Positions 1 to 64,000 of a stretch of 64,000 bases of DNA are shown here, in pieces. The stretch is from a virus. The notes beneath the pieces are model-generated. The model ran no database searches and was not told the origin of the DNA. It saw nothing but the letters and a program-made list of their open reading frames with translations. Within the stretch, counting starts at the first letter, position 1, and each line of letters opens with the position of its first letter. The stretch covers positions 1 through 64,000 of the IMG/VR virus record IMGVR_UViG_3300023109_002830; one strand, written 5' to 3'. A program made the position numbers and the translations under genes.

Positions 1-2
1 TT

Positions 3-923
3 TATTATACCAAAGCACGTGTTGATAGTGATGTCGCTGCTTCAATTAGCGATTCTGGTAATGCTGTACAAGTAACAATTAACAACACCATTGTGGATGC
101 AGTTGATAGTGCATATGTTTTGGCAAGGGTAGCTGAAGCACCTTTCCTTGATTCTGCTAGTGCAATTAACTTAATTGATTCTGCATATATTCTAAACATA
201 TCACCTTTACAAGATTTTGCATATGCCTCATTAACTGGCAAGCCAAATATCTTAGACTCAGCTGACACAAGAAATATATTTAGTGCAACGGGTCCTGGGT
301 TTAGCTATGATAGTGCAACAGGTCAATTTACCTTTGCACCAGGTGCTCAATATAATAGTGTTAATTTTGATTCTGACTTTAATGATGCGACAACAGATTC
401 ATTAGCAGAAGGAACTACTAATCTCTACTTTACAAATGAAAGAGCACAAGATGCTGTTGCATCTTCGCTTACTCATAGTAATCATACAAATATAACTGTA
501 ACATACAATGATTCAGCGAATGAAATAAGATTAGCTGGTGCCCAACAATATAACGATTCAGATGCAAGACATGCAATAAGCGTAATAGACTCAGGCGGTG
601 ATGGAAGTCTTACGTATAATAGTGCAACAGGACAAATTAATTATCAAGGGCCAGTTGCAGATGATGTATTTAAGCACTTTGAAAATCAAGCAAATTTTGG
701 AGACGTTTCTTACGATTCAGTTTCTAAGTTTTCTATATCTCCAGGATTTGTAACAAGTAAACCTTTACTTTCAAACGCAGACTTTTCAATTGATTCTGAT
801 TTAATTCTGGTTGTTGATGCATCAGATTCTAATGCTCTTAAACAAGCTTCAGTTAAAGCTCTTGAAACTGCTGTTGCGGGTGCAGCAAAACGTGCACAAT
901 TATTAGCATTCATAGGATTATAA
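3..923 (+). CDS. Tail-fibre / virion structural protein, 5' end outside window
   Basis: The reading frame is open to the left edge, so this is the C-terminal 306 residues of a longer protein. It carries the phrase NLYFTNERA, a repeat typical of long fibre proteins of marine T4-like phages, and many Asp-Ser dipeptides (at least 13). No enzymatic motif is seen. It ends just before a late promoter and is followed by further fibre genes, so a role in the distal tail or baseplate is inferred. Exact fibre type cannot be assigned without the missing N-terminus. Confidence 0.75.
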   Translation, partial: YYTKARVDSDVAASISDSGNAVQVTINNTIVDAVDSAYVLARVAEAPFLDSASAINLIDSAYILNISPLQDFAYASLTGKPNILDSADTRNIFSATGPGFSYDSATGQFTFAPGAQYNSVNFDSDFNDATTDSLAEGTTNLYFTNERAQDAVASSLTHSNHTNITVTYNDSANEIRLAGAQQYNDSDARHAISVIDSGGDGSLTYNSATGQINYQGPVADDVFKHFENQANFGDVSYDSVSKFSISPGFVTSKPLLSNADFSIDSDLILVVDASDSNALKQASVKALETAVAGAAKRAQLLAFIGL

Positions 924-935
924 AAATTACTTTTG

Positions 936-943
936 TTATAAAT
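936..943 (+). promoter_or_regulatory. T4-type late promoter TATAAATA
   Basis: An exact TATAAATA octamer lies in the 48-nt gap 29 nt before the next start codon. This is the T4 late-promoter core recognised by gp55, which is encoded at 37899. It would drive the fibre genes that follow. Confidence 0.7.
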
Positions 944-971
944 ACAATCAGGAAAATAAAAAGGTTTAGAA

Positions 972-1301
972 ATGGCTGCAGCATTTGATAATGGTATTGC
1001 CGCGAATGTAGGATCTAGCGAAGCTACTGTATATACAGCACCATCAGGTGGTCCACATTTATTGATAGGTCTAATTGCGACAAACATTTATGGCGCTGGA
1101 CTTGGCATTACAATAAAGCTTATCAGAGGTGCAGACACAATTTATCTGGCTCATAACAAAAGAATTGAAACAGATAATACAAACGATATTCTTCTAGGAA
1201 GCAAAGTTTCATTAGAAGCAGGTGATGTGATTAAAGCAAGTGCGGCCGTTGACGATGCATTTAGCGTAATCGCTACTATAACAGAGGACATCTTATCATA
1301 A
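972..1301 (+). CDS. Small virion-associated protein (unknown)
   Basis: 109 residues, no recognised family. It is rich in Ala, Gly and Ile with alternating hydrophobic and polar residues suggesting an all-beta fold, and has no signal peptide or membrane segment. It is the first gene after the late promoter at 936 and its stop overlaps the start of the next gene, so it is co-expressed with the fibre genes. A fibre-tip, collar or decoration role is only an inference from position. Confidence 0.6.
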   Translation: MAAAFDNGIAANVGSSEATVYTAPSGGPHLLIGLIATNIYGAGLGITIKLIRGADTIYLAHNKRIETDNTNDILLGSKVSLEAGDVIKASAAVDDAFSVIATITEDILS

Positions 1302-1552
1302 TGACTGTATTTTATAAAAATCTCGAAGAGATAGATACTTTATATGATAAGGCGTTCTATGGATTGAAAATGGATTCACAAAGTTCGCTTTCAATTGACG
1401 TAATAAGAACAAATGATAGTTCACCAGTAGTACTACCAGAAGACGGATATATAAAAGATCCTGATGGGTATAAACAATATTTTTGGACGGCTGATGCAAT
1501 TACATTTCGTATGAATAAAAACACTGGACATCTGGAGTTGGTAATCCTATGA
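1301..1552 (+). CDS. Small conserved-looking tail-region protein (unknown)
   Basis: 83 residues, start overlapping the previous stop and end overlapping the next start by 4 nt. The sequence is acidic, with a run of aromatic residues near the middle (YKQYFWTADAITFRM) and no membrane segment. Translational coupling with the large fibre gene downstream suggests an accessory or assembly factor for that fibre. I do not recognise the family. Confidence 0.6.
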   Translation: MTVFYKNLEEIDTLYDKAFYGLKMDSQSSLSIDVIRTNDSSPVVLPEDGYIKDPDGYKQYFWTADAITFRMNKNTGHLELVIL

Positions 1553-4500
1553 CACAAGTTATAGATCTAGGAAAATTAAGATTCTACTTTGCCGGCCAGT
1601 GGAGCAACTCCACAACCTACGAACAAAATGATGTCGTAAAATATGGCGGTAACGTATACGTATACATTTACAATCTCAAAACGAGTGGTAACGTTCCAAC
1701 GGCTACTACGTATTGGAGATTAATGCTTGAAGGTTTCTCATTCGATGGTGTATGGGACTCATCTTCAAGCTATAACATCGGTGATGGCGTATCATACGGT
1801 GGTAAAGTATACATTGCACAAACGCAGTCAACAAATAAAAATCCAGGATTAGGTTCTAATAGTTCCTACTGGTCTCAGTTTGTTGATGGTATTCAGTGGG
1901 AAGGTTCCTATGATTCCAGTACTGATTATCAAGCAAATGACGTTGTAAAATACGGCGGGTCTGCTTATATTGCAAAACAAAATTCTACATCGAATGATCC
2001 TACAAATAATACATATTGGGATCCTTTCATTAGCGGCATTGGCAATGAAGGTGTATGGAACCAAGCTACAGTCTATAAGAAAGATGACGTTGTAGGATAT
2101 GGTGCCAACCTTTATAAAGCTAAACAAAATACTACTGCCGGAATTGTTCCAACAAACTCAACATATTGGGAACTTTATGTTGGCGGTACTAAATTTATTG
2201 ATGGCGGTTTTGACTCAGCCACAACGTATTTTACAAATGATCTTGTAAAATTTGGTGGTGATCTTTATAGAGCAAGACAAACAGTAGCAGGCACAGATCC
2301 TAATGATAGTGCAAGCTGGTCGCTAGTAGTTTCAGGATTTAATTTCAATGGTGATTGGGCTGATACTACACAATACTATACAGGTGATACTGTAAGGTAT
2401 GGTGGATCTGTTTTCAAAGCTGCTACAAACAGCTTGAACGTTAAGCCTACAGTAACTGCAAATTGGACAAAGGTTGTTCCAGGTATTGATTATCAAGCAG
2501 ATTGGGACTCAAGCGTTGAATACGGTATTGATGTAGTTGTTAATAGAGGAGGAAATAACTATATTTCTATTCTTCCTCATGCTTCTACTTCAAACTTTGA
2601 CTCAGATCTTGCAAATGGAAATTGGGAAAAGTATAATTCAGGTATTAGATTCAGAGGTGCATATGCATCAGGTTCTGAATACCTAATAGATGATTTGGTT
2701 AGTACAGCAACATCAGTTTATATTGCAAAACAAGATTTTACTTCAACAGGAAACTTTGCTAATGATTTAGCAGATTCTTTCTTTGATCTTTTTGTTGCAG
2801 GCGGAGACAATATTCTTCCAACAATTGATTCAGCTGATATTGGTAAAGTAATTACAGTTAATAGCACAGCTTCTGGATATTCACTTTCATATCCAGACGA
2901 TACAAAAAATACATTCTATATTTCTATTGATGCTGGTACTGATGATTCCGATTATGGTAAATCTGCTAATGCGCCATTTAAGACAATTAACTTTGCAATG
3001 CGTTATATCGATAAAAATATTACGAAGGATTCAGCAACAACTGTTCTTGTTGCTAATGGCGATTATAAAGAAATTCTTCCAATCCATATTCCTCATAACA
3101 CTACTATGCATGGCCAAGGTTTAAGAACTACAAGAGTTCAGCCTGCACCAGGATATGATTCAGCTGATGCCATGTTCTTTATGAGAGATGCTACATTAGT
3201 TGAAGGTATGACATTTAGAGGTCTTACTGGATTTGTTCCAGATTCTAGCGATGATCAAAATCCTGAATTGTCAACCACAAAAAAAGGCGCTTACTTTAAG
3301 CTTGATCCAAACTTTGCAATTTCAACAAAGTCACCGTATATTAAAGATTGCTCGGCGTTTTCAACCGGAGGAATTGGTGCTATTGTTGACGGTGGCCACT
3401 TTGATGCTGCTAGACAATCAGATTCAAGCACAAATGCCTCAATGGTTTTTCATGCATTTACTAACTTACACTCAGATGGAATTGGCTTTTGGGTAAGAAA
3501 TAATGGTAGAGCAGAAATTGTTTCTTGCTTTACATATTATTGTCACATTGGTTATGTTACATCTTCTGGCGGACAAATTAGAGCATTGAATGGTAACAAC
3601 TCATATGGTACATATGGTGCTGTGTCAGCAGGCTTTGATTCTAATGAAACATCAAATGATGGGACTGTTAGAGGATTTGCCATAGATTATAAAGATGGAA
3701 CTATTACAAACGGTGAGTTTGAAGATGGTGATATCATTCGCCAGCCTAATAGAAACATTTCAATTGATACTATTACAAGAGCAAATCCAGGAGTAGTTAA
3801 AACTAGAGTTGCTCATGGTCTTGTAGATAATGATAGAGTTAGGCTTGCTTCTCTAAAAAATAGATATATTAATGATGTATCGCCTGATTCTGGTCTTTGG
3901 GATTCGGATATTGGTAATGATGCCGGTATTGCAGATGGACTTGAGTATCATATTAGAAAAGTCGATAGTTTTAACTTCTCTTTATATAATGACTCTAATG
4001 CAACAAGTCTTGTTGATACAAGATTTAGTGGCGGTAAAAATGTAACTAACGCATCAATTACTGATATCACTAGATCTAATCCGGCTGTTGTTACAGTTGC
4101 TTCGCATAACTTTGATAGCTATAACCTTATCAATGTTTCAAGCGTAACTGGTATGAGTCAAATTAACAACAAGTATTTCTTAGTTGATAGTATTACTTCA
4201 AACGACTTCTCACTAAGAACAGCTGAAAATGAATACTGGACAGTTACAGGCGATTCAGCAGGATTTAACTTAAGCGGTATTGGTGTAGGAACTGATTATA
4301 ATATTACTGGAGACTCAGGCTTCCAGTTGTATAGAGGTTCAAGATATTACTTTACTTTGGATAGCTCAACAGGATTTAATCCTTTCTATCTAACAACTTC
4401 TGATTCAAGTCAGTGGGCAGCTGGTAATTACACCGGCGAAGTTATAAAAGGTGTTACTAACTCAAGAGCTACTGGCACTAAAAACAGCTTTGCTTATAAA

Positions 4501-5634
4501 ATCACTATTGATTCTGCACAAACAGGTCCTCTCTATGTGGCTTCAGGTAAAAGTACCTCAGCGGCTGGATTTTTCCAAGAAATTACTCTTGTTGATCCTC
4601 CTACATATGATGCTTCAGGAAACAGTGCTTATGTAACTGGTGGAGCTGCAAAGTTCACAGATTCCGGTGGAGATTTTGATTCAGGTACTGCGGTTTATCA
4701 AGGAACCAGAGGCAAAGTCATTGCTGCACTAACTTCAATCCAAAGATTAATTGTCGAAAATCAAATCGATGGATCTGGATTTAAGTCAGGAGATTCAATT
4801 CAAGAATCTGGAGGTAATGTATATTCTATCCTTATAGACTCTGATACTGCGCACGGACAGTATGGATTTACAATGGCCTTTGAAGGATTTGACTCAGAAC
4901 CACTTGAAGGTGGATCGGTTGAATTTGTAACTTCAGGAGGTAATCCATCAGATTCAGGTTATGACTCATTTACATACGTTATTCAATCTACACAAGATTG
5001 GGATTCAACAAGTGGACGAATTACTCTAGTATTTGCTCAACAAAAGCTTGCTACTAGTCCAGCGTTCCACGGACAAACATCGAGAGTTCGTTATAGATAC
5101 TCTCAGACAAGACTAACTGGCCATGATTTCTTAAATATTGGTACTGGTAATGCTACTAATACTAATTATCCGAATTCTCCTTTAACGGGTTACTCTAAAA
5201 CTCAAGGAAATGAGGTTATAGAAAAAGGTGCTGGAAGAGTCTTTTACGTATCAACTGACCAAGACGGTAACTTTAGAGTAGGTAACTATTTCCGAATTGA
5301 TCAGGCGACTGGTAGAGCAACACTAGATGCATCTGCCTTCGACCTTGCAGGTCTTACATCATTGAGACTTGGTTCCATTGGAGCTAAGCTAGGTGAAACA
5401 ATTAATGAATTCTCGGCAGATCCTAATTTGTCGGGAGCTTCGAATAGTGCTGTTCCAACAGAATTTGCAGTCAAAACTTATGTTGATGATCAAATTTATA
5501 AGAACAGAACTGTAACGTTACCGGGGACAGGCCAAACCGGAGAAATAGCGTTTGAACAATATATTGGCTTTGACGCTAAAGAACTTTTAGATGGCAAAAA
5601 AATTAAGAGAGGAATAAGAAATGGCAACCGTTGA
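1549..5634 (+). CDS. Large tail-fibre protein with CBM-like repeats and beta-helix region
   Basis: 1361 residues. Residues about 15-415 hold eight ~50-residue repeats of the form W-x-S-x-x-x-Y-x-x-x-D-x-V-x-Y-G-G-x-x-Y, like chitin-binding type 3 / CBM5/12 modules. A pectin-lyase-like parallel beta-helix segment follows (about 480-760, starting near DAGTDDSDYG), then Gly/Ser/Asp-rich beta repeats and a C-terminal segment ending in AVKTYVDD, common in marine phage structural proteins. It probably projects from the tail and binds surface polysaccharide. Asp-Ser dipeptides are very frequent. Whether the beta-helix part is catalytic cannot be told. Confidence 0.82.
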   Translation: MTQVIDLGKLRFYFAGQWSNSTTYEQNDVVKYGGNVYVYIYNLKTSGNVPTATTYWRLMLEGFSFDGVWDSSSSYNIGDGVSYGGKVYIAQTQSTNKNPGLGSNSSYWSQFVDGIQWEGSYDSSTDYQANDVVKYGGSAYIAKQNSTSNDPTNNTYWDPFISGIGNEGVWNQATVYKKDDVVGYGANLYKAKQNTTAGIVPTNSTYWELYVGGTKFIDGGFDSATTYFTNDLVKFGGDLYRARQTVAGTDPNDSASWSLVVSGFNFNGDWADTTQYYTGDTVRYGGSVFKAATNSLNVKPTVTANWTKVVPGIDYQADWDSSVEYGIDVVVNRGGNNYISILPHASTSNFDSDLANGNWEKYNSGIRFRGAYASGSEYLIDDLVSTATSVYIAKQDFTSTGNFANDLADSFFDLFVAGGDNILPTIDSADIGKVITVNSTASGYSLSYPDDTKNTFYISIDAGTDDSDYGKSANAPFKTINFAMRYIDKNITKDSATTVLVANGDYKEILPIHIPHNTTMHGQGLRTTRVQPAPGYDSADAMFFMRDATLVEGMTFRGLTGFVPDSSDDQNPELSTTKKGAYFKLDPNFAISTKSPYIKDCSAFSTGGIGAIVDGGHFDAARQSDSSTNASMVFHAFTNLHSDGIGFWVRNNGRAEIVSCFTYYCHIGYVTSSGGQIRALNGNNSYGTYGAVSAGFDSNETSNDGTVRGFAIDYKDGTITNGEFEDGDIIRQPNRNISIDTITRANPGVVKTRVAHGLVDNDRVRLASLKNRYINDVSPDSGLWDSDIGNDAGIADGLEYHIRKVDSFNFSLYNDSNATSLVDTRFSGGKNVTNASITDITRSNPAVVTVASHNFDSYNLINVSSVTGMSQINNKYFLVDSITSNDFSLRTAENEYWTVTGDSAGFNLSGIGVGTDYNITGDSGFQLYRGSRYYFTLDSSTGFNPFYLTTSDSSQWAAGNYTGEVIKGVTNSRATGTKNSFAYKITIDSAQTGPLYVASGKSTSAAGFFQEITLVDPPTYDASGNSAYVTGGAAKFTDSGGDFDSGTAVYQGTRGKVIAALTSIQRLIVENQIDGSGFKSGDSIQESGGNVYSILIDSDTAHGQYGFTMAFEGFDSEPLEGGSVEFVTSGGNPSDSGYDSFTYVIQSTQDWDSTSGRITLVFAQQKLATSPAFHGQTSRVRYRYSQTRLTGHDFLNIGTGNATNTNYPNSPLTGYSKTQGNEVIEKGAGRVFYVSTDQDGNFRVGNYFRIDQATGRATLDASAFDLAGLTSLRLGSIGAKLGETINEFSADPNLSGASNSAVPTEFAVKTYVDDQIYKNRTVTLPGTGQTGEIAFEQYIGFDAKELLDGKKIKRGIRNGNR

Positions 5635-6040
5635 TACCGTAAAGACAGCGCTAGTCAACAAGCTTGAGACGTCAATCGCATCTGCAAGTCCGGAACAGCT
5701 CGCTTATATCGCTAAAGCGGTAAACTCAATTGAGCCTCCTATTGCATGGTCTTTGATCGATTCAGACTTAACTGCAGCAAACTATAATGGATACTTTGTA
5801 GATACATCCACAGGCGAAGTTACAATAACACTACCAAGTGTATCTGGTAACTCTATTGGCGATGGTAGAGTAAACATTGTAGACGTAAAACAAAAATTCC
5901 AAACTAATCATTTGGTAATTTCATCTTCAGACAAGATTCTTGGTCAAGATTCTGATATTCTTGTCGATACAATGGGTATTGGCCTACAACTTGTTTGGTC
6001 CGGAGACACTAACGGCTGGCAATTCCTGGTTCAGGGCTAA
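5621..6040 (+). CDS. Virion structural protein, fibre C-terminal-domain type
   Basis: 139 residues, overlapping the large fibre gene by 14 nt. The N-terminal ~45 residues are helical. The rest resembles the C-terminal beta domain repeated in marine phage fibre proteins, with the pattern YFVDTSTGEVTITLP followed by a Gly-rich turn and a final WQF strand. It has no catalytic motif. It is probably a trimerisation or tip domain made as a separate chain. Confidence 0.65.
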   Translation: MATVDTVKTALVNKLETSIASASPEQLAYIAKAVNSIEPPIAWSLIDSDLTAANYNGYFVDTSTGEVTITLPSVSGNSIGDGRVNIVDVKQKFQTNHLVISSSDKILGQDSDILVDTMGIGLQLVWSGDTNGWQFLVQG

Positions 6041-6068
6041 ACGTTAACAATTTGGATGGAGCTACAAC

Positions 6069-6959
6069 ATGGCTAAATATTTAACACATCTTATCAGAGC
6101 GGGTCTAAAAGACGATACTCGTTGGGATGGGTGGTGTGAATGGAACTTCATTCCAAAACACACCAACGGAGTAAACGCAGACAATTGCGCTTATTTAAGA
6201 CATAAAACGCATTGGTGTGTTCCTAATGGTGTAACTTGTGCTTACTTTGAAATTTGGGGTGCAGGTGGACAAGGCGCTGGTTCAGAATGTTGTTCAATTT
6301 CAACACCATCAGGATCTGGTGCGTATGCTTATAAGGGACCTATTCCAGTAAAACAAGGTGACTGCTACTATGTACAAGCTGGCATTCACATGTGTTGTCG
6401 GTCTGAAAGAACAGGCATTAGAGAATCATGGCGAAATGCTATGGTTATTGGACGAGGTCTAAATAACTTTTGCGCTGAAGAAGGATACCCAGGAGTTAAT
6501 ACGTGTTGTCCTAGACAATATATTGATTCCGGAGACTCAGCTTCTAGATACAGACTTTTTTACGGACAAGATTCCGGATGTGCCAAATACTATGGTGCAG
6601 ATGGTGGAGCTTATGGATTGCCGGGTTGGTTAATGCTTCCAGCTGATTCTGCTATGGCAGATAGTGCAACCGATAATCAGCCAGGTCAAGGAAATACTTG
6701 GAAGTATGGAGTTCCATATCCCGGTGGCGATTGGAGTAAAAGAGGAGGACACATTGTAGGATTTTTCTGCAGAGGTGTTCAAGGACTTGGTGGAGAAAAC
6801 CTATCTAATAAAGTAGGATTGTTCTGGGGTGGATCTTGTACGTGTCACCCATACGACATTGAATACGGTATGGGAAGACCTGGCGCATGGACTGGAGCAG
6901 CTACATGCTGTTGCTCTCCAACTTCAAACTCTGGTAAGATTCGAATAACATATCGATAA
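6069..6959 (+). CDS. Cys/Gly-rich tail-fibre adhesin, type A paralogue 1
   Basis: 296 residues with about 19 Cys. It has the glycine-rich phage fibre domain pattern: a Val-Pro strand (WCVPNGVT), then FEIWGAGGQGAG, then GSGAYAYK, then a C-terminal TCCCS and a basic end (ITYR). It is closest in design to the gene at 11631, and the two flank four longer relatives. It is probably a receptor-binding tip protein exposed outside the cell, where Cys pairs could form disulfides or bind metal; that is inference. Confidence 0.65.
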   Translation: MAKYLTHLIRAGLKDDTRWDGWCEWNFIPKHTNGVNADNCAYLRHKTHWCVPNGVTCAYFEIWGAGGQGAGSECCSISTPSGSGAYAYKGPIPVKQGDCYYVQAGIHMCCRSERTGIRESWRNAMVIGRGLNNFCAEEGYPGVNTCCPRQYIDSGDSASRYRLFYGQDSGCAKYYGADGGAYGLPGWLMLPADSAMADSATDNQPGQGNTWKYGVPYPGGDWSKRGGHIVGFFCRGVQGLGGENLSNKVGLFWGGSCTCHPYDIEYGMGRPGAWTGAATCCCSPTSNSGKIRITYR

Positions 6960-6972
6960 GGGATAGTAACCG

Positions 6973-8061
6973 GTGGCAAAACACATAAGAAAATTTGCTC
7001 CCGGATACGCTGATGTAACACCTACACCTGATTGGTGCGAATTCATTGTATTCGAGAAGAGACAGAATCCCGACAGCGAGCGAAGCGTCATTTATGGACA
7101 TTCCTGTGGTCGGTTTTGTCTCAATGCACCTGCAAAACATGTAATGATTGATAGATGGTCTGCTGGCGGAATAGGCTGGGGATCATGCTGTTGTATGAGT
7201 GGTCAACCAGCTGGTGGTGGCACCTATATGAGAGGTTGTTACAGCGCTTATGAAGGTAAGTCTTATTGTTATGTCGTAGGATCGTCTGGATGTTGTCAGC
7301 CTGCTGACGCACCATATGGTTGCTTTACTCTTATTAAAGATCAAGATACTTGTTGCACAAGCTGCAATATCGGTGGCATGTGCGGAGTTAGCTCTTGTTA
7401 TTTTGATTATTGTTGTAATAGATCTCAATGGGGTGATGGTGGACGAAAGTCTGCTCAAGGACCCGATGCTGTTTGTGGTCCTGATGATGATACTCAAACC
7501 ACTTTCAAATGGTCTTGTAGCTGCGATTACACCTGGAATTACAGCAATACAAACTGCTTTACTGGCGGTGAAATAGGTAGACATCCTTCAAATGTACAAA
7601 CTAAAAATCTTGGTGGGAAAAATTGCATTCCACTAAATGGTGTGGATCCTCATGCAACAACTTGTACTAGAGAAGACACTGAGTGTTGTGCTGGATCTGG
7701 CACATGTTCAAAAAAGTGGACTGCAGCCCCTGATGCATTTCCTATTGGTTTTTCTCAAATGCAGTGTTGTGCTAACGCTGCCTGGGCTACATGTGGAGAA
7801 AAACCCTTTGTAACTTCTGGATCTGGAATTAGATCCTCAGGACATAGATGGATTAACTTTACTTCAGTGAATGCTAATGCATGGGGTGGCTGGAATTGGA
7901 AAAATTGGCATATATGTCATAATGGCGGCGCTAGTAGTACGTGTTTTGCTAATTTAAGAAGTGTAGGAACTGGTGGAAAACCAGCGCGAGTCTGTGCAGG
8001 AAATAACTGTTGTTGTGGTGGCCCAGGCATTAATGGCGCTATTATTTGGAAGTATCGATAA
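6973..8061 (+). CDS. Cys-rich tail-fibre adhesin, type B paralogue 1
   Basis: 362 residues starting at GTG. About 36 residues (10%) are Cys, many as CC or CCC. It shares an N-terminal FAPG-x-ADVTPTP motif, a central WSAGG, a CYVV-x-x-x-GCC motif and a C-terminal WINFTSVNANAWGGWNW motif with the three genes that follow. It has no membrane segment. The organisation implies serial duplication of a receptor-binding protein; no enzymatic motif is visible. Confidence 0.65.
   Translation: MAKHIRKFAPGYADVTPTPDWCEFIVFEKRQNPDSERSVIYGHSCGRFCLNAPAKHVMIDRWSAGGIGWGSCCCMSGQPAGGGTYMRGCYSAYEGKSYCYVVGSSGCCQPADAPYGCFTLIKDQDTCCTSCNIGGMCGVSSCYFDYCCNRSQWGDGGRKSAQGPDAVCGPDDDTQTTFKWSCSCDYTWNYSNTNCFTGGEIGRHPSNVQTKNLGGKNCIPLNGVDPHATTCTREDTECCAGSGTCSKKWTAAPDAFPIGFSQMQCCANAAWATCGEKPFVTSGSGIRSSGHRWINFTSVNANAWGGWNWKNWHICHNGGASSTCFANLRSVGTGGKPARVCAGNNCCCGGPGINGAIIWKYR
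7846..7899 (+). repeat. 54-nt identical tract shared with 8970-9023
   Basis: This stretch, coding for part of the WINFTSVNANAWGGWNW region, is identical at all 54 bases to positions 8970-9023 in the next paralogue, including third codon positions. The flanking sequence diverges sharply. It marks a recent exchange between neighbouring fibre genes. Confidence 0.85.
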
Positions 8062-9182
8062 TGGCTAGGAATTTTAGAGAATTTGCACCAGGCTTAGCGG
8101 ATGTTACACCGACCCCAAATTATTGTGAAGCAATTTTTTGGGAACAACGGCAAAACACAGCTCAAAACCGAAGTGCAATATATGGCTCATCCTGTGGCAG
8201 ATGGTGGTTTCCAAAATTTGGTGCTCAAGGTCATGGGTCAAAAGAATGTGACCATCAGGATCCTAGTGAATTACAAGTAAATATGTGGTCTGCAGGAGGA
8301 AGTTCTTGGGGATCATGTTGTTGTATGGATGGCGCACCTTCAGGCGGCGGCGGATATATGAAAGCTTGCTTTGAACCAAAGCCTGGCTATTACTGCTATG
8401 TCGTTGCTCATGGCGGGTGTTGTCAACCAACGACAACAGACGCTAGGTGTTACAGTTTTTGGAAACATGGCAACGAATGCGCGGAGATGTGTATTAACGG
8501 AGGATGGTGCGGTTTTTCACAATGCTATTTCTTTAGTTGTTGTAACAATAGAGATTGCGGTGCACTTGATTGGGATGGAACCATGAGAGATAAAACTCGC
8601 TATCAATATGGATGTAGTTGTAGTCAATTCTTTAACGGTGATCCTTGTGCTAGGTATGCGCCTACTATGGTAGGTAGAAGACCTTGGGATAGAAGTCATA
8701 CAAATAAAGATGGCTGGAATCATGTTCCGGGTACAGGAAGTGGAAAAAAACAATCACAATTTGCATGTAAAGAAGCAACCACACACCTAAAATCTTGTCT
8801 TGGCGATTGTAGAGGTGCTGCACCTGAATGTACTATGAACTATGCGAACATTCAAAAAGGATATCACGTTGGTTATGTTGCGCTAGAAAACTGCGGGCAG
8901 CAAGCTTGGCACTCATGTGGTGGAAAAAAATACGGTCAATCCGGATCTGGAACTAGAACTTCAGGTCCAAGATGGATTAACTTTACTTCAGTGAATGCTA
9001 ATGCATGGGGTGGCTGGAATTGGTCTCAATGGCACTTATGTCACAATGGATCAAATAATAATAATTGTTTCGCTAATGTTAGGGTAGTTGGTCATTCTGG
9101 AAATGCGGCAAGAGTTTGCGCTGGTCCATGTTGTTGCTCAGGTTGGCCTGGACACGGTATGGTAATGTTGAGGTATCGATAA
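8061..9182 (+). CDS. Cys-rich tail-fibre adhesin, type B paralogue 2
   Basis: 373 residues. The ATG at 8061 overlaps the previous TAA and matches the MA-(R/K) start shared by the family, so it is preferred over an in-frame upstream start. It has the same order of motifs as its neighbours: FAPG-x-ADVTPTP, CEAIFWEQR, WSAGG, CCCM, CYVVAHGGCC, then the conserved C-terminal block and LCHNGSN. The middle (about residues 180-260) differs from the other paralogues and may be the variable receptor-contact part. Confidence 0.65.
   Translation: MARNFREFAPGLADVTPTPNYCEAIFWEQRQNTAQNRSAIYGSSCGRWWFPKFGAQGHGSKECDHQDPSELQVNMWSAGGSSWGSCCCMDGAPSGGGGYMKACFEPKPGYYCYVVAHGGCCQPTTTDARCYSFWKHGNECAEMCINGGWCGFSQCYFFSCCNNRDCGALDWDGTMRDKTRYQYGCSCSQFFNGDPCARYAPTMVGRRPWDRSHTNKDGWNHVPGTGSGKKQSQFACKEATTHLKSCLGDCRGAAPECTMNYANIQKGYHVGYVALENCGQQAWHSCGGKKYGQSGSGTRTSGPRWINFTSVNANAWGGWNWSQWHLCHNGSNNNNCFANVRVVGHSGNAARVCAGPCCCSGWPGHGMVMLRYR
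8970..9023 (+). repeat. 54-nt identical tract shared with 7846-7899
   Basis: Second copy of the identical 54-nt segment. It lies at the homologous position of the adjacent paralogue, which fits gene conversion or unequal recombination. Confidence 0.85.
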
Positions 9183-10381
9183 TGGCTAAAAAATTAAGAA
9201 ACTTTGCTCCCGGATACGCTGATGTAACACCTACTCCAGATTATTGTGAAGCAATTTTTTGGGAACAAAGGTGTGAAGCAAGTAGCCATCGTGCGGTAAT
9301 TTACGGTTCGTCTTGCGGAAGATTCTGTGCACCTCCTGGAGTTAAATGGGGTAAACTAGAAATGTGGTCTGCTGGAGGAGCAGGATCTGGCGGTAACTGT
9401 TGCCAACAAGGACCAGCCGCGTCTGGTGGTAACTATATGTCAAGCTGTGTTCAAATGACTGAAGGCTGGGGTATGTGTTATGTCGTAGCTCACGGTGGAT
9501 GCTGTTTCCCCGCGCGGGTCGGGTGTCACGGGTGTTTTACAACAGTAAGAATATCTCCAAATGCTCAAGGATGTTTCTGTACTTGCGGTGGTCGATGTGG
9601 CCCGGTTTGTTGTTATTTTGGATATTGTTGCTATGATAGAACCGGACAAGGTACTGGCGGGACTTATGGTAAAAGAAAATTAGATGGCGGTGGCGATAGC
9701 TCATACCCAGTTCCTCAATGGAAATATGAAGGTGACACTATTAGATTTCCTTCTGATAACTATAATGCGAGAATACCGCATTGGCATCACGGCCGTGCTC
9801 CTCATTTAGAAGGTATGATTCAATCTTCATATGATCTTGAAAAACCAAGAAACGCGAATAATATACCTGTGTCAAAATGTTGCTATGGTCCTTATAATCA
9901 TTGCTGTACTGATTTAACAGTAAACAATAGGTGTGATCAAGTTGTAGGCGAACATTGTGCAGCTGCAGGGTTTTGTCAAAAAGCTTTTAGACAATCTAGC
10001 GTAGGTCAAAATAGAGGCGGCTATGGCGGGTATGGTCACGCCGTATCATCATGCTATAGTGGTTGTGCTGGTTGGGGATGTGGAGATAAAAATTATACGA
10101 CAGTTCAATCTGGAGTTAGAACTTCAGGTCCAAGATGGATGAATTTAACATCACATAATAACTGGCTAGCCCATGGAGGATGGCACCTAAGTCAATGGCA
10201 TTTATGTCATAATGGTTCAAATGACCAGTTATGTTGGTCGAATATTAGAACAGTAGGCTTTGGTGGTTTTCCTACAAGAGTTTGCGCTGGTCCATGTTGT
10301 TGTGGTGGCTGGGGAGGATTAGGTCTAGTTCAACTAAGATATAGAGGATCCCCTGGGGACGAAAAGGTGTGTCATGGCTAA
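9182..10381 (+). CDS. Cys-rich tail-fibre adhesin, type B paralogue 3
   Basis: 399 residues from the ATG at 9182, which overlaps the previous stop (TAATG). It shares the FAPG-x-ADVTPTP start, CEAIFWEQR, CYVVAHGGCC, YCCYDRTGQG and LCHNGSN motifs. The 32 bases coding the FAPGYADVTPT region are nearly identical to those at 6990-7025. The tail extends past the family's usual LRYR end by about nine residues and overlaps the next start by 8 nt. Confidence 0.65.
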   Translation: MAKKLRNFAPGYADVTPTPDYCEAIFWEQRCEASSHRAVIYGSSCGRFCAPPGVKWGKLEMWSAGGAGSGGNCCQQGPAASGGNYMSSCVQMTEGWGMCYVVAHGGCCFPARVGCHGCFTTVRISPNAQGCFCTCGGRCGPVCCYFGYCCYDRTGQGTGGTYGKRKLDGGGDSSYPVPQWKYEGDTIRFPSDNYNARIPHWHHGRAPHLEGMIQSSYDLEKPRNANNIPVSKCCYGPYNHCCTDLTVNNRCDQVVGEHCAAAGFCQKAFRQSSVGQNRGGYGGYGHAVSSCYSGCAGWGCGDKNYTTVQSGVRTSGPRWMNLTSHNNWLAHGGWHLSQWHLCHNGSNDQLCWSNIRTVGFGGFPTRVCAGPCCCGGWGGLGLVQLRYRGSPGDEKVCHG

Positions 10382-11594
10382 ATACTTAAGAAATTTTGCT
10401 CCTGGATTAGCTGACGTAACGCCTACACCAGACTATTGTGAAGCAATTTTTTACGAACAAAGATGTGAAGCAAGTAGCTATTGGGATCCTATCTATGGAT
10501 CTGAATGCGGCCGGTTTTGTATTCATGGTGTAACACAAAGTCAAGGTGATTTATACGAACCATTACCTAAATCAGCGATTATCGATGTTTGGAGTGCTGG
10601 TGGCCGAGGTGGCGGTGGGTGCTGTTGTACTCAAGGTGTACCTGGCTCTGGTGGTGGTTATGGAAGAGCTTGCATGGATGTACAACCAGGCGAAATTTTT
10701 TGCTATGTTGTTTCTCACGGTGGATGTTGTATATCAGCAAGGGAAGGCATCCACGGGTGTTGGAGTGGTGTATTTTCAACTTATTATGGTAAACATAGTC
10801 ACATTAATGATTGGAAACAAAACCAAGGAAGTCTGTGTGTATGCGGCGGCATGTGTGGTGCTTCTCAATGTTACTTTGACTATTGTTGCTATGATAGAAC
10901 CGGACAAGGTGGTCCTAGCAGGCTAAGAGCAGTAGAAAACGATAGTGATAGTTCACCAGGTCGGCAACATACTCTGTATAAGTATGGATGTCATCATAAT
11001 GGAGCCTTTCCAGCAGGTAGAGGAATGGAATCATTTGATAATTTAAGTTCTGACAAAAGACGCCCTTGGATGACAGGTAAATATGCAGGATTTATAAGAA
11101 ACAACAAAAACTGTGTTCCAAAGGGAAGATGTCTTATTAACCAAGGATACCATGATACTCAATTTCGGTGCAGCACGCATCACGGTGAAAGATGCGCAGC
11201 ATGGGGTACATGTGTAAGAACCTTCCAAAATGCAATGAGAGATGTTATGCATCAACCTAGTGGTGATCCATCTCAAATGGCTGGACATGTTGCTTCTGAA
11301 TGTTGGAATGGATGCGCAGACTGGTCATGTTCAAATAAATATTATTCGTCAGTCTCATGTCCTAGGACTGGAGTGGCGATGTTTAATCATACTTCTATAA
11401 ATAGTTCTATGGCAAGAGGCGGTTACCAATGGAGTCAATGGTACTTATGTCATAATGGCTCAAATAACCAGTTATGTTATTCGAATATTAGAACCGCTGG
11501 CTTTGGAGGTGCTACAGGTAAACATTGCGGAGCCAATGGTATATGTTGTGGTGGCTGGTCTGGGCAAGGATTAGTTGTAGTAAAGTATAAATAA
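10374..11594 (+). CDS. Cys-rich tail-fibre adhesin, type B paralogue 4
   Basis: 406 residues with about 33 Cys. It has the same family motifs (FAPGLADVTPTP, CEAIFYEQR, GGCCCTQG, YCCYDRTGQG, LCHNGSNNQLC). The block corresponding to the conserved WINFTSVNANAWGG stretch has diverged (MFNHTSINSSMARGG), showing the array is not uniform. The stop codon lies inside a TATAAATA late-promoter match. Confidence 0.65.
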   Translation: MAKYLRNFAPGLADVTPTPDYCEAIFYEQRCEASSYWDPIYGSECGRFCIHGVTQSQGDLYEPLPKSAIIDVWSAGGRGGGGCCCTQGVPGSGGGYGRACMDVQPGEIFCYVVSHGGCCISAREGIHGCWSGVFSTYYGKHSHINDWKQNQGSLCVCGGMCGASQCYFDYCCYDRTGQGGPSRLRAVENDSDSSPGRQHTLYKYGCHHNGAFPAGRGMESFDNLSSDKRRPWMTGKYAGFIRNNKNCVPKGRCLINQGYHDTQFRCSTHHGERCAAWGTCVRTFQNAMRDVMHQPSGDPSQMAGHVASECWNGCADWSCSNKYYSSVSCPRTGVAMFNHTSINSSMARGGYQWSQWYLCHNGSNNQLCYSNIRTAGFGGATGKHCGANGICCGGWSGQGLVVVKYK

Positions 11595-11604
11595 AGTATA
11601 AATA
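11586..11604 (+). promoter_or_regulatory. Tandem T4-type late promoters (two TATAAATA)
   Basis: Two exact TATAAATA octamers (11586-11593 and 11597-11604) lie 11 nt apart, 27 and 38 nt before the next start codon. The first overlaps the end of the upstream gene. They would give the following two genes their own late transcripts. Confidence 0.7.
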
Positions 11605-11630
11605 GCTTTAGTATTGTAAAGGTGTAAAGA

Positions 11631-12560
11631 ATGGCTAAAAAACTCAGAACCCTTCTACCGGCCACAGATATGGCAATTGGTAGATTTCACGGTCAGACCG
11701 TATTCTGGAAACCCGGTCCTGAAGGGTGGAGTCACGGTGCTGATCAAGTCACTAACGAAAGAGGCGTAGATAGATTCCATTGGAAAGTTCCACAAGGAGC
11801 ACGCCTAGCGACCTTTGAAATTTGGGGCGCTGGTGGTAATGGAGCAGGAGCTGCATGTTGTCAACAAGGCATTCCAGGTGGCTCCGGTGCTTACGCATAT
11901 AAAACTATTAAAGTAACTCCAGGTCAATGTTATATTGCATGTAATCCTATTGACAAGCAGTGTTGTTACTTTTGTACAGCAAACCATCAATGCGGATTTA
12001 GAGGTGGTAAAACATATATTATGGGTGATGGCCTTACTAATTTTTGTGCAGAAGGTGGTAATCCTGGCGTAACGTGTTGTTATTTCTTTGTAAACTATAG
12101 ACATAACGAATATATGTACATGTGCGATTTGCTTGGACGTAGAGTTGGTGAATCTGACTCTGATCCATATAGAGTTGCTAAATATTACGGCACTGAAACA
12201 GGATCTTGTGGTTCTCATTCATGGGCCCAGGTAGGTTGTTGTGGATCCTGGCAAGAAGCACACGCCTGTGGTATTAAAACAGGACTTGCTTTCCCAGGCG
12301 GTTGGCATATGTTTAACCGAGCCGCTAAAGGTGGTGTACACCATAAAGGTCTTATGTACTATTGTCAATGTTTCATGGATATTCATGATGGTGCATCAGG
12401 AAGAATGGCACACTCAACAATTGGATCATCTTGGTATTCTAGACTTCCTGGAGAAGGTGGACTATCAGCTGCAACATACGCCGCCCCATGTTGTTGTGGT
12501 GAAAAAGGATCTTACGGTGCTATTAGAATTACTTGGGACGGGGATTGGGCAGACGACTAA
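11631..12560 (+). CDS. Cys/Gly-rich tail-fibre adhesin, type A paralogue 2
   Basis: 309 residues with about 21 Cys. The glycine-rich fibre domain is clear: FHWKVPQGA, FEIWGAGGNGAG, GGSGAYAYK, V-x-PGQCY, then PCCCGEKGSYGAIRI near the end. It pairs with the gene at 6069 and closes the array of six. The preceding region has late promoters and AGGTG at 11620-11624 as a ribosome binding site. It is probably a fibre-tip or adhesin subunit. Confidence 0.65.
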   Translation: MAKKLRTLLPATDMAIGRFHGQTVFWKPGPEGWSHGADQVTNERGVDRFHWKVPQGARLATFEIWGAGGNGAGAACCQQGIPGGSGAYAYKTIKVTPGQCYIACNPIDKQCCYFCTANHQCGFRGGKTYIMGDGLTNFCAEGGNPGVTCCYFFVNYRHNEYMYMCDLLGRRVGESDSDPYRVAKYYGTETGSCGSHSWAQVGCCGSWQEAHACGIKTGLAFPGGWHMFNRAAKGGVHHKGLMYYCQCFMDIHDGASGRMAHSTIGSSWYSRLPGEGGLSAATYAAPCCCGEKGSYGAIRITWDGDWADD

Positions 12561-13327
12561 TGGAAAAAACAACTAAACAATTTACTTATAAAGTAGCAGA
12601 TGACTATACTCATTTAACAGATGACAATGATTCATCCGCATCATGGACTTGGAAAGGTCCTAGATTCTATGATGTAGAATGTAATGCTTCATATATTGTC
12701 CAAAACGTAACAGCGCTCGACGATCCAGATAACTTTGAAGATACTTTAACCGAGGACGAGTGGCACTTTTTAATTGATACAAATACTGCAGAAGGCGCAT
12801 TAATTGCATCAATGTATGACCCGAATCCTGATTCTGATTTAGGAGATTCTAACGTTTTTCCTCATAAGTCAATCACACTGCCAGATGGATTAGTTTACAA
12901 AAGAATTCATCCGCCGGCGCCTGATCATACATATGATAGAAAAAAGGTTAAGTGGGATGTTGACACTAATAAACTAAAAAGACCTCTGCCATATTTCCCT
13001 CCTTTTATATCTTGGTCAGCTGTTGAAGGTAGTTTAGCATCATGCCACGATCTTTATCTTGACACAAAAGCAGATACTGAAACATGGAATGCTTTATCTG
13101 CAGATGTTAAACAGGCTTGGGAAGACTGGGATAGCGATAATGTAAATAAAATTGCAAAATACAAAGCTGCAGGCTTAATGCCGCACAATGTAGTAACAGC
13201 AATGTTCCCAGGGCAAGAAGATCCTACTGCTGTTGATGATGGATCTGAAGAGCCAGATGTTGCAGGAGGCGATCCTGGTGGAGTATCTGGAGGAACATAC
13301 GATTCTAATGGAAGACTCGTAGTCTAA
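12560..13327 (+). CDS. Unknown tail-region protein
   Basis: 255 residues from the ATG at 12560, overlapping the previous TAA. It is acidic, with a Pro/Gly/Asp-rich low-complexity tail (residues about 220-250). There is no Cys enrichment, signal or membrane segment, so it is not another adhesin paralogue. As the last gene of the fibre block it could be a fibre-assembly chaperone or attachment protein; this rests only on position. Confidence 0.6.
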   Translation: MEKTTKQFTYKVADDYTHLTDDNDSSASWTWKGPRFYDVECNASYIVQNVTALDDPDNFEDTLTEDEWHFLIDTNTAEGALIASMYDPNPDSDLGDSNVFPHKSITLPDGLVYKRIHPPAPDHTYDRKKVKWDVDTNKLKRPLPYFPPFISWSAVEGSLASCHDLYLDTKADTETWNALSADVKQAWEDWDSDNVNKIAKYKAAGLMPHNVVTAMFPGQEDPTAVDDGSEEPDVAGGDPGGVSGGTYDSNGRLVV

Positions 13328-13335
13328 AAAATATA

Positions 13336-13375
13336 TTTTTAACCGTTATACATAATCCTGTACAGCGGTTAAAAA
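13336..13375 (+). terminator. Long AT-flanked hairpin after fibre block
   Basis: TTTTT-AACCGTTATACA / loop TAATCC / TGTACAGCGGTT-AAAAA forms a ~17-bp stem with one mismatch and one G-U pair. It has no 3' T-run, so it is not a classical intrinsic terminator. Its right arm contains the -35 element of the promoter at 13358. Confidence 0.4.
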
Positions 13376-13387
13376 ATGTTGTATAAT
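13358..13387 (+). promoter_or_regulatory. Early/middle-type promoter CTGTAC-N18-TATAAT
   Basis: CTGTAC (13358-13363), 18-nt spacer, TATAAT (13382-13387). It matches exactly the motif seen at many other operon starts in this window and lies 34 nt before the first gene of the glycosylation operon. Confidence 0.75.
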
Positions 13388-13421
13388 ATTACTAAATAAA
13401 TGTTCACGTGAGGTGCAAAAA

Positions 13422-14375
13422 GTGAAAAATAGATCAAAGGCGTTCTTCGTCAACGGAGGCGCCGGTAGAGTTATTAGCTCTATTCCAGCTTTCGAAATGT
13501 ATGAAAAAGAAAATCCAGATGATGATTTTATCATTATCTGTGAAGGCGGAACTGACATGTTCCATGGCCACCCAACTCTCCATAAACGAGTATTTGATAA
13601 TTGGCATAAAGGTCTTTTTGAAGAAAAGATCAAATCTAGAGATTGTGTAAGTCTTGAGCCATATCGTGTTTGGGAGTATTATAACCAAAAAGCAAATATC
13701 ACTCAAGCTTTTGATATTGAGATGAGCTCTAAAGGCGTGAGGCCTATGAATAAACCTACTCTTGTGCTTAATACACCTGAAGGTTTAGAAGGAGCTGCGG
13801 TTGTTCGTGAAGTAAAAGAAAAAACTTCTAAACAAAGATTAGTTGTTTTTCAACCTTTCGGTAGATCTACACAACCTTTTGGTGATACGATTGCTGATCC
13901 TGGAGGAAGATCATTTAGACCGGATGATGTTGTAAAAGTTATTAAAAAACTTCAAGAAAAATACGCTATTATTCTAATGTCTGAGTTTCCTACAGATTAT
14001 CAAAAGCTAGGATGTAATCAACCAGTCGCTCAACCTGAAGGTGCTCCTTTAAGACATTGGGCCGGAATTATTAATGCGGCAGATTGTTTTATTGGTTGTG
14101 ATAGTGTAGGACAGCACATGGCTTATGCATTAGATGTTCCTTCTGTTGTAGTTGTAGGTTCAACATATCCTGAGAATATTTCTTATCCAGATTCAAAAAC
14201 CTTTCAGGTTCTTGATTTAGGCGAAGGAAAGCGTAGATATGACCCTATCCGTATTACTATGGAAGATGAATATGCGCGTGCACACGACAAACTTATGTAT
14301 CTAGATGATGGTGCAGTTAGAGAAATTTGTAAAGAAGTAGATGCTAAAGTAGCAGCAGCTGCTGGGAGAACATAA
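13422..14375 (+). CDS. GT9-like (heptosyltransferase-type) glycosyltransferase
   Basis: 317 residues from the GTG at 13422, chosen because GAGGTG sits 6 nt upstream; a GTG at 13413 is the alternative. The C-terminal half has the ADP-heptose:LPS heptosyltransferase signature: DCFIGCDSVGQHMAYAL followed by VVVVGSTYPE. Such enzymes add heptose or similar sugars to surface glycans using ADP-sugars. ADP-heptose genes are encoded on the opposite strand nearby, which supports this role. It starts a three-gene operon. Donor and acceptor are not proven. Confidence 0.7.
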   Translation: MKNRSKAFFVNGGAGRVISSIPAFEMYEKENPDDDFIIICEGGTDMFHGHPTLHKRVFDNWHKGLFEEKIKSRDCVSLEPYRVWEYYNQKANITQAFDIEMSSKGVRPMNKPTLVLNTPEGLEGAAVVREVKEKTSKQRLVVFQPFGRSTQPFGDTIADPGGRSFRPDDVVKVIKKLQEKYAIILMSEFPTDYQKLGCNQPVAQPEGAPLRHWAGIINAADCFIGCDSVGQHMAYALDVPSVVVVGSTYPENISYPDSKTFQVLDLGEGKRRYDPIRITMEDEYARAHDKLMYLDDGAVREICKEVDAKVAAAAGRT

Positions 14376-16180
14376 TGAAAGATTTTTGGATTGCTGGTAT
14401 TTCAAGAGGTCATAACGCTGCAGTGTGTCTATTGAAAAACGGTGAAGTTGTTTTTGCTATTGAAGAAGAAAGACTTTCTCGTAAAAAATATGATGGTGGC
14501 CCTTATGCTGCTATGATGAAAATTAAAGAATATACCGATAAAATTGATTATCTAATCATTTCTCATACTCAACCTTTGTATATGGGAGCTAAAGTAGATT
14601 TTAGTGGAGATGATGTATATACTGGTCTTGCTCGTAAAATGCATTTAATTGATGCTAGAGATGAATACGGTGGTGAACATCCTCAAGTAATTGAAGTTTG
14701 CGATAATCACCACAAAATGCATGCTGCTGCAGCGTTTTATAGATCTCCATTTGAAGACGCTGTTGCTGTTATTGCAGATGGGGCTGGATCTATGCTAAGC
14801 TATAAAGATCCAATTGCAGGCGAAGAAACTGTATGGGAATATGAATCTATTTTAGAATGTGCTTATCCTGCAGTTTTCCAAACAAAGTATAAACATGTTG
14901 GTTGTAGAAATCCAATTTTTCCTCAAATTGGAAAAAGAGATGCAGAGTTTATTGGTGAACCTGGAAATGAAATTGAACTAGCTGTTGATGATAGAGGCGG
15001 AATTACTAAAGTTTACGAAGCTATTACGCAATATCTTGGTTGGCAACCAATTGAAGCTGGTAAAACAATGGGTTTATTTCCTTATGGTTTACCAAATAAA
15101 AATCTACCTCCGTTCTTTGATCCAGATTCTCCTATCCCAGGCTCATTTAATAGAAATATTTTTACACCAAATACGCCTAATGCAGCGTTTTTGAATGCTA
15201 TGTTCTATAGTCAATTCCAGCCTACAGAAGAAGAAATGAAAAGCTGCCAAGGCGATATGACTAAAACAAATATTGCTAGAGATGTTGCTTACAAATGTCA
15301 AATAGAAACACAAGAAGAACTTTTGAAGCTTATTAGAAAAGCTGTTGAAATGACAGGTAAGAGAAATGTTGTTCTTTCAGGCGGATATGCTTTGAATTGT
15401 GTTGCTAACTATTGGTTCCTTGAACAACTTAAAGACGAAGAAATTGAATTATATGTAGAGCCAGTTTCTAATGATGCAGGTACTGCGATTGGTGCAGCAC
15501 TTTATCATCACTACTTAATTTCTAATGATGAAGAAATTAGAGATTATGGAAGTACGTTATACTTAGGACCTGAATATGATTATGATGAAAACGATATAAA
15601 AAGTCTTCTTTCAGAAGGTGATACAATTTATGATTGTGATAATCAAGGTGTAGTAGATTTGTTAACACAAAAGAATATTGTGACAATCTTTCAAGGGAAA
15701 TCTGAAAATGGACCTAGAGCTTTAGGTAATAGATCTATTTTGTTTGATCCTTCATTTGAAGATGGCAAAGACTACGTTAATCTAGTAAAAAATCGTGAGT
15801 ATTTCAGGCCGTTTGCAGGAACAATTCTTGAAGAAGATGTACATGATTGGTTTGATTTAAGAGGCATGGAAAAAACTCCGCATATGATGTACGCCGTAAA
15901 TTGTAAAGAAGGTGTTGAAGCAAAAATTCCAAGCATTATTCATACCGATGGATCGTGTAGAATTCAAACAGTAAGTGAAAAAGAAAATCCATCTTATCAC
16001 GCGCTAATTAAAGAATTTAAGCGTAAAACAGGTATGCCTATTGTATTCAACACTTCATTTAATCTTGGTGGTGAGCCTTTAGTTGAAACTATAAATGATG
16101 CTATTAGGACTCTTGAAAATTCTGATATTGAATATTGTTATTTTCCAGAAATTGGTAAAATGGTAAAGGTGCCTAATTAA
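14375..16180 (+). CDS. Carbamoyltransferase, NodU/CmcH family
   Basis: 601 residues, full family length. The N-terminal Kae1-like domain starts with GISRGHNAAVCLL and EEERLSRKKYDG, has a mid-region DGAGSM motif and a later LSGGYALNCVAN. The C-terminal domain contains GPRALGNRSI, REYFRPFAGT and VFNTSFN-LGGEP. These enzymes transfer carbamoyl from carbamoyl phosphate via carbamoyl-AMP to a sugar or related hydroxyl. Start and stop overlap both neighbours, so it is co-translated with a glycosyltransferase and a dioxygenase, probably to decorate a surface glycan. Confidence 0.88.
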   Translation: MKDFWIAGISRGHNAAVCLLKNGEVVFAIEEERLSRKKYDGGPYAAMMKIKEYTDKIDYLIISHTQPLYMGAKVDFSGDDVYTGLARKMHLIDARDEYGGEHPQVIEVCDNHHKMHAAAAFYRSPFEDAVAVIADGAGSMLSYKDPIAGEETVWEYESILECAYPAVFQTKYKHVGCRNPIFPQIGKRDAEFIGEPGNEIELAVDDRGGITKVYEAITQYLGWQPIEAGKTMGLFPYGLPNKNLPPFFDPDSPIPGSFNRNIFTPNTPNAAFLNAMFYSQFQPTEEEMKSCQGDMTKTNIARDVAYKCQIETQEELLKLIRKAVEMTGKRNVVLSGGYALNCVANYWFLEQLKDEEIELYVEPVSNDAGTAIGAALYHHYLISNDEEIRDYGSTLYLGPEYDYDENDIKSLLSEGDTIYDCDNQGVVDLLTQKNIVTIFQGKSENGPRALGNRSILFDPSFEDGKDYVNLVKNREYFRPFAGTILEEDVHDWFDLRGMEKTPHMMYAVNCKEGVEAKIPSIIHTDGSCRIQTVSEKENPSYHALIKEFKRKTGMPIVFNTSFNLGGEPLVETINDAIRTLENSDIEYCYFPEIGKMVKVPN

Positions 16181-16755
16181 TGCTAGCTCTTAGAGATCCT
16201 AATCCAACTTCTTGGGAAACCATTATTCCTAATTGCTTTTCAAAAGATGGGATAAACCAGTTAGTTAACTATATTGAAGCTAATGATACACAGCCTGCTG
16301 AAATTAATAATCCTGAAAAAGATGGAAACGATAGCTCCATAAGAAAATCTGATATATTATGGATTGAAGCAACTGAAGATACTCGACACATTTATTATGA
16401 TATAGCTCATAAAATTGAAATGAGTAATAATGGAAAATATTCTTTTGCTTTGAATTATATTGAAAGCTTACAATATAGTGAATACCCAGAAAATGGACAT
16501 TACACTTGGCATATTGATAATATGCTAAAAGATGGTGAAGGACAAGGTAGAAAGTTATCCTTTTCTATTTTACTAAATGATGATTTTGAAGGAGGAGATT
16601 TTGAATTATTCACAGGACCAGAACCAGTTTCTATTCCTATGAATAAATGGGATATAATGTTATTTCCTTCATATCTTCTACATAGAGTTTCTCCTGTTAC
16701 TAAAGGAACAAGAAGAGCTCTTGTAGGTTGGGTCCGCGGACCTGATTTTGTATAA
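16180..16755 (+). CDS. 2OG-Fe(II) dioxygenase, prolyl-hydroxylase-like (PKHD type)
   Basis: 191 residues. The double-stranded beta-helix core shows the Fe ligands H-x-D in YTWHIDNML (about residues 108-110) and a distal His in LLHRVSPVTKGTRRALVGW, with the Arg that binds 2-oxoglutarate. It begins directly at the previous stop and is followed by a strong terminator. Substrate could be a protein, a sugar or a small molecule. Common in marine phages, with roles mostly unknown. Confidence 0.82.
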   Translation: MLALRDPNPTSWETIIPNCFSKDGINQLVNYIEANDTQPAEINNPEKDGNDSSIRKSDILWIEATEDTRHIYYDIAHKIEMSNNGKYSFALNYIESLQYSEYPENGHYTWHIDNMLKDGEGQGRKLSFSILLNDDFEGGDFELFTGPEPVSIPMNKWDIMLFPSYLLHRVSPVTKGTRRALVGWVRGPDFV

Positions 16756-16780
16756 TGAGTTGCACCTCATCATGCAGCAA

Positions 16781-16806
16781 GGGGGGACAAAGTCCCCCCT
16801 TTTTTT
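16781..16806 (+). terminator. Strong intrinsic terminator
   Basis: GGGGGGAC, loop AAA, GTCCCCCC, then seven T. It ends the plus-strand operon from 13422. The T-run overlaps the stop codon of the convergent minus-strand gene. Confidence 0.93.
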
Positions 16807-17449
16807 AAGGTAATGAATGTGCAAAATCCATTAGATCATCGACCAATTTTGTTTTTCGTTTTATGTCTTTCATTGCAAAGCTGTTCAACTTTTTCAAATC
16901 TTCTGGAGAAAAACGGAATGCCACAGGTTTCAGCTGAGATTTCTTTGCCATTTTAATATCAAGATATTCGTGTCCAATATAATATCCATCTTTGAATGGC
17001 ACACCAAATTCGTCACGCATTCTTAAAAACATACCATTATTTGGTTTACCATAATAATCAAACTTTTCATTACTTTCATTGTATAAAATACAATCAATGC
17101 TAGGGCAATTTGATTCGCCAAGCAGTTCAATTACGTATGCATTTATATCTTCAACTTGCTCGTGTGTAACTAAATTTTTAGAAACTCCAGGTTGATCATG
17201 AATCATAGCAATTTTATATCCTTTTCTTCGGATAAGACCGATTGCTTCAAACGAGCTTTTAATAGGAATGGCTTCTTCTCGTGAAGTTATAGCTTCTTTG
17301 TATTCAAACAATACGCCTTCTCTATCAAAACAAACTATTGGTTTAGTGTATTTTGCCAAGCGTTCTTTGTCAGTTAAATTAAAGTCTTCGTTGGTGGCTT
17401 GTTCTTGGTCTACAGGGGTTTCACCCCACATATTATAAGGCATTGTCAA
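16805..17449 (-). CDS. HAD-superfamily phosphatase, GmhB-like, atypical active site
   Basis: 214 residues. It resembles heptose bisphosphate phosphatase GmhB: CFDREGVL replaces the usual DRDG(V/T), KPNNGM matches the KP-x-x-GM loop, and YIGHEYLDI replaces the usual GD-x-x-x-D. So the nucleophile Asp is kept but the second Asp is Glu and motif IV is altered. It ends the minus-strand sugar operon and overlaps the epimerase gene by 17 nt. It may be a GmhB with changed kinetics, another HAD phosphatase, or a non-catalytic relative. Confidence 0.6.
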   Translation of the reverse strand: MTMPYNMWGETPVDQEQATNEDFNLTDKERLAKYTKPIVCFDREGVLFEYKEAITSREEAIPIKSSFEAIGLIRRKGYKIAMIHDQPGVSKNLVTHEQVEDINAYVIELLGESNCPSIDCILYNESNEKFDYYGKPNNGMFLRMRDEFGVPFKDGYYIGHEYLDIKMAKKSQLKPVAFRFSPEDLKKLNSFAMKDIKRKTKLVDDLMDFAHSLP

Positions 17450-18263
17450 TATATTCCGCTACTGTCCACTCACACCAATCTTTATGTGGAATTATTTTAT
17501 TTAATTTAGTTAAATCTGCGCACGTATATTTTTGGTATTGATCTTTAATATCATTTGGCATAGGAACTTCTACAACTTCAGCACCATATTTTTCAGCAAT
17601 TTGTATTGCAACTTCTTGAAAGCTTACAGTAGATCCTGTTCCAACATTAAAAATTCCAGACTCAGGCTTTTCTGCTAACGCTAAGTGTAAACTACAAATA
17701 TCAAATACGTTTATAAAATCTCTCTTAAAATTTGCGCTATCTTCAAATACTTTAATTATCCCTGTTTCTTTTGCCTGATTAGTAAAAAACGTAATAGGCG
17801 AAGGTTGTAATTTATGTTCTTCTCCAGCACCATACACATTAAAATATCTAAATCCTTGTATAGTACTAGAAGTTGGAAAGCTCATAACCTTTTCAGCGTA
17901 CTGATCTAAATAAAACTTTGACCATGCATAGCCACTTTGAGGATTTTTTGGAGAATCTTCTTCAAAGTTTGTGTTTGTACCATAGACGCTTGCAGATGAA
18001 GCATACTGAAAATGTACATTGTCTATAAGGCAACTATTCATAAGATCTATACTATACTGATAATTTTGTTTGTATATTGCTTCAGCATCTCTGTTATTAG
18101 TAGATGATATAGCTCCTAAATGAATTACTAAATCGTACCCTGAAACATTTGGTACTGCCTCATTATAATCGCATCCATCAACGTTCCAACCAGCGCCGTA
18201 AAATTGTTCGGCAACACGCTTTCCAATAAAACCTTTATCACCTGTTACTAATAATTTTTTCAT
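17433..18263 (-). CDS. hldD: ADP-heptose 6-epimerase-like (HldD/RfaD) NAD-dependent epimerase
   Basis: 276 residues, short-chain dehydrogenase fold. N-terminal GDKGFIGKRV is the NAD loop, and YAWSK gives the Y-x-x-x-K pair. HldD-specific features are the YASSASVYG, GFRYFNVYG, NFKRDFI and KDQYQKYTCADLT segments, which align well with E. coli HldD from memory. It would convert ADP-D-glycero- to ADP-L-glycero-manno-heptose. The adjacent kinase, nucleotidyltransferase and phosphatase genes support the assignment. Confidence 0.8.
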   Translation of the reverse strand: MKKLLVTGDKGFIGKRVAEQFYGAGWNVDGCDYNEAVPNVSGYDLVIHLGAISSTNNRDAEAIYKQNYQYSIDLMNSCLIDNVHFQYASSASVYGTNTNFEEDSPKNPQSGYAWSKFYLDQYAEKVMSFPTSSTIQGFRYFNVYGAGEEHKLQPSPITFFTNQAKETGIIKVFEDSANFKRDFINVFDICSLHLALAEKPESGIFNVGTGSTVSFQEVAIQIAEKYGAEVVEVPMPNDIKDQYQKYTCADLTKLNKIIPHKDWCEWTVAEYIDNAL

Positions 18264-19119
18264 TTTCTATCTCTTCTGCTAATTTGTTATAATCAATCAA
18301 ATACGTACCATGTCTTTTCACAGCTTCTCCAGCCATAGTATTACTTATTCGTACTGCCAGATACACTGGTAAGTTCATCCATAAACATATAGCTAATGTT
18401 GCAGTAAATGTATCCCCTGCTCCAGTGACATCTGAAACTTCTGTTGATGTTGCAGGATAGTGTTCTATTTGATCTCCTACTAAAAGTACACCTTCTGATC
18501 CAAGAGTAACAATAAAATTATCTACATTAAGCTCATCCCGCACGCGCCGCGCGTGCACCAGCAGATGTTTAGGCGATAGGTTACTTTCACCAATATAGTC
18601 TTCAAATTCTTTTTTGTTTGGTTTTAACACATACGCATTTTTATAATAATCTAATGATACCTTTGGATCTACAATACACCTTTTACTTTTAGTGATTATT
18701 GACTGCGGGTTTTTTACAGTCCCTTTATTATAATCTGATAAAACTACAATATCATATTCGTTTTTAATTGAAAAAGAATCTTCGATAATTGTTTCTTCAA
18801 TATATTCTTCAGTGTCAACTCTAACTAACATATGATCATTTGCTACAATTCTTGTTTTAAGCGGCATTAAATCACATTCGCTAATTTTACCTTTTGGCTT
18901 TATTTTCTTTAATATATAACTATGAGCGTCATCAATATAGCCATATAGACTTACGTCTTCTGTGGCAGATTTTACGTTCATAAATACATTACCAGCACCA
19001 CCTAAAGAGTAGCGCTTTCGTTTTAGATCTACAACTGGTATAGGTGCTTCAGGTGATAATCTGGTAGATGAACCTAATAGGTACTCATCTATTATAATGT
19101 CGCCAATAACATGGATCAT
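18238..19119 (-). CDS. Heptose-7-phosphate kinase-like PfkB protein (HldE kinase domain)
   Basis: 293 residues. The N-terminus has GDIIIDEYL then LSPEAPIPVV and GGAGNVFMN, as in the RfaE/HldE kinase domain. The C-terminal DVTGAGDTFTATLA is the PfkB ATP/catalytic-base signature. In E. coli this domain is fused to the nucleotidyltransferase; here the two halves are separate genes, the other at 21600. Its start codon is only 10 nt from the divergent heme oxygenase start. Confidence 0.8.
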   Translation of the reverse strand: MIHVIGDIIIDEYLLGSSTRLSPEAPIPVVDLKRKRYSLGGAGNVFMNVKSATEDVSLYGYIDDAHSYILKKIKPKGKISECDLMPLKTRIVANDHMLVRVDTEEYIEETIIEDSFSIKNEYDIVVLSDYNKGTVKNPQSIITKSKRCIVDPKVSLDYYKNAYVLKPNKKEFEDYIGESNLSPKHLLVHARRVRDELNVDNFIVTLGSEGVLLVGDQIEHYPATSTEVSDVTGAGDTFTATLAICLWMNLPVYLAVRISNTMAGEAVKRHGTYLIDYNKLAEEIENEKIISNR

Positions 19120-19129
19120 GGAGTTATAT

Positions 19130-19717
19130 ATGTCCCTTAAAGAATTGACAAAAGATATTCACCTTGAAGCGGAGAACATGCCGTGGGCAAAGCTTCTGGT
19201 GTCTCATAAAATGACAGCAGAGCAATATGCTCTATACCTAAATAATCAAGTTGCTTGTTATCTTGCTTTAGAAGACAGGGCTGATCATTTTGGTATTTTG
19301 GAAGAACTTCCTGGTCTGCAGCGCGCAATGAATATTGCGCATGATCGAAGCTTTTATGATTTCTCACCTAAGATTTTTCCTTCTGTTAATAAGTACATTA
19401 AGTATTGTAGTAAAATGAAAAGAAAGCAAGTATTGGCACACATATATGTTAGACATTTTGGGGATATGTATGGTGGTCAAATGATTGCAAAAGCTATTCC
19501 TTCTCCACAAAATATAGACTGGATGGGAAAAAACCCTGATCCTAATTCTTGGTCAACTATGTATAATTTCGAAAATAAAAAAGAATTAATTACTAGCATT
19601 AGAGAAGATTTGTCTGATGATATGGCTGATGAAGCTAAAACTTGTTTTCAATTTGCAATCAATTTATTTAAGGAGCTAGAAGAATACTATGATGTTTCAG
19701 AAGTTAATATCAGCTAG
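19130..19717 (+). CDS. ho1: Heme oxygenase (biliverdin-forming)
   Basis: 195 residues from the ATG at 19130, preceded by GGAG with 6-nt spacing; a longer start at 19097 would overlap the divergent kinase gene. Family hallmarks are the proximal heme ligand in KDIHLEAEN (His11) and the distal-helix motif VRHFGDMYGGQ. It would open heme to biliverdin IX-alpha, CO and iron. It overlaps the bilin reductase gene by 29 nt, so the pair forms a heme-to-bilin cassette. Both lie inside, and opposite to, a minus-strand sugar operon. Confidence 0.9.
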   Translation: MSLKELTKDIHLEAENMPWAKLLVSHKMTAEQYALYLNNQVACYLALEDRADHFGILEELPGLQRAMNIAHDRSFYDFSPKIFPSVNKYIKYCSKMKRKQVLAHIYVRHFGDMYGGQMIAKAIPSPQNIDWMGKNPDPNSWSTMYNFENKKELITSIREDLSDDMADEAKTCFQFAINLFKELEEYYDVSEVNIS

Positions 19718-20378
19718 CAATGATCTTCAAGAAATATTAGAAGATACTACTGATCTAAAGCATACTCATAAATTCCCTTGGCCTGCTTTATCGTATGGTC
19801 CATGTGAAAAGTTTAGAAGAGCTGACTTAGACATTATTGATGTTACAGAAACACGAAAACTATGGATGTTACACTTAGTAGTTTATCCGCATTTTAATGA
19901 TCCTTCTCCTATTTACGGGTTCGATATTATATCAGGTCCTAAGAAAGTTACTGGAGCTTTTCATGACTTTTCTCCTATGGACCATAATAGTACTATTATA
20001 ACACAGTTTGGAGAGAATGTAAAGGAGTTTATTCCATCAAAGAAAAGAGAACTTCCAGACTGGGCAAAAAATATTTTTAGTCCACATATGATTGCTGCAG
20101 GTAATGTAAATACAGACGCTGAAGTTGATCAAATATTAAGCTTAGCAATTAAAAATCTAAAAATGCACTTGTCTCATATTGGAAAAAAAACTTCTAAAGA
20201 TTTCTCAGCAAACCAATCATGGTACGTTTATAATCAAAGACAAAATCCACATACCCCACGCGTAATGGAATCATTAGGTATTGAAAAAGAAGTGGTTGAA
20301 CAATATATTGATGATTGTCTTTGGCCTATTACAGAAGCTTGGCAAAAAACTAAACCTACGTATTCAATGAATCTATAA
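19689..20378 (+). CDS. pcyX: Ferredoxin-dependent bilin reductase, PcyA/PcyX-like
   Basis: 229 residues. PcyA-type landmarks are present: PIYGFDIISGPKKV, then AFHDFSP (Asp93 matches the catalytic Asp105 of PcyA), LPDWAKNIFS, and a C-terminal YNQRQNPHTPRV. It is more like PcyA than cyanophage PebS. The marine viral class PcyX, a sister of PcyA, converts biliverdin to phycoerythrobilin; this and coupling to ho1 favour PcyX. Product specificity cannot be settled by reading. The last 23 nt overlap the convergent minus-strand gene. Confidence 0.85.
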   Translation: MMFQKLISASNDLQEILEDTTDLKHTHKFPWPALSYGPCEKFRRADLDIIDVTETRKLWMLHLVVYPHFNDPSPIYGFDIISGPKKVTGAFHDFSPMDHNSTIITQFGENVKEFIPSKKRELPDWAKNIFSPHMIAAGNVNTDAEVDQILSLAIKNLKMHLSHIGKKTSKDFSANQSWYVYNQRQNPHTPRVMESLGIEKEVVEQYIDDCLWPITEAWQKTKPTYSMNL

Positions 20379-21270
20379 GTGCTGTCCGGTTATGAGCTAG
20401 CACACAACTATAAGCTGAGCCTCCATCATGTGGCCGTGGTGGAACCCATAGCGTATACGGTATTTTACTTCTAATTTTTTTATTATATGCGCATCCTCCT
20501 GTTAAAATGATATTTTTAATACCAGTTTTTTTGACCCAATGCTCAATCATATTAACTACAAGTTCTTCAAATATTTCTTGAGTTGCAGATGCTAAGTCTT
20601 CTGCTCTAAAATTTTCATATATCCCACCTAATCCTCTATGCATATTTCTACTGAATCTTGGTTGCCAACCAGCACTAAGGACAAGATCACTTTTAATTTT
20701 ATTTTTAATTGCCGGGCTTGGTGTTACTGCTAGTGATTCAAAATGAGCTTCATCTTTTTGTGGCACAAGCTTCGCTTCTTTAACCATTGAGCTATAAAAT
20801 AAACCTATGCTATCTGGATATCTAATTGAAGCTTTTTTTGTAAGATCACCGTCATACTTCCATACTGAAGTACAATCCCATTCGCCAATAGAATCAATTA
20901 CAAAAACCAAGGCTTTATCAAAAGGACTAAAGGGTGATTTAAGTGCCCAAGATGCGTGAGCTTCGTGGTGGCCAACCCATGTCCAGCGAGTACGATCAAG
21001 TCCTAAATCGTCTAAAATTTTTCTAACATTATTTCTTTGAAAAGGATTTTTTTGGCCAGCCCACCATTGTCTAATAGATTTTAGATAAGGATTTTCGTAC
21101 CATACAACTAAATCAGGTGCACCAAACTTTTTCTTTAACGACTCTACATCTTCATATTTATGATAAGGCTCAGAAGTATAGTGCTCAACCATTACGTCTG
21201 TGTCATACCAAACAGTAATGCTAGCATCATGACCATGACCTGCCATACCCCATATTCTTTTACTTCTCAA
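20356..21270 (-). CDS. Short carbamoyltransferase-like protein (NodU N-terminal domain only)
   Basis: 304 residues if it starts at TTG 21270, which has GGAG 8 nt upstream; an ATG at 21345 would overlap the upstream gene by 86 nt. It begins GMAGHGHDASI and contains WVGHHEAHASWA, FVIDSIGEWD and ILTGGCAYNKK, matching the Kae1-like half of NodU-family enzymes. The C-terminal domain (the GPRALGNRS region seen at 14375) is missing. It could work on its own, as some short homologues do, or with a partner. Confidence 0.7.
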   Translation of the reverse strand: MRSKRIWGMAGHGHDASITVWYDTDVMVEHYTSEPYHKYEDVESLKKKFGAPDLVVWYENPYLKSIRQWWAGQKNPFQRNNVRKILDDLGLDRTRWTWVGHHEAHASWALKSPFSPFDKALVFVIDSIGEWDCTSVWKYDGDLTKKASIRYPDSIGLFYSSMVKEAKLVPQKDEAHFESLAVTPSPAIKNKIKSDLVLSAGWQPRFSRNMHRGLGGIYENFRAEDLASATQEIFEELVVNMIEHWVKKTGIKNIILTGGCAYNKKIRSKIPYTLWVPPRPHDGGSAYSCVLAHNRTALIDSLNT

Positions 21271-21631
21271 TTTGACTATCTCCAGGTTCAACTCTATAGT
21301 TATCCTCGACTGAATCTGGTGTCGAGACTTCAATAATAATACCAACGTTAGAAATGCATGTTAGTTTATGTGGTAACATAGGCGGAATAACTTTTGTATC
21401 TCCGGTTTCTAAAATCTCAATGTTTCTAGAAGCATCAATAGTATTGATTGTTTCTAGCCTAAATTGCCCTTCAAGTATATGCCAAGTTTCATGCTTCTCT
21501 TTATGTAAATGCATTGAAAAGCTTTTTTGCTGGTTAAACCTTAATAGTTTACCGCAGTACATATCATTAGTGGCAAAAATGAGTTCACTTCCCCACCCTT
21601 TATTCACTTGGCCAGATAACTGAGTTGCCAT
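21260..21631 (-). CDS. Cupin-domain protein
   Basis: 123 residues, a single cupin barrel. Motif 1 is SFSMHLHKEKHETWHILEG with metal-binding His and Glu, and motif 2 is PPMLPHKL. Similar small cupins are sugar isomerases or sugar-nucleotide isomerases, such as mannose-6-phosphate isomerase type II. Overlap with both neighbours in a sugar operon suggests action on a sugar or sugar phosphate. Substrate unknown. Confidence 0.72.
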   Translation of the reverse strand: MATQLSGQVNKGWGSELIFATNDMYCGKLLRFNQQKSFSMHLHKEKHETWHILEGQFRLETINTIDASRNIEILETGDTKVIPPMLPHKLTCISNVGIIIEVSTPDSVEDNYRVEPGDSQIEK

Positions 21632-22010
21632 CTTTAATCCTTTGTATAAGTCGAGAAGTAGATCTACCGCGTAAGGCTGGAATAATACGTACTTCTGCTA
21701 ATTCTTTGCCGACTACCTGATCTAGGTTATAATCACCACCTTTAGTAATGATATCGGGCTTTACTTCCTTAATTAAATTCCAAGGAGTTTCTTCATCGAA
21801 AATAATAACTTCGTCTACACAAGATAAAGCTTCTAATACTTGTTTTCGATCTATATCTATATTATAACATCTATTCTTTAGATTGTACAGGCTTTTATCA
21901 GAATTTAGCCCGACAATTAACCTATCGCCTAAAGCTCTAGATTGTTGAAGATAATTTACGTGGCCAGCGTGTAAGATGTCAAAGCAGCCGTTGGTGAATA
22001 TTGTTTTCAT
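21600..22010 (-). CDS. Heptose-phosphate nucleotidyltransferase (HldE C-terminal domain-like)
   Basis: 136 residues from the ATG at 22010 (MKTIFTNGCFDIL); an in-frame ATG at 22025 is possible. It has TNGCFDILHAGHVNYL (HxGH nucleotidyltransferase motif), GLNSDKS, EETPWNLI, KGGDYN and RSTSRLI, matching the RfaE domain II that makes ADP-heptose from heptose-1-phosphate. It is the first gene of the minus-strand operon. The minus promoter at 22016-22045 would place transcription start almost at this ATG. Confidence 0.82.
   Translation of the reverse strand: MKTIFTNGCFDILHAGHVNYLQQSRALGDRLIVGLNSDKSLYNLKNRCYNIDIDRKQVLEALSCVDEVIIFDEETPWNLIKEVKPDIITKGGDYNLDQVVGKELAEVRIIPALRGRSTSRLIQRIKDGNSVIWPSE
21861..21890 (-). 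promoter_or_regulatory. Intragenic minus-strand promoter CTGTAC-N18-TATAAT
   Basis: Reading the minus strand: CTGTAC (21890-21885), 18 nt, TATAAT (21866-21861). An exact match to the window's promoter motif, inside the nucleotidyltransferase gene and pointing at the cupin and carbamoyltransferase genes. Confidence 0.6.
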
Positions 22011-22018
22011 TATAAATA
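22011..22018 (+). promoter_or_regulatory. T4-type late promoter TATAAATA
   Basis: Exact TATAAATA, 36 nt before the gp13 start, in the short divergent gap. It overlaps the -10 of the minus-strand promoter next to it. Confidence 0.75.
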
Positions 22019-22045
22019 GTACCATAGATAACGTATTTTGTACAG
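22016..22045 (-). promoter_or_regulatory. Minus-strand promoter CTGTAC-N18-TACTAT
   Basis: On the minus strand, CTGTAC (22045-22040), 18 nt ending in ATGG, then TACTAT (22021-22016). The -10 has 4 of 6 consensus bases but spacing and -35 are exact. It would start transcription at or next to the ATG at 22010. Confidence 0.5.
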
Positions 22046-22054
22046 GAAAAAATC

Positions 22055-22810
22055 ATGGCAAACCCATCAACACGACAAGGTTTGATAGACTATTGCCTGA
22101 GGAAGCTTGGCGATCCTGTCATCGAGGTTAATGTTGATCCAGATCAACTTGAAGACCGCGTTGATGAAGCCCTACAAGTTTATCAGGAGTTTCATTCAGA
22201 CGCAACACTTAAAACTTATTTGAAGCACCAAATAACTGCAACAGATGTCACTAACAAATATATTCCTATTTCAGACAATATTATATATGTATCTAAACTT
22301 TTCCCTATTTCTTCTTCATTAAATTCGTCAACTAATATGTTTGGCTTAAAGTATCAAATGATGCTTAATGATATAGCAGATTTGCAAAATTTTGCTGGTG
22401 ACTTAGGTTATTATGAGCAGATGCAACAGTATTTATCTTTGCTGGATATGAAGCTAAACGGAACACCTCAGGTAACATTTTCAAGACTTCAAAATAGATT
22501 GCTTATTCATGGAGATTTTGAAGATAAGGATATTAAAGCAGGTGAATACGTTATTGCAGAAGTGTATCAAATCGTTGATCCTAATACACATACAGGTGTA
22601 TATAACGACATGTGGCTAAAGGAATATACTACACAACTTATTAAACAACAGTGGGGCGCTAACCTTATTAAGTTTGAAGGAATGCAGCTGCCCGGTGGTG
22701 TTATGTTAAATGGACGTCAGCTTTATGAAGATGCTACAGCTGAAATAGAAAAACTTATGGAAAGAATTAGGCTAGAGCAAGAGCTTCCAGCAGATTTCTT
22801 TATAGGATGA
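22055..22810 (+). CDS. gp13: Neck protein gp13
   Basis: 251 residues. It begins STRQGLIDYCLRKLGDPVIEVNV, a pattern strongly conserved in gp13 of marine T4-like phages, then QLEDRVDEALQVYQEFHSD. In T4, gp13 with gp14 closes the filled head and joins it to the tail. It is shorter than T4 gp13 (309). It follows a late promoter and precedes gp14 with 4-nt spacing, matching T4 gene order. Confidence 0.88.
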   Translation: MANPSTRQGLIDYCLRKLGDPVIEVNVDPDQLEDRVDEALQVYQEFHSDATLKTYLKHQITATDVTNKYIPISDNIIYVSKLFPISSSLNSSTNMFGLKYQMMLNDIADLQNFAGDLGYYEQMQQYLSLLDMKLNGTPQVTFSRLQNRLLIHGDFEDKDIKAGEYVIAEVYQIVDPNTHTGVYNDMWLKEYTTQLIKQQWGANLIKFEGMQLPGGVMLNGRQLYEDATAEIEKLMERIRLEQELPADFFIG

Positions 22811-22814
22811 TTGA

Positions 22815-23933
22815 ATGGCTACTAATCGCTACTTTAGTCAGAAGGTAACTTCTGAGCAGAGGCTTTACGAAGATATCGTAATTGAATCTCTTAAAATGTA
22901 TGGACAGGATGTTTATTACATTCCAAGAGAAATTGTCAATGAAGATACGATTCTTAATGAAGATCCTGCTTCAAGGTATGGCACTGCGTATAAAGTAGAA
23001 ATGTACATTGAAAACACTGAAGGTTTTGAAGGTGAAGGAGATTTGTTCACTAAGTTTGGTGTTGAAATTAGAGATGAAGCTACGTTCATTATTTCGCGTA
23101 AAAGATTTATTCACACTGCAGCACAATATGATAATGACATTACTGGTGAAAGACCAAGAGAAGGTGATTTGATTTATCTTCCTCTTTCTAATTCAATGTT
23201 TGAAATTAATCACGTTGAAGATGAACAACCTTTTTATCAAATATCAAACATACCTACATTCAAATGTAGAGCAGCTTTATTCGAATATAGCGGCGAAGAT
23301 CTTGACACAGGTGTTATTGATATCGATAATATTGAAGTTGATAACACATATCAATATGTAATTTTTTACACAAAACCTGAAACTGCAACTGCTTCATCTT
23401 TAATTGATTCAAATGGAGTAGTCAGCTCGATTTCATTAATAGACGGCGGTGATGGTTATAAAGAAACATTCCCAGATATTACGTTCTCATCTCCAGATAG
23501 TGGAACTACTGCTACAGGCACAGCTCAGGTTTCTGGCGGTAAAGTTACAACTTTAACATTATCTTCAGGAGGAACTGGCTATACAACTGCCCCTACTATT
23601 TCTATAGAAGCTCCGGCATCAGTAGAATTTGAAAGAGGAGAAACTGTTGAACAAACATTAGCTTCTGGTGTTAAAGTTACTGGAGAACTTGTCAAACAAG
23701 TTGATTCTGACGCTGCGCTCTATGTTACACACGTTGGAGCTAATGACGGTAAGTTCCATACGTTTGTTAAAGATATTGACGTAACTGGTGGAACATCATT
23801 TGCGGTATCAAGTGTAAAATCAGTTTCTGAATTAATGAATCAATCAGATACAGAAGATAATTTAGATTTTGATGACTTTACTTCAAACATTATTGATTTT
23901 TCTGAAAATAACCCGTTTGGAGATCCTGAATAA
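22815..23933 (+). CDS. gp14: Neck protein gp14 with extra beta-repeat insertion
   Basis: 372 residues versus 256 in T4. Residues 1-190 match gp14 (RYFSQKVTSEQRLYEDIVIESLKMYG, then RKRF and PLSNSMFEINHVE). Residues about 195-275 are an added segment with two copies of a G-x-GY-x-x-x-P-x-(I/V) unit separated by V-x-GGKVTTL, a repeat seen in many marine phage virion proteins. It acts with gp13 in the neck. It overlaps the next start by 1 nt. Confidence 0.87.
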   Translation: MATNRYFSQKVTSEQRLYEDIVIESLKMYGQDVYYIPREIVNEDTILNEDPASRYGTAYKVEMYIENTEGFEGEGDLFTKFGVEIRDEATFIISRKRFIHTAAQYDNDITGERPREGDLIYLPLSNSMFEINHVEDEQPFYQISNIPTFKCRAALFEYSGEDLDTGVIDIDNIEVDNTYQYVIFYTKPETATASSLIDSNGVVSSISLIDGGDGYKETFPDITFSSPDSGTTATGTAQVSGGKVTTLTLSSGGTGYTTAPTISIEAPASVEFERGETVEQTLASGVKVTGELVKQVDSDAALYVTHVGANDGKFHTFVKDIDVTGGTSFAVSSVKSVSELMNQSDTEDNLDFDDFTSNIIDFSENNPFGDPE

Positions 23934-24199
23934 TGAATGATGATATGTTTGATTTCGGTTTTACTGCAGTTAATGAAGATGAGCTGACTGCGGTACAAGA
24001 TGCACAAAAGGCTGTAGGTGATACTGCAGTTGAAGCTAGAACTTCTCAAGACAAACTTGATAGATTATATAACGCTATTACACCATTGTTAAATAATCTT
24101 AAAGCGAATCCAGAAAAAGATTATATTCTTTGGCCAAATAGATTAGCTAAGGTTGAACAGTTCGAAGATAAATTACAAGAAATCTATAAGGGTTTATAA
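23933..24199 (+). CDS. Conserved small protein between gp14 and gp15
   Basis: 88 residues, mainly helical and acidic, with no membrane segment. It starts on the gp14 stop and its stop overlaps the gp15 start by 1 nt. A small gene at this spot is common in marine T4-like phages but not in T4. A neck or tail-completion accessory role is a positional guess. Confidence 0.62.
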   Translation: MNDDMFDFGFTAVNEDELTAVQDAQKAVGDTAVEARTSQDKLDRLYNAITPLLNNLKANPEKDYILWPNRLAKVEQFEDKLQEIYKGL

Positions 24200-24996
24200 T
24201 GTTTGGAAATTATTTTTATCACGAAAGAATAAAAAAAGCAGTTTCTACATTTGGTAAAATGTTTAACGACATTTATATACTCAGAAAAAGTAGTTCAACT
24301 CAAGGCGCAACACAAATGAAAGTTCCGCTTTCGTACGGACCGCGCGCGAAGTTTCTTGAAAGAATAAGACAAGTTGCAGATTTAGCTAGTAACGATAAAG
24401 TTGCTATTAAACTACCAAGACTTTCTTTTGAAATAGAAGGAATTTCTTATGACGTGATGAGACAACTACCAAAGCTTAATGATCAAAATAGATCAGGCAG
24501 TACTAATAGTGTAAGAAATAAATTTAGAAGCGGTGTGCCGTATATTATGAATTTTGCTTTAACAATATACGCAAAAAATCAAGACGATGCATTGCAAATT
24601 GTAGAACAGATTATTCCTTATTTTGCTCCTCAATATACTCTCACAATTAAACCATTTAATGAATTTGATAGTATAACAGAAGACGTTCCTATTATATTAA
24701 CTGGTGTAAACTTTAATGACGACTATGAAGGTGAGCAAGGAACAAGACGTACAATACAATATACATTAACCTTTGATATGCACATTTACTTTCATGGTAA
24801 GATTGATGAAAGCTCTATCATTCGTGAGGTTAATGCTAACACACTTATTATGAATAGCGGATTAACAGGTGATTCTGATGTTCCGCTAGAAAGAATTAAT
24901 TTAGTTCCAAACCCGCTAAGCGTTTCTCCTGATAGCGATTTTGGATTTACAGAAACATTTATATTAGCGGCAGATAGTGATGCCGGGGTGATTTAA
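24199..24996 (+). CDS. gp15: Tail sheath stabiliser / terminator gp15
   Basis: 265 residues, close to T4's 272. The start MFGNYFYHERIKKAVSTFG-x-MFNDIYI is the gp15 hallmark, followed by VPLSYGPRAKFLERI and the DVPIILTGVNFNDDYEG segment. gp15 forms the ring that caps the sheath and tube and binds the neck. Its order after gp13/gp14 and before the terminase genes matches T4. Confidence 0.9.
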   Translation: MFGNYFYHERIKKAVSTFGKMFNDIYILRKSSSTQGATQMKVPLSYGPRAKFLERIRQVADLASNDKVAIKLPRLSFEIEGISYDVMRQLPKLNDQNRSGSTNSVRNKFRSGVPYIMNFALTIYAKNQDDALQIVEQIIPYFAPQYTLTIKPFNEFDSITEDVPIILTGVNFNDDYEGEQGTRRTIQYTLTFDMHIYFHGKIDESSIIREVNANTLIMNSGLTGDSDVPLERINLVPNPLSVSPDSDFGFTETFILAADSDAGVI

Positions 24997-25364
24997 TGAC
25001 AGATTCAAATGACGATGTAAAAGGCGATTATGATTATTCAAGAAATACATATTACGAGCTTATTGAACAAGGAAAAGAAAGCTTACAATTAGCTCAAAGA
25101 ATTGCTGAAGAAACTGAACATCCTAGAGCAATTGAAGTTCTTGCAGGAATGCTTAAACAGGTTTCAGATACTAATGATAAGTTGATGGACCTAAACAAAA
25201 AAATGAAAGAACTTACTCAGTCTGAAAAGAAAAAGGTTGAAAACCAACAAAACAATTTCTTTATAGGATCTACTTCAGAGTTACAGAAAATGTTAAAAAA
25301 TGCAGATAAAGGTGAAGTGATAGAACATGACGCAGGCGCTAAGTCCGGAAAACTACCTAGGTAA
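24996..25364 (+). CDS. gp16: Terminase small subunit gp16
   Basis: 122 residues, shorter than T4 gp16 (164). It has a central coiled-coil-like segment (VSDTNDKLMDLNKKMKELT) as expected of the ring-forming small terminase, and NNFFIGSTSELQK near the end. The 38-nt overlap with gp17 matches the T4 arrangement. Assignment rests on length, coiled coil and position. Confidence 0.82.
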   Translation: MTDSNDDVKGDYDYSRNTYYELIEQGKESLQLAQRIAEETEHPRAIEVLAGMLKQVSDTNDKLMDLNKKMKELTQSEKKKVENQQNNFFIGSTSELQKMLKNADKGEVIEHDAGAKSGKLPR

Positions 25365-26934
25365 TCCCAACGTTAAAAGGGATGGCGTTGAGCACAATTT
25401 TGCTAAAGAAGAAGTTGCAGAATACGTTAAGTGTAGTAAAGATCCCATATATTTTGTTTCAACATATGTAAAAGTTATTTCTCTTGATGAAGGCTTGGTT
25501 GACTTTGTCCCATACGCGTATCAAGAAAAAATGTTTTCACATTTTGATAACCATAGATTTAATATTGTTCTTGCATGTAGACAATCAGGCAAATCTATTT
25601 CAGTGTGTGCTTATTTGCTTTGGTATGCACTATTTAATCCTGAACAAACTATTGCTATATTAGCTAATAAAGGTGCGACAGCAAAAGAAATGCTATCGCG
25701 TATAACTTTAATGCTAGAAAATATTCCGTTTTTCTTACAGCCTGGGTGTAAAGCACTAAACAAACAAAATGTAGATTTTTCTAATAACTCTAGAATTATT
25801 GCTAGCGCAACAACTGGTAGCTCTATTCGTGGTCTTTCAGTTAATCTTCTTTATCTTGATGAGTTTGCATTTGTTGAGCGCGCTTCTGAATTTTATACTT
25901 CAACTTATCCTGTTATTTCATCAGGTAAAAACACAAAGGTGATTATTACTTCTACTGCAAATGGTCTTGGAAATCAATTTCATAAGATTTGGGAAGGTTC
26001 TCAACAGGAGACCAATGAGTTTTCTTCGTTTCGAGTAGATTGGTGGGATGTTCCTGGACGTGATCAGACTTGGAAAGAGCAAACAATTGCAAATACCAGT
26101 CAAGTACAGTTCGATCAAGAATTTGGGAATACGTTTTTTGGTACTGGTAATACTCTTATTAATTCTGAAACTTTATTATCACTAAGAGCTAGTCGACCTT
26201 TATGTATAGAAGAAAACGGCGACGTAACAATATACAAAAAGTGTATTGAAAAACACGATTATGTTATGGTTGTAGATGTTGCGAAGGGAAGAGGTCAGGA
26301 CTACTCTACATTCAATTTGATCGATATTAGCGTTCGCCCGTTTGCACAGGTTGCTGTATATCGCAATAACACTATCTCTCCATTACTCTTCCCCAATATT
26401 ATTTATAAATGGGCAGTCGCCTACAACAACGCCTATGTAGTAATTGAAAATAACGATCAAGGAATGGTTGTTTGTACAGGTTTGTATCACGATTTAGAAT
26501 ATGAAAATATGCATACGGAATCTAGTGTTAAATCAAATGCGTTTGGTATTGAAATGGGCCGTAAGGTTAAAAGACTAGGATGTTCTGCTGCAAAAGATTT
26601 ACTTGAAAACAATAAACTAAGTATCGTAGACGAAGAAACAATTAAAGAAATTTCTACATTTGTAGCAAAAGGTATATCGTTTGAAGCTGAAGATGGTAAC
26701 CATGATGATTTAATGATGAATATAGTTTTGTTTGCTTATTTTGCAACAACTGCATACTTTATGGATATGACTGATATTAATCTAAAAGAAATGATTTATA
26801 AACAAAGAATGAAAGAAATTGAAGAAGACATTGTGCCTTTTGGTTTTATTGATAATGGCGAAGTAAGAGAACTAACAGAACAAGAAATTAGAGGCGAGAC
26901 GTGGTCTATTGATGAAAGCCACCAAGATTTCTAA
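25327..26934 (+). CDS. gp17: Terminase large subunit gp17
   Basis: 535 residues. The ATPase domain has Walker A in ACRQSGKSIS (residues about 83-92) and Walker B in LLYLDEFAFV. The C-terminal RNase H-like nuclease has the first acidic residue in VVDVAKGRGQDYS and later an ENNDQGM segment and the NHDDLMMN acidic patch. It pumps DNA into proheads and cuts concatemers. No intein or intron interrupts it. Confidence 0.95.
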   Translation: MTQALSPENYLGNPNVKRDGVEHNFAKEEVAEYVKCSKDPIYFVSTYVKVISLDEGLVDFVPYAYQEKMFSHFDNHRFNIVLACRQSGKSISVCAYLLWYALFNPEQTIAILANKGATAKEMLSRITLMLENIPFFLQPGCKALNKQNVDFSNNSRIIASATTGSSIRGLSVNLLYLDEFAFVERASEFYTSTYPVISSGKNTKVIITSTANGLGNQFHKIWEGSQQETNEFSSFRVDWWDVPGRDQTWKEQTIANTSQVQFDQEFGNTFFGTGNTLINSETLLSLRASRPLCIEENGDVTIYKKCIEKHDYVMVVDVAKGRGQDYSTFNLIDISVRPFAQVAVYRNNTISPLLFPNIIYKWAVAYNNAYVVIENNDQGMVVCTGLYHDLEYENMHTESSVKSNAFGIEMGRKVKRLGCSAAKDLLENNKLSIVDEETIKEISTFVAKGISFEAEDGNHDDLMMNIVLFAYFATTAYFMDMTDINLKEMIYKQRMKEIEEDIVPFGFIDNGEVRELTEQEIRGETWSIDESHQDF

Positions 26935-26937
26935 TTT

Positions 26938-26945
26938 TATAAATA
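26938..26945 (+). promoter_or_regulatory. T4-type late promoter TATAAATA
   Basis: Exact octamer just after the gp17 stop, 62 nt before the gp18 start. It gives the abundant sheath and tube genes their own late promoter. Confidence 0.75.
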
Positions 26946-27007
26946 GAATTAAGTGAAATCTAAATCGTATTATGTAGACTTATAAAACAAATGAGAGGAA
27001 GAAACAA

Positions 27008-28729
27008 ATGGCTTTTTCAGAATCTCCCTCAATTGTAGTCAGAGAAGTTGACCTGTCGGGTGTAGTTCCTTCAGTATCTAGTTCTACTGGTGCGATTGTT
27101 GGGAACTTTAGCTGGGGTCCTGTCCATACTCCGCGCAAGATTGACAATGAGGCAACTCTTGTAAGCGAATTTGGCGCACCCGAAACATATAATTCAGTCG
27201 ACTTTCACAGTGCAGCATACTTCTTAAAGTATGGTAACTCACTTCAAGTTGTGCGAATCATTGACTCAAACGGTGTTAATGCATTCACCGGTGGTGTTGG
27301 TGGTCCAGCCTCGCCTGTAATTAAATCAATAGAAAACTTTGATGGCCAAGTAGGTAAATTAGAATCAGATGGTTTTGATTTTATCGCAAAATATCCTGGC
27401 GATCTAGGTAACGGAATTCAAATCCAAATTTGTCCAAGACAATCAAATGACTCTGCGTTTGATAACTGGACTCTTAAAGCTAACTTCGATGCTGCTCCTG
27501 CAACATCAGAATTTGCTACTAAGAGAAACTCAACTCACGATGAGGTTCATGTAGCAATTATTGATAGACTCGGCAAATTTACTGGCACAGTCGGAAATGT
27601 ACTAGAAACATTTCCTTTCGTATCACTTGCACAAAATGCAAAATCACCTGATGGTTCTAGCATATACATTAAAGATGTATTGAACCAAAGATCAGGTTAT
27701 GTATTTTTGTCAACATTTGATTCGGCATTCGATACTGCTAACGCAGGCGATGACGCCGATTCTGGTACGAGCTTTGCACTTGCTGCTCCTGCGGTTAAAA
27801 CATATAACCTTGCAAATGGTGCGGCATCAGCAACAGCTGGTAAAGTTGATAGAATCTTAAGAGGCTTCGACGAATTTGAGGATAAAGATAATATTCAAGT
27901 AGATATGCTTATTGCTCCAGACGTTGCTGGTAGAACAGATCATACTGCAGTTGTTAACGATTTGGTCTCAATTGCAGAAGCACGTAAAGATTGTGTTGTA
28001 GTAACATCACCTAATAAGAATGCTGTTACTAACAAAGACTTTATTACTGAAATTGTTACTACAGCTAAAGGTTTCACAACCTCAAGCTACCTATTTGTAG
28101 ATAACAACTATTTTAGAATTTACGATAAATTCAATGATCAATACATTGATATTCCATCGGCATCATCCACTGCAGGCCTAATGGCTGCCACAGATTTTGT
28201 AGCAGCACCTTGGTTCTCACCAGCGGGCCCTCGGAGAGGCAGATACCTTGGGGTTGTTAACGCATTCCGTTCTCCTACAAAATCTCAAAGAGATACTTTG
28301 TATAGAGAAAGTGTTAACCCTATCGCAAATATTCCTGGTCAAGGATTGTTGCTTTTCGGTGATAAGACAAAAATGAACAGACCTTCTGCCTTTGACAGAA
28401 TTAACGTTCGTAGATTGTTCCTTGTCATTGAAAGAGCTATTGCAATTGCTGCTCGTAACGTTATGTTTGAATTTAACGATGAATTTACGAGATCAGAATT
28501 TGTAGGCATTGTTGAACCTTTCCTAAGAGAAATTAAAGGTAGACGTGGTATCACAGACTTTAGAGTCATTTGTGATGACACAAACAACACTGCGGCCGTA
28601 ATTGATCGTAACGAGTTCATTGCCAATATCCTTATCAAACCTGCACGTTCAATTAACTTTGTTACTCTGAACTTTGTTGCAGTAAGAACCGGTGTTGACT
28701 TTGAAGAAATTGCTGGTAACGTAGCGTAG
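27008..28729 (+). CDS. gp18: Contractile tail sheath protein gp18
   Basis: 573 residues (T4: 659). N-terminal PSIVVREVDLSGVVPSVS and C-terminal DFRVICDDTNN, IDRNEFIANILIKPARSINFVTLNFVAVRTG are sheath signatures. Most of the size difference lies in the surface-exposed middle, where an Asp/Ser-rich loop (FDSAFDTANAGDDADSG) occurs. An AGAGG ribosome site precedes the start. It is followed by the tube gene after 13 nt. Confidence 0.95.
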   Translation: MAFSESPSIVVREVDLSGVVPSVSSSTGAIVGNFSWGPVHTPRKIDNEATLVSEFGAPETYNSVDFHSAAYFLKYGNSLQVVRIIDSNGVNAFTGGVGGPASPVIKSIENFDGQVGKLESDGFDFIAKYPGDLGNGIQIQICPRQSNDSAFDNWTLKANFDAAPATSEFATKRNSTHDEVHVAIIDRLGKFTGTVGNVLETFPFVSLAQNAKSPDGSSIYIKDVLNQRSGYVFLSTFDSAFDTANAGDDADSGTSFALAAPAVKTYNLANGAASATAGKVDRILRGFDEFEDKDNIQVDMLIAPDVAGRTDHTAVVNDLVSIAEARKDCVVVTSPNKNAVTNKDFITEIVTTAKGFTTSSYLFVDNNYFRIYDKFNDQYIDIPSASSTAGLMAATDFVAAPWFSPAGPRRGRYLGVVNAFRSPTKSQRDTLYRESVNPIANIPGQGLLLFGDKTKMNRPSAFDRINVRRLFLVIERAIAIAARNVMFEFNDEFTRSEFVGIVEPFLREIKGRRGITDFRVICDDTNNTAAVIDRNEFIANILIKPARSINFVTLNFVAVRTGVDFEEIAGNVA

Positions 28730-28742
28730 AGGGAGAGAACAA

Positions 28743-29270
28743 ATGGCAATTTTAGGAGTTGACGACTTTAAGTCAAAAATCCGCGGAGGTGGTGCTCGCC
28801 CTAACCTTTTTAAGGTGACATTAAATTTCCCCGGTTACGCTGGCGGTGATGTAGAAGCTACATCATTTATGTGTAAAGGTGCACAGCTTCCAGCATCAAC
28901 AATTGCGCCTATTGTGGTTCCTTTCCGCGGTAGGCAACTTCAGATGGCTGGTGATAGAACGTTCGAACCTTGGACAGTAACTATCATTAACGATACTGAT
29001 TTTGCAATTAGAGATGCAATGGAGCGATGGATGAATGGTATGGCTGCTCATACAGAAAACACTGGTCTTGTGGCCATTGCCGAGTATGAAGCAGATATGA
29101 TTGTAGAACAGCTAAATAAAGCTGGTGACCCAATCAAAGAGTATCAATTCAAAGGTGCATTTCCAACAAATGTTTCTGCAATCGAATTGGCATACGATGC
29201 TAATGATCAGATTGAGGAATTTACAGTGGAGTTCCAGATTCAGTACTGGACATCAAATACCACTAGCTAA
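28743..29270 (+). CDS. gp19: Tail tube protein gp19
   Basis: 175 residues (T4: 163). It starts DDFKSKIRGGGARPNLFKV, then MCKGAQLPASTI, PFRGRQLQMAGDRTFEPW and IRDAMERWMN, all standard for gp19. It polymerises into the inner tube around which the sheath contracts. GGGAGAG precedes the start. It is followed by an intrinsic terminator. Confidence 0.95.
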   Translation: MAILGVDDFKSKIRGGGARPNLFKVTLNFPGYAGGDVEATSFMCKGAQLPASTIAPIVVPFRGRQLQMAGDRTFEPWTVTIINDTDFAIRDAMERWMNGMAAHTENTGLVAIAEYEADMIVEQLNKAGDPIKEYQFKGAFPTNVSAIELAYDANDQIEEFTVEFQIQYWTSNTTS

Positions 29271-29277
29271 AGTGTGT

Positions 29278-29308
29278 GGAAGAGGGTTTCGGCCCTCTTC
29301 CGATTTTT
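29278..29308 (+). terminator. Intrinsic terminator after gp19
   Basis: GGAAGAGGG, loop TTTCGG, CCCTCTTCC, a perfect 9-bp stem, followed by GATTTTTA. Confidence 0.88.
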
Positions 29309-29326
29309 ATCATGTAAGGAGAAATC

Positions 29327-30874
29327 ATGGCTGAGGACAAACCACTCAATCTTTTTGGGTTTGAAATTAAACGGGCTAAGCCTGCTAAAAAACTAGACTC
29401 TATTGTCCCTCCTCAAGAAGACGATGGTGCTGGATACGTAACTGCGTCTGGTAGTCATTATGGTCAATTTATTAATATGGAAGGGGATGAGTCAACTGAC
29501 AATCAATCCCTGATAATGAAATATAGAGGTGTTGCAAATCACCCAGAAGTTGATGCTGCTATTGAGGATATTTGTAATGAATCAATTACTTCTGAAACTG
29601 GAAATCCTGTTGAGATTATACTTGACGAAATAGACGTTTCAGCTAGCATCAAAAAACAAATTAAAGAAGAATTTCATGGCATTACTACAATGCTAAACAT
29701 GAATGAAAATGGACATGACATTTTCAAGCGCTGGTATATTGATGGCCGGTTGTACTATCATCTTATAGTAGATCCTACTAATCCTAAGGAAGGCATTCAA
29801 GAAATAAGATCTATTGATGCATGTAAAATTCGTAAAGTAAAACAGGTTAAGAAAAAGAAAGATGAAAAAACTGGTGCATCTATCATTCAAAACGTTGAAG
29901 AATTTTATATCTTTCAAGAAAAGCCTAAGGCACAAACAGACGGCGTAAAAATTTCTCCAGATGCAATTTCTTATACCACTTCAGGTGTAATGAGTGATGA
30001 TAGAAAAAAGGTACTTTCATTTCTTCATAAAGCATTAAAGCCTATTAATCAATTACGTATGATGGAAGACTCGTTAGTTATTTACAGACTAGCTCGAGCA
30101 CCAGAACGACGCATTTTTTATATTGATGTAGGTAACTTACCAAGAGGTAAGTCAGAACAATATATGAAAGACATCATGGCAAGGTATCGCAATAAACTTG
30201 TATATGATGCAAACACTGGTCAATTAAAAGACGATCGTAAACACATGTCAATGCTAGAAGATTTCTGGTTGCCAAGGCGTGAAGGTGGTAGAGGTACTCA
30301 AATTGAGACTTTACCAGGCGGCGAAAACCTAGGACAAATTGATGATGTTATTTACTTTCAAAAGAGATTATATAGATCTCTTAATGTTCCAGCATCTAGG
30401 TTAGAACAAGAGCAAGCATTTTCTCTTGGGCGTGCAACTGAAATTAGCCGAGAAGAATTAAAATTCAATAAGTTTATTGAAAGACTCCGTAAAAAGTTTG
30501 CACATTTATTCTATGATATACTAAAAAAGCAACTTATTCTTAAAGAAATTATTACTGAAGAAGATTGGACTTCTTGGAAAAATAAACTTGAAGTTGAATT
30601 TATAAGAGATAATCATTTCACTGAGTTGCGCGATGCGGAGCTTATGCGAGAAAAAATTACTACATTAGATGGCTTGGCCAATTATGTAGGTCCAGAAGGA
30701 TTCTTTAGTAAAACATGGATTTATAAAAATGTACTTAATCTTGATGAATTCGAAATTGCTCAAATGGTTAAAGAAATTGAAGCTGAAAATCCTGCTGGTG
30801 AAGAGCAGGAACCTGAGCCTGAGCAAGATCAAGAACAACCTGATGATAGCGACGAGGAAGAAGAAGAAGTTTAA
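29327..30874 (+). CDS. gp20: Portal vertex protein gp20
   Basis: 515 residues (T4: 524). Typical segments are MKYRGVANHPEVDAAIEDICNE, YYHLIVDPTNPKEGI, APERRIFYIDVGNLP and MLEDFWLPRREGGRGT. Twelve copies form the DNA portal of the head. The C-terminus ends in a very acidic Glu/Asp tail. AAGGAG precedes the start. Confidence 0.96.
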   Translation: MAEDKPLNLFGFEIKRAKPAKKLDSIVPPQEDDGAGYVTASGSHYGQFINMEGDESTDNQSLIMKYRGVANHPEVDAAIEDICNESITSETGNPVEIILDEIDVSASIKKQIKEEFHGITTMLNMNENGHDIFKRWYIDGRLYYHLIVDPTNPKEGIQEIRSIDACKIRKVKQVKKKKDEKTGASIIQNVEEFYIFQEKPKAQTDGVKISPDAISYTTSGVMSDDRKKVLSFLHKALKPINQLRMMEDSLVIYRLARAPERRIFYIDVGNLPRGKSEQYMKDIMARYRNKLVYDANTGQLKDDRKHMSMLEDFWLPRREGGRGTQIETLPGGENLGQIDDVIYFQKRLYRSLNVPASRLEQEQAFSLGRATEISREELKFNKFIERLRKKFAHLFYDILKKQLILKEIITEEDWTSWKNKLEVEFIRDNHFTELRDAELMREKITTLDGLANYVGPEGFFSKTWIYKNVLNLDEFEIAQMVKEIEAENPAGEEQEPEPEQDQEQPDDSDEEEEEV

Positions 30875-31064
30875 TTTTTCTGTTCGTAGGCCTTATGAAG
30901 ATGAAATAAAATCTCTCACTCAAATTGTTGACAACGCTGATTATCAATACGCTATAACTGGAAATGCGTATTGGTTAAATCTTCACAAATCAACTCAGAA
31001 AAGAATAATTGAATTGAAAGAGAATATTTTGAAAATAGAAGAAAGATTGTTTCTTAAAGACTAA
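30843..31064 (+). CDS. Small basic protein after gp20 (unknown)
   Basis: 73 residues if it starts at the ATG at 30843, which overlaps the gp20 end by 32 nt; the first ten residues are Lys/Arg-rich and the start is uncertain. It continues FSVRRPYEDEI and ends in a helical Lys/Glu region. Position between gp20 and the acidic core protein suggests a prohead-core or assembly role. I do not recognise the family. Confidence 0.5.
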   Translation: MIATRKKKKFNFSVRRPYEDEIKSLTQIVDNADYQYAITGNAYWLNLHKSTQKRIIELKENILKIEERLFLKD

Positions 31065-31069
31065 AATTA

Positions 31070-31077
31070 TATAAATA
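31070..31077 (+). promoter_or_regulatory. T4-type late promoter TATAAATA
   Basis: Exact octamer in the 37-nt gap, 24 nt before the next start, ahead of the prohead core and capsid genes. Confidence 0.72.
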
Positions 31078-31101
31078 ATATCATATTAGAGAGGATAGAT
31101 T

Positions 31102-31428
31102 ATGGATATAGCAACTTTTATTCAGGATGTAAGAGACCAAGATTTTACAAAATCTGGTGCAACATTCAATGAGCTAATGATGGCCAAAGTGGCTGATGCT
31201 TTAGAACAAGAAAAAATTAAAGTAGCCGGAACTGTATTTAACGGAGACGACGAAGATGAAGAACAACTTGATTTACCTTTGGACGCAGATGAAGAACCTA
31301 GCGACGAAGATGAAAACGATGATGACGATGAGTCTGAAGAAGATGAAGAGTCTGATGAAGAAGTTGAAATCACTGGTGATGAAGAAGAAGTAATCGAAGA
31401 CGAAGAGTCTGATGAAGACGTTTCTTGA
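31102..31428 (+). CDS. Acidic prohead core protein, gp67-like
   Basis: 108 residues. The first 50 are mixed; the last 55 are almost all Asp, Glu and Ser. T4 gp67 (PIP) is a small acidic prohead core protein encoded at the same place between gp20 and gp21 and cleaved by gp21. The assignment is by position and composition, not detailed alignment. Confidence 0.65.
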   Translation: MDIATFIQDVRDQDFTKSGATFNELMMAKVADALEQEKIKVAGTVFNGDDEDEEQLDLPLDADEEPSDEDENDDDDESEEDEESDEEVEITGDEEEVIEDEESDEDVS

Positions 31429-31627
31429 ATTAAGGGAGAAAATGTCTAAAGGCATGCCTCCCGGTGAACATGTATTCGACAAAAAAATTAAAAAAGTCGA
31501 GTTAATGATTCACAAAGAAAAAAACAAATTTATTGTGTATGTAGATCGTGATAAATTTGATGAGTTCTCTAATCTTAATCAAGCTAAGAGAGCTGGTATG
31601 GAATTCATAAAGGCGATGACAAAATGA
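31412..31627 (+). CDS. Small prohead-core-region protein, gp68-like position
   Basis: 71 residues from ATG 31412, which begins MKTFLELREK, a start common in small marine phage proteins. A second in-frame ATG at 31442 has a better ribosome site (AAGGGAG). The body (PPGEHVFDKKIKKVELMIHKE) is basic and compact. It sits where T4 encodes gp68. Overlap with gp21 is 4 nt. Confidence 0.6.
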   Translation: MKTFLELREKMSKGMPPGEHVFDKKIKKVELMIHKEKNKFIVYVDRDKFDEFSNLNQAKRAGMEFIKAMTK

Positions 31628-32286
31628 AACTGATTAGCGAATATCAAGAAAGCCACGATATCGAATGTATCGTTGAAGCTAAAGAAGATGGCTCAAAAAA
31701 GTATGTCATTGAAGGCGTATTCGCAGAAGTAGACACAAAGAATCGCAATGGTCGTATTTATCCAAAGGCTGTCATGGAACAAGCTGTTAATAAATACGTC
31801 AATGACCAAGTAAAAACTAAAAGATCTGTTGGTGAGTTAAATCACCCGCAAGGTCCGACAGTTAACTTGGATAAAGTTTCGCATCTCATTACTGACCTTC
31901 ATTTTGAAGGCAATAGTGTGGTCGGAAAGGCAACTATCTTGCCTACTCCTATGGGGAAAATCGTTGAAGGTTTGCTCGATGGTGAAGTAAGACTAGGTGT
32001 CTCAACTCGTGGTATGGGTAGTCTCATGCAACAAAATGGCGCGATGGTAGTTAAAAACGACTACCTTCTTAATACGGTTGACATCGTACAAGATCCATCC
32101 GCTCCTGGCGCTTTCGTTAATGGAATTATGGAAGGTGTGGAATGGGTCTGGAATAACGGCATTGTTGAAGCAAGAGAAATTGAAAAAATGGAGACTGAAA
32201 TTAAAAAAGCTCCGCGTTCGGATCTATATGAGGTTCAAACTCGTGAGTTCAAGAATTTCCTCTCGTTGCTCAAAAATAATTTGTAA
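31624..32286 (+). CDS. gp21: Prohead maturation protease gp21
   Basis: 220 residues (T4: 212). It has GVFAEVDTKNRNGRIYPKAV, the catalytic His region GELNHPQGPTVNLDKVSH and LGVSTRGMGS with the Ser, fitting the herpesvirus-type (S78-like) prohead protease fold. It cleaves core and capsid proteins before DNA packaging. Confidence 0.93.
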   Translation: MKLISEYQESHDIECIVEAKEDGSKKYVIEGVFAEVDTKNRNGRIYPKAVMEQAVNKYVNDQVKTKRSVGELNHPQGPTVNLDKVSHLITDLHFEGNSVVGKATILPTPMGKIVEGLLDGEVRLGVSTRGMGSLMQQNGAMVVKNDYLLNTVDIVQDPSAPGAFVNGIMEGVEWVWNNGIVEAREIEKMETEIKKAPRSDLYEVQTREFKNFLSLLKNNL

Positions 32287-32297
32287 AGGAGTCAAGT

Positions 32298-33341
32298 ATG
32301 ACTGAAGATCAAATCACAGATCAGGTTGAAGAACTCCATGATGACGAGAACGAAATCATGGACGAAGCGCACGATCCGAAAAACGCTGAAAAGCAGGCAG
32401 TAGACGCAGTCAAAAAAGCAGAAAACGCTGGGACGTCCGCTAAGGAACCCGGTGGGAAAGCTTCGCCGGCTGAGCCAATGCCAAAAACAAAAGCTGGTAT
32501 GATCAATGCAATGTTCTCAAAAATGAGTGGTATGTCTAAGCAGGAAATGTCTAAGATGTACTCATCATATATGGGAGACAAGGAACAGAAAGAATCTGTT
32601 GAACCAGAGATGAATGATGTTGCTGTCAATTTTGATGGTGAACTAGATGCACTGATCGAGTCTGAAGCCACTCTCTCTGATGAGTTTAAGGCTAAAACAG
32701 CTGTAATTTTTGAAGCTGCTGTAAAAACAAAACTGTCTGAAGAGATTAATCGTCTCGAAGAGCAGTACACAACTGAACTCAATGAAGAAATCGAAACCCA
32801 AAAAGGTGAGATGGTTGAGAAGGTTGACAGCTACCTGAACTACGTGGTCGAGAATTGGATGGAAGAAAATAGAGTTGCTATCCAAGCTGGCCTCAGAACA
32901 GAAATTGCTGAGAACTTTATGAATAGCTTGAAAGATCTATTCACTGAGTCTTATGTTGAAGTTCCTGAGTCTAAGGTTGACCTAGTTGACGAACAAGCAG
33001 AAAACATTGCTGAGTTAGAAGAAAGACTTAACTCAACAACTGCTGACGCTATCACTTTGGCTGAAGAGCTTGAAGTTTACAAGCGCAATACTATTATCCG
33101 CGAAGCGGCCCGTGGTCTTGCAGAAACTCAAGTTGAGAAGCTACACAAACTGGCTGAAGATATTGACTTTGAAGATGAGGCAACATTTACTACAAAGGTT
33201 GCAACTATCAAAGAAACATACTTTGGTGATAAAAAGATTGTTACAGAAACTACTGTTGAAGAAGATGACGCAGATCAAACTGTTGAAACTTCTAGCGCAA
33301 TGGGCCAGTATCTTGAAGCAATCCGTAAATCTGCGATATAA
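32298..33341 (+). CDS. gp22: Prohead core scaffold protein gp22
   Basis: 347 residues (T4: 269). It is highly charged and mostly helical, with coiled coils, and contains ETLQ-like glutamate-rich stretches expected of a gp21-digested scaffold. The segments EEIETQKGEMVEKVDSYLNYVVENWMEEN and the later coiled coil match the family layout. It lies between gp21 and gp23 as in T4 and has AAGGAG upstream. Confidence 0.9.
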   Translation: MTEDQITDQVEELHDDENEIMDEAHDPKNAEKQAVDAVKKAENAGTSAKEPGGKASPAEPMPKTKAGMINAMFSKMSGMSKQEMSKMYSSYMGDKEQKESVEPEMNDVAVNFDGELDALIESEATLSDEFKAKTAVIFEAAVKTKLSEEINRLEEQYTTELNEEIETQKGEMVEKVDSYLNYVVENWMEENRVAIQAGLRTEIAENFMNSLKDLFTESYVEVPESKVDLVDEQAENIAELEERLNSTTADAITLAEELEVYKRNTIIREAARGLAETQVEKLHKLAEDIDFEDEATFTTKVATIKETYFGDKKIVTETTVEEDDADQTVETSSAMGQYLEAIRKSAI

Positions 33342-33352
33342 GGGAGTCCGAG

Positions 33353-34681
33353 ATGCAGAATACATATAATAACTTGATCGAAAAGTGGGCCCCAGTACTG
33401 AATGAAGAATCAGCTGGTGCCATTAAAGATAACCACAGAAGAGCTGTAACAGCAGCAATTCTGGAAAACCAAGAAATCGCTCTCCGTGAAGAGCGCGCAC
33501 AACAACACGGCCTTTATGAAGCTTCACCTGCTGGTGCAAACACTGCTTCTATCGGCACATGGGATCCAGTGTTGATCTCACTTGTAAGACGTGCGATGCC
33601 TAACCTTATGGCCTATGATGTTGCTGGTGTTCAGCCAATGTCAGGTCCAACTGGCTTGATCTTCGCAATGAAGTCACGCTATGGTTCTGGTACAACTGGC
33701 TCAACAGAAGCATTGTTTAACGAAGCAGATACTCGCTTCTCCGGTACACAAACCGGTGCGGCTCAGCCATCAGACGGATCCGGTCTCGGTTCTGCAACTG
33801 ATTCTGACTCATCTGCTGATGACGATCGTGCAACTGCACTTGCTACACAGGGTATGGCAACAGACTCTGCTGAAGCACTTGGCGATTCTGCCAGCAACTC
33901 TTTCGCTCAGATGGGTTTCACCATTGAAAAGCAAACTGTGACAGCTAAGTCACGTGCTTTGAAAGCTGAATACTCACTGGAACTTGCTCAGGATCTTAAA
34001 GCTATTCATGGCTTGGATGCTGAAACAGAACTAGCAAACATCTTGTCTGCTGAGATCATGGCTGAAATTAACCGTGAGGTTATCAGAACCATTAACTCTC
34101 AGGCAAAAACTGGTGCTGCTACTGGCAACACTGCGGTTAATGGTATCTTTGACTTGTCAACAGATGCAGACGGCCGTTGGTCAGTTGAGAAGTTCAAAGG
34201 TCTGATTGTACAGATCGAAAGAGAAGCAAACACGATTGCTAAAGAAACACGTAGAGGCCGTGGTAACTTCCTTATCACATCTTCAGACGTAGCTTCTGCT
34301 CTAGCTGCTTCAGGCATGCTGGATTACACTCCTGCATTGTCAGTTAACTTGCAGGTAGATGACACAGGTAATACATTTGCCGGTGTTCTTAACGGTCGCA
34401 CAAAGGTCTACATTGACCCATATGCAACTGCTGACTACGTTACTGTTGGTTATAAGGGTACTAACCCATATGACGCAGGTATCTTCTACTGTCCATACGT
34501 TCCGCTAACAATGGTGAGAGCGGTTGGTGAAGATACATTCCAGCCAAAGATTGGCTTTAAGACACGTTACGGCATGGCAGGTAACCCATTTACTCCGGGT
34601 GCTATCGCTAACAACGGTCTGGGTACAGTGAAGTCTAACCAGTACTTCCGTATCTTTAGAGTTGACAACATTCTTGCATAG
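33353..34681 (+). CDS. gp23: Major capsid protein gp23
   Basis: 442 residues (T4: 521). Hallmarks are GTWDPVLISLVRRAMPNLMAYDVAGVQPMSGPTGLIFAM, KSRALKAEYSLELAQDLKAIHGLDAE and KTRYGMAGNPF near the end. An HK97-fold capsid subunit; T4 gp23 is trimmed at its N-terminus by gp21. Residues about 135-185 form an Asp/Ser-rich loop that is unusually DS-heavy. It is followed by a strong terminator. Confidence 0.97.
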   Translation: MQNTYNNLIEKWAPVLNEESAGAIKDNHRRAVTAAILENQEIALREERAQQHGLYEASPAGANTASIGTWDPVLISLVRRAMPNLMAYDVAGVQPMSGPTGLIFAMKSRYGSGTTGSTEALFNEADTRFSGTQTGAAQPSDGSGLGSATDSDSSADDDRATALATQGMATDSAEALGDSASNSFAQMGFTIEKQTVTAKSRALKAEYSLELAQDLKAIHGLDAETELANILSAEIMAEINREVIRTINSQAKTGAATGNTAVNGIFDLSTDADGRWSVEKFKGLIVQIEREANTIAKETRRGRGNFLITSSDVASALAASGMLDYTPALSVNLQVDDTGNTFAGVLNGRTKVYIDPYATADYVTVGYKGTNPYDAGIFYCPYVPLTMVRAVGEDTFQPKIGFKTRYGMAGNPFTPGAIANNGLGTVKSNQYFRIFRVDNILA

Positions 34682-34704
34682 ATAAGAAACGTCAAAAACG
34701 CACT

Positions 34705-34733
34705 GGGGTCCTCTTCGGAGGGCCCCTTTTTTT
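34705..34733 (+). terminator. Intrinsic terminator after gp23
   Basis: GGGGTCCTC, loop TTCG, GAGGGCCCC, a 9-bp stem with one G-U pair, followed by seven T. Confidence 0.93.
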
Positions 34734-34736
34734 GTG

Positions 34737-34744
34737 TATAAATA
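34737..34744 (+). promoter_or_regulatory. T4-type late promoter TATAAATA
   Basis: Exact octamer immediately after the terminator and 21 nt before the gp3-like start, so transcription is stopped and re-started here. Confidence 0.75.
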
Positions 34745-34765
34745 AAGTAAACAGAGGTGTGAATT

Positions 34766-35305
34766 ATGGCAACTACTAGAACAATTACCACAGGTGTTGA
34801 TACTTCGACGCTAACAAGCAACACGAATTATCTACAACCAAACGGGTTTAGAGTTTCAATTAATAGGAAGTATTTTCCTAACTTACAGTTTTTTGCTCAA
34901 AGTGTAATGCATCCAGCAATGAATGCTGTTGGTCCATCATTAATGGTACCTCGTCTAAGCGCAGGTATACCTATGACAGCAGATTCTTTAGAATTTGGCG
35001 AAGTAAGTATGATGATTATTTTAGATGAAGACATGACAGCATATACAGAATTGTTTGGTTGGCTTAAATCATTTGTAGAAAAAGAAGATGCTAGTCCAAC
35101 ACAGGTCGTTGATGGCGCTGGACCTTCCAGTGCAGATATAACAGTTTCAATTATGAGTAGTCATAATAATGTAACAAAACAAATAGTATATAGAGATGCA
35201 ATACCAACTTCATTAGGAGACGTTGCGTTTGAAGCTGCAGCCGGAGATGTACAATATATAGTATTTCCAGCAAACTTCAGATTTAGTTATTTTGATTTAA
35301 TTTAA
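34766..35305 (+). CDS. gp3: Tail completion / tube terminator protein gp3
   Basis: 179 residues (T4 gp3: 176). The segment SMMIILDEDMTAYTELFGWLKSF matches the gp3 pattern of a beta strand followed by D-E-x-(M/L)-T-x-Y-x-E-x-x-x-W. gp3 caps the tail tube. Marine T4-like phages often place gp3 directly after gp23, as here. Alternative: another gp19-like tube-fold protein. Confidence 0.78.
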   Translation: MATTRTITTGVDTSTLTSNTNYLQPNGFRVSINRKYFPNLQFFAQSVMHPAMNAVGPSLMVPRLSAGIPMTADSLEFGEVSMMIILDEDMTAYTELFGWLKSFVEKEDASPTQVVDGAGPSSADITVSIMSSHNNVTKQIVYRDAIPTSLGDVAFEAAAGDVQYIVFPANFRFSYFDLI

Positions 35306-35320
35306 TAGTGTGAGTATATA

Positions 35321-35764
35321 ATGATAGAACTTGAAAAGATTTTAGATGAATGGCGTACAGATTGTCAAATCGGCACTTACCTAGACAAAGCCTCTGAAGA
35401 AACACCTAAGCTTCATGCTAAATATTTAGACATGTTATCGCAGTCAAAACTTAGACTTAAAAGAGTTAGGTCTAAGCAGAAAATCTTATTAAAAGAAAAA
35501 TGGCTATATTATAATGGAAAGATGGATGAAGAAACTTTGAAAGAAAAAGGTTGGAAGCCAGATCCTTTTAATGGTTTGAAAATTCTTAAAGGTGAAATGG
35601 ATTACTATTATGATTCAGATCCTGAGATACAGGAAAGTGAACAGTTAGAAGAGTACTGGAAAACTGTTATTGAAACCTTACATGAAATTGTAGAGAACAT
35701 TAAATGGAGACACCAAACAATAGGCAATATGATCAAGTGGAGACAATTTGAAGCCGGTGTCTGA
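35321..35764 (+). CDS. uvsY: Recombination mediator UvsY
   Basis: 147 residues (T4: 137). It contains LDEWRTDCQIGTYLDKASEETPKLHAKYL and ends NIKWRHQTIGNMIKWRQFEAG, conserved in UvsY. It helps load the UvsX recombinase (57690) on gp32-coated single strands. It overlaps uvsW by 17 nt. Confidence 0.93.
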   Translation: MIELEKILDEWRTDCQIGTYLDKASEETPKLHAKYLDMLSQSKLRLKRVRSKQKILLKEKWLYYNGKMDEETLKEKGWKPDPFNGLKILKGEMDYYYDSDPEIQESEQLEEYWKTVIETLHEIVENIKWRHQTIGNMIKWRQFEAGV

Positions 35765-37235
35765 TGTTAATTTAATAAAACAAAATGAAAGCTCGATGCT
35801 AATCGAGTCAGATTCTGGAATAGCACGAGAACTCGTAGAGTTTTTTAGCTTTTATGTTCCAGGTTATAAGTTCATGCCTGCTTATAGAAATAAAGTATGG
35901 GATGGAAAAATTCGTCTTATGAACATGCAAACACGTGAGTTACCAATTGGTCTATTAACTTACGTTATGAATTTTTGCTCATCACGCGGTTATAAATTAA
36001 CTTGTGATCCTGAGTTGACACATATAGAAAAAGTTACTGGAGATGAACTTAATAAATTTATAGATTCTCTATTTCTTCCTTTTGCTATAAGAGATTACCA
36101 ATTCGCTGCTGTAAAAAAAGCTCTTACTGTAAGACGAGTTATTGCGCTATCTCCTACTGGATCAGGAAAGTCTCTTATCATTTATACATTAATGAGATAC
36201 TTACTTGAAAATACTGACAGCAAAGTATTAATTATTGTACCTACTACTTCTTTGGTAGAACAAATGGCAGGTGATTTTGTAGAGTACGCTGAAGGTGATC
36301 ACTCATTTGATGCTAGTAGTGAAATTCATAAAATATATTCTGGTAAACCAAAAACAAATTTATCGGAAAGAGTTGTTATAAGCACGTGGCAGTCTGTTTA
36401 CAAATTACCAAAAACCTGGTATAATCAATTTGTAGGAATTTTTGGAGATGAAGTACATGGATTCAAATCTAAATCTTTAACTGGTATCATGAACAAAGCT
36501 GAAAAAACAATATATAGAATTGGTACAACAGGAACTCTTGATGGTACTCAAACTCATAAGCTTGTTTTGGAAGGATTGTTTGGAAGAGTCTTTAATGTAA
36601 CTACTACTAGAGATCTTCAAGATAACGACACTCTTGCTAAACTTAACATTACATGTATCAAGCTTACATATCCTGACGAAATTAGAAAAGACGTATCTAG
36701 TAGAAAATATCAAGACGAAATAGATTTTATAGTAGGATATGAAAAAAGAAATAAGTTTATTCGTAATCTTGCATGTGATCAAAGCGGTAATACCCTTGTG
36801 TTATTTCAATATGTAGAAAAGCATGGAAAGCCTTTATATGAGTTAATAAATAGTAAGGCAGATGAAGGTCGTAAAGTATTTTTTGTGTCAGGAGAAACTG
36901 ATACTTCAGATAGAGAAGCAATCCGTAGAATAACGGAGAAACAAAAAGATGCAATTATCGTGGCAAGTCTTGGTACTTTTAGTACTGGCATTAATATCAG
37001 AAATCTCCATAATATTATTTTTGCTTCACCGTCTAAATCTCAAATTAAAGTTCTCCAAAGTATTGGACGTGGGTTACGGAAGTCTGATGACGGACGAGAT
37101 ACATCACTTTTCGACATTACAGACAACTTCCAGTGGAAATCAAAAAAGAATTACACCCTCTCGCACGGCGAAGAGCGAGTTAAAATCTACAGCAAAGAAA
37201 GATTTGACTACAAAGTAGTTGAAATAGGAATATAA
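35748..37235 (+). CDS. uvsW: Recombination DNA helicase UvsW
   Basis: 495 residues (T4: 503). An N-terminal UvsW domain (FFSFYVPGYKFMPAYRNKVWDGKIRLM) precedes a superfamily 2 helicase: Walker A SPTGSGKSL, DExH box GDEVHGF, and motif VI QSIGRGLRKS. The TTG at 35748 is chosen because GGAG lies 5 nt upstream. It unwinds R-loops and branched DNA and helps shift replication to recombination-dependent mode. An internal promoter-like site lies at 36396. Confidence 0.95.
   Translation: MKPVSDVNLIKQNESSMLIESDSGIARELVEFFSFYVPGYKFMPAYRNKVWDGKIRLMNMQTRELPIGLLTYVMNFCSSRGYKLTCDPELTHIEKVTGDELNKFIDSLFLPFAIRDYQFAAVKKALTVRRVIALSPTGSGKSLIIYTLMRYLLENTDSKVLIIVPTTSLVEQMAGDFVEYAEGDHSFDASSEIHKIYSGKPKTNLSERVVISTWQSVYKLPKTWYNQFVGIFGDEVHGFKSKSLTGIMNKAEKTIYRIGTTGTLDGTQTHKLVLEGLFGRVFNVTTTRDLQDNDTLAKLNITCIKLTYPDEIRKDVSSRKYQDEIDFIVGYEKRNKFIRNLACDQSGNTLVLFQYVEKHGKPLYELINSKADEGRKVFFVSGETDTSDREAIRRITEKQKDAIIVASLGTFSTGINIRNLHNIIFASPSKSQIKVLQSIGRGLRKSDDGRDTSLFDITDNFQWKSKKNYTLSHGEERVKIYSKERFDYKVVEIGI
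36396..36425 (+). promoter_or_regulatory. Intragenic promoter GTTTAC-N18-TATAAT in uvsW
   Basis: GTTTAC, exactly 18 nt ending in TGG (extended -10), TATAAT. The same form as the intergenic promoters. It could feed the downstream 37243 gene and gp55. Confidence 0.5.
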
Positions 37236-37238
37236 ATA
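37231..37238 (+). promoter_or_regulatory. T4-type late promoter-like TATAAATA
   Basis: Exact octamer overlapping the uvsW stop and only 4 nt before the next ATG. Initiation from it would skip that start codon, so its use for that gene is doubtful. Confidence 0.4.
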
Positions 37239-37242
37239 AATC

Positions 37243-37728
37243 ATGAACAACCAATCAGTAACAGAAATTAGTCTACGGCAATTTAAGCTTTCTAATTCAG
37301 AAGAAATAGTTTGTGAAGTACTAGATTTTGGAGAAAATGATGAAGAAAGTATTCTTGTTAGAAATACTCTTAAATTAATTAACGTAGAAAATCCAACATC
37401 AGGACAAAGGTATTACGCCTTTAGACCTTTTATGTTATACCAAGGTGACGGACAACATGTACAAATCCTAAACCCTGGTCATATTGTAGGTGAATGTACT
37501 CCTACACGTGCTCTTATTGAGGAATACGGCAAAGCTGTAGAAGATCTTAATTCAGATGCACAAGACAATAAACTTCTTTCTATAGATGAAACTAGAAAAG
37601 CCATGGAAGAATACTTCTCTAAGATGAGAGATCTAAAAATGGAACTAGAAACTGATTGGGAAGATTCAGATAGTCAAATAAAGTTTGAGAATATTATTAA
37701 ATTTCCTGGATCAGATAACATACACTGA
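37243..37728 (+). CDS. Conserved protein between uvsW and gp55 (unknown)
   Basis: 161 residues. The N-terminal half (FKLSNSEEIVCEVLDF, then ILVRNTLKL and FRPFMLYQGD) reads like a small beta barrel of Sm/SH3 type; the C-terminal half is an acidic helix. A gene in this position recurs in marine T4-like phages. No function is known to me. An RNA- or polymerase-binding role is only suggested by the barrel-like pattern. Confidence 0.6.
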   Translation: MNNQSVTEISLRQFKLSNSEEIVCEVLDFGENDEESILVRNTLKLINVENPTSGQRYYAFRPFMLYQGDGQHVQILNPGHIVGECTPTRALIEEYGKAVEDLNSDAQDNKLLSIDETRKAMEEYFSKMRDLKMELETDWEDSDSQIKFENIIKFPGSDNIH

Positions 37729-37763
37729 TATCGGTATATCCCTATCCTCAACACTACTCTTTA

Positions 37764-37793
37764 ATTATACCATAGTTTTAGGCTCGTGTACAC
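37764..37793 (-). promoter_or_regulatory. Minus-strand promoter GTGTAC-N18-TATAAT (antisense)
   Basis: On the minus strand: GTGTAC (37793-37788), 18 nt, TATAAT (37769-37764). An exact motif match in the 170-nt gap before gp55. It points left into plus-strand genes; no minus-strand gene is nearby, so it would make antisense RNA to the 37243 gene and uvsW. Confidence 0.6.
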
Positions 37794-37824
37794 CCCTAAA
37801 ATGCAAAAAAATAAAAAAAAAGTA

Positions 37825-37854
37825 TTGTACTTTTCCTACGATCTGTTGTATAAT
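37825..37854 (+). promoter_or_regulatory. Promoter TTGTAC-N18-TATAAT for gp55 operon
   Basis: TTGTAC, 18 nt, TATAAT, 44 nt before the gp55 start. It is divergent from the minus-strand promoter 32 nt away. The rest of the 170-nt gap holds no gene. Confidence 0.8.
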
Positions 37855-37898
37855 ATATCTAGAATTTAATAACAGAAAGATAACCTTAGGAGGACTTG

Positions 37899-38483
37899 GT
37901 GAAAGTCGCAGCCAGACAAAAACCACATTACGTGAACAACGCAGAATTTTCCCAGTCCGTGGTAGCTTATGTCATGACAGTTAGAGAAGCCAAAGATACT
38001 GGTAAACCTCTTCCTGTTGTCACAGATTATATCGCATCCTGTTTTCTAAGAATTGCTGAAGGCTTGTCACACAAGTCAAACTTTATTCGCTACACATATC
38101 GCGAAGAGATGGTAATGGACGCTGTAGAAAACTGCTTAAAAGCGATTGAAAATTATAATATTGAAGCTGCAACACGGACAGGTAAACCAAACGCGTTTGC
38201 TTACTTTACACAAATTTCGTGGTACGCTTTTCTTAGGCGAATTGCAAAAGAAAAGAAACAACAAGATATTAAATTCAAGTATCTATCACAATCAGGCATT
38301 GAAGAGTTTATGACTGTTGAAGGTGATAATGCTCAAGCAGGATTAGTTCAGCAACACTTTGTAGATGTTCTAAAAGGACGTATTGATCGTGTAAAAACAC
38401 AAGATACTACTGTTAAAGAATATGCTAAAAAAACAAAGAAAAAGAAAGCTACTGATTCAGACTTACAGGATTTTATGACTTGA
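37899..38483 (+). CDS. gp55: Late-transcription sigma factor gp55
   Basis: 194 residues (T4: 185). The GTG at 37899 is preferred since AGGAGGA lies 4 nt upstream; an in-frame TTG is at 37896. It has RYTYREEMVMDAVENCLKAIENYN and PNAFAYFTQISWYAFLRRI, the reduced sigma-2 region of gp55. It directs RNA polymerase to TATAAATA promoters, which are present before the structural genes here. Confidence 0.93.
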   Translation: MKVAARQKPHYVNNAEFSQSVVAYVMTVREAKDTGKPLPVVTDYIASCFLRIAEGLSHKSNFIRYTYREEMVMDAVENCLKAIENYNIEAATRTGKPNAFAYFTQISWYAFLRRIAKEKKQQDIKFKYLSQSGIEEFMTVEGDNAQAGLVQQHFVDVLKGRIDRVKTQDTTVKEYAKKTKKKKATDSDLQDFMT

Positions 38484-39541
38484 AAATAGCTATACTTAAT
38501 GATACACATTGTGGCATAAGAAACTCATCAGAAGTTTTTATGAAGCACCAAGAAGATTTTTATAATAATATCTTTTGGCCACACATGATTGAAAATGATA
38601 TTAAACATATTGTACACTTAGGTGATTATTATGATCATCGTAAATATGTTAATTTCAAATGTCTTAACTCAAATCGAAATGTATTTTTGAATAGGTTGCG
38701 AGAGCACGGTGTTACTATGGACATCATCCCAGGCAATCACGATACCTTTTACAAAAATACTAATGATCTAAATTCTCTAAAAGAATTGCTTGGCCATTAT
38801 ATGAATGAAGTTCATATTGTTATGGAACCAACTGTCATGGATTACGATGGATTAAAAATGGGTCTTATCCCTTGGATATGCCAAGACAATTATGATAAGT
38901 CTATGAAATTTATTGAAACGTGTCAGGCTGATATTATTGGTGCTCATTTAGAGTTATCAGGATTTGAAGTAATGCGTGGTCATAGGCACGATGGAGGATT
39001 ATCCAGAGATATTTTCAAAAGATTTGAAATGGTTTTATCAGGTCACTTTCATGTAAAATCAAGTCAAGATAACATACACTATCTTGGTTCTCAAATGGAA
39101 TTTTTTTGGTCTGATGCTCATGATCCTAAATACTTTCATGTGTTAGATACAGAAACTCGTGCATTAACTAGTGTAAGAAATCCTGTCACATCATTTGAAA
39201 AAATAATCTATGATGATACTAATAAAGACTACAATGAATTTGATACAACCTATCTAAAAAATAAGTTTGTAAAAATTGTTGTAAAAAACAAAACTGATCT
39301 GTTTACCTTTGATAGGTTTGTTGATAGAATTCAAAACCTGAATATACATGATCTAAAAATACAAGAAAATTTCCAAGAGTTTATGGGTGAAAACGTAGAA
39401 GATACTGAAGTATCAATTGAAGATACCTCAGTACTTCTTAATGCATATATTGATAATGTTGATACTGACTTAGAGAAAGACGTGATAAAGATGAAAATGC
39501 ATGAATTAATGAAAGAAGCACAGGCTCTCGAAATCCAATGA
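38480..39541 (+). CDS. gp47: Recombination endonuclease subunit gp47 (Mre11/SbcD type)
   Basis: 353 residues (T4: 339), starting at TTG that overlaps the gp55 stop. Phosphoesterase motifs appear in order: NDTHCG, HLGDYYDH, GNHDTF, and SGHFHV. It forms the gp46/47 nuclease that resects DNA ends for recombination-dependent replication and host DNA breakdown. It overlaps gp46 by 4 nt. Confidence 0.95.
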   Translation: MKIAILNDTHCGIRNSSEVFMKHQEDFYNNIFWPHMIENDIKHIVHLGDYYDHRKYVNFKCLNSNRNVFLNRLREHGVTMDIIPGNHDTFYKNTNDLNSLKELLGHYMNEVHIVMEPTVMDYDGLKMGLIPWICQDNYDKSMKFIETCQADIIGAHLELSGFEVMRGHRHDGGLSRDIFKRFEMVLSGHFHVKSSQDNIHYLGSQMEFFWSDAHDPKYFHVLDTETRALTSVRNPVTSFEKIIYDDTNKDYNEFDTTYLKNKFVKIVVKNKTDLFTFDRFVDRIQNLNIHDLKIQENFQEFMGENVEDTEVSIEDTSVLLNAYIDNVDTDLEKDVIKMKMHELMKEAQALEIQ

Positions 39542-41250
39542 TTATGTTTGAAATCGTACGGTGGAAAAACTTTCTTTCCACTGGTAATAACACGACAGAA
39601 ATCCAGTTAAATAAAACGAAATCAACTCTCATCGTAGGACATAACGGTGCGGGTAAATCAACAATGCTTGATGCGATATCGTTTGGTTTATTTGGTAAAC
39701 CACATAGATCTATTACAAAGCCGCAACTTCTTAATTCAGTTAATAATAAAAACTGTTTGGTTGAAGTAGAATTTTCTAGTGGAAAAAACAAATATAAGAT
39801 TGTTCGAGGAATAAAGCCGACCATCTTTGAAATATGGAAAAACGGCACAATGATTAATCAATCATCACATGCCAAAGAATATCAAAAAATCCTTGAACAA
39901 AATATTCTTAAACTAAATCATAAATCTTTTCATCAAATTGTTGTCCTTGGTAGTGGTAGTTTTATTCCCTTTATGCAATTGCCAGGTGGTCATCGTCGAG
40001 AAGTAATTGAAGATCTATTAGACATTAATGTGTTTTCTAGAATGAATCAGCTTTGTAAAGAACAATATTCTATTATAAAAGAAAGTCTTCGTACAAACCA
40101 GTATGAACTTGACATAAATAATAATCGAATAGATACACAAAAGAAGTATATTAAAGATGTTAAAATACTCACGGAGCAAAATCTGGCATCAAAGGAAGCT
40201 AAAATCTCGGAACATAATACCGAGATCGAATCGCTTGAAAAAGAAAACACTAGTCTTGCCGCAGAAATTGATTCAAAGCAAGGACCAATCGAATCAAGAC
40301 TAAATGAGCTGCATGATAAAAAGCAAAGTCTTTTACAATATAATTCTACCTTTAGAAGCCAAATGAATAATATTACAAAGGAAGCTAAGTTTTATGAAGA
40401 CAACGAATCATGTCCTACATGTTCTCAGGACATTGATGAAATTCTTAGAAATGAAAAGCTATCTTCAGCTAAGGCTAAAGCAAAAGAACTTAAAAGTGCA
40501 ATGGATAGTGCATCTCTAGAGTCAACTGCGGTAGAACAAAGTATTGAGCAAGTTACTGCAGATTTAACAGATATTAGAGAAAAGCAACAAATTATTCATT
40601 CTAACAGTAGACAAATTAGTTCACTTCGTGTTCAAATAGATTCTATAAAAGGAGAGCTAGAAACTAGTGCAGTAGCTGATCTAAATGATTCACATAAAGA
40701 ATTAAAGAATTTAGAACAAACTCGTAATTCTTTTATGGAAACGAAATTTGCTTTGAATGAAAAGCAACAATATAATCAAGTGATTCTTGAAATGCTAAAA
40801 GATACTGGTATTAAAACTAAAATCATTAAACAATATCTCCCAGCTATAAACCAGCTAGTTAACAATTACCTGCAGACTTTAGATTTCTTTATCCACTTTA
40901 ATTTGGATGAATCATTTCAAGAAACACTTAGATCAAGACATCGCGATGCTTTTACCTATGCGTCTTTTTCTGAAGGCGAAAAGCAAAGAATTGATTTAGC
41001 ACTCTTGTTTACGTGGCGGCAAGTTGCTAAAATGAAAAATAGTGTAGCCACAAATCTTCTTATCCTTGATGAAACATTTGATTCGTCACTTGATCATGAT
41101 GGAGTAGATAATCTGATGAAGATCTTATATTCTTTAGAGGATGATACAAACACCTTTGTTATATCTCACAAAGGTGAAATACTGGATGGAAAATTTCAAG
41201 AGAAACTTGAGTTTGTTAAAGATAGAAATTTTTCAAAAATTAAAACTTAA
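39538..41250 (+). CDS. gp46: Recombination endonuclease ATPase subunit gp46 (Rad50/SbcC type)
   Basis: 570 residues (T4: 560). Walker A GHNGAGKS near the N-terminus, a long coiled coil interrupted by a zinc-hook C-x-x-C (ESCPTCSQ), the ABC signature FSEGEKQRIDLAL and Walker B LLILDETFDSSLD. It works with gp47 in end processing. Confidence 0.96.
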   Translation: MIMFEIVRWKNFLSTGNNTTEIQLNKTKSTLIVGHNGAGKSTMLDAISFGLFGKPHRSITKPQLLNSVNNKNCLVEVEFSSGKNKYKIVRGIKPTIFEIWKNGTMINQSSHAKEYQKILEQNILKLNHKSFHQIVVLGSGSFIPFMQLPGGHRREVIEDLLDINVFSRMNQLCKEQYSIIKESLRTNQYELDINNNRIDTQKKYIKDVKILTEQNLASKEAKISEHNTEIESLEKENTSLAAEIDSKQGPIESRLNELHDKKQSLLQYNSTFRSQMNNITKEAKFYEDNESCPTCSQDIDEILRNEKLSSAKAKAKELKSAMDSASLESTAVEQSIEQVTADLTDIREKQQIIHSNSRQISSLRVQIDSIKGELETSAVADLNDSHKELKNLEQTRNSFMETKFALNEKQQYNQVILEMLKDTGIKTKIIKQYLPAINQLVNNYLQTLDFFIHFNLDESFQETLRSRHRDAFTYASFSEGEKQRIDLALLFTWRQVAKMKNSVATNLLILDETFDSSLDHDGVDNLMKILYSLEDDTNTFVISHKGEILDGKFQEKLEFVKDRNFSKIKT

Positions 41251-41252
41251 TG

Positions 41253-41282
41253 GTGTACATACCGCCAAAACTATGGTATAAT
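41253..41282 (+). promoter_or_regulatory. Promoter GTGTAC-N18-TATAAT for clamp operon
   Basis: GTGTAC, 18 nt ending CTATGG, TATAAT, 32 nt before gp45. The spacer is nearly identical to that of the uvsX promoter at 57629. Confidence 0.85.
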
Positions 41283-41314
41283 AATACTTATAGAATAAAC
41301 AATGGAGCTTTGTT

Positions 41315-41989
41315 ATGGAACTGAAAGAATCTACTCTTCAGGTATTGAAAAACTTTTCTACGATTAATCTTAATCTAATTGTAGAACCTGGTAATGTTGT
41401 TAAGACTATTACCGAAGCAAAAAATGTACTTGCTGAAGCAACGCTGGAAGAATCATTTCCAGTTGGGTTTGGCATTTACGATCTAAATGAATTTTTAAGT
41501 GTTGTTAGTCTTGTTGATAATCCTACCTTAAAGTTTGATGAAAACTATGTTATCATTAGTGATAGCTCAGGTAGATCCAAGAGTAAATATTTCTTTAGCG
41601 ATACAGAAATGTTGACAGCACCTAGTAAAGCAATCACTATGCCTTCAACGGATGTAAAGTTTACGCTGGATAGTGAAACACTATCTCGCCTAAAGCGCGC
41701 ATCATCTGCACTTGGTCATACTAATGTATCGATTACACCAAGCGATGGTGCACTAGAACTTTCGATTGTAGATCCACAGAATACTACATCGAATACTTTC
41801 TCTATCATGGTTGATGGAGAATACTCTGAGGCAAAATTTAATTTTGTACTCAACATTAGCAATCTAAAAATTGTTGATGGAGATTATGATGTAAGTATTT
41901 CATCTAAACTAATCTCAAACTTTGTTAACAAAAGTACTGCAGTTCAATATTGGATTGCTATGGAAAAATCTTCAACGTTCGGAGTTTAA
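41315..41989 (+). CDS. gp45: Sliding clamp gp45
   Basis: 224 residues (T4: 228). It starts LKESTLQVLKNFSTINLNL and has GIYDLNEFLSVVSL and KYFFSDTEM, as in T4-type clamps. A trimer ring that tethers gp43 polymerase and is also needed for late transcription with gp55. It begins the operon from the promoter at 41253. Confidence 0.94.
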   Translation: MELKESTLQVLKNFSTINLNLIVEPGNVVKTITEAKNVLAEATLEESFPVGFGIYDLNEFLSVVSLVDNPTLKFDENYVIISDSSGRSKSKYFFSDTEMLTAPSKAITMPSTDVKFTLDSETLSRLKRASSALGHTNVSITPSDGALELSIVDPQNTTSNTFSIMVDGEYSEAKFNFVLNISNLKIVDGDYDVSISSKLISNFVNKSTAVQYWIAMEKSSTFGV

Positions 41990-41990
41990 T

Positions 41991-42215
41991 ATGGCTGAAG
42001 AAAAAAAAGAAGTCGAAGCAGCGGAAGATCCGCATGCTCAGATTTATGAAGTTGCGAACCGTGCCGCTAGGTCTACGATCGCTGTAGTTGATGCCCTCAC
42101 ACAACGTGGTGGGTTTAAGGGTGAAGAGCTATCTACCATTGGTGGATTGCGTGATCAATCGATTCAGATCATCCAACTTGCTGAAAACTACCAGCAAGAA
42201 CAAGCTTCTAAGTAA
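41991..42215 (+). CDS. Small conserved protein between gp45 and gp44 (unknown)
   Basis: 74 residues from the ATG at 41991, one base after the gp45 stop. It is charged and helical (DPHAQIYEVANRAARSTIAVVDAL). Small genes occur here in other T4-like marine phages. Possible accessory factor of the clamp; no motif supports a specific role. Confidence 0.6.
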   Translation: MAEEKKEVEAAEDPHAQIYEVANRAARSTIAVVDALTQRGGFKGEELSTIGGLRDQSIQIIQLAENYQQEQASK

Positions 42216-42245
42216 GCTAGTTATTTTTTATTATGGAGTATGTGA

Positions 42246-43184
42246 ATGTCTACAGATTTTCTGTGGGTCGAAAAGTATCGGCCAAAAACTATTGAAGAAT
42301 GTATTTTACCTGAATCCCTTAAGAATACGTTTAGTTCAGTAGTACAAACCGGTGAGTTGCCTAATATGCTTCTCACCGGTACCGCCGGCTTAGGTAAAAC
42401 TACAGTCGCAAAAGCAATGTGTAATATGCTAAACCTTGATTATATTTTAATCAATGGTTCAGAGGAAGGCAACATTGATACACTTCGCGGAAAAATTAAA
42501 CAGTTCGCGAGTTCTGTTTCATTACAAGGTGGCTATAAAGTAGTTATCCTTGATGAAGCAGATTATTTGAATCCTCAATCGACACAGCCTGCTCTTCGTG
42601 GTTTCATTGAAGAGTTTGCTAATAACTGTCGATTTATTCTAACATGCAACTTTAAGAATCGAATTATTGAGCCATTGCACTCACGGTGTGGTGTATACGA
42701 ATTTAATACTTCTAAAAAAGATATGGTTCAATTGTGTGGTCAATTTATGGACCGCGCTGCTAACATCCTTTATAAGGAAGAAGTATCATTTGATAGTAAA
42801 GTTCTTGCTGATTTAATTATGAGACATGCACCAGATTGGCGCAGAGTTCTTAATGAATTACAAAGACATAGTGCATCTGGTAGAATTGACTCAAACGTAT
42901 TAACGTCATCAAGTGAAAAAACATTCGATGAACTATTTACTTTTCTGAAAACTAAAGACTTCAAAAAGATGCGGCAATGGGTTGTCAATAATATTGATAC
43001 CGATGCAAGTGCAATCTTTCGTGGAGTGTATGATCGTATGACAGATAAAGTATCTCCTCAATCTATTCCTCAACTCGTTCTTATACTTGCTGACTATCAA
43101 TATAAAAACGCTTTTGTTGCAGATCATGAATTGAATGTAGTTGCTTGCATGACGGAGCTTATGGCAAATGTCGAGTTTGCTTAG
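42246..43184 (+). CDS. gp44: Clamp loader large subunit gp44
   Basis: 312 residues (T4: 319). It starts FLWVEKYRPKTIEECILPE, then Walker A GTAGLGKTT, Walker B VVILDEADYL and sensor 1 FILTCNF. An AAA+ ATPase that loads gp45 with gp62. Confidence 0.96.
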   Translation: MSTDFLWVEKYRPKTIEECILPESLKNTFSSVVQTGELPNMLLTGTAGLGKTTVAKAMCNMLNLDYILINGSEEGNIDTLRGKIKQFASSVSLQGGYKVVILDEADYLNPQSTQPALRGFIEEFANNCRFILTCNFKNRIIEPLHSRCGVYEFNTSKKDMVQLCGQFMDRAANILYKEEVSFDSKVLADLIMRHAPDWRRVLNELQRHSASGRIDSNVLTSSSEKTFDELFTFLKTKDFKKMRQWVVNNIDTDASAIFRGVYDRMTDKVSPQSIPQLVLILADYQYKNAFVADHELNVVACMTELMANVEFA

Positions 43185-43188
43185 TACA

Positions 43189-43344
43189 ATGTGGAGAATA
43201 TGGGCTAAGACAATTGGCAGCAAGATTGGCGATACTAAAGAAAGCGATATTGCTGCTATTCTAAGAACTGTTTGGGTTATAACTCACCTTGTTGCGTGTT
43301 TCTTTATTATTGCACATAATGGTACAAAATTAGGATGGTTTTGA
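43189..43344 (+). CDS. Small single-pass membrane protein
   Basis: 51 residues, placed between gp44 and gp62 with 4 and 1 nt gaps. The C-terminal half VWVITHLVACFFIIAHNG is a likely transmembrane helix; the N-terminus is basic with Trp residues. Such inserts are not in T4. Function unknown. Confidence 0.5.
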   Translation: MWRIWAKTIGSKIGDTKESDIAAILRTVWVITHLVACFFIIAHNGTKLGWF

Positions 43345-43345
43345 T

Positions 43346-43723
43346 ATGAATCCGTTTGAATACTTAAATGCTATTAATACTTCTAAAAAAGATATAATGG
43401 TTGATGATATTACAGAAAAGCAATACAATGCGTTTATGGTTAACCGTGGTCTTTCTTATTTTAACGATACTGTTCTCATGGCTAATGAAATGAATCAGCA
43501 TGCACACCTTGACAGCCGTCTTCAATTCGACTTCCTTATAAATATAGTAAGGAAGAAGAAAAGATTTTCGAAATGGGCAAAGCCTCAAATTGAAAGCGAT
43601 ATTGAAGTTGTTAAAGAATACTATGGTTACAGTAATGAAAAAGCCCGCCAAGCACTCACACTTCTATCGCCAGATGATATCAATGGGTTAAAGAAGAAGG
43701 TGTATAAAGGTGGAACAAAATAA
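43346..43723 (+). CDS. gp62: Clamp loader small subunit gp62
   Basis: 125 residues, shorter than T4's 187 but like other marine relatives. It has NPFEYLNAINTSKKDI, YNAFMVNRGLSYFNDTVL and the KKKRFSKWAK basic patch. With gp44 it forms the clamp-loading complex. Confidence 0.9.
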   Translation: MNPFEYLNAINTSKKDIMVDDITEKQYNAFMVNRGLSYFNDTVLMANEMNQHAHLDSRLQFDFLINIVRKKKRFSKWAKPQIESDIEVVKEYYGYSNEKARQALTLLSPDDINGLKKKVYKGGTK

Positions 43724-44123
43724 TGTAATCGAGTGGAGTCCGCAGTCAATGCTGGAAATCACTCTTAATGAACCAGACGATTTTCTCAAAGTAAGAGAAA
43801 CTTTAACAAGAATCGGTGTAGCATCACGTAAAGAAAAAAGACTATTTCAATCCTGTCATATTTTGCACAAGCAAGGCAGGTATTTTATAGTACACTTCAA
43901 AGAGCTATTTCTTTTAGACGGTAAGAAAGCTAACCTTGAAGGAACCGATCTTGCTCGTAGGAATACAATCGCACAATTAATGAGTGATTGGGGTCTTATT
44001 GAAATTCAAAAGAGTGATGATGTAAATGGCCAAGCGCCGCTTAGACAAATTAAAATCATACCATTTAGAGAAAAAAGTGAATGGGAACTTTGTCCGAAAT
44101 ATAACATTGGATCAAAGCAGTAA
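43710..44123 (+). CDS. regA: Translational repressor RegA
   Basis: 137 residues (T4: 122), GTG start overlapping gp62 by 14 nt. It contains MLEITLNEPDDFLKVRETLTRIG and KLFQSCHILHKQG-like segments of RegA. It binds start regions of early phage mRNAs, including in T4 the clamp genes, to shut off translation. Confidence 0.93.
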   Translation: MEQNNVIEWSPQSMLEITLNEPDDFLKVRETLTRIGVASRKEKRLFQSCHILHKQGRYFIVHFKELFLLDGKKANLEGTDLARRNTIAQLMSDWGLIEIQKSDDVNGQAPLRQIKIIPFREKSEWELCPKYNIGSKQ

Positions 44124-44153
44124 TTGTCGCGGTAATGGAGGAGAGCACGAATA

Positions 44154-44279
44154 ATGGATTGGCTAACTGCTGATTTAATTGATGCAATGAATGAGACATC
44201 ATGGTTTGATGGCATTGGAACAATTTTTGTTTTATTGCTTGCCTATGCTGCTTATCGTTGGATTAAAAAGAAAATCTAA
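44154..44279 (+). CDS. Small single-pass membrane protein
   Basis: 41 residues. GGAGGAGA upstream gives a strong ribosome site. A 17-residue hydrophobic segment (IGTIFVLLLAYAAYRW) is followed by a basic KKKI end. Function unknown; it could act at the host membrane. Confidence 0.55.
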   Translation: MDWLTADLIDAMNETSWFDGIGTIFVLLLAYAAYRWIKKKI

Positions 44280-44287
44280 TATAAATA
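44280..44287 (+). promoter_or_regulatory. T4-type late promoter TATAAATA
   Basis: Exact octamer 62 nt before hsp20, suggesting late expression of the chaperone. A small stem (AGGTTA/TAACCT) lies in the leader at about 44311-44328. Confidence 0.68.
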
Positions 44288-44349
44288 GAATCGTAGCGCT
44301 ACATTATGTAGGTTACGTAAATAACCTTGCTATTCTATAGGAGGAAACA

Positions 44350-44817
44350 ATGACTAGCAATTTCGCATACCCACGTTCGGGTTTTATTGGTTTTGACCAC
44401 ATCTTCGATCAGCTTGAGAATATTCACAAGCATGCGAAGGATACCTACCCACCACACAATGTCGTAAAGAATGACGATTACAATTTTGTAGTTGAAATGG
44501 CAGTGGCTGGATTCAAACAAGATCATATTGATATTGAAGTAAATGATGGTGTGTTGCACATTAAAGGCGACAGACCGACAAGGCGCGATCAAAATTCGTA
44601 TGTTCATAAAGGTATTAGTGCAAAAAACTGGATTAAGTCATTTAGACTGTCGGAATATACCGAAGTAACAGGAGCTAATCTTGAGGATGGAATCTTAGCC
44701 GTGAATTTACAGGTGGTTCTACCAAAAGAAAAGCAGCCTCGTAAGATCAAAATCAAATCTAACGAGGAATTAAAAAATGACAACAATAGCGCTCAACTTC
44801 TCAACGAAAGTTCTTGA
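44350..44817 (+). CDS. hsp20: Small heat shock protein Hsp20 (alpha-crystallin)
   Basis: 155 residues. The alpha-crystallin core spans about 40-135: YNFVVEMAVAGFKQDHIDIEVNDGVLHIKG, then the G-x-L motif in DGILAVNL. It would prevent aggregation of proteins, possibly of virion subunits, during infection. Common in T4-like cyanophages and other marine myoviruses. AGGAGG precedes the start. Confidence 0.93.
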   Translation: MTSNFAYPRSGFIGFDHIFDQLENIHKHAKDTYPPHNVVKNDDYNFVVEMAVAGFKQDHIDIEVNDGVLHIKGDRPTRRDQNSYVHKGISAKNWIKSFRLSEYTEVTGANLEDGILAVNLQVVLPKEKQPRKIKIKSNEELKNDNNSAQLLNESS

Positions 44818-44998
44818 GAAATTTCTAAGCTCACTAAAAGTAACTCTTTCAGCAATGCTGATTGGGTACCAAGTCGCAAGACAAAAAGCAGCTAATAGGC
44901 AAATTGCTCCTATGATTCTGCATGAGTACCCTAATCACACGCTTGAATCTCTACTGTCAGAAATGAATGAGAGAGCGGAGGTAAGATACCGTGATTAA
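44777..44998 (+). CDS. Small protein after hsp20 (unknown)
   Basis: 73 residues, overlapping hsp20 by 41 nt in another frame. A hydrophobic stretch near residues 20-32 (TLSAMLIGYQVAR) is amphipathic. Marine T4-like phages often have a similar small gene here. Function unknown. Confidence 0.55.
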   Translation: MTTIALNFSTKVLEKFLSSLKVTLSAMLIGYQVARQKAANRQIAPMILHEYPNHTLESLLSEMNERAEVRYRD

Positions 44999-45137
44999 AA
45001 AAATCAAAGCTTGGTGGAAGAACTACAAAATGTGTCCTGACGAAAAATATCTAGCAAGAGCTACAGACTTAGTAGATCTTGAACAAAGAATGAAAAGACT
45101 ACAACGCGGTTTAGGCCCATTAGGTTATTACCGATGA
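44991..45137 (+). CDS. Small DUF3563-like protein
   Basis: 48 residues starting at GTG. The segment EKYLARATDLVDLEQRMKRL matches the short YLA-x-(A/S)-x-D-x-x-DLE-x-R(M) pattern of DUF3563-type proteins. It overlaps both neighbours by a few bases. Role unknown. Confidence 0.5.
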   Translation: MIKKIKAWWKNYKMCPDEKYLARATDLVDLEQRMKRLQRGLGPLGYYR

Positions 45138-45235
45138 AAGACTTTTTTAATACTTTGTTAATATCGCTAGAAGCACATAGGCTAGCATCATCTGGAAGAA
45201 TTGATGAAGCTAGAAAGCTTATGTTAGGCAAATAA
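45134..45235 (+). CDS. Very small protein (unknown)
   Basis: 33 residues, MKDFFNTLLISLEAHRLASSG then a basic helical end. ATG overlaps the previous stop (ATGA), and it lies just before a strong terminator, which supports its being the last gene of this operon. Confidence 0.4.
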   Translation: MKDFFNTLLISLEAHRLASSGRIDEARKLMLGK

Positions 45236-45244
45236 AAATGACAG

Positions 45245-45270
45245 AAAGGGCGGGAAACCGCCCTTTTTTT
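45245..45270 (+). terminator. Intrinsic terminator before gp43
   Basis: AAAGGGCGG, loop GAAA, CCGCCCTTT, then further T. Directly followed by the gp43 promoter. Confidence 0.93.
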
Positions 45271-45300
45271 GTTTACTTTACATGATTTCTGTGGTATAAT
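45271..45300 (+). promoter_or_regulatory. Promoter GTTTAC-N18-TATAAT for gp43
   Basis: GTTTAC, 18 nt ending TGG, TATAAT, 25 nt before the polymerase gene. Confidence 0.83.
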
Positions 45301-45325
45301 AATACTTACAGTTGAGGATTAACAT

Positions 45326-47794
45326 ATGTCATTTTACACTTCTGTCGCTCGTTACGGCAACTCTTTACTTTATCGTGGCTACAACCATAATGGTGTGCCA
45401 GTAAAGAAAAAAGTTAAATACGAGCCTACGCTTTTTGTGCCTACACAAAAGGAAACTACATGGAAATCTCTTGATGGTGTACCGGTTGCGCCTGTAAAAC
45501 AAGCATCTATGAAAGATGCTAAGGAATTCCTAGAAAGATATTCAGATGTTGCCAATGCTAAGGTATATGGCAACCAAAACTTTGTACACCAATACATCAC
45601 TGAAAGGTTTCCTCACGATATTCAATTCAATCGTGCACATATTCAAGTATGTAACATTGATATTGAGGTTGCCTCGGATGATGGATTCCCCGAACCTAGC
45701 GATGCTTTGCATCCTGTAATTTCTATTGCTCTTAAAATGAGCCGTGGTAACGTATACTATGTTTGGGGCTTAGATGATTATCATGCTAAAACTGATAATA
45801 TTCGTTATGTAAAGTGTGCTAATGAGCATGAGCTACTTAATAAGTTTATTAGTTACTGGGAGGATAATTGTCCTGATGTTATAACTGGTTGGAATACACG
45901 ATTTTTTGATATTCCATATCTCGTTAATCGTATTAATCGTATTGTTTCTCCTGAATCTATTCGTAGATTATCTCCTTGGGGTTTAGTGCACTTTCAAGAA
46001 AAAACTATCAAAGGCCGTAAGCAACAGGCATATGACATAGTTGGTATTTCTCAACTTGATTACATGGAATTGTTTATTAAGTTTGGTTATTCCTATGGTG
46101 CTCAAGAATCTTATGCACTAAATCATATTGCTTATGTTGTCCTTGGTGAAACTAAATTATCATATGAAGAATACGGTAACCTTTATAATCTTTACAAACA
46201 AAATCACCAGCTTTTTATTGACTACAACATTAAAGATGTCGAGCTTATTGAACGCCTTGAAGACAAGATGGGGCTTATCACACTAGCTGTGACTATAGCT
46301 TATAAAGGTGGTGTTAACTTCCAAGATACATTTGGCACTACTGCTATTTGGGATTCAATCATTTATCGTGAACTACATAAAAATAAAATTGCTATTCCTC
46401 CTGCTATCGAAAAAAATAAAATGGAATATCCTGGTGGCTTTGTTAAAGAACCACAGGTAGGTATGCATGAATGGGTATGCTCATTTGATTTGAATTCTTT
46501 GTATCCTAATCTTATTGTACAATACAACATGTCACCTGAAACAATCATTGGTGTCACTGAAAAAGGTGGTGTGGATTATTATCTTAATGGCCAAACAACT
46601 TGTTCCACTTATGCCACAGCAGCTAATGGTTGTACTTTTAATTGCGAAAAGCAAGGTATCATTCCTCAAATCATTGTTCAATATTACGATGAACGTAAGT
46701 CTGTTAAGAATATGATGATTGCTGCTATGAAAAAGTACGAGGTTGAAAAAACATTTGAACTTGAAAAAGAAATCAATCAACTCGAAAATCGTCAGATGGC
46801 TATTAAGATTCTATTGAATTCTCTTTATGGTGCACTTGGCAATAAGTACTTTCGTTATTTTGATATGCGTATAGCTGAGGCTATTACTTTATCTGGCCAG
46901 CTTGCTATTCTTTGGGCTGAACGTACTATGAACAAAGAAATGAATAACATCCTTAAGACTAATGATAAAGATTACGTTATTGCAATTGATACTGATTCGC
47001 TATATGTCAACATGGGGAATATAGTCAAACACTTTGAGCCAAAGAATCCAACAGCATTCCTTGATAAAATTTGTCAAGATCATTTTGAACCTGCTCTTGA
47101 AAAGTCTTATGCTAAAATGGCTAGCAACATGAATGCATACGATAATCGTATGGTTATGGCACGTGAAGCAATTGCTGATCGAGGTATATGGACTGCTAAA
47201 AAGCGATACATATTAAATGTACATAATAACGAAGGTGTACAATACGCTGCGCCTAAACTTAAAATCATGGGTATTGAGGCTATCAAATCTTCTACACCAG
47301 AAGTTGTGCGGGATAAGTTCAAAAAAATATTTCAAGTTATTATTTCTGGTGATGAACAAGCAACACAAAAGTTTATATCAGATTTCCGCGATGAGTTCAA
47401 AAGTCTTCCACCTGAAAAAGTATCTTTTCCACGTGGCACATCTGATTTATCAAAGTGGTCTGATAAAAAACTTGTTTATGGCAAAGGTACGCCAATTCAT
47501 GTACGTGGTGCTTTACTATATAATCACCACATCAAAGATAAAGCTTTACTTAAAAAGTATGTGACTATTAAAAACGGAGAGAAAGTAAAGTTTTGCTATC
47601 TTCGTATGCCTAACCCAATCCGCGAAAACGTAGTATCGTTTCCAGATTACTTACCTAATGAACTACAGCTTCATAACTATATTGACTATGAAATGCAGTT
47701 TAATAAAACATTCCTCGACCCATTGGAACCTATTCTAAATGCGGTTGGATGGAGTAGCTCAGAACAAATGACATTGGAGGATTTTTTCGTATGA
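45326..47794 (+). CDS. gp43: Family B DNA polymerase gp43
   Basis: 822 residues (T4: 898). 3'-5' exonuclease motif I NIDIEVAS (about 109-116), polymerase motif A FDLNSLYPNLI, motif B KILLNSLYGALGNKYFRYFD and motif C AIDTDSLYVNM. It ends with SSEQMTLEDFFV, the clamp-binding tail (a related LEEFFV tail closes the glycosyltransferase at 52821). No intron or intein. Confidence 0.97.
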   Translation: MSFYTSVARYGNSLLYRGYNHNGVPVKKKVKYEPTLFVPTQKETTWKSLDGVPVAPVKQASMKDAKEFLERYSDVANAKVYGNQNFVHQYITERFPHDIQFNRAHIQVCNIDIEVASDDGFPEPSDALHPVISIALKMSRGNVYYVWGLDDYHAKTDNIRYVKCANEHELLNKFISYWEDNCPDVITGWNTRFFDIPYLVNRINRIVSPESIRRLSPWGLVHFQEKTIKGRKQQAYDIVGISQLDYMELFIKFGYSYGAQESYALNHIAYVVLGETKLSYEEYGNLYNLYKQNHQLFIDYNIKDVELIERLEDKMGLITLAVTIAYKGGVNFQDTFGTTAIWDSIIYRELHKNKIAIPPAIEKNKMEYPGGFVKEPQVGMHEWVCSFDLNSLYPNLIVQYNMSPETIIGVTEKGGVDYYLNGQTTCSTYATAANGCTFNCEKQGIIPQIIVQYYDERKSVKNMMIAAMKKYEVEKTFELEKEINQLENRQMAIKILLNSLYGALGNKYFRYFDMRIAEAITLSGQLAILWAERTMNKEMNNILKTNDKDYVIAIDTDSLYVNMGNIVKHFEPKNPTAFLDKICQDHFEPALEKSYAKMASNMNAYDNRMVMAREAIADRGIWTAKKRYILNVHNNEGVQYAAPKLKIMGIEAIKSSTPEVVRDKFKKIFQVIISGDEQATQKFISDFRDEFKSLPPEKVSFPRGTSDLSKWSDKKLVYGKGTPIHVRGALLYNHHIKDKALLKKYVTIKNGEKVKFCYLRMPNPIRENVVSFPDYLPNELQLHNYIDYEMQFNKTFLDPLEPILNAVGWSSSEQMTLEDFFV

Positions 47795-48219
47795 GTGCAC
47801 CTTTCAAAGGCGACTTACCTTATGACATAAATTTTATGCATCAAAAATATGGTGTCCATAAGTGGATAGCCGAAAATAAAGATAACAAAGAACTAATGAA
47901 AAAGTTCTTAAAGTTTCGTCTTTCATTTCTTATGGAAGAACTACAAGAAACAGAAAAAGCTGTCGATGAAAAAGATTCTGAAGAAGTAGTTGATGGTCTT
48001 ATTGATTTGGTAGTTGTCGCTCTTGGCACGTTAGATGCTTTTGGAGTAGATACATATCGAGCTTGGGATGAAGTGCTTCGTGCTAATCTCGATAAAGAAG
48101 TTGGTGTAAAAGAATCACGCCCTAATCCATTAGGAATGCCTGATTTAATTAAACCTGAAGGTTGGAAAGCTCCAACACATAGAGGAAATCATGGCATTAT
48201 CCCTAACGCTTTTCAATAG
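47791..48219 (+). CDS. MazG-like NTP pyrophosphohydrolase
   Basis: 142 residues. The all-alpha pyrophosphohydrolase core has FLMEELQETEKAV (E-E-x-x-E) and EVVDGLIDLVVVALG (E-x-x-D), the Mg-binding pattern. It may remove unwanted dNTPs; T4 gp56 dCTPase belongs to the same broad fold, so it could lower dCTP for the cytosine-modification pathway. It overlaps gp43 by 4 nt and the next gene by 29 nt. Confidence 0.8.
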   Translation: MSAPFKGDLPYDINFMHQKYGVHKWIAENKDNKELMKKFLKFRLSFLMEELQETEKAVDEKDSEEVVDGLIDLVVVALGTLDAFGVDTYRAWDEVLRANLDKEVGVKESRPNPLGMPDLIKPEGWKAPTHRGNHGIIPNAFQ

Positions 48220-49123
48220 TATATTTGATAATAAGACAGACAAACGAGTTGATGTCAATGACTTCAATGAGTTCGAACACGTCTTATATCAACTTGCTGA
48301 AAAGCCTAGGAAAGGAAAACAAGACGCAGAACTAATGTCACCTGCTGTATATAAACCCAACACAACACGTGCAAATGATAATGTAGTTGAATGGTCTATG
48401 TGGTGTGCAGTTGATGTTGATGATTTCGAATTTGAAGGATATTTATCTGATGCTCTTAACAAACTTTTTGGTAGTTGGCGTTGGGTGTGTTATTCTACTG
48501 CTAGCTCTACTATTGATGTACCGAAATTCAGACTTGTATTCCCACTTGCATATGGTGTTGAACGAGATAGAATCAAAGCCTTCTGGTATGCGCTCCAAAG
48601 TGAGCTCGGAGAACTTGGAGATAAGCAGACTAAAGACTTGTCTCGCATGTATTACATCCCAGGCAACTATAATGGTGCTAATAATTTTATATTCAGTAAT
48701 CGTAACGGCAATACTATTGACCCGGACGAATTAATTAGAAAACATCCAATGCCTATAAAATCAACTGGCAATTCATTTCTTGATAGAATGCCAGAAGAAA
48801 TGAGACAAGCGATTACATCTTATCGTAAATCTCAAATGGATAACACTAATGTCAATTGGACATCATATCACGATTGTCCCTTCTTTCCTAAAAAGCTTGC
48901 TAATGAGTATAGAACTATTAGTGGTACAGGTTGGTATCACAAAATGTATCAGATTATGGTAGCAACAGCAAGCAACGCCGTAACTAAAAAATATCCAATT
49001 ACTGCAGCTGAAGTATCTCAACTATGTCGACAGTTTGATACTGACACAGGTAATTGGTATGAAAATCGTCCACTTGATAAGGAGGCAGATCGTGCAATCG
49101 AATACGTGTACAGAAATATTTAA
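48191..49123 (+). CDS. Primase-like protein (AEP/PrimPol-type, tentative)
   Basis: 310 residues. The segment MWCAVDVDDFEF followed by WVCYSTASSTIDVPKFRLVFPL resembles the D-x-D and S-x-x-S motifs of archaeo-eukaryotic primase-polymerases on mobile elements. The C-terminus looks like a primase-associated helical domain. It sits behind gp43 in one operon. T4's own primase is gp61, which I do not see in the window, so this could be a substitute; a nuclease or helicase cofactor is also possible. Confidence 0.55.
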   Translation: MALSLTLFNSIFDNKTDKRVDVNDFNEFEHVLYQLAEKPRKGKQDAELMSPAVYKPNTTRANDNVVEWSMWCAVDVDDFEFEGYLSDALNKLFGSWRWVCYSTASSTIDVPKFRLVFPLAYGVERDRIKAFWYALQSELGELGDKQTKDLSRMYYIPGNYNGANNFIFSNRNGNTIDPDELIRKHPMPIKSTGNSFLDRMPEEMRQAITSYRKSQMDNTNVNWTSYHDCPFFPKKLANEYRTISGTGWYHKMYQIMVATASNAVTKKYPITAAEVSQLCRQFDTDTGNWYENRPLDKEADRAIEYVYRNI

Positions 49124-49124
49124 T

Positions 49125-49550
49125 ATGGATATGAGCTTTAGCATTGATGATATACAAGACAAACATGAATGGAGTGAAAGGGCTATGAATGAAGCAAAAC
49201 AAATTCATAGAAAACCTTCTACTGCTCGAGGTAGAACCCTTAATGAAATATATGAAGTAACCTTATACGGTCATGCTGCAGAACAATACCTGATTGAAAC
49301 TGGATGGATGGATGATGAGCGTCCATACAAAGATCTGATAGATCCACAAGGTGATCTAATAGAAGTTAAATGTACTGAACACCTTGGAAACGTTCCTTAT
49401 GTATTAGCTAGATGTCAAGCAGCTAAACTTGAAACATGGCGTAAATACCCTGATATTGTCTATGTTTTTATCAATAATAAGAAGTCTAAAGAGTATATTC
49501 ATGAAGGAATATACCAGTGGAATGGAAAAAAATTTACAAAAAAATCATAA
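49125..49550 (+). CDS. Nuclease-like protein (possible PD-(D/E)XK fold)
   Basis: 141 residues from the ATG at 49125, directly after the primase-like gene. It has LYGHAAEQYLIE, then DPQGDLIEVKCTEHL, where D-(9-12)-E-V-K fits a restriction-endonuclease-like active site, and later VYVFINNKKSK. A role in repair or host DNA degradation is possible. Fold call is from the motif only. Confidence 0.5.
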   Translation: MDMSFSIDDIQDKHEWSERAMNEAKQIHRKPSTARGRTLNEIYEVTLYGHAAEQYLIETGWMDDERPYKDLIDPQGDLIEVKCTEHLGNVPYVLARCQAAKLETWRKYPDIVYVFINNKKSKEYIHEGIYQWNGKKFTKKS

Positions 49551-49587
49551 GCCTTTGTTTTTGTTGAATATAAAAATGCACTTTTTC

Positions 49588-49617
49588 CTTTACTTTTGAG
49601 AAGAAATGGTGTATAAT
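49588..49617 (+). promoter_or_regulatory. Promoter CTTTAC-N18-TATAAT
   Basis: CTTTAC, 18 nt, TATAAT in the 97-nt gap, 30 nt before the start at 49648. The rest of the gap is AT-rich with no visible gene. Confidence 0.75.
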
Positions 49618-49647
49618 AGATCTATAAAATGGAAAAGGAAAAGAAAA

Positions 49648-49923
49648 ATGAAAAACTTAAAATCACTAATCAAATCTTATAAAAACCAAGCTAAATCAGA
49701 TTGGGCAATTGCCGAAGATATGGCTGATATGTACCTTGCAGATGCAAACGATGCAGAAGTTGTATATAACTTCATCACTGAAAGCAATGGTGCTAATATG
49801 CCAACTGCCGCTAAATATCTTAGCAGCCGTGATACAATTGTTCGTGAAGCAATTTGTGTAGCAATTGCCGAAGATAAAGGTAATGACTACTTGGTAGAAA
49901 ACTTTGGTTGGAGTATCGTATAA
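49648..49923 (+). CDS. Small protein, first gene after promoter (unknown)
   Basis: 91 residues from the ATG at 49648 with AAAGGAAAAG upstream. It begins basic (MKNLKSLIKSYKNQAKSDW) and continues helical and acidic (IAEDMADMYLADANDAEVVYNF). No known motif. It leads a small-gene operon transcribed from the strong promoter just upstream, typical of early host-takeover proteins. Confidence 0.55.
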   Translation: MKNLKSLIKSYKNQAKSDWAIAEDMADMYLADANDAEVVYNFITESNGANMPTAAKYLSSRDTIVREAICVAIAEDKGNDYLVENFGWSIV

Positions 49924-50120
49924 TGAATTTAGCTTATTGTGATATGATTGCTTATGCAATTAAAGATAATATTGCCAAAGTTACTGATGGTAATATTACT
50001 TCAGGTGTTGTTGATTTTGATTTAGCTAAAGAAGGTTATATGCAATCAACTTCAAAGTTTCTTACTTTAACTGACTGGAATGGTAAGCAGTATAAAGTAA
50101 CAGTTGAGGAGTGTGAATAA
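49923..50120 (+). CDS. Small protein (unknown)
   Basis: 65 residues from the ATG overlapping the previous TAA. Compact mixed alpha/beta sequence, no membrane segment or motif. Its stop overlaps the next start by 1 nt, so it belongs to the same transcript. Confidence 0.5.
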   Translation: MNLAYCDMIAYAIKDNIAKVTDGNITSGVVDFDLAKEGYMQSTSKFLTLTDWNGKQYKVTVEECE

Positions 50121-50308
50121 TGAAAAATGTAATTGGAAGTGCTCTTATTTTTGTAGGTTTCTTTTTAGTAATTGGTGCAGCAGGTTCTGATTGTGACGGC
50201 GATTGTATGGAAAACGCTTTGTCACTTTCTGAATTATTAGTGTTTACTTCTGTTGGACTTTGTGGTATAATAGCTGGATCAGCAATGTGTTTAAGGAGTA
50301 ATGTATAA
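50120..50308 (+). CDS. Small two-helix membrane protein
   Basis: 62 residues with two hydrophobic segments, VIGSALIFVGFFLVIGAAG and LLVFTSVGLCGIIAGSAMC, joined by an acidic Cys-containing loop (SDCDGDCMENA). It resembles small phage inner-membrane proteins (holin-like or superinfection immunity type), but no family is recognised. A promoter motif lies inside it. Confidence 0.55.
   Translation: MKNVIGSALIFVGFFLVIGAAGSDCDGDCMENALSLSELLVFTSVGLCGIIAGSAMCLRSNV
50242..50271 (+). promoter_or_regulatory. Intragenic promoter GTTTAC-N18-TATAAT
   Basis: GTTTAC, 18 nt ending TGG, TATAAT, inside the 50120 gene and 37 nt before 50308. It could give the hydroxymethylcytosine-supply genes their own transcript. 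Confidence 0.6.
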
Positions 50309-50505
50309 TGTCAAAAACAGGTCAAGCCTTTTATGAAGGTCAGGTTTTCGCTGAAGAAAACTTTAATGAAAGTAGAAATGTATTTGTTGATAAAGCTGAA
50401 GTGCAGTTTGGTAAACATACGTTTCAATATAGTTCTGCGCTATATGCTTTTGATGAAATTCAAAGCGATCTAAATAGCGTATGGAGTTCAAGTAATGAGC
50501 AATGA
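50308..50505 (+). CDS. Small protein (unknown)
   Basis: 65 residues: hydrophilic, acidic, with aromatic residues (FGKHTFQYSSALYAFDEI). No motif recognised. It overlaps the Nmad1-like gene by 11 nt, suggesting co-translation. Confidence 0.5.
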   Translation: MSKTGQAFYEGQVFAEENFNESRNVFVDKAEVQFGKHTFQYSSALYAFDEIQSDLNSVWSSSNEQ

Positions 50506-50821
50506 GCGCCAGTCTGTAAAAGTTTTGCAAGAATGTATTGCATTACAAATTAAAAAAGGCCAAGACTATCAGTCTGCTAAATCTAACGTAGTGCAAGCTA
50601 TGCACTATCGTCGAGGTGTAGATACTATCTACGATATCATGCATGGTAAAATGATGCGTGCTGCTTCTTTACTTGAGTCTGGTCAAGAACCTAATCACGA
50701 ATCTCTTGAAGATACGTTTATGGATCTTATTAATTATGCGTCTTTTGCTGTATCATATATGCGCGGTGAAATGGATGGACAGGATCCTAATAACGATATG
50801 TTTAATAGGCCAAAGAAATGA
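50495..50821 (+). CDS. Nmad1 / DUF1599-like protein
   Basis: 108 residues. The pattern GQDYQSAKSNVVQAM, TIYDIMHGKMMRAASLL, then ESLEDTFMDLINYASFA matches the DUF1599 family, called nucleotide modification associated domain 1 because it often lies with DNA base-modification genes. It is all-helical. It is directly upstream of the nucleotidyltransferase and dCMP hydroxymethylase genes. Confidence 0.7.
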   Translation: MSNERQSVKVLQECIALQIKKGQDYQSAKSNVVQAMHYRRGVDTIYDIMHGKMMRAASLLESGQEPNHESLEDTFMDLINYASFAVSYMRGEMDGQDPNNDMFNRPKK

Positions 50822-51234
50822 AGATAGGCCTTACAGCATCAACGTTTGATTTACTTCACGCTGGCCATATTGAAATGCTACGTGAAGCAAAGTCTAAATG
50901 TGATTATCTTATTTGCGCCTTGCAAATAGATCCAACCGCAGATCGTGACACTAAAAACACGCCTATCCAATCAATTGTAGAAAGACACACACAGCTAGCT
51001 GCAGTAAGATATGTAGATGAAATCATACCTTATTACTACGAAGCTGACTTAGAAGATATTCTACAAATGAAAACTATCCATGTAAGAATTCTTGGTGAAG
51101 AATACCGAGATAAAGATTTTACAGGTAGAGATATTTGTAAACATCGAGATATTGAATTGTATTTTAATAAGCGTGACCACAGATTTTCAACTAGTGGTCT
51201 AAGAAGGAGAGTAAGTAATGCAAAGCGTAAGTGA
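50818..51234 (+). CDS. Cytidylyltransferase-like nucleotidyltransferase
   Basis: 138 residues. TFDLLHAGHIEMLREAK carries the HxGH motif, followed by ERHTQLAAVRYVDEI, as in TagD-type glycerol-3-phosphate cytidylyltransferases, and SGLRRR near the end. It would activate a phosphorylated alcohol or sugar with CTP or ATP. In this setting it may serve DNA modification or surface sugars. It overlaps gp42 by 17 nt. Confidence 0.75.
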   Translation: MKIGLTASTFDLLHAGHIEMLREAKSKCDYLICALQIDPTADRDTKNTPIQSIVERHTQLAAVRYVDEIIPYYYEADLEDILQMKTIHVRILGEEYRDKDFTGRDICKHRDIELYFNKRDHRFSTSGLRRRVSNAKRK

Positions 51235-51919
51235 TATTCGTGAGATTTTTATAGACGCACTTAAAGGTGAAAGGTTTACTGTAGATCGAACCGGTCAAAA
51301 AACTATTGAAATGCTTGGTGCTTGCTTTGTTGCAGATGAGCCTGCTATTTTCGGCACGCCTAATCAAGACTATATTGATGCAGAAATCGATTGGTACATT
51401 GGTTGCTCAACAAACATTAATGACATTCCTTATGGTGATGAGCCGCCTAAAGCATGGCAGCACGCAGCAAACTCGCATGGTGAAATTAATAGTAACTATG
51501 GTCAACTAATTTTTAGTGACACATATTATCGTCAATTCGATAATGCTCTAAATGAATTGCTATATAATATGGATAGCCGTCGTGCTTCTATGATTTATAA
51601 TCGCCCTTCAATTTGGACAGAGTTTAATGCACATGATAAAAATGATTTTATATGTACTAATGCTGTCACTTATTATTTACGCGATGGCTCAATCCACGCT
51701 GTGGTCCAAATGCGCTCAAACGATGTTGTGTTCGGATACAAGAATGACTATGCTTGGCAGCGGTATGTTTTAGAAGAATTAACTCGAGCATACAACTATG
51801 AATACATGATGAGTGCTGCTGACGCAGACTATCGTAAAGATATGAAAGTTGGTAGTATAACATGGCAAGTACAAAACTTGCATGTTTATGAAAAACATTT
51901 TGAATTGGTAAAGTCATGA
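51218..51919 (+). CDS. gp42: dCMP hydroxymethylase gp42
   Basis: 233 residues (T4: 246). It aligns along its length with T4 gp42: VDRTGQKTIEMLGACFVADEP, GEINSNYG, SRRASMIYNRPS, DFICTNAV with catalytic Cys146, and MRSNDVVFG then KNDYAW, where Asp177 corresponds to the Asp that separates gp42 from thymidylate synthase. The reaction is dCMP plus methylene-tetrahydrofolate to 5-hydroxymethyl-dCMP. It makes modified cytosine likely in this phage's DNA. dCMP deaminase and an alpha-glucosyltransferase homologue are close by. Confidence 0.93.
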   Translation: MQSVSDIREIFIDALKGERFTVDRTGQKTIEMLGACFVADEPAIFGTPNQDYIDAEIDWYIGCSTNINDIPYGDEPPKAWQHAANSHGEINSNYGQLIFSDTYYRQFDNALNELLYNMDSRRASMIYNRPSIWTEFNAHDKNDFICTNAVTYYLRDGSIHAVVQMRSNDVVFGYKNDYAWQRYVLEELTRAYNYEYMMSAADADYRKDMKVGSITWQVQNLHVYEKHFELVKS

Positions 51920-52260
51920 TTGCAGGAAAAGTTTGGGGTCAAACAGAATTAGTTGAAGCAAACGGTGCATGTGAGTTCCATCGAATTGAATATAAAGCAG
52001 GAATGCAATGTTCAGAACATAAGCATGAATTTAAGTGGAATGGCTTTTATGTAGAGTCAGGCACTATGATGATTAGAGTATGGCAAGCAGATCAAGGATT
52101 AGTTGATGAAACTATTTTGTATCCTGGCGATTTTACAAAAGTAAAGCCTGGTCTCTATCACCAATTTGTTGGAATTGAAGACGGCGTTGCTTTTGAATTG
52201 TATTGGGCTGAATTCAATCACAATGATATTAAACGTAAAACATCAGGTGGTAAATCGTAA
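51916..52260 (+). CDS. Cupin-domain protein
   Basis: 114 residues. Cupin motif 1 GMQCSEHKHEFKWNGFYVESG and motif 2 YPGDFTKVKPGLYHQF hold the usual His/Glu/His metal ligands. It lies between gp42 and dCMP deaminase with 1-4 nt overlaps. Possible sugar isomerase or binding protein. Substrate unknown. Confidence 0.75.
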   Translation: MIAGKVWGQTELVEANGACEFHRIEYKAGMQCSEHKHEFKWNGFYVESGTMMIRVWQADQGLVDETILYPGDFTKVKPGLYHQFVGIEDGVAFELYWAEFNHNDIKRKTSGGKS

Positions 52261-52754
52261 TGTATGATAAGTGGGATAAACGTTATCTTGAATTAGCTAA
52301 GCATATTGCTTCATGGTCTAAAGATCCTTCAAGAAAAATTGGTGCAGTAGCTGTTGGTCATAACGGTGAAGTTTTATCTCAAGGATATAACGGCTTTCCA
52401 CGAGACATTGAAGATTTTCCTGAAAGATACAATGATAGACCAACAAAGTACAAATATGTAGTTCATGCAGAAATGAATGTCATATATAATTCATCATGGA
52501 ATGGTGTATCTCTTGCTGGTTCAACACTATACGTATATGGTTTACCTGTTTGTAGCGATTGTGCTAAGGGTATTATCCAAGTAGGCATTGAACGAGTAGT
52601 AATGGTTGATCAGGTTATTCCAGATGATTGGAAAAACTCTGCAAGCTTGACATTTGAAATGTTTGACGAAGCAGGTATAGTATATGAATTTGTTGATTTG
52701 GATGACGGACCATTTAACGATAACGTCGTTAAGCTTAAACCGAAAAAAGATTAA
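52260..52754 (+). CDS. cd: dCMP deaminase
   Basis: 164 residues (T4 cd: 193). Zinc motifs VHAEMNVI (H-x-E) and PVCSDCAKGI (C-x-x-C) are present, with the family start YLELAKHIASWSKDPSRKIGAV. It converts dCMP to dUMP for dTMP synthesis by ThyX (62362) and so sets the balance of dCMP available to gp42. It overlaps the cupin gene by 1 nt. Confidence 0.92.
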   Translation: MYDKWDKRYLELAKHIASWSKDPSRKIGAVAVGHNGEVLSQGYNGFPRDIEDFPERYNDRPTKYKYVVHAEMNVIYNSSWNGVSLAGSTLYVYGLPVCSDCAKGIIQVGIERVVMVDQVIPDDWKNSASLTFEMFDEAGIVYEFVDLDDGPFNDNVVKLKPKKD

Positions 52755-52761
52755 TTTTTTG

Positions 52762-52791
52762 GTGTACAAACCCTCATATATATGATATAAT
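52762..52791 (+). promoter_or_regulatory. Promoter GTGTAC-N18-TATAAT for agt operon
   Basis: GTGTAC, 18 nt, TATAAT, 29 nt before the glycosyltransferase start. AAAAAAGATTAATTTTTT just upstream is a weak AT stem. Confidence 0.83.
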
Positions 52792-52820
52792 AACTATTAT
52801 AATAAAGACAGGTGAAAAAT

Positions 52821-54041
52821 ATGAAAGTCGTACATATTCTAGGCCGCGGCATTGAAGGCTGCGGCGTAACTCGATTTACACTCGAACTAAAAGACTGGGC
52901 ACTAAAACAGGGGTGGGATTATACAGTCTATGCACCTAGTGATAAAAAGTGGACACGTGCCGCATCTCATTATTTAGATGAAAATATTAAACAGTGGAAG
53001 TGGGGTAATAAACCTGCTCGTGGTGATACGATCTGCGGCACTGAATTAATTGTTGAAGATTGCAATAATGCTGATGTAGTACTTATTGGTTCACTACCTT
53101 CTAAAGGTCACCCTGATGATTGTATTGAAAACTTTGGTAAGTTGATTAATGGAATCACGACTAAAAAAGTTATGATTCAACACGATCACAAAATGATGTC
53201 AATCAAGCGTAATGCTTTACTTGATGACGTTATCAAATCTGCAAACGTTATTCTATCATATTCTACTAAAAGTCCTTTTATGGATTACTGTAGAAATCTT
53301 GGTGCTAAAGCTAGTTCATATAGCTTTTGTAATGGTGTTAATGTAGAAAGCATTCGTAAACAATATTGGAAACCTATTGAAGATCAAGATCCTAATCACT
53401 TGAAATGGATTGGCAGGTCTGCATACTGGAAAGGTTTCGATGTTATGTTCGACTTGCAGAAAAGTTTGCCTGATCCTTTGTATACATTAGAAGGAATGGA
53501 AAAATCAATTCAGTTTGTTGATATCCGCGAAAAATTTGAATTCCACGAAATGGCAGAAGACTTTGATGTTCAAACATCACCCGGTGGAAAAGCTTATGTT
53601 TTCGGTGCATTCAAACATGCTGAAATGCTAGAACGTATGTCACGCTGTGGCTTTGGTTTTCAGTTGACAACTCTTCAACCTGAATACATTCAAAACTTTA
53701 TTGAATTTACTCACTTAGAAATTGCTGCTGTTGGTGTAGTTCCAATTTTTAGAAAAGCTTTTGGTGATCATTGTACACACTTGCAAACTGGCAATAGGCT
53801 TACTGCAGATAAAAACACTGGTACGATATGGGCAGGCGAAGTAGGTAGCGATTGGACAGAAACTATTGAAATCATAAATAAGCTTAGAAAAGATAATGTA
53901 ATGCGTGACGAATGGCGTGAAATGGCTTATGAATATTATGCATCGCACAATGGACCGGATGTGTCATTCCCTGATATATTCAATAAAATTGACAAAACAC
54001 CAGACAATCAATCACAGGGACTAGAGGAGTTTTTCGTATGA
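52821..54041 (+). CDS. agt: DNA alpha-glucosyltransferase homologue (T4 Agt-like)
   Basis: 406 residues (T4 Agt: 400), from the ATG at 52821 with AGGTG upstream. Segments shared with T4 alpha-glucosyltransferase include RGIEGCGVTRF (residues 9-19), TRAASH, QHDHKMMSIKRN (120-131), KWIGRSAYWKGF (195-206), AEMLERMSRCGFGFQL (267-282) and FTHLE (296-300). T4 Agt moves glucose from UDP-glucose to hydroxymethylcytosine in DNA. Its tail LEEFFV matches the gp43 clamp-binding end, fitting action behind the fork. The downstream UDP-sugar enzymes raise the question of the real donor. Confidence 0.9.
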   Translation: MKVVHILGRGIEGCGVTRFTLELKDWALKQGWDYTVYAPSDKKWTRAASHYLDENIKQWKWGNKPARGDTICGTELIVEDCNNADVVLIGSLPSKGHPDDCIENFGKLINGITTKKVMIQHDHKMMSIKRNALLDDVIKSANVILSYSTKSPFMDYCRNLGAKASSYSFCNGVNVESIRKQYWKPIEDQDPNHLKWIGRSAYWKGFDVMFDLQKSLPDPLYTLEGMEKSIQFVDIREKFEFHEMAEDFDVQTSPGGKAYVFGAFKHAEMLERMSRCGFGFQLTTLQPEYIQNFIEFTHLEIAAVGVVPIFRKAFGDHCTHLQTGNRLTADKNTGTIWAGEVGSDWTETIEIINKLRKDNVMRDEWREMAYEYYASHNGPDVSFPDIFNKIDKTPDNQSQGLEEFFV

Positions 54042-55000
54042 AACCTAAAAAGATTTTTATAACCGGTATTGCCGGAATGATTGGATACCACACAGCAAAA
54101 AAGTTAATGGATGCAGGTTATCACGTTAGTGGTATTGACAACTTTAACAATTACTACGATCCAAAGCTTAAGCATGCTAGAGAAGCTTTACTTATTGCTA
54201 ATGGATTAGATCCAGAGAATATAATTGTTGGTGATATTGGAAATGTAAATTTTCATAGTATCTTAAAAAATGTAGACTTAGTGATTCACCTTGCAGCATA
54301 TGCAAATCCACGACATGCAATGGCAGAACCGCAGCCATATATCGATACTAATATTTCAGGTACACAGCGTCTTATTGAAGGCGCTGAAAGAAATAAAGTT
54401 CCGATTGTATACGCATCAAGCTCATGTGTTATGCATGGTCAGCCTTTGCCGTGGAATGAAGATGATCGTCCAGCCCTACAAAACAATCCGTATGGTTGGT
54501 CTAAGTATGTAAACGAATGCCAGTTTGCACACAGCACTGTTGTAAAATCTGCCGGTCTTCGCTTCTTTACTGTCTATGGTCCTTATGGTCGACCAGATAT
54601 GGCACTGTTTAAGTTTGCTGATGGTATTGTAGCAGGTACGCCTATTGATCTATACAACTATGGTGATATGAAACGAGACTTTACTTACGTTGATGATATT
54701 GTACAAGGCGTTAAGATTGTAGCTGAAAATATTCTTAATGATAATCAAGAAGTTGACCATGAAGTTTTCTGTATTGGTTATGGTGAGCAAGTAGAATTGG
54801 TTGAGTTTGTAGATGAGATTGAAAAAAATCTTGGACGTAAAGCTGAAAGAAATCTTACACCAGCACATCCCGCTGATACTCCTGAAACTTGGTCAGATAC
54901 AACTAAAATTCAAAAACTTGGATATAAACCTACTACTTCTATTAAAGAAGGTGTAAGTCAATTTATTACATGGTACAAAGAATATTATGGAGTCAATTAA
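54038..55000 (+). CDS. UDP-glucuronate 4-epimerase-like NAD-dependent epimerase
   Basis: 320 residues. NAD loop TGIAGMIGYHTA, GIDNFNNYYDPKLKHAR, YASSSCVMHG, YGWSK (catalytic Tyr/Lys), then FFTVYGPYGRPDMALFKF and MKRDFTYVDDIVQGV. The GRPDMALFKF and Y-D-P-x-LK features match UDP-glucuronate 4-epimerases more than GalE. It would make UDP-galacturonate from the product of the next gene. It overlaps agt by 4 nt and the dehydrogenase by 1 nt. Confidence 0.82.
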   Translation: MKPKKIFITGIAGMIGYHTAKKLMDAGYHVSGIDNFNNYYDPKLKHAREALLIANGLDPENIIVGDIGNVNFHSILKNVDLVIHLAAYANPRHAMAEPQPYIDTNISGTQRLIEGAERNKVPIVYASSSCVMHGQPLPWNEDDRPALQNNPYGWSKYVNECQFAHSTVVKSAGLRFFTVYGPYGRPDMALFKFADGIVAGTPIDLYNYGDMKRDFTYVDDIVQGVKIVAENILNDNQEVDHEVFCIGYGEQVELVEFVDEIEKNLGRKAERNLTPAHPADTPETWSDTTKIQKLGYKPTTSIKEGVSQFITWYKEYYGVN

Positions 55001-55836
55001 TGTTTAATCATACTAGAACTCCTTTGATTGGCATTGTTGGTCACGGCTTTGTAGGTAAAGCTGTTGACTATGGCTTTAGTCAACGTGATGTAAAGAAGTT
55101 TATTGTAGATCCTAATATTGATACAACTATAGACGACTTAACAAAATTTGATCCTGATGTTACTTTTGTTGCAGTACCTACACCAATGTCAGATGACGGG
55201 AAAATCGATGCAAGTATTGTTACAAAGGTAGTTAAAGAACTAATAGATAAGACAAAAGGTTTTGTTGTAGTTAAATCTACAGTGACTCCTGATATTATGA
55301 TGGAGCTAGCAAATTTAGCTAGAGATAGAATTGTTTATAACCCTGAATTCCTTACTGAAAAAAATGCAAATGAAGACTTTATTAATCCTAAAATGCACGT
55401 ATTCGGTGGTGACCCAGGCACTTGTAGATTCATCGAAGAGCTTTTCGAAACCTGTTCGCTCTGCCGTCCATGTCCTGTCTTCCATGTGTCAATTGCTGAA
55501 GCAAGCCTTATCAAATATGGAATCAACAGTTTCCTCGCTACAAAAGTCCTCTGGTTCAATCAGTTTTACGATACTGTTAACGGCCATGGAAATTATAACC
55601 GGATTATTTCTGCTATTGCCAATGATCCTAGGATTGGTCATAGCCACACTATTGTACCTGGCTTTGATGGGAAGCGCGGTTTTGGTGGTGCTTGTTTCCC
55701 TAAAGATACACAAGCTTTATCATACTTTGATCCAGAATTCTCTATCCTTAAAGACGTTATTACAGCCAATAATAAAATTAGGTCAACGTATGAAAAGGAT
55801 TCTAGAGAGAAAGAACAGAATGTAAATTATGACTAG
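55000..55836 (+). CDS. UDP-glucose 6-dehydrogenase, short form
   Basis: 278 residues from the ATG overlapping the previous stop. NAD motif GHGFVG (14-19), VAVPTPM, VKSTVTPD, and the catalytic GFGGACFPKD with Cys232. The usual C-terminal UDP-binding domain (family length about 390-450) is absent, so it is a short version. It would oxidise UDP-glucose to UDP-glucuronate, the substrate of the upstream epimerase. Alternative: GDP-mannose or UDP-N-acetyl sugar dehydrogenase of the same family. Confidence 0.82.
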   Translation: MFNHTRTPLIGIVGHGFVGKAVDYGFSQRDVKKFIVDPNIDTTIDDLTKFDPDVTFVAVPTPMSDDGKIDASIVTKVVKELIDKTKGFVVVKSTVTPDIMMELANLARDRIVYNPEFLTEKNANEDFINPKMHVFGGDPGTCRFIEELFETCSLCRPCPVFHVSIAEASLIKYGINSFLATKVLWFNQFYDTVNGHGNYNRIISAIANDPRIGHSHTIVPGFDGKRGFGGACFPKDTQALSYFDPEFSILKDVITANNKIRSTYEKDSREKEQNVNYD

Positions 55837-57019
55837 TTATGCAAGTATTGTTCCGCTCATAGGCGGTGAAACTTTTGCTATGGAAAACGTGTTTGGTAAT
55901 AAACCCGAATACGTTTTATCATACTCGGGATTTGAAGCAAATGATAGCCAACTTCTTAATCATTATGGGAATAGTATTCCTTACTATAAACTTGATGAAG
56001 TATCTCATACCGCTTCTAAAGTGGACGTGGTCAATTCTGTTTGTCCTTGTGCAGGTTTGTCTAGTCTTAGTGTTAGTTCACGCTCTGATCACGAACATAA
56101 CGACTGGATGATTAAATCTTCTCAATACGTTCTTGAAAATGTACAACCTAAAGTATTGTGGGGTGAGAATGCACCAAGACTTGCATCTAAAATGGGTGAG
56201 CCTGTTGTAAAACAATTAAGACAACTCGCCAAAGACAATGGATACACGTTTAGTTTGTATAAAACAAAATCATTGCTTCATGGATTAAGTCAAATTCGTG
56301 ATAGAGCATTCTTTTTCTTTTGGAAAGGAAAGGCTGTACCTAAATTCGAATTTTATAAAAGACCACATATGAAGATTGAAGACCAAATTAGATCTTCTGC
56401 AAGAAATGATGAAGATCCTATGTCTAAAATTATTGTGCAAAAGGAAAAGCCTTCAGACAATCCTTTTTATCAATTCATCTTAAAAGAAATGTTAGGTGGA
56501 ATTGATCATATAGAATTTGCTAAAAGAATAGAAAAAACTACTAATGTTCTTCATTACTTTGAAGATAACGGTGGTAACTATTATGATATGTCTAAGTGGA
56601 TGATAAAAGAAGGATACGAAAGTCATTCTCAAAAATGTATTCGTATGGGAGATAAGTTAAAAGCAGGTGGTAACATTATGCGTAAGACTACTGAAATCCC
56701 AAAGGATTACATTGGAGCCTTTGTAGGTCATATGCCTATTATGCTTACACACCCAGATGCTGATAGATATTTGTCAATTAGAGAATGTTTAGATATTATG
56801 AAAATGCCTAAAGACTTTCAATTGGTTGGCGGAGTAAAAAATCTAAATATGATTTGTCAGAATGTTCCAGTTACAACAGCAGCTGACATGGCTGCAAACG
56901 TTAAAAGATTTGTTGAAGATGATATTGAATTGGTTGGATCTAACTTTGCAATTCAAGACAATAAATCACAAACCTTTTGGTATGAATCTGAGCCTAACAC
57001 ATTAGAAGTCTTTATGTAG
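55829..57019 (+). CDS. C5-cytosine DNA methyltransferase
   Basis: 396 residues. Motif IV NSVCPCAGLS holds the catalytic Cys74, motif VI is GENAPR (Glu113), motif VIII LSQIRDRAFFF, and a motif X-like end QNVPVTTAADMA. Motif I (PLIGGETFAMENVFG) is unusual. The region between VIII and X, about 130 residues, would be target recognition. It is in the agt operon, so it may tag phage or host cytosines beside hydroxymethylation. Specificity unknown. Confidence 0.83.
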   Translation: MTSYASIVPLIGGETFAMENVFGNKPEYVLSYSGFEANDSQLLNHYGNSIPYYKLDEVSHTASKVDVVNSVCPCAGLSSLSVSSRSDHEHNDWMIKSSQYVLENVQPKVLWGENAPRLASKMGEPVVKQLRQLAKDNGYTFSLYKTKSLLHGLSQIRDRAFFFFWKGKAVPKFEFYKRPHMKIEDQIRSSARNDEDPMSKIIVQKEKPSDNPFYQFILKEMLGGIDHIEFAKRIEKTTNVLHYFEDNGGNYYDMSKWMIKEGYESHSQKCIRMGDKLKAGGNIMRKTTEIPKDYIGAFVGHMPIMLTHPDADRYLSIRECLDIMKMPKDFQLVGGVKNLNMICQNVPVTTAADMAANVKRFVEDDIELVGSNFAIQDNKSQTFWYESEPNTLEVFM

Positions 57020-57020
57020 T

Positions 57021-57620
57021 ATGGTAGAATGGAGGCATGAAATGTGGCTAAATGATAAACCACCTGAATTAGTTAAAATTAATTTAGGTTGTAGCACTCA
57101 AAAAATCAAAGGAATGATAAACGTAGACATCACTCCTACGTGTAACCCTGATAAGGTTATGGACATTTCAAAGAAATGGGATTTCCCTGATGATTACTTT
57201 GATGAAATTCATGCTTATCATATTTTAGAACATCTTGATTACGAACAATTTATTGAATGTATGAAAGAAATATATAGGTGTGGTAAAGATGGATGCTTTG
57301 TTAAAATAGAAATACCACATGTAAGACATGATCATTATTGGGAAGACCCTTCTCATAAGTTACCTATTATGGCAGAAACATTTAACATGTTTCATAGAGA
57401 TACCTGTATAGAAATGTCAAGACTTAATCAAGGAAATACACCACTAGCAATGATTCATAACATTAATATCGTACCAATGAAGTGGCATCGATATTTGGAT
57501 AAAGGTATTAAAGCAAAGCTAGACAAAGGCGAGATTACAATGGACCAGGTGGACTATATGGAACGCCATAATAGTAATATTGTAATGGCTTATGGCATAG
57601 ATGCGTATGTTAGAAAATAA
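57021..57620 (+). CDS. SAM-dependent methyltransferase
   Basis: 199 residues. Class I fold: motif I KINLGCSTQKIKGMINVDI, then DYFDEIHAYHILEHLDY and a VKIEIPHVRHD strand. Similar small enzymes methylate sugars, lipids or small molecules. As last gene of the agt operon it might methylate the DNA-linked sugar or a surface sugar. Substrate unknown. Confidence 0.75.
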   Translation: MVEWRHEMWLNDKPPELVKINLGCSTQKIKGMINVDITPTCNPDKVMDISKKWDFPDDYFDEIHAYHILEHLDYEQFIECMKEIYRCGKDGCFVKIEIPHVRHDHYWEDPSHKLPIMAETFNMFHRDTCIEMSRLNQGNTPLAMIHNINIVPMKWHRYLDKGIKAKLDKGEITMDQVDYMERHNSNIVMAYGIDAYVRK

Positions 57621-57628
57621 ATTTAATG

Positions 57629-57658
57629 GTGTACATACCAGCAAAACTATGGTATAAT
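57629..57658 (+). promoter_or_regulatory. Promoter GTGTAC-N18-TATAAT for uvsX
   Basis: GTGTAC, ATACCAGCAAAACTATGG spacer (18 nt), TATAAT, 31 nt before uvsX. The spacer differs from that of the gp45 promoter at only one position. Confidence 0.87.
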
Positions 57659-57689
57659 AATACTTACAATCGATTAATAGGAGATATGC

Positions 57690-58745
57690 ATGTCAGTAAT
57701 GGACAAGCTTAAGAAAAACTCACGACTAAGTCATACAGAAATTTTGGCTGAATCTAAATTTTTTACTGAAAAAGATATGACACCAACAGACGTACCTATG
57801 GTTAACGTTGCTTTGTCTGGTTCTATTGATGGAGGTTTAGCTCCAGGACTTACTGTACTTGCCGGTCCATCTAAACATTTCAAAACGTCATTTGCTTTGC
57901 TTATGGCTGGAGCATATCTAAAGCAACATAAAGATGCTGTTATGCTTTTTTATGATTCTGAGTTTGGTAGTCCTCAGAGTTACTTTACTCAATTTGGTAT
58001 TGATACCAATCGTGTACTACATACTCCAATTACAAATGTGGAAGAACTGAAGTTTGATTTAATACATCAGCTCGAAAATATTGATAGAAGCGATAAGGTT
58101 ATTGTTGTTATTGATTCAATTGGTAACCTAGCATCTAAAAAAGAAATGGAAGATGCACTAAATGAAAAATCAGTAGCAGATATGACACGTGCTAAAGCCC
58201 TTAAAGGTTTGTTTCGTATGTGTACACCATATCTTAATATGAAAAATATTCCATTGATAGCCGTTAATCATACATATCAAGAAATTGGTTTGTTCCCTAA
58301 AGCAATTGTTTCTGGTGGTACTGGTATATATTATTCAGCCGATAATATTTGGATTCTTGGTCGCCAACAAAATAAAGTAGGTACAGAAATTAAAGGCTAT
58401 CACTTCGTAATTAATGTGGAGAAAAGCCGTTATGTTAAAGAAAAATCAAAAATTCCTATCTCAGTTTCTTGGGAAGGTGGTGTTGAGCCTTATAGTGGTT
58501 TGCTCGCCGTTGGTCTTGCTGGTAACTATGTTGCTAAGCCTTCTAATGGTTGGTACTGTCACGTTGACCGTAGCACTGGCGAGCTTATGGATGCCAAGGT
58601 CAGAGAAAAAGATACTCTAACCGAAGAGTTCTGGAAACCAATCTTAGAAGAAACTGACTTCAAAGATTTTGTAAATAAACAATATGCAATTGGTTCAGAA
58701 TCAATTGTTTCTATGGATGCAATTGTAGAAGAAGCAAATGATTAA
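57690..58745 (+). CDS. uvsX: RecA-like recombinase UvsX
   Basis: 351 residues (T4: 391). Walker A LAGPSKHFKTSFALL, Walker B KVIVVIDSIGNLASK, and AVNHTYQEIGLFPKAIVSGGTGIYY. It performs strand exchange with UvsY and drives recombination-dependent replication. It overlaps the next gene by 8 nt. Confidence 0.96.
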   Translation: MSVMDKLKKNSRLSHTEILAESKFFTEKDMTPTDVPMVNVALSGSIDGGLAPGLTVLAGPSKHFKTSFALLMAGAYLKQHKDAVMLFYDSEFGSPQSYFTQFGIDTNRVLHTPITNVEELKFDLIHQLENIDRSDKVIVVIDSIGNLASKKEMEDALNEKSVADMTRAKALKGLFRMCTPYLNMKNIPLIAVNHTYQEIGLFPKAIVSGGTGIYYSADNIWILGRQQNKVGTEIKGYHFVINVEKSRYVKEKSKIPISVSWEGGVEPYSGLLAVGLAGNYVAKPSNGWYCHVDRSTGELMDAKVREKDTLTEEFWKPILEETDFKDFVNKQYAIGSESIVSMDAIVEEAND

Positions 58746-59052
58746 TTTAGATAAAAAATCAGAAGGCCTTGATTACGAAATCATTCCTGCATCTGAATTA
58801 CCGGATGCAGAACAAGCATGGGATATTCGTATTCTAACTGGAGAATTTTCAGAAACAGTTGTTAGATATGGCAACATTTCTGTTGATGGTAAAGAAGGTG
58901 CATTGCACTTTAACTTTACAATCGCAAGTAGTCCGGATAAAGATTTAACTCCTGACTACGTTCCTTTTCAAGATGAGTGTGGATCTATTCTACATGATAT
59001 TTTGGAAAACGCTTTAACAAAAGACGAAGTAATTTTAACGGAGAGAAAATGA
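58738..59052 (+). CDS. Conserved small protein downstream of uvsX (unknown)
   Basis: 104 residues. Beta-rich pattern (WDIRILTGEFSETVVRYGNISVDG, ALHFNFTIASSPD) and an acidic helix at the end. A gene like this follows uvsX in many marine T4-like phages. No function known. It overlaps the kinase-like gene by 4 nt. Confidence 0.62.
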   Translation: MINLDKKSEGLDYEIIPASELPDAEQAWDIRILTGEFSETVVRYGNISVDGKEGALHFNFTIASSPDKDLTPDYVPFQDECGSILHDILENALTKDEVILTERK

Positions 59053-59549
59053 AAATTCTAGTAATGGGCTTGCCGGGTGCTGGTAAAACTTGGCTAAGCG
59101 AAAGACTGCAAAAAGCTTTACCCGAATGTGCGTGGTATAACGCAGATAAAGTTAGAGGTATGGCTAACGATTGGGACTTTAGTCCTCAAGCAAGACTGCG
59201 CCAAGCAGAAAGAATGCGTAACATTGCAGACTTTGAAGACGGAGAAGAACGTACAGTTATATGTGACTTTGTTTGCCCCTTAGTAGAAACACGTAATATT
59301 TTTGATGCTGATGTTTTAATCTGGGTAAACACTCTTGATGAAGGTAGGTATGACGACACAAATAAAATGTTTGAAAAACCAAATGGTACTGAAGCAGGAG
59401 CTTATTATGAAGTAACTTCTTATATGTCTGATAAAGAAATAGAAGAGTTTGCAAAGAATATTGAAATTCCTCAGTACGACGATAGTGGCTTAGCACAAGT
59501 ATTTGGTGATAGCGATTTTGTTCCTAACTTTCTTAAAAATAAGGAGTAG
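59049..59549 (+). CDS. P-loop kinase, adenylylsulfate-kinase-like
   Basis: 166 residues. Walker A MGLPGAGKTWLS at the N-terminus, then NADKVRGMANDWDFSPQARLRQAERM, like the D-x-x-R-x-x-L and F-x-x-x-x-R segments of APS kinases, and VICDFVCPL. It could phosphorylate APS, a nucleotide or another small hydroxyl compound. The next gene is a nucleotidyltransferase, so a linked activation step is plausible. Confidence 0.7.
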   Translation: MKILVMGLPGAGKTWLSERLQKALPECAWYNADKVRGMANDWDFSPQARLRQAERMRNIADFEDGEERTVICDFVCPLVETRNIFDADVLIWVNTLDEGRYDDTNKMFEKPNGTEAGAYYEVTSYMSDKEIEEFAKNIEIPQYDDSGLAQVFGDSDFVPNFLKNKE

Positions 59550-59552
59550 AAT

Positions 59553-59984
59553 ATGTCAGAATATGTTAACGCAAATGGTAGATTTGATAAATTAAATCCT
59601 ACAGTACAAATGCTTGGTAGATGGCAACCTTGGCACGCTGGTCATACAGAATTATTCAAAAGATGTTTTGCTATAACTGGCCAAGTTTGTATTATGATTA
59701 GGCAAGTACCAGAAAAACGTGAAGCTAATTCTCGTGTGCCTGGGCAAGATGATAATCCTTTTGATATTCTTCAAGTTCAAGATAATATTGTAAAAAATCT
59801 TGGAAAAGAGGGGTTTACTTGTGGTGACGATTATGTTATAATGGTAGTACCAAACATTGTTGATATTAGTTATGGACGTGGAGTTGGTTACACCTTTACT
59901 GAACATGATCTTGGCAATGAAATTCATAACATTTCTGCTACTAAAATTCGTGCAGATTTACGAGCAAAAGGATTACTCGATTGA
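59553..59984 (+). CDS. HxGH nucleotidyltransferase (adenylyl/cytidylyl type)
   Basis: 143 residues. GRWQPWHAGHTELFKR gives the HxGH motif and ISATKIRADL the second I-S-x-T-x-x-R motif of the superfamily (NadM/NadR, CoaD, ATP sulfurylase, cytidylyltransferases). Partner substrate unknown. With the APS-kinase-like protein upstream a sulfate- or sugar-activating pair is possible. An internal promoter motif lies at 59813. Confidence 0.72.
   Translation: MSEYVNANGRFDKLNPTVQMLGRWQPWHAGHTELFKRCFAITGQVCIMIRQVPEKREANSRVPGQDDNPFDILQVQDNIVKNLGKEGFTCGDDYVIMVVPNIVDISYGRGVGYTFTEHDLGNEIHNISATKIRADLRAKGLLD
59813..59842 (+). promoter_or_regulatory. Intragenic promoter GTTTAC-N18-TATAAT before gp41
   Basis: GTTTAC, 18 nt, TATAAT inside the nucleotidyltransferase gene, 138 nt before the gp41 start. 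Confidence 0.5.
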
Positions 59985-61354
59985 AAATAGAACAGACCAT
60001 ATTACGAAACCTATTGACCGATGAAAAGTATATGCGTAAAGTATTGCCTTTCGTTAAACCTGATTATTTTGAGGGGCCGTATAGAAATCTGTTCAAAGAA
60101 GCTGGAAAGTATGTTGCAAAGTATAATAAGCTTCCAACACGAGAAAGTTTCTTAGTTGAAATTACTGAGTCAGACATTCAAGGTGAGCAATATTCCATGG
60201 CTATGGATGTTGCTCAAACCTTGTTTGAAGGTGACACAGTTGATGAAACATGGCTAATTGATTCAACAGAAAAATGGTGTCAAGATCGTGCATTGCATAT
60301 AGCAATCATGGAATCAATTTCTATCATCGATGGAAAACACGAATCATTAACAAAAGGATCATTACCAGATTTACTTACTAAAGCACTTGGTGTTGCTTTT
60401 GATACAAATGTAGGTCACGACTATGTTGAACAAGCTGAAGAACGTTGGGAATTTTATAACAAAGAAGAAGATCGCATACCGTTTGATCTCGAATATCTCA
60501 ATAAAATTACAAAAGGTGGTGTACCAAATAAAACACTTAACATTGCCCTTGCAGGTACTGGTGTTGGCAAGTCTTTATTCATGTGTCATGTTGCTAGTGG
60601 CGCTTTGGTAGAAGGTCGTAATGTTCTTTATATTACGATGGAAATGGCTGAAGAAAGAATTGCTGAACGTATTGATGCTAATTTACTTAACGTTCCAATT
60701 GATCAGCTAGATAAAATGACTAAGGATCAGTTTTCTACTAAAGTGGCAGACCTATCAACTAAAACAAATGGTAAGTTAATTGTTAAAGAATATCCTACTG
60801 GCTCAGCTCATGCTGGCCATTTCCGCGCGCTATTAAATGAGCTTAAGCTAAAGCGTGCATTTGAACCTGATATTATCTTTATTGATTATCTAAATATTTG
60901 TTCAAGTTCTAGAATGAAAGGTATGGGAGGATCGATCAATTCATACACCTACATTAAAGCAGTTGCTGAAGAGTTACGTGGCCTTGCGGTCGAGTTCAAC
61001 GTACCGGTCTTCTCTGCAACGCAAACGACTCGTTCTGGTTTTAGTAACTCGGATGTTGGGCTTGAAGATACAAGTGAGTCTTTTGGATTACCCGCAACGG
61101 CCGATCTAATGTTTGCTATTATTTCAACTGAAGAGTTGGAGCAACAAGGTCAACTCATGGTCAAACAGCTTAAGAATAGATATAATGATCCAACAAAATA
61201 CAAACGGTTTGTAATTGGAGTAGATCGATCTAAAATGAGATTGTATGATGTTGAAGAAGGTGAGCAAACACTAATGGACGATACACCGGTGTTTGATAAA
61301 TCTGCTACTGCTGAACGTGTTAGTGCAGAAAAATTTCAAGGGTTTAAGCTGTGA
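59981..61354 (+). CDS. gp41: Replicative DNA helicase gp41
   Basis: 457 residues (T4: 475), TTG start overlapping the previous stop. DnaB-type RecA fold: Walker A ALAGTGVGKSLF, NVLYITMEMAEERI, and Walker B DIIFIDYLNIC, then ATQTTRSGFSNSD. It unwinds DNA ahead of gp43. It overlaps the small gene at 61351 by 4 nt. Confidence 0.95.
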   Translation: MKIEQTILRNLLTDEKYMRKVLPFVKPDYFEGPYRNLFKEAGKYVAKYNKLPTRESFLVEITESDIQGEQYSMAMDVAQTLFEGDTVDETWLIDSTEKWCQDRALHIAIMESISIIDGKHESLTKGSLPDLLTKALGVAFDTNVGHDYVEQAEERWEFYNKEEDRIPFDLEYLNKITKGGVPNKTLNIALAGTGVGKSLFMCHVASGALVEGRNVLYITMEMAEERIAERIDANLLNVPIDQLDKMTKDQFSTKVADLSTKTNGKLIVKEYPTGSAHAGHFRALLNELKLKRAFEPDIIFIDYLNICSSSRMKGMGGSINSYTYIKAVAEELRGLAVEFNVPVFSATQTTRSGFSNSDVGLEDTSESFGLPATADLMFAIISTEELEQQGQLMVKQLKNRYNDPTKYKRFVIGVDRSKMRLYDVEEGEQTLMDDTPVFDKSATAERVSAEKFQGFKL

Positions 61355-61449
61355 TCAAAAAATTATGGCTAACTATTAAAACCCGGTGGTATATTTTTAG
61401 AAATAAAAACAAAGTTCATGATTTTATTTATGAATCGGATGATGACTAA
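61351..61449 (+). CDS. Very small basic protein (unknown)
   Basis: 32 residues starting at GTG inside the gp41 stop and ending on the next start. The N-terminus is basic and aromatic (KKLWLTIKTRWYIFRNK) and the end acidic (ESDDD). Tight coupling on both sides supports that it is translated. Confidence 0.4.
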   Translation: MIKKLWLTIKTRWYIFRNKNKVHDFIYESDDD

Positions 61450-62372
61450 TGTTGTTAGCAGTTGGCTGCAGTTTTACGTGTAAAAGGTACGAAGGAGATG
61501 TTCCTTGGCCAGAACACTTGTCAAAAGAATTAAATAAACCTCTCATCAATAAAGGTATGGAAGGTGTAGGTAATAAGTATATTTTTAGAATTACTATGTC
61601 TGAGTTACAGAAAAATCCTGAAATTGACACTGTTGTTTTAGGATTAACTGGGTGGGATAGATTTGAGTTTGTTAAAAAGAAATATATGAGAGAAGACAGT
61701 ATCAATAATACTGCCGGCAAAACTCTTAAATTTATGAACGTAGCAACTCACCATCAATTACCAGATAATTTTGATGGCAGGTATCTTGCTGAAGTAGGGA
61801 AAAATATTGAAGAATCGACAATAGATGACTTAGCAGGATATTCTTATATTGACCATTACAATATTCCATATTTTATTGATGAAACTGTATCTTACATTTT
61901 AGCTTTACACGATGTTTGTGATAGACGAAATATTAAATTAATTATTATGCAGCTAGTGCCAGAGTTTAATGGATATTTTAGATATAACTATATTGGCAAA
62001 AGATTTTCAAATCAATTCTTAAAACCATATGTAGAAAAAAAATCTAATATTAAATACATAAATAAAAATATATTATGTTCTACAACGTATGACTTTAATG
62101 GTATGTTTTCGTATGTACCTCGTAGAATTACACCAAATAAACTTCACACGTTTTATAAAGATGATATTAAAAATGGCTTTAGAAAAAATGTGAATGTTTT
62201 AGGATACCATGAAAACATAATGGTTACAACAAAAACTAAACATCATCCTGATTTATTTGATCCTCATCCGGATAAAAAAGGTCAAAGGCTAATTTTCGAA
62301 AAAGCACTTGATCATTACAATAAAATAGAAAACTTAGATGAATATTATAAAAGGTCTCACTATGAACGCTAG
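61449..62372 (+). CDS. SGNH/GDSL-like hydrolase
   Basis: 307 residues. It starts AVGCSFT, where the Ser is in the block I position, has LINKGMEGVGNKY (Gly/Asn block II), VVLGLTGWDRFEF and a C-terminal DPHPDKKGQ (D-x-x-H block V). These esterases remove or add acyl groups on sugars and lipids. It lies between replication genes and thyX, an unusual place for a hydrolase. Substrate unknown. Confidence 0.7.
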   Translation: MLLAVGCSFTCKRYEGDVPWPEHLSKELNKPLINKGMEGVGNKYIFRITMSELQKNPEIDTVVLGLTGWDRFEFVKKKYMREDSINNTAGKTLKFMNVATHHQLPDNFDGRYLAEVGKNIEESTIDDLAGYSYIDHYNIPYFIDETVSYILALHDVCDRRNIKLIIMQLVPEFNGYFRYNYIGKRFSNQFLKPYVEKKSNIKYINKNILCSTTYDFNGMFSYVPRRITPNKLHTFYKDDIKNGFRKNVNVLGYHENIMVTTKTKHHPDLFDPHPDKKGQRLIFEKALDHYNKIENLDEYYKRSHYER

Positions 62373-63027
62373 ATTAATTAGCTACTCGCAAACAACGGAG
62401 AATTTACATGTCGGTAACGATGTCCAAGAACTTATCGCTTATTGCGCCCGTGTCTCGAATCCCTCAAACCAAATTAACGAGGAAACGTCGACAAAATTGC
62501 TACATTATCTTGCACAACACAAACATTGGTCGCCTTTCGAAATGGTGTCTGCTTGCCTAGAGATTGAAACTACACGAGATATTGGTCGTCAACTCTTACG
62601 TCACCGTTCATTCTCATTCCAAGAGTTTAGCCAGCGATATGCTGATCCTACACAGGATCTTTTATTTGTTAAACGTGGAGCTCGATTGCAAGATCCAAAG
62701 AATCGTCAGAACTCGATTGATGCAGCACCGTTACATATCCAAGACCAGTGGGATATTCATCAGCAGGAGGTTATTAGTAAATCTCTTGAAGTTTATAAAT
62801 GGGCAATTGATAATGGCATTGCAAAAGAACAAGCAAGAGCGGTATTACCAGAAGGTTGTACCATGTCTCGCATGTATGTTAATGGAACTCTGCGAAGCTG
62901 GATTCATTACATTGATTTGCGTTCTGCTAATGGAACTCAAAAAGAACACATTGAATTAGCTATAGCTTGCGCAGAAGCAATTAGTAAAATTTTCCCTAAT
63001 ATTATGGAGTACACGAATGACAATTAA
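62362..63027 (+). CDS. thyX: Flavin-dependent thymidylate synthase ThyX
   Basis: 221 residues from the ATG at 62362. The signature RHRSFSFQEFSQRY (80-93) is exact for R-H-R-x(7)-S. It makes dTMP from dUMP, using the product of the dCMP deaminase at 52260. Common in marine T4-like phages in place of T4 td. It overlaps neighbours by about 11 nt on both sides. Confidence 0.95.
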   Translation: MNARLISYSQTTENLHVGNDVQELIAYCARVSNPSNQINEETSTKLLHYLAQHKHWSPFEMVSACLEIETTRDIGRQLLRHRSFSFQEFSQRYADPTQDLLFVKRGARLQDPKNRQNSIDAAPLHIQDQWDIHQQEVISKSLEVYKWAIDNGIAKEQARAVLPEGCTMSRMYVNGTLRSWIHYIDLRSANGTQKEHIELAIACAEAISKIFPNIMEYTNDN

Positions 63028-63409
63028 ATACACTGGCGCTGCGGTGAAAGACGAATATCGTCAAATCAAATTTAACTTTGATCCATCAACTGAAGAGTCT
63101 GCGACTGATCAAGACTATATTATTAATCTCGTAGGTCCAGATCCTGAATACGCTTTTAATGAAGGTGATCTTCTAAAAGAAATCAAGACTTATATTGACG
63201 GAACATACGATGCTCATTACTCACAAGGCAAGTATCAAGCTACACAGATCATTGAAGACTGTGGTCATGGTATGGGATTCGCTTTAGGTAATGTACTTAA
63301 GTACTCTCAGCGATATGGAAAAAAAGAAGGTCTAAACCGAGCAGACCTTCTTAAAGTTGTTCATTATGGAATTATTGCATTAGCTATGCATGATAGATCT
63401 ACTTCCTAA
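63017..63409 (+). CDS. DUF3310/SaV-like small protein
   Basis: 130 residues. The C-terminal segment GMGFALGNVLKYSQRYGKKEGLNRADLLKVVHYG matches the L-GN-x-(L/I)-KY-x-x-R-x-GKK-x-G pattern of DUF3310-like phage proteins often found with nucleotide-metabolism genes. The N-terminal half is unrelated and acidic. Function unknown. Convergent with the next, minus-strand gene. Confidence 0.62.
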   Translation: MTIKYTGAAVKDEYRQIKFNFDPSTEESATDQDYIINLVGPDPEYAFNEGDLLKEIKTYIDGTYDAHYSQGKYQATQIIEDCGHGMGFALGNVLKYSQRYGKKEGLNRADLLKVVHYGIIALAMHDRSTS

Positions 63410-63420
63410 AACTTTTTAGG
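63405..63420 (+). terminator. Short hairpin at convergent gene ends
   Basis: CCTAAA, loop ACTT, TTTAGG spans the overlapping stop codons of the convergent genes. No T-run, so only a weak candidate for a two-way terminator. Confidence 0.3.
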
Positions 63421-63777
63421 AGGAGCAGGTTTACTTCTTTTTTCTATAGCTTCTTTACCATAGAATGCTGCCACGATAGCAGCAACTGATACGAAATAGA
63501 CAGCAGCCATATCACCTAAGATAGAGGCTGCTTTGTCTAAACCAGCCAATGTTGCAGAAACAACAACTATAGGATATAGTAGCATTCCCCATAAAGCAAA
63601 CCACGCCATGTTTCTTTGTGCGTCTTGTTTTTTATCTTCATTTTCCATATCACTTCGCTTATCTTCTAGCTCAATCATTTTTGCTTCCATCATCATTTCC
63701 TCATCAGTTACAATACCATCACCATCTTTATCTAAATTATTATATTTAGATCCTGGTTCTAATTTTTTTTCTACCAT
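63406..63777 (-). CDS. EF-hand membrane protein (two transmembrane helices)
   Basis: 123 residues. A textbook EF-hand calcium loop DKDGDGIVTDEE (residues 16-27), then a charged coiled-coil helix, then two membrane segments (WFALWGMLLYPIVVVSATLAGL and AAVYFVSVAAIVAAFYG) and a basic tail. Similar proteins occur in marine T4-like phages. A holin-like or membrane-organising role is possible but unproven; the soluble N-terminus may sense calcium. Confidence 0.7.
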   Translation of the reverse strand: MVEKKLEPGSKYNNLDKDGDGIVTDEEMMMEAKMIELEDKRSDMENEDKKQDAQRNMAWFALWGMLLYPIVVVSATLAGLDKAASILGDMAAVYFVSVAAIVAAFYGKEAIEKRSKPAPPKKF

Positions 63778-63782
63778 TGTCT

Positions 63783-64000
63783 TTACCTATTGGCGAGTGG
63801 GTTATCTAAAGATTTTTGAAGTTTTCTATTAAGATCTTCTTCAAGTGCTTGCAATTCTCTTTTGACATAACCTTCCATGCCAGATACTTTATCGTTGAAA
63901 CGATTGTTAGCATCTTCGATCATAGCTCTTGCGTCTGATTTAGTTCTGTCCATGAGATTTTGAGTTTCATCTTCTACTTTATCGATATCATTCTCAACCT
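63783..64000 (-). CDS. Coiled-coil protein, N-terminus beyond window
   Basis: The frame is open from the right edge to a TAA at 63785-63783, giving the last 71 residues. They are strongly helical with heptad-like charge (DKVEDETQNLMDRTKSDARA, then KRELQALEEDL). It lies just upstream of the EF-hand gene on the same strand with a 5-nt gap, so the two are probably co-expressed. No family recognised. Confidence 0.5.
   Translation of the reverse strand, partial: VENDIDKVEDETQNLMDRTKSDARAMIEDANNRFNDKVSGMEGYVKRELQALEEDLNRKLQKSLDNPLANR

Follow-up and report, generated by a model that had tools for sequence, protein, structure and literature searches.

In phage T4, DNA modification by a hydroxymethylase and a glucosyltransferase protects against restriction and CRISPR, and T4-type glycosylation of hydroxymethylcytosine (hmC) is known chiefly from enteric phages. 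Does a marine relative of T4 encode the same chemistry, and if so, with which sugar? The question is raised by a 64 kb viral fragment (positions 1 to 64,000 of IMG/VR record IMGVR_UViG_3300023109_002830; this whole stretch is called the window), for which a preliminary description had proposed a T4-like cytosine hypermodification locus. In the open-access literature searched for hmC, we found no report of such a locus in marine T4-like phages. Every gene named in that description lies where it had been placed, including the dCMP deaminase and Nmad1/DUF1599 genes, whose identities are borne out by their Pfam matches. The relevant genes are as follows.

47791 to 48219, + strand: PRA-PH/MazG-like NTP pyrophosphohydrolase (PF01503, 2.4e-11)
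50495 to 50821, + strand: Nmad1/DUF1599 nucleotide-modification-associated protein (PF07659, 4.1e-7, above cut-off)
50818 to 51234, + strand: nucleotidyltransferase, CTP_transf_like, HldE/G3P-cytidylyltransferase-like (PF01467, 5.9e-11)
51218 to 51919, + strand: predicted dCMP hydroxymethylase of the T4 gp42 type, 233 aa (PDB 1b49, E 2.4e-68; C146/D177)
51916 to 52260, + strand: small cupin, a variable accessory gene (PF07883, 3.1e-6, barely above cut-off)
52260 to 52754, + strand: dCMP deaminase (PF00383, 8.7e-19)
52812 to 54041, + strand: predicted DNA alpha-glycosyltransferase of the T4 AGT family (PF11440, 1e-51; PDB 1y6f, E 2.5e-63)
54038 to 55000, + strand: NAD-dependent sugar epimerase of the UDP-glucuronate 4-epimerase type (PDB 5u4q, 1e-70)
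54970 to 55836, + strand: short UDP-glucose dehydrogenase, UGD (PF03721, 5e-15; PF00984, 1e-12; start perhaps ATG 55000)
55829 to 57019, + strand: C5-cytosine methyltransferase-like protein, motifs intact (PF00145, 2.4e-15)
57021 to 57620, + strand: SAM-dependent methyltransferase (Methyltransf_23, 9.7e-5, weak and below cut-off)
62338 to 63027, + strand: ThyX thymidylate synthase (PF02511, 1.1e-42)

The epimerase, UGD, C5-methyltransferase-like and SAM-dependent methyltransferase genes fall inside the interval of the preliminary description, which had passed over them, as it had over the PRA-PH/MazG-like gene at 47791.

The 51218 product is, as judged from its sequence, a T4 gp42-type enzyme predicted to form hm-dCMP. 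It is 52% identical to T4 gp42 and aligns with the T4 structure over residues 4-231 (phmmer, PDB), whereas ordinary thymidylate synthases match at about 5e-5 at best, ruling out that identity and upholding the earlier claim of a full-length homologue. Cys146 and Asp177 align with T4 Cys148 and Asp179, the catalytic and the dCMP-selecting residue, and all 110 of the 110 sequences aligned have the two residues. Moreover, ThyX provides a separate source of dTMP, for which the 51218 product is then not required.

The adjacent transferase gene starts at GTG 52812 or, as previously proposed, at ATG 52821. Its product is 33% identical to T4 AGT and carries all five motifs on which the original assignment relied (EGCGVT, QHDH, WIGR, EMLERMS and FTHLE); every PDB sequence other than the T4 AGT structures scores above 1e-3. 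An AlphaFold2 model of the 52821 product (pLDDT 89.6) finds T4 AGT as all nine of its top PDB matches (E 8e-36, TM 0.83-0.86; 0.83/0.86 for 1y6f). The nearest generic GT4 enzyme reaches E 2e-13 and a TM of about 0.6, and this comparison, set beforehand as a refuting test, rules out a generic GT4 identity. By alignment, the phosphate and ribose contacts of T4 AGT (Gly15, Arg204 and Glu311, in EGCGVT, WIGR and HLE) are kept, as are the glucose contacts His114 and His116, whereas His140 is Tyr throughout the window's clade (contact residues named in PMC6024577). A function as an alpha-glycosyltransferase acting on hmC in DNA is thus a well-supported prediction.

Gene order provides further evidence. 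The window and T4 share the arrangement 43 - 42 - GT - uvsX - 41, in which 43 and uvsX flank a hydroxymethylase gene and one for a DNA glycosyltransferase, and dN/dS values of 0.05-0.23 in comparison with relative L004 indicate purifying selection. Together, sequence, active-site residues, fold, gene order and selection support a remodelled T4-type pathway that would yield alpha-glycosyl-hmC, no particular sugar implied, at a probability of about 0.82. By analogy with T4, such DNA might be shielded from restriction or CRISPR. The proposal of hmC formation and AGT-type glycosylation therefore stands, but the term 'T4-like locus' is too simple, and the donor may differ from UDP-glucose. The T4 slot holds BGT, with AGT encoded elsewhere, whereas the window slot holds AGT and adds the UGD, epimerase and C5-methyltransferase-like genes. 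The window also differs in encoding ThyX, in the Tyr at AGT position 140 and in having a PRA-PH/MazG gene linked to the hydroxymethylase.

In the proposed pathway, the MazG-like PRA-PH, perhaps with Nmad1, would drain dCTP to dCMP, which the gp42-type enzyme would convert to 5-hydroxymethyl-dCMP. A kinase would then lift hm-dCMP to hm-dCTP, the polymerase would build it into DNA, and once the DNA is complete, AGT would add an alpha-linked sugar to its hmC. Neither the T4 gp1 kinase (PF21448) nor the gp56 dCTPase (PF08761) family is represented in the 64 kb fragment or in five relatives of 91-220 kb (both are recovered in the T4 control), a further departure from T4 that leaves total dCTP exclusion unproven. 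Enzymes of other families could replace both, and the PRA-PH/MazG-like protein is, from its sequence, a candidate stand-in for gp56. Of the 43 intervals with a hydroxymethylase, 40 have its gene in the gp43-uvsX slot, versus 0 of the 13 without one (Fisher p 3e-10, uncorrected for relatedness); the corresponding counts for Nmad1 are 39/43 and 0/13. PF01503 also co-occurs with a thymidylate synthase domain on contigs of phages with experimentally modified cytosine, and phage DNA with proven modified cytosine encodes thymidylate synthase, PRA-PH and dCMP deaminase domains together (PMC8670742).

The MetaGPA 5hmC carbamoyltransferase phages likewise combine a hydroxymethylase-type thymidylate synthase, PRA-PH and dCMP deaminase (PMC8670742), but there a carbamoyltransferase adjoins the hydroxymethylase, whereas the window's transfer enzyme is AGT. 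The carbamoyltransferases that the window does encode lie about 30-35 kb away among unrelated genes and have a homologue in none of the fetched hydroxymethylase neighbourhoods; they were rejected as hmC-modifying enzymes. TET genes occur in C48C1 and Melnitz but neither in the window nor in the long hydroxymethylase-bearing relatives. Whether the 50818 nucleotidyltransferase belongs to the pathway is uncertain, and a gene of its type also lies beside UGD where the slot holds no hydroxymethylase. The cupin occurs in some relatives only.

Comparison of 79 related gp42-to-uvsX intervals revealed that the transfer cassette is modular. The AGT cassette is present in 43, each time with the C5-methyltransferase-like gene. 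A second cassette pairs a GT-B-fold protein (c4) with either UGD and epimerase (5 cases) or UDP-galactopyranose mutase (10 cases), and never with both; an inositol-phosphate-synthase/hmdU-kinase-like set and a PLP-enzyme set form further cassettes. The block stays intact where it has been relocated in the genome (L121, L129, L134, L175 and L212; L040-L042, L061 and L067). T4-type hmC chemistry appears to occupy a modular slot in a widespread marine lineage, in which sugar-supply genes change with the transferase, and in the window the two cytosine-sugar enzymes of T4 are packed together with such swappable genes. The gene set had been thought rare in marine T4-like phages. This is wrong: 589 viral contigs match hydroxymethylase seeds (one seed scan) and 33 encode AGT (one exact-seed scan). 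It does apply to the nearest relatives in culture, in which hydroxymethylase and AGT never occur together.

The sugar transferred may be glucose or a uronic acid made by the phage. The AGT, epimerase, UGD and C5-methyltransferase-like genes are joined by stop-start overlaps (4 bases between AGT stop and epimerase start). The epimerase carries FFTVYGPYGRPDMA and a Y152/K156 pair; besides 5u4q, it matches the UDP-glucuronate 4-epimerase BcUGAepi (6zl6, 5e-43) and MoeE5 (6kv9, 6e-32). At the Ser128 position, where Glu serves as the decarboxylase criterion (PMC7984243), it has Cys130 instead of the Ser of most homologues. UGD keeps its catalytic Cys/Lys and NAD site (GGACFPKD, KYGIN; Cys242 invariant in 76 homologues). 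These two enzymes may supply UDP-GlcA/UDP-GalA in place of host UDP-glucose, and galacturonate or glucuronate could be placed on hmC by AGT or in a later step, adding negative charge. Coupling of the sugar genes to two AGT lineages is consistent with this tentative reading, as is the mutual exclusion of donor genes in the c4 cassettes. Against it, the 288 aa UGD is truncated: Pfam finds the NAD and central domains but not the C-terminal UDP-binding domain, and alignments to enzymes of 390-490 aa stop near residue 274. No residue switch in AGT follows the sugar genes either. His140 is Tyr both with and without them, and the substitution of His114 by Val/Leu in the other large AGT clade is equally unlinked to them; neither is a donor marker, and a specificity switch at the three glucose-contacting His was rejected.

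There is an even chance that host UDP-glucose is the donor, as in T4, and that UGD and epimerase are surface-glycan genes sharing a plastic slot by chance. Both genes are missing from 21 of 43 AGT cassettes. The sister AGTs of L014-L020, 66-70% identical, occur without them and agree in the active-site motifs examined, evidence that speaks against a uronic acid. In addition, a UGD-anchored scan found UGD with CTP-transferase, cupin, KdsA and KdsB genes beside uvsX where the slot lacks a hydroxymethylase, which weakens UGD as a strict DNA-modification gene; the authors of a pelagimyophage study class UDP-glucose dehydrogenase as LPS-related (PMC7029224). Chance sharing of the slot fits less well with the overlapping reading frames, with the retention of epimerase and UGD beside AGT in relocated blocks (L040, L041 and L121), with the alternation of mutase and UGD plus epimerase beside one c4 transferase, or with C48C1, which has epimerase and UGD in its slot and in addition a TET/c4 gene pair, without hydroxymethylase or AGT.

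A pentose (xylose or arabinose) formed via UDP-GlcA is very improbable. The arabinosyl-hmC of RB69 offers a precedent, since candidate sugar-supply genes of that phage also lie between polymerase and uvsX (PMC6024577). However, no UDP-GlcA decarboxylase was found in the cassette, and the epimerase, lacking the decarboxylase-type Glu, is far closer to UDP-GlcA 4-epimerases than to UXS (9e-18). RB69, compared here by description, also has other sugar genes and another transferase, in which none of the glucose-contacting His of AGT is conserved (PMC6024577), whereas the window combines AGT, UGD and a UDP-GlcA 4-epimerase.

Because sugar-making genes are swapped among related marine phages, sugar-coated viral DNA may exist in the ocean in several kinds rather than one. 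We consider it rather doubtful, though conceivable, that the exchangeable cassettes install different hmC sugars, uronic acid via AGT here and galactofuranose via c4 and mutase elsewhere, with the C5-methyltransferase-like protein acting on hmC-DNA. If donors truly differ, the resulting DNAs could skew DNA-based surveys and would look unlike one another to CRISPR, restriction enzymes and modification-dependent defences. In Aeromonas phage phiAS4 and Erwinia phage FBB1, a hydroxymethylase likewise accompanies a UDP-galactopyranose mutase/c4-type pair, the alternative cassette of the marine relatives, with mutase and transferase adjacent. Unlike in the window, these phages show no AGT match, and the pair lies away from the hydroxymethylase gene.

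The pairing of AGT with a C5-methyltransferase is a second puzzle beside that of the sugar. In the methyltransferase-like protein, PC74, EN113-114 and QxRxR155-159 are invariant among 96 homologues. Its intact motifs, together with the missing gp56 and gp1 families of the long relatives, would fit a genome only partly substituted with hmC, in which the enzyme methylates leftover cytosines; this is possible under any sugar, though we find it unlikely. The gene is tied to hydroxymethylase or AGT cassettes, being present in 43/43 AGT and 7/7 INO1 cassettes, which suggests instead that this constant AGT partner has a role on modified DNA. Cyanophages of the S-TIM5 group also carry AGT-family and C5-methyltransferase-like homologues in a single genome; there the two are not adjacent, and our search found no T4-type hydroxymethylase. 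The SAM-dependent methyltransferase gene at 57021 is limited to the closest relatives of the window (L003, L004, L006, L007 and L038).

A run of same-strand genes fills the interval between the DNA polymerase and uvsX genes, and from 50495 to 57620 most adjacent genes overlap or abut, the sole clear gap being 57 bases located 5′ of AGT:

45326-47794, DNA polymerase (gp43)
47791-48219, PRA-PH/MazG-like gene
50495-50821, Nmad1 (DUF1599 protein)
51218-51919, T4 gp42-type dCMP hydroxymethylase (HMase)
52812-54041, T4 AGT-family DNA alpha-glycosyltransferase (AGT)
54038, NAD-dependent epimerase
54970, short UDP-glucose dehydrogenase (UGD)
55829, C5-cytosine-methyltransferase-like protein (C5MT)
57690-58745, uvsX
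62338, ThyX (beyond uvsX, outside the interval)

All genes named in the preliminary description are present, as are the residues it singled out, and the locus it proposed, with a predicted role in hydroxymethylcytosine (hmC) glycosylation, is real. It represents a novel form of the T4 pathway, of a type common in viral metagenomes. Its interest lies in modular sugar-supply cassettes and a constant C5MT partner. The window covers 64,000 of the 64,356 bases of the IMG/VR record, and its major capsid protein shares 61-66% identity with its counterparts in the marine T4-like phages C48C1, Methylophilales phage Melnitz, and Pelagibacter phages HTVC008M and Mosig.

For the 51218 product, the match to T4 dCMP hydroxymethylase has an E value of 2.4e-68, versus only ~5e-5 for ordinary thymidylate synthases. 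Its Cys146 and Asp177 (T4 Cys148 and Asp179) are conserved in all 110 sequences aligned, and ThyX would offer a separate source of dTMP. The HMase gene is common, since 589 contigs matched HMase seeds in the viral scan. The 52812 product matches the Pfam AGT family (1e-51), and no PDB sequence other than T4 AGT matches it below 1e-3. With 35 homologues as input, AlphaFold gave a model (pLDDT 89.6) whose nine best PDB matches are all T4 AGT (best E 8e-36, TM 0.83-0.86), followed by a generic GT4 enzyme (2e-13, TM ~0.6). Because the best PDB matches are T4 hydroxymethylase and T4 AGT, respectively, the sequence and model matches speak against the alternative assignments to ordinary thymidylate synthase and generic GT4 enzymes.

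Nucleotide-pool genes accompany HMase. Specifically, among gp43-to-uvsX slots the PRA-PH/MazG-like gene occurs in 40 of 43 with HMase and Nmad1 in 39 of 43, and each in none of 13 without it, the latter slots having been sampled via UGD (MazG-HMase association, Fisher p 3e-10, uncorrected for relatedness). Both genes still accompany HMase in blocks relocated elsewhere in the genome. Phage contigs on which modified cytosine has been demonstrated by experiment also carry PF01503 together with thymidylate synthase and dCMP deaminase domains (PMC8670742). No member of the T4 gp1 kinase or gp56 dCTPase families turned up in five relatives (91-220 kb), while the T4 control was positive. The PRA-PH protein is therefore a candidate dCTPase.

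With AGT, HMase, UGD and C5MT as anchors, the scans yielded >200 viral loci; 79 distinct HMase-to-uvsX intervals were classed by cassette. Because the samples were anchored and top-scoring and the sequences are related, the counts show association rather than frequency. AGT cassettes occupy 43 intervals, all with C5MT; 15 carry c4, 12 c1/PALP/c2 and seven INO1/HMUDK_hel/c1 (C5MT in 7/7), and two have none of these. The c4 protein has a GT-B fold, with T4 BGT (1j39) giving the top TM (0.53) among the matches listed. In the cultured T4-like phages phiAS4 and FBB1, which both have HMase, UDP-galactopyranose mutase and c4 also adjoin, a pairing seen in 10 of the c4 cassettes. In five HMase loci (L063, L071, L075, L084, L213) the glycosyltransferase is replaced by a gene resembling myo-inositol-1-phosphate synthase and one for an HMUDK_hel-domain protein, an arrangement that suggests non-sugar-nucleotide chemistry on hmC. 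Every gene of the window's own cassette shows purifying selection when compared with the related locus L004 (dN/dS 0.05-0.23), and the C5MT motifs PC, EN and QxRxR are intact across 96 homologues.

The genes downstream of AGT bear on its donor sugar, for which UDP-glucose is slightly favoured and a phage-made uronic acid is a live alternative. Among solved structures, the epimerase is closest to 5u4q (1e-70), whose database entry names it dTDP-glucose 4,6-dehydratase, then to Bacillus cereus UDP-glucuronate 4-epimerase 6zl6 (5e-43) and MoeE5 (6e-32), versus 9e-18 for UDP-glucuronate decarboxylase. It retains Y152/K156 and FFTVYGPYGRPDMA; the Ser128 position, Glu in decarboxylases (PMC7984243), is Cys130 here and Cys or Ser in homologues. 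A uronic acid is supported by operon-like gene overlap (four bases between AGT and the epimerase gene), by the epimerase and UGD accompanying AGT in relocated blocks (L040, L041, L121), and by mutually exclusive donor genes beside c4 (UGD with glucuronate-type epimerase in five cassettes, UDP-galactopyranose mutase with another epimerase in 10, both together in none). Furthermore, C48C1, in which searches found neither HMase nor AGT, has epimerase-UGD in the slot and a TET gene (PF12851, 3.3e-17) adjoining a c4 homologue. However, about half of the AGT cassettes (21 of 43) contain neither UGD nor epimerase (20 have UGD and a glucuronate-type epimerase, two UGD only), and the window AGT subclade with these genes is sister to one without them that shares the active-site motifs examined. 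In addition, UGD (288 aa, GGACFPKD intact) is truncated, with no C-terminal UDP-binding domain in domain searches and alignments, and in slots without HMase it also adjoins KdsA/KdsB and CTP-transferase genes. UDP-glucose is slightly favoured for these reasons.

KdsA and KdsB (CMP-Kdo synthesis) share the polymerase-uvsX slot with HMase or UGD in L097, L092, L101 and other loci. Three marine relatives (L222, L180, L201) encode a T4 BGT homologue (26-28% identical) plus AGT beside C5MT; one study describes alpha and beta co-occurrence as rare among GenBank phages (PMC13216743). A conserved ~125-aa protein (c0; L029 835-1215 and 38 other loci), absent in the window, lies between dCMP deaminase and the transferase; its VGMNPS and HPSP motifs recall uracil-DNA glycosylases, and it has no match in Pfam or PHROG. 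Cyanophage S-TIM5 also encodes AGT-family and C5MT-like proteins (L231 6754-8034; L232 5989-7206), but searches of it detected neither a T4-type hydroxymethylase nor TET.

A second sugar cluster (13413-22025) contains GT9-like, PfkB kinase, epimerase, HAD phosphatase, CTP_transf-like and cupin genes, a putative pathway resembling that for ADP-heptose. The window also encodes two carbamoyltransferases. In other phages a related family produces 5-carbamoyloxymethylcytosine (PMC8670742), but the HMase neighbourhoods examined contain no homologue of the two. A phage bilin-pigment gene pair lies among tail and sugar genes:

14375-16180 and 20356-21345 (-), carbamoyltransferase genes, one full-length with both the N- and the C-terminal domain, the other having the N-terminal domain only
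19097-20378, heme oxygenase (PF01126, 1.4e-15), then ferredoxin-dependent bilin reductase (PF05996, 9.4e-16)
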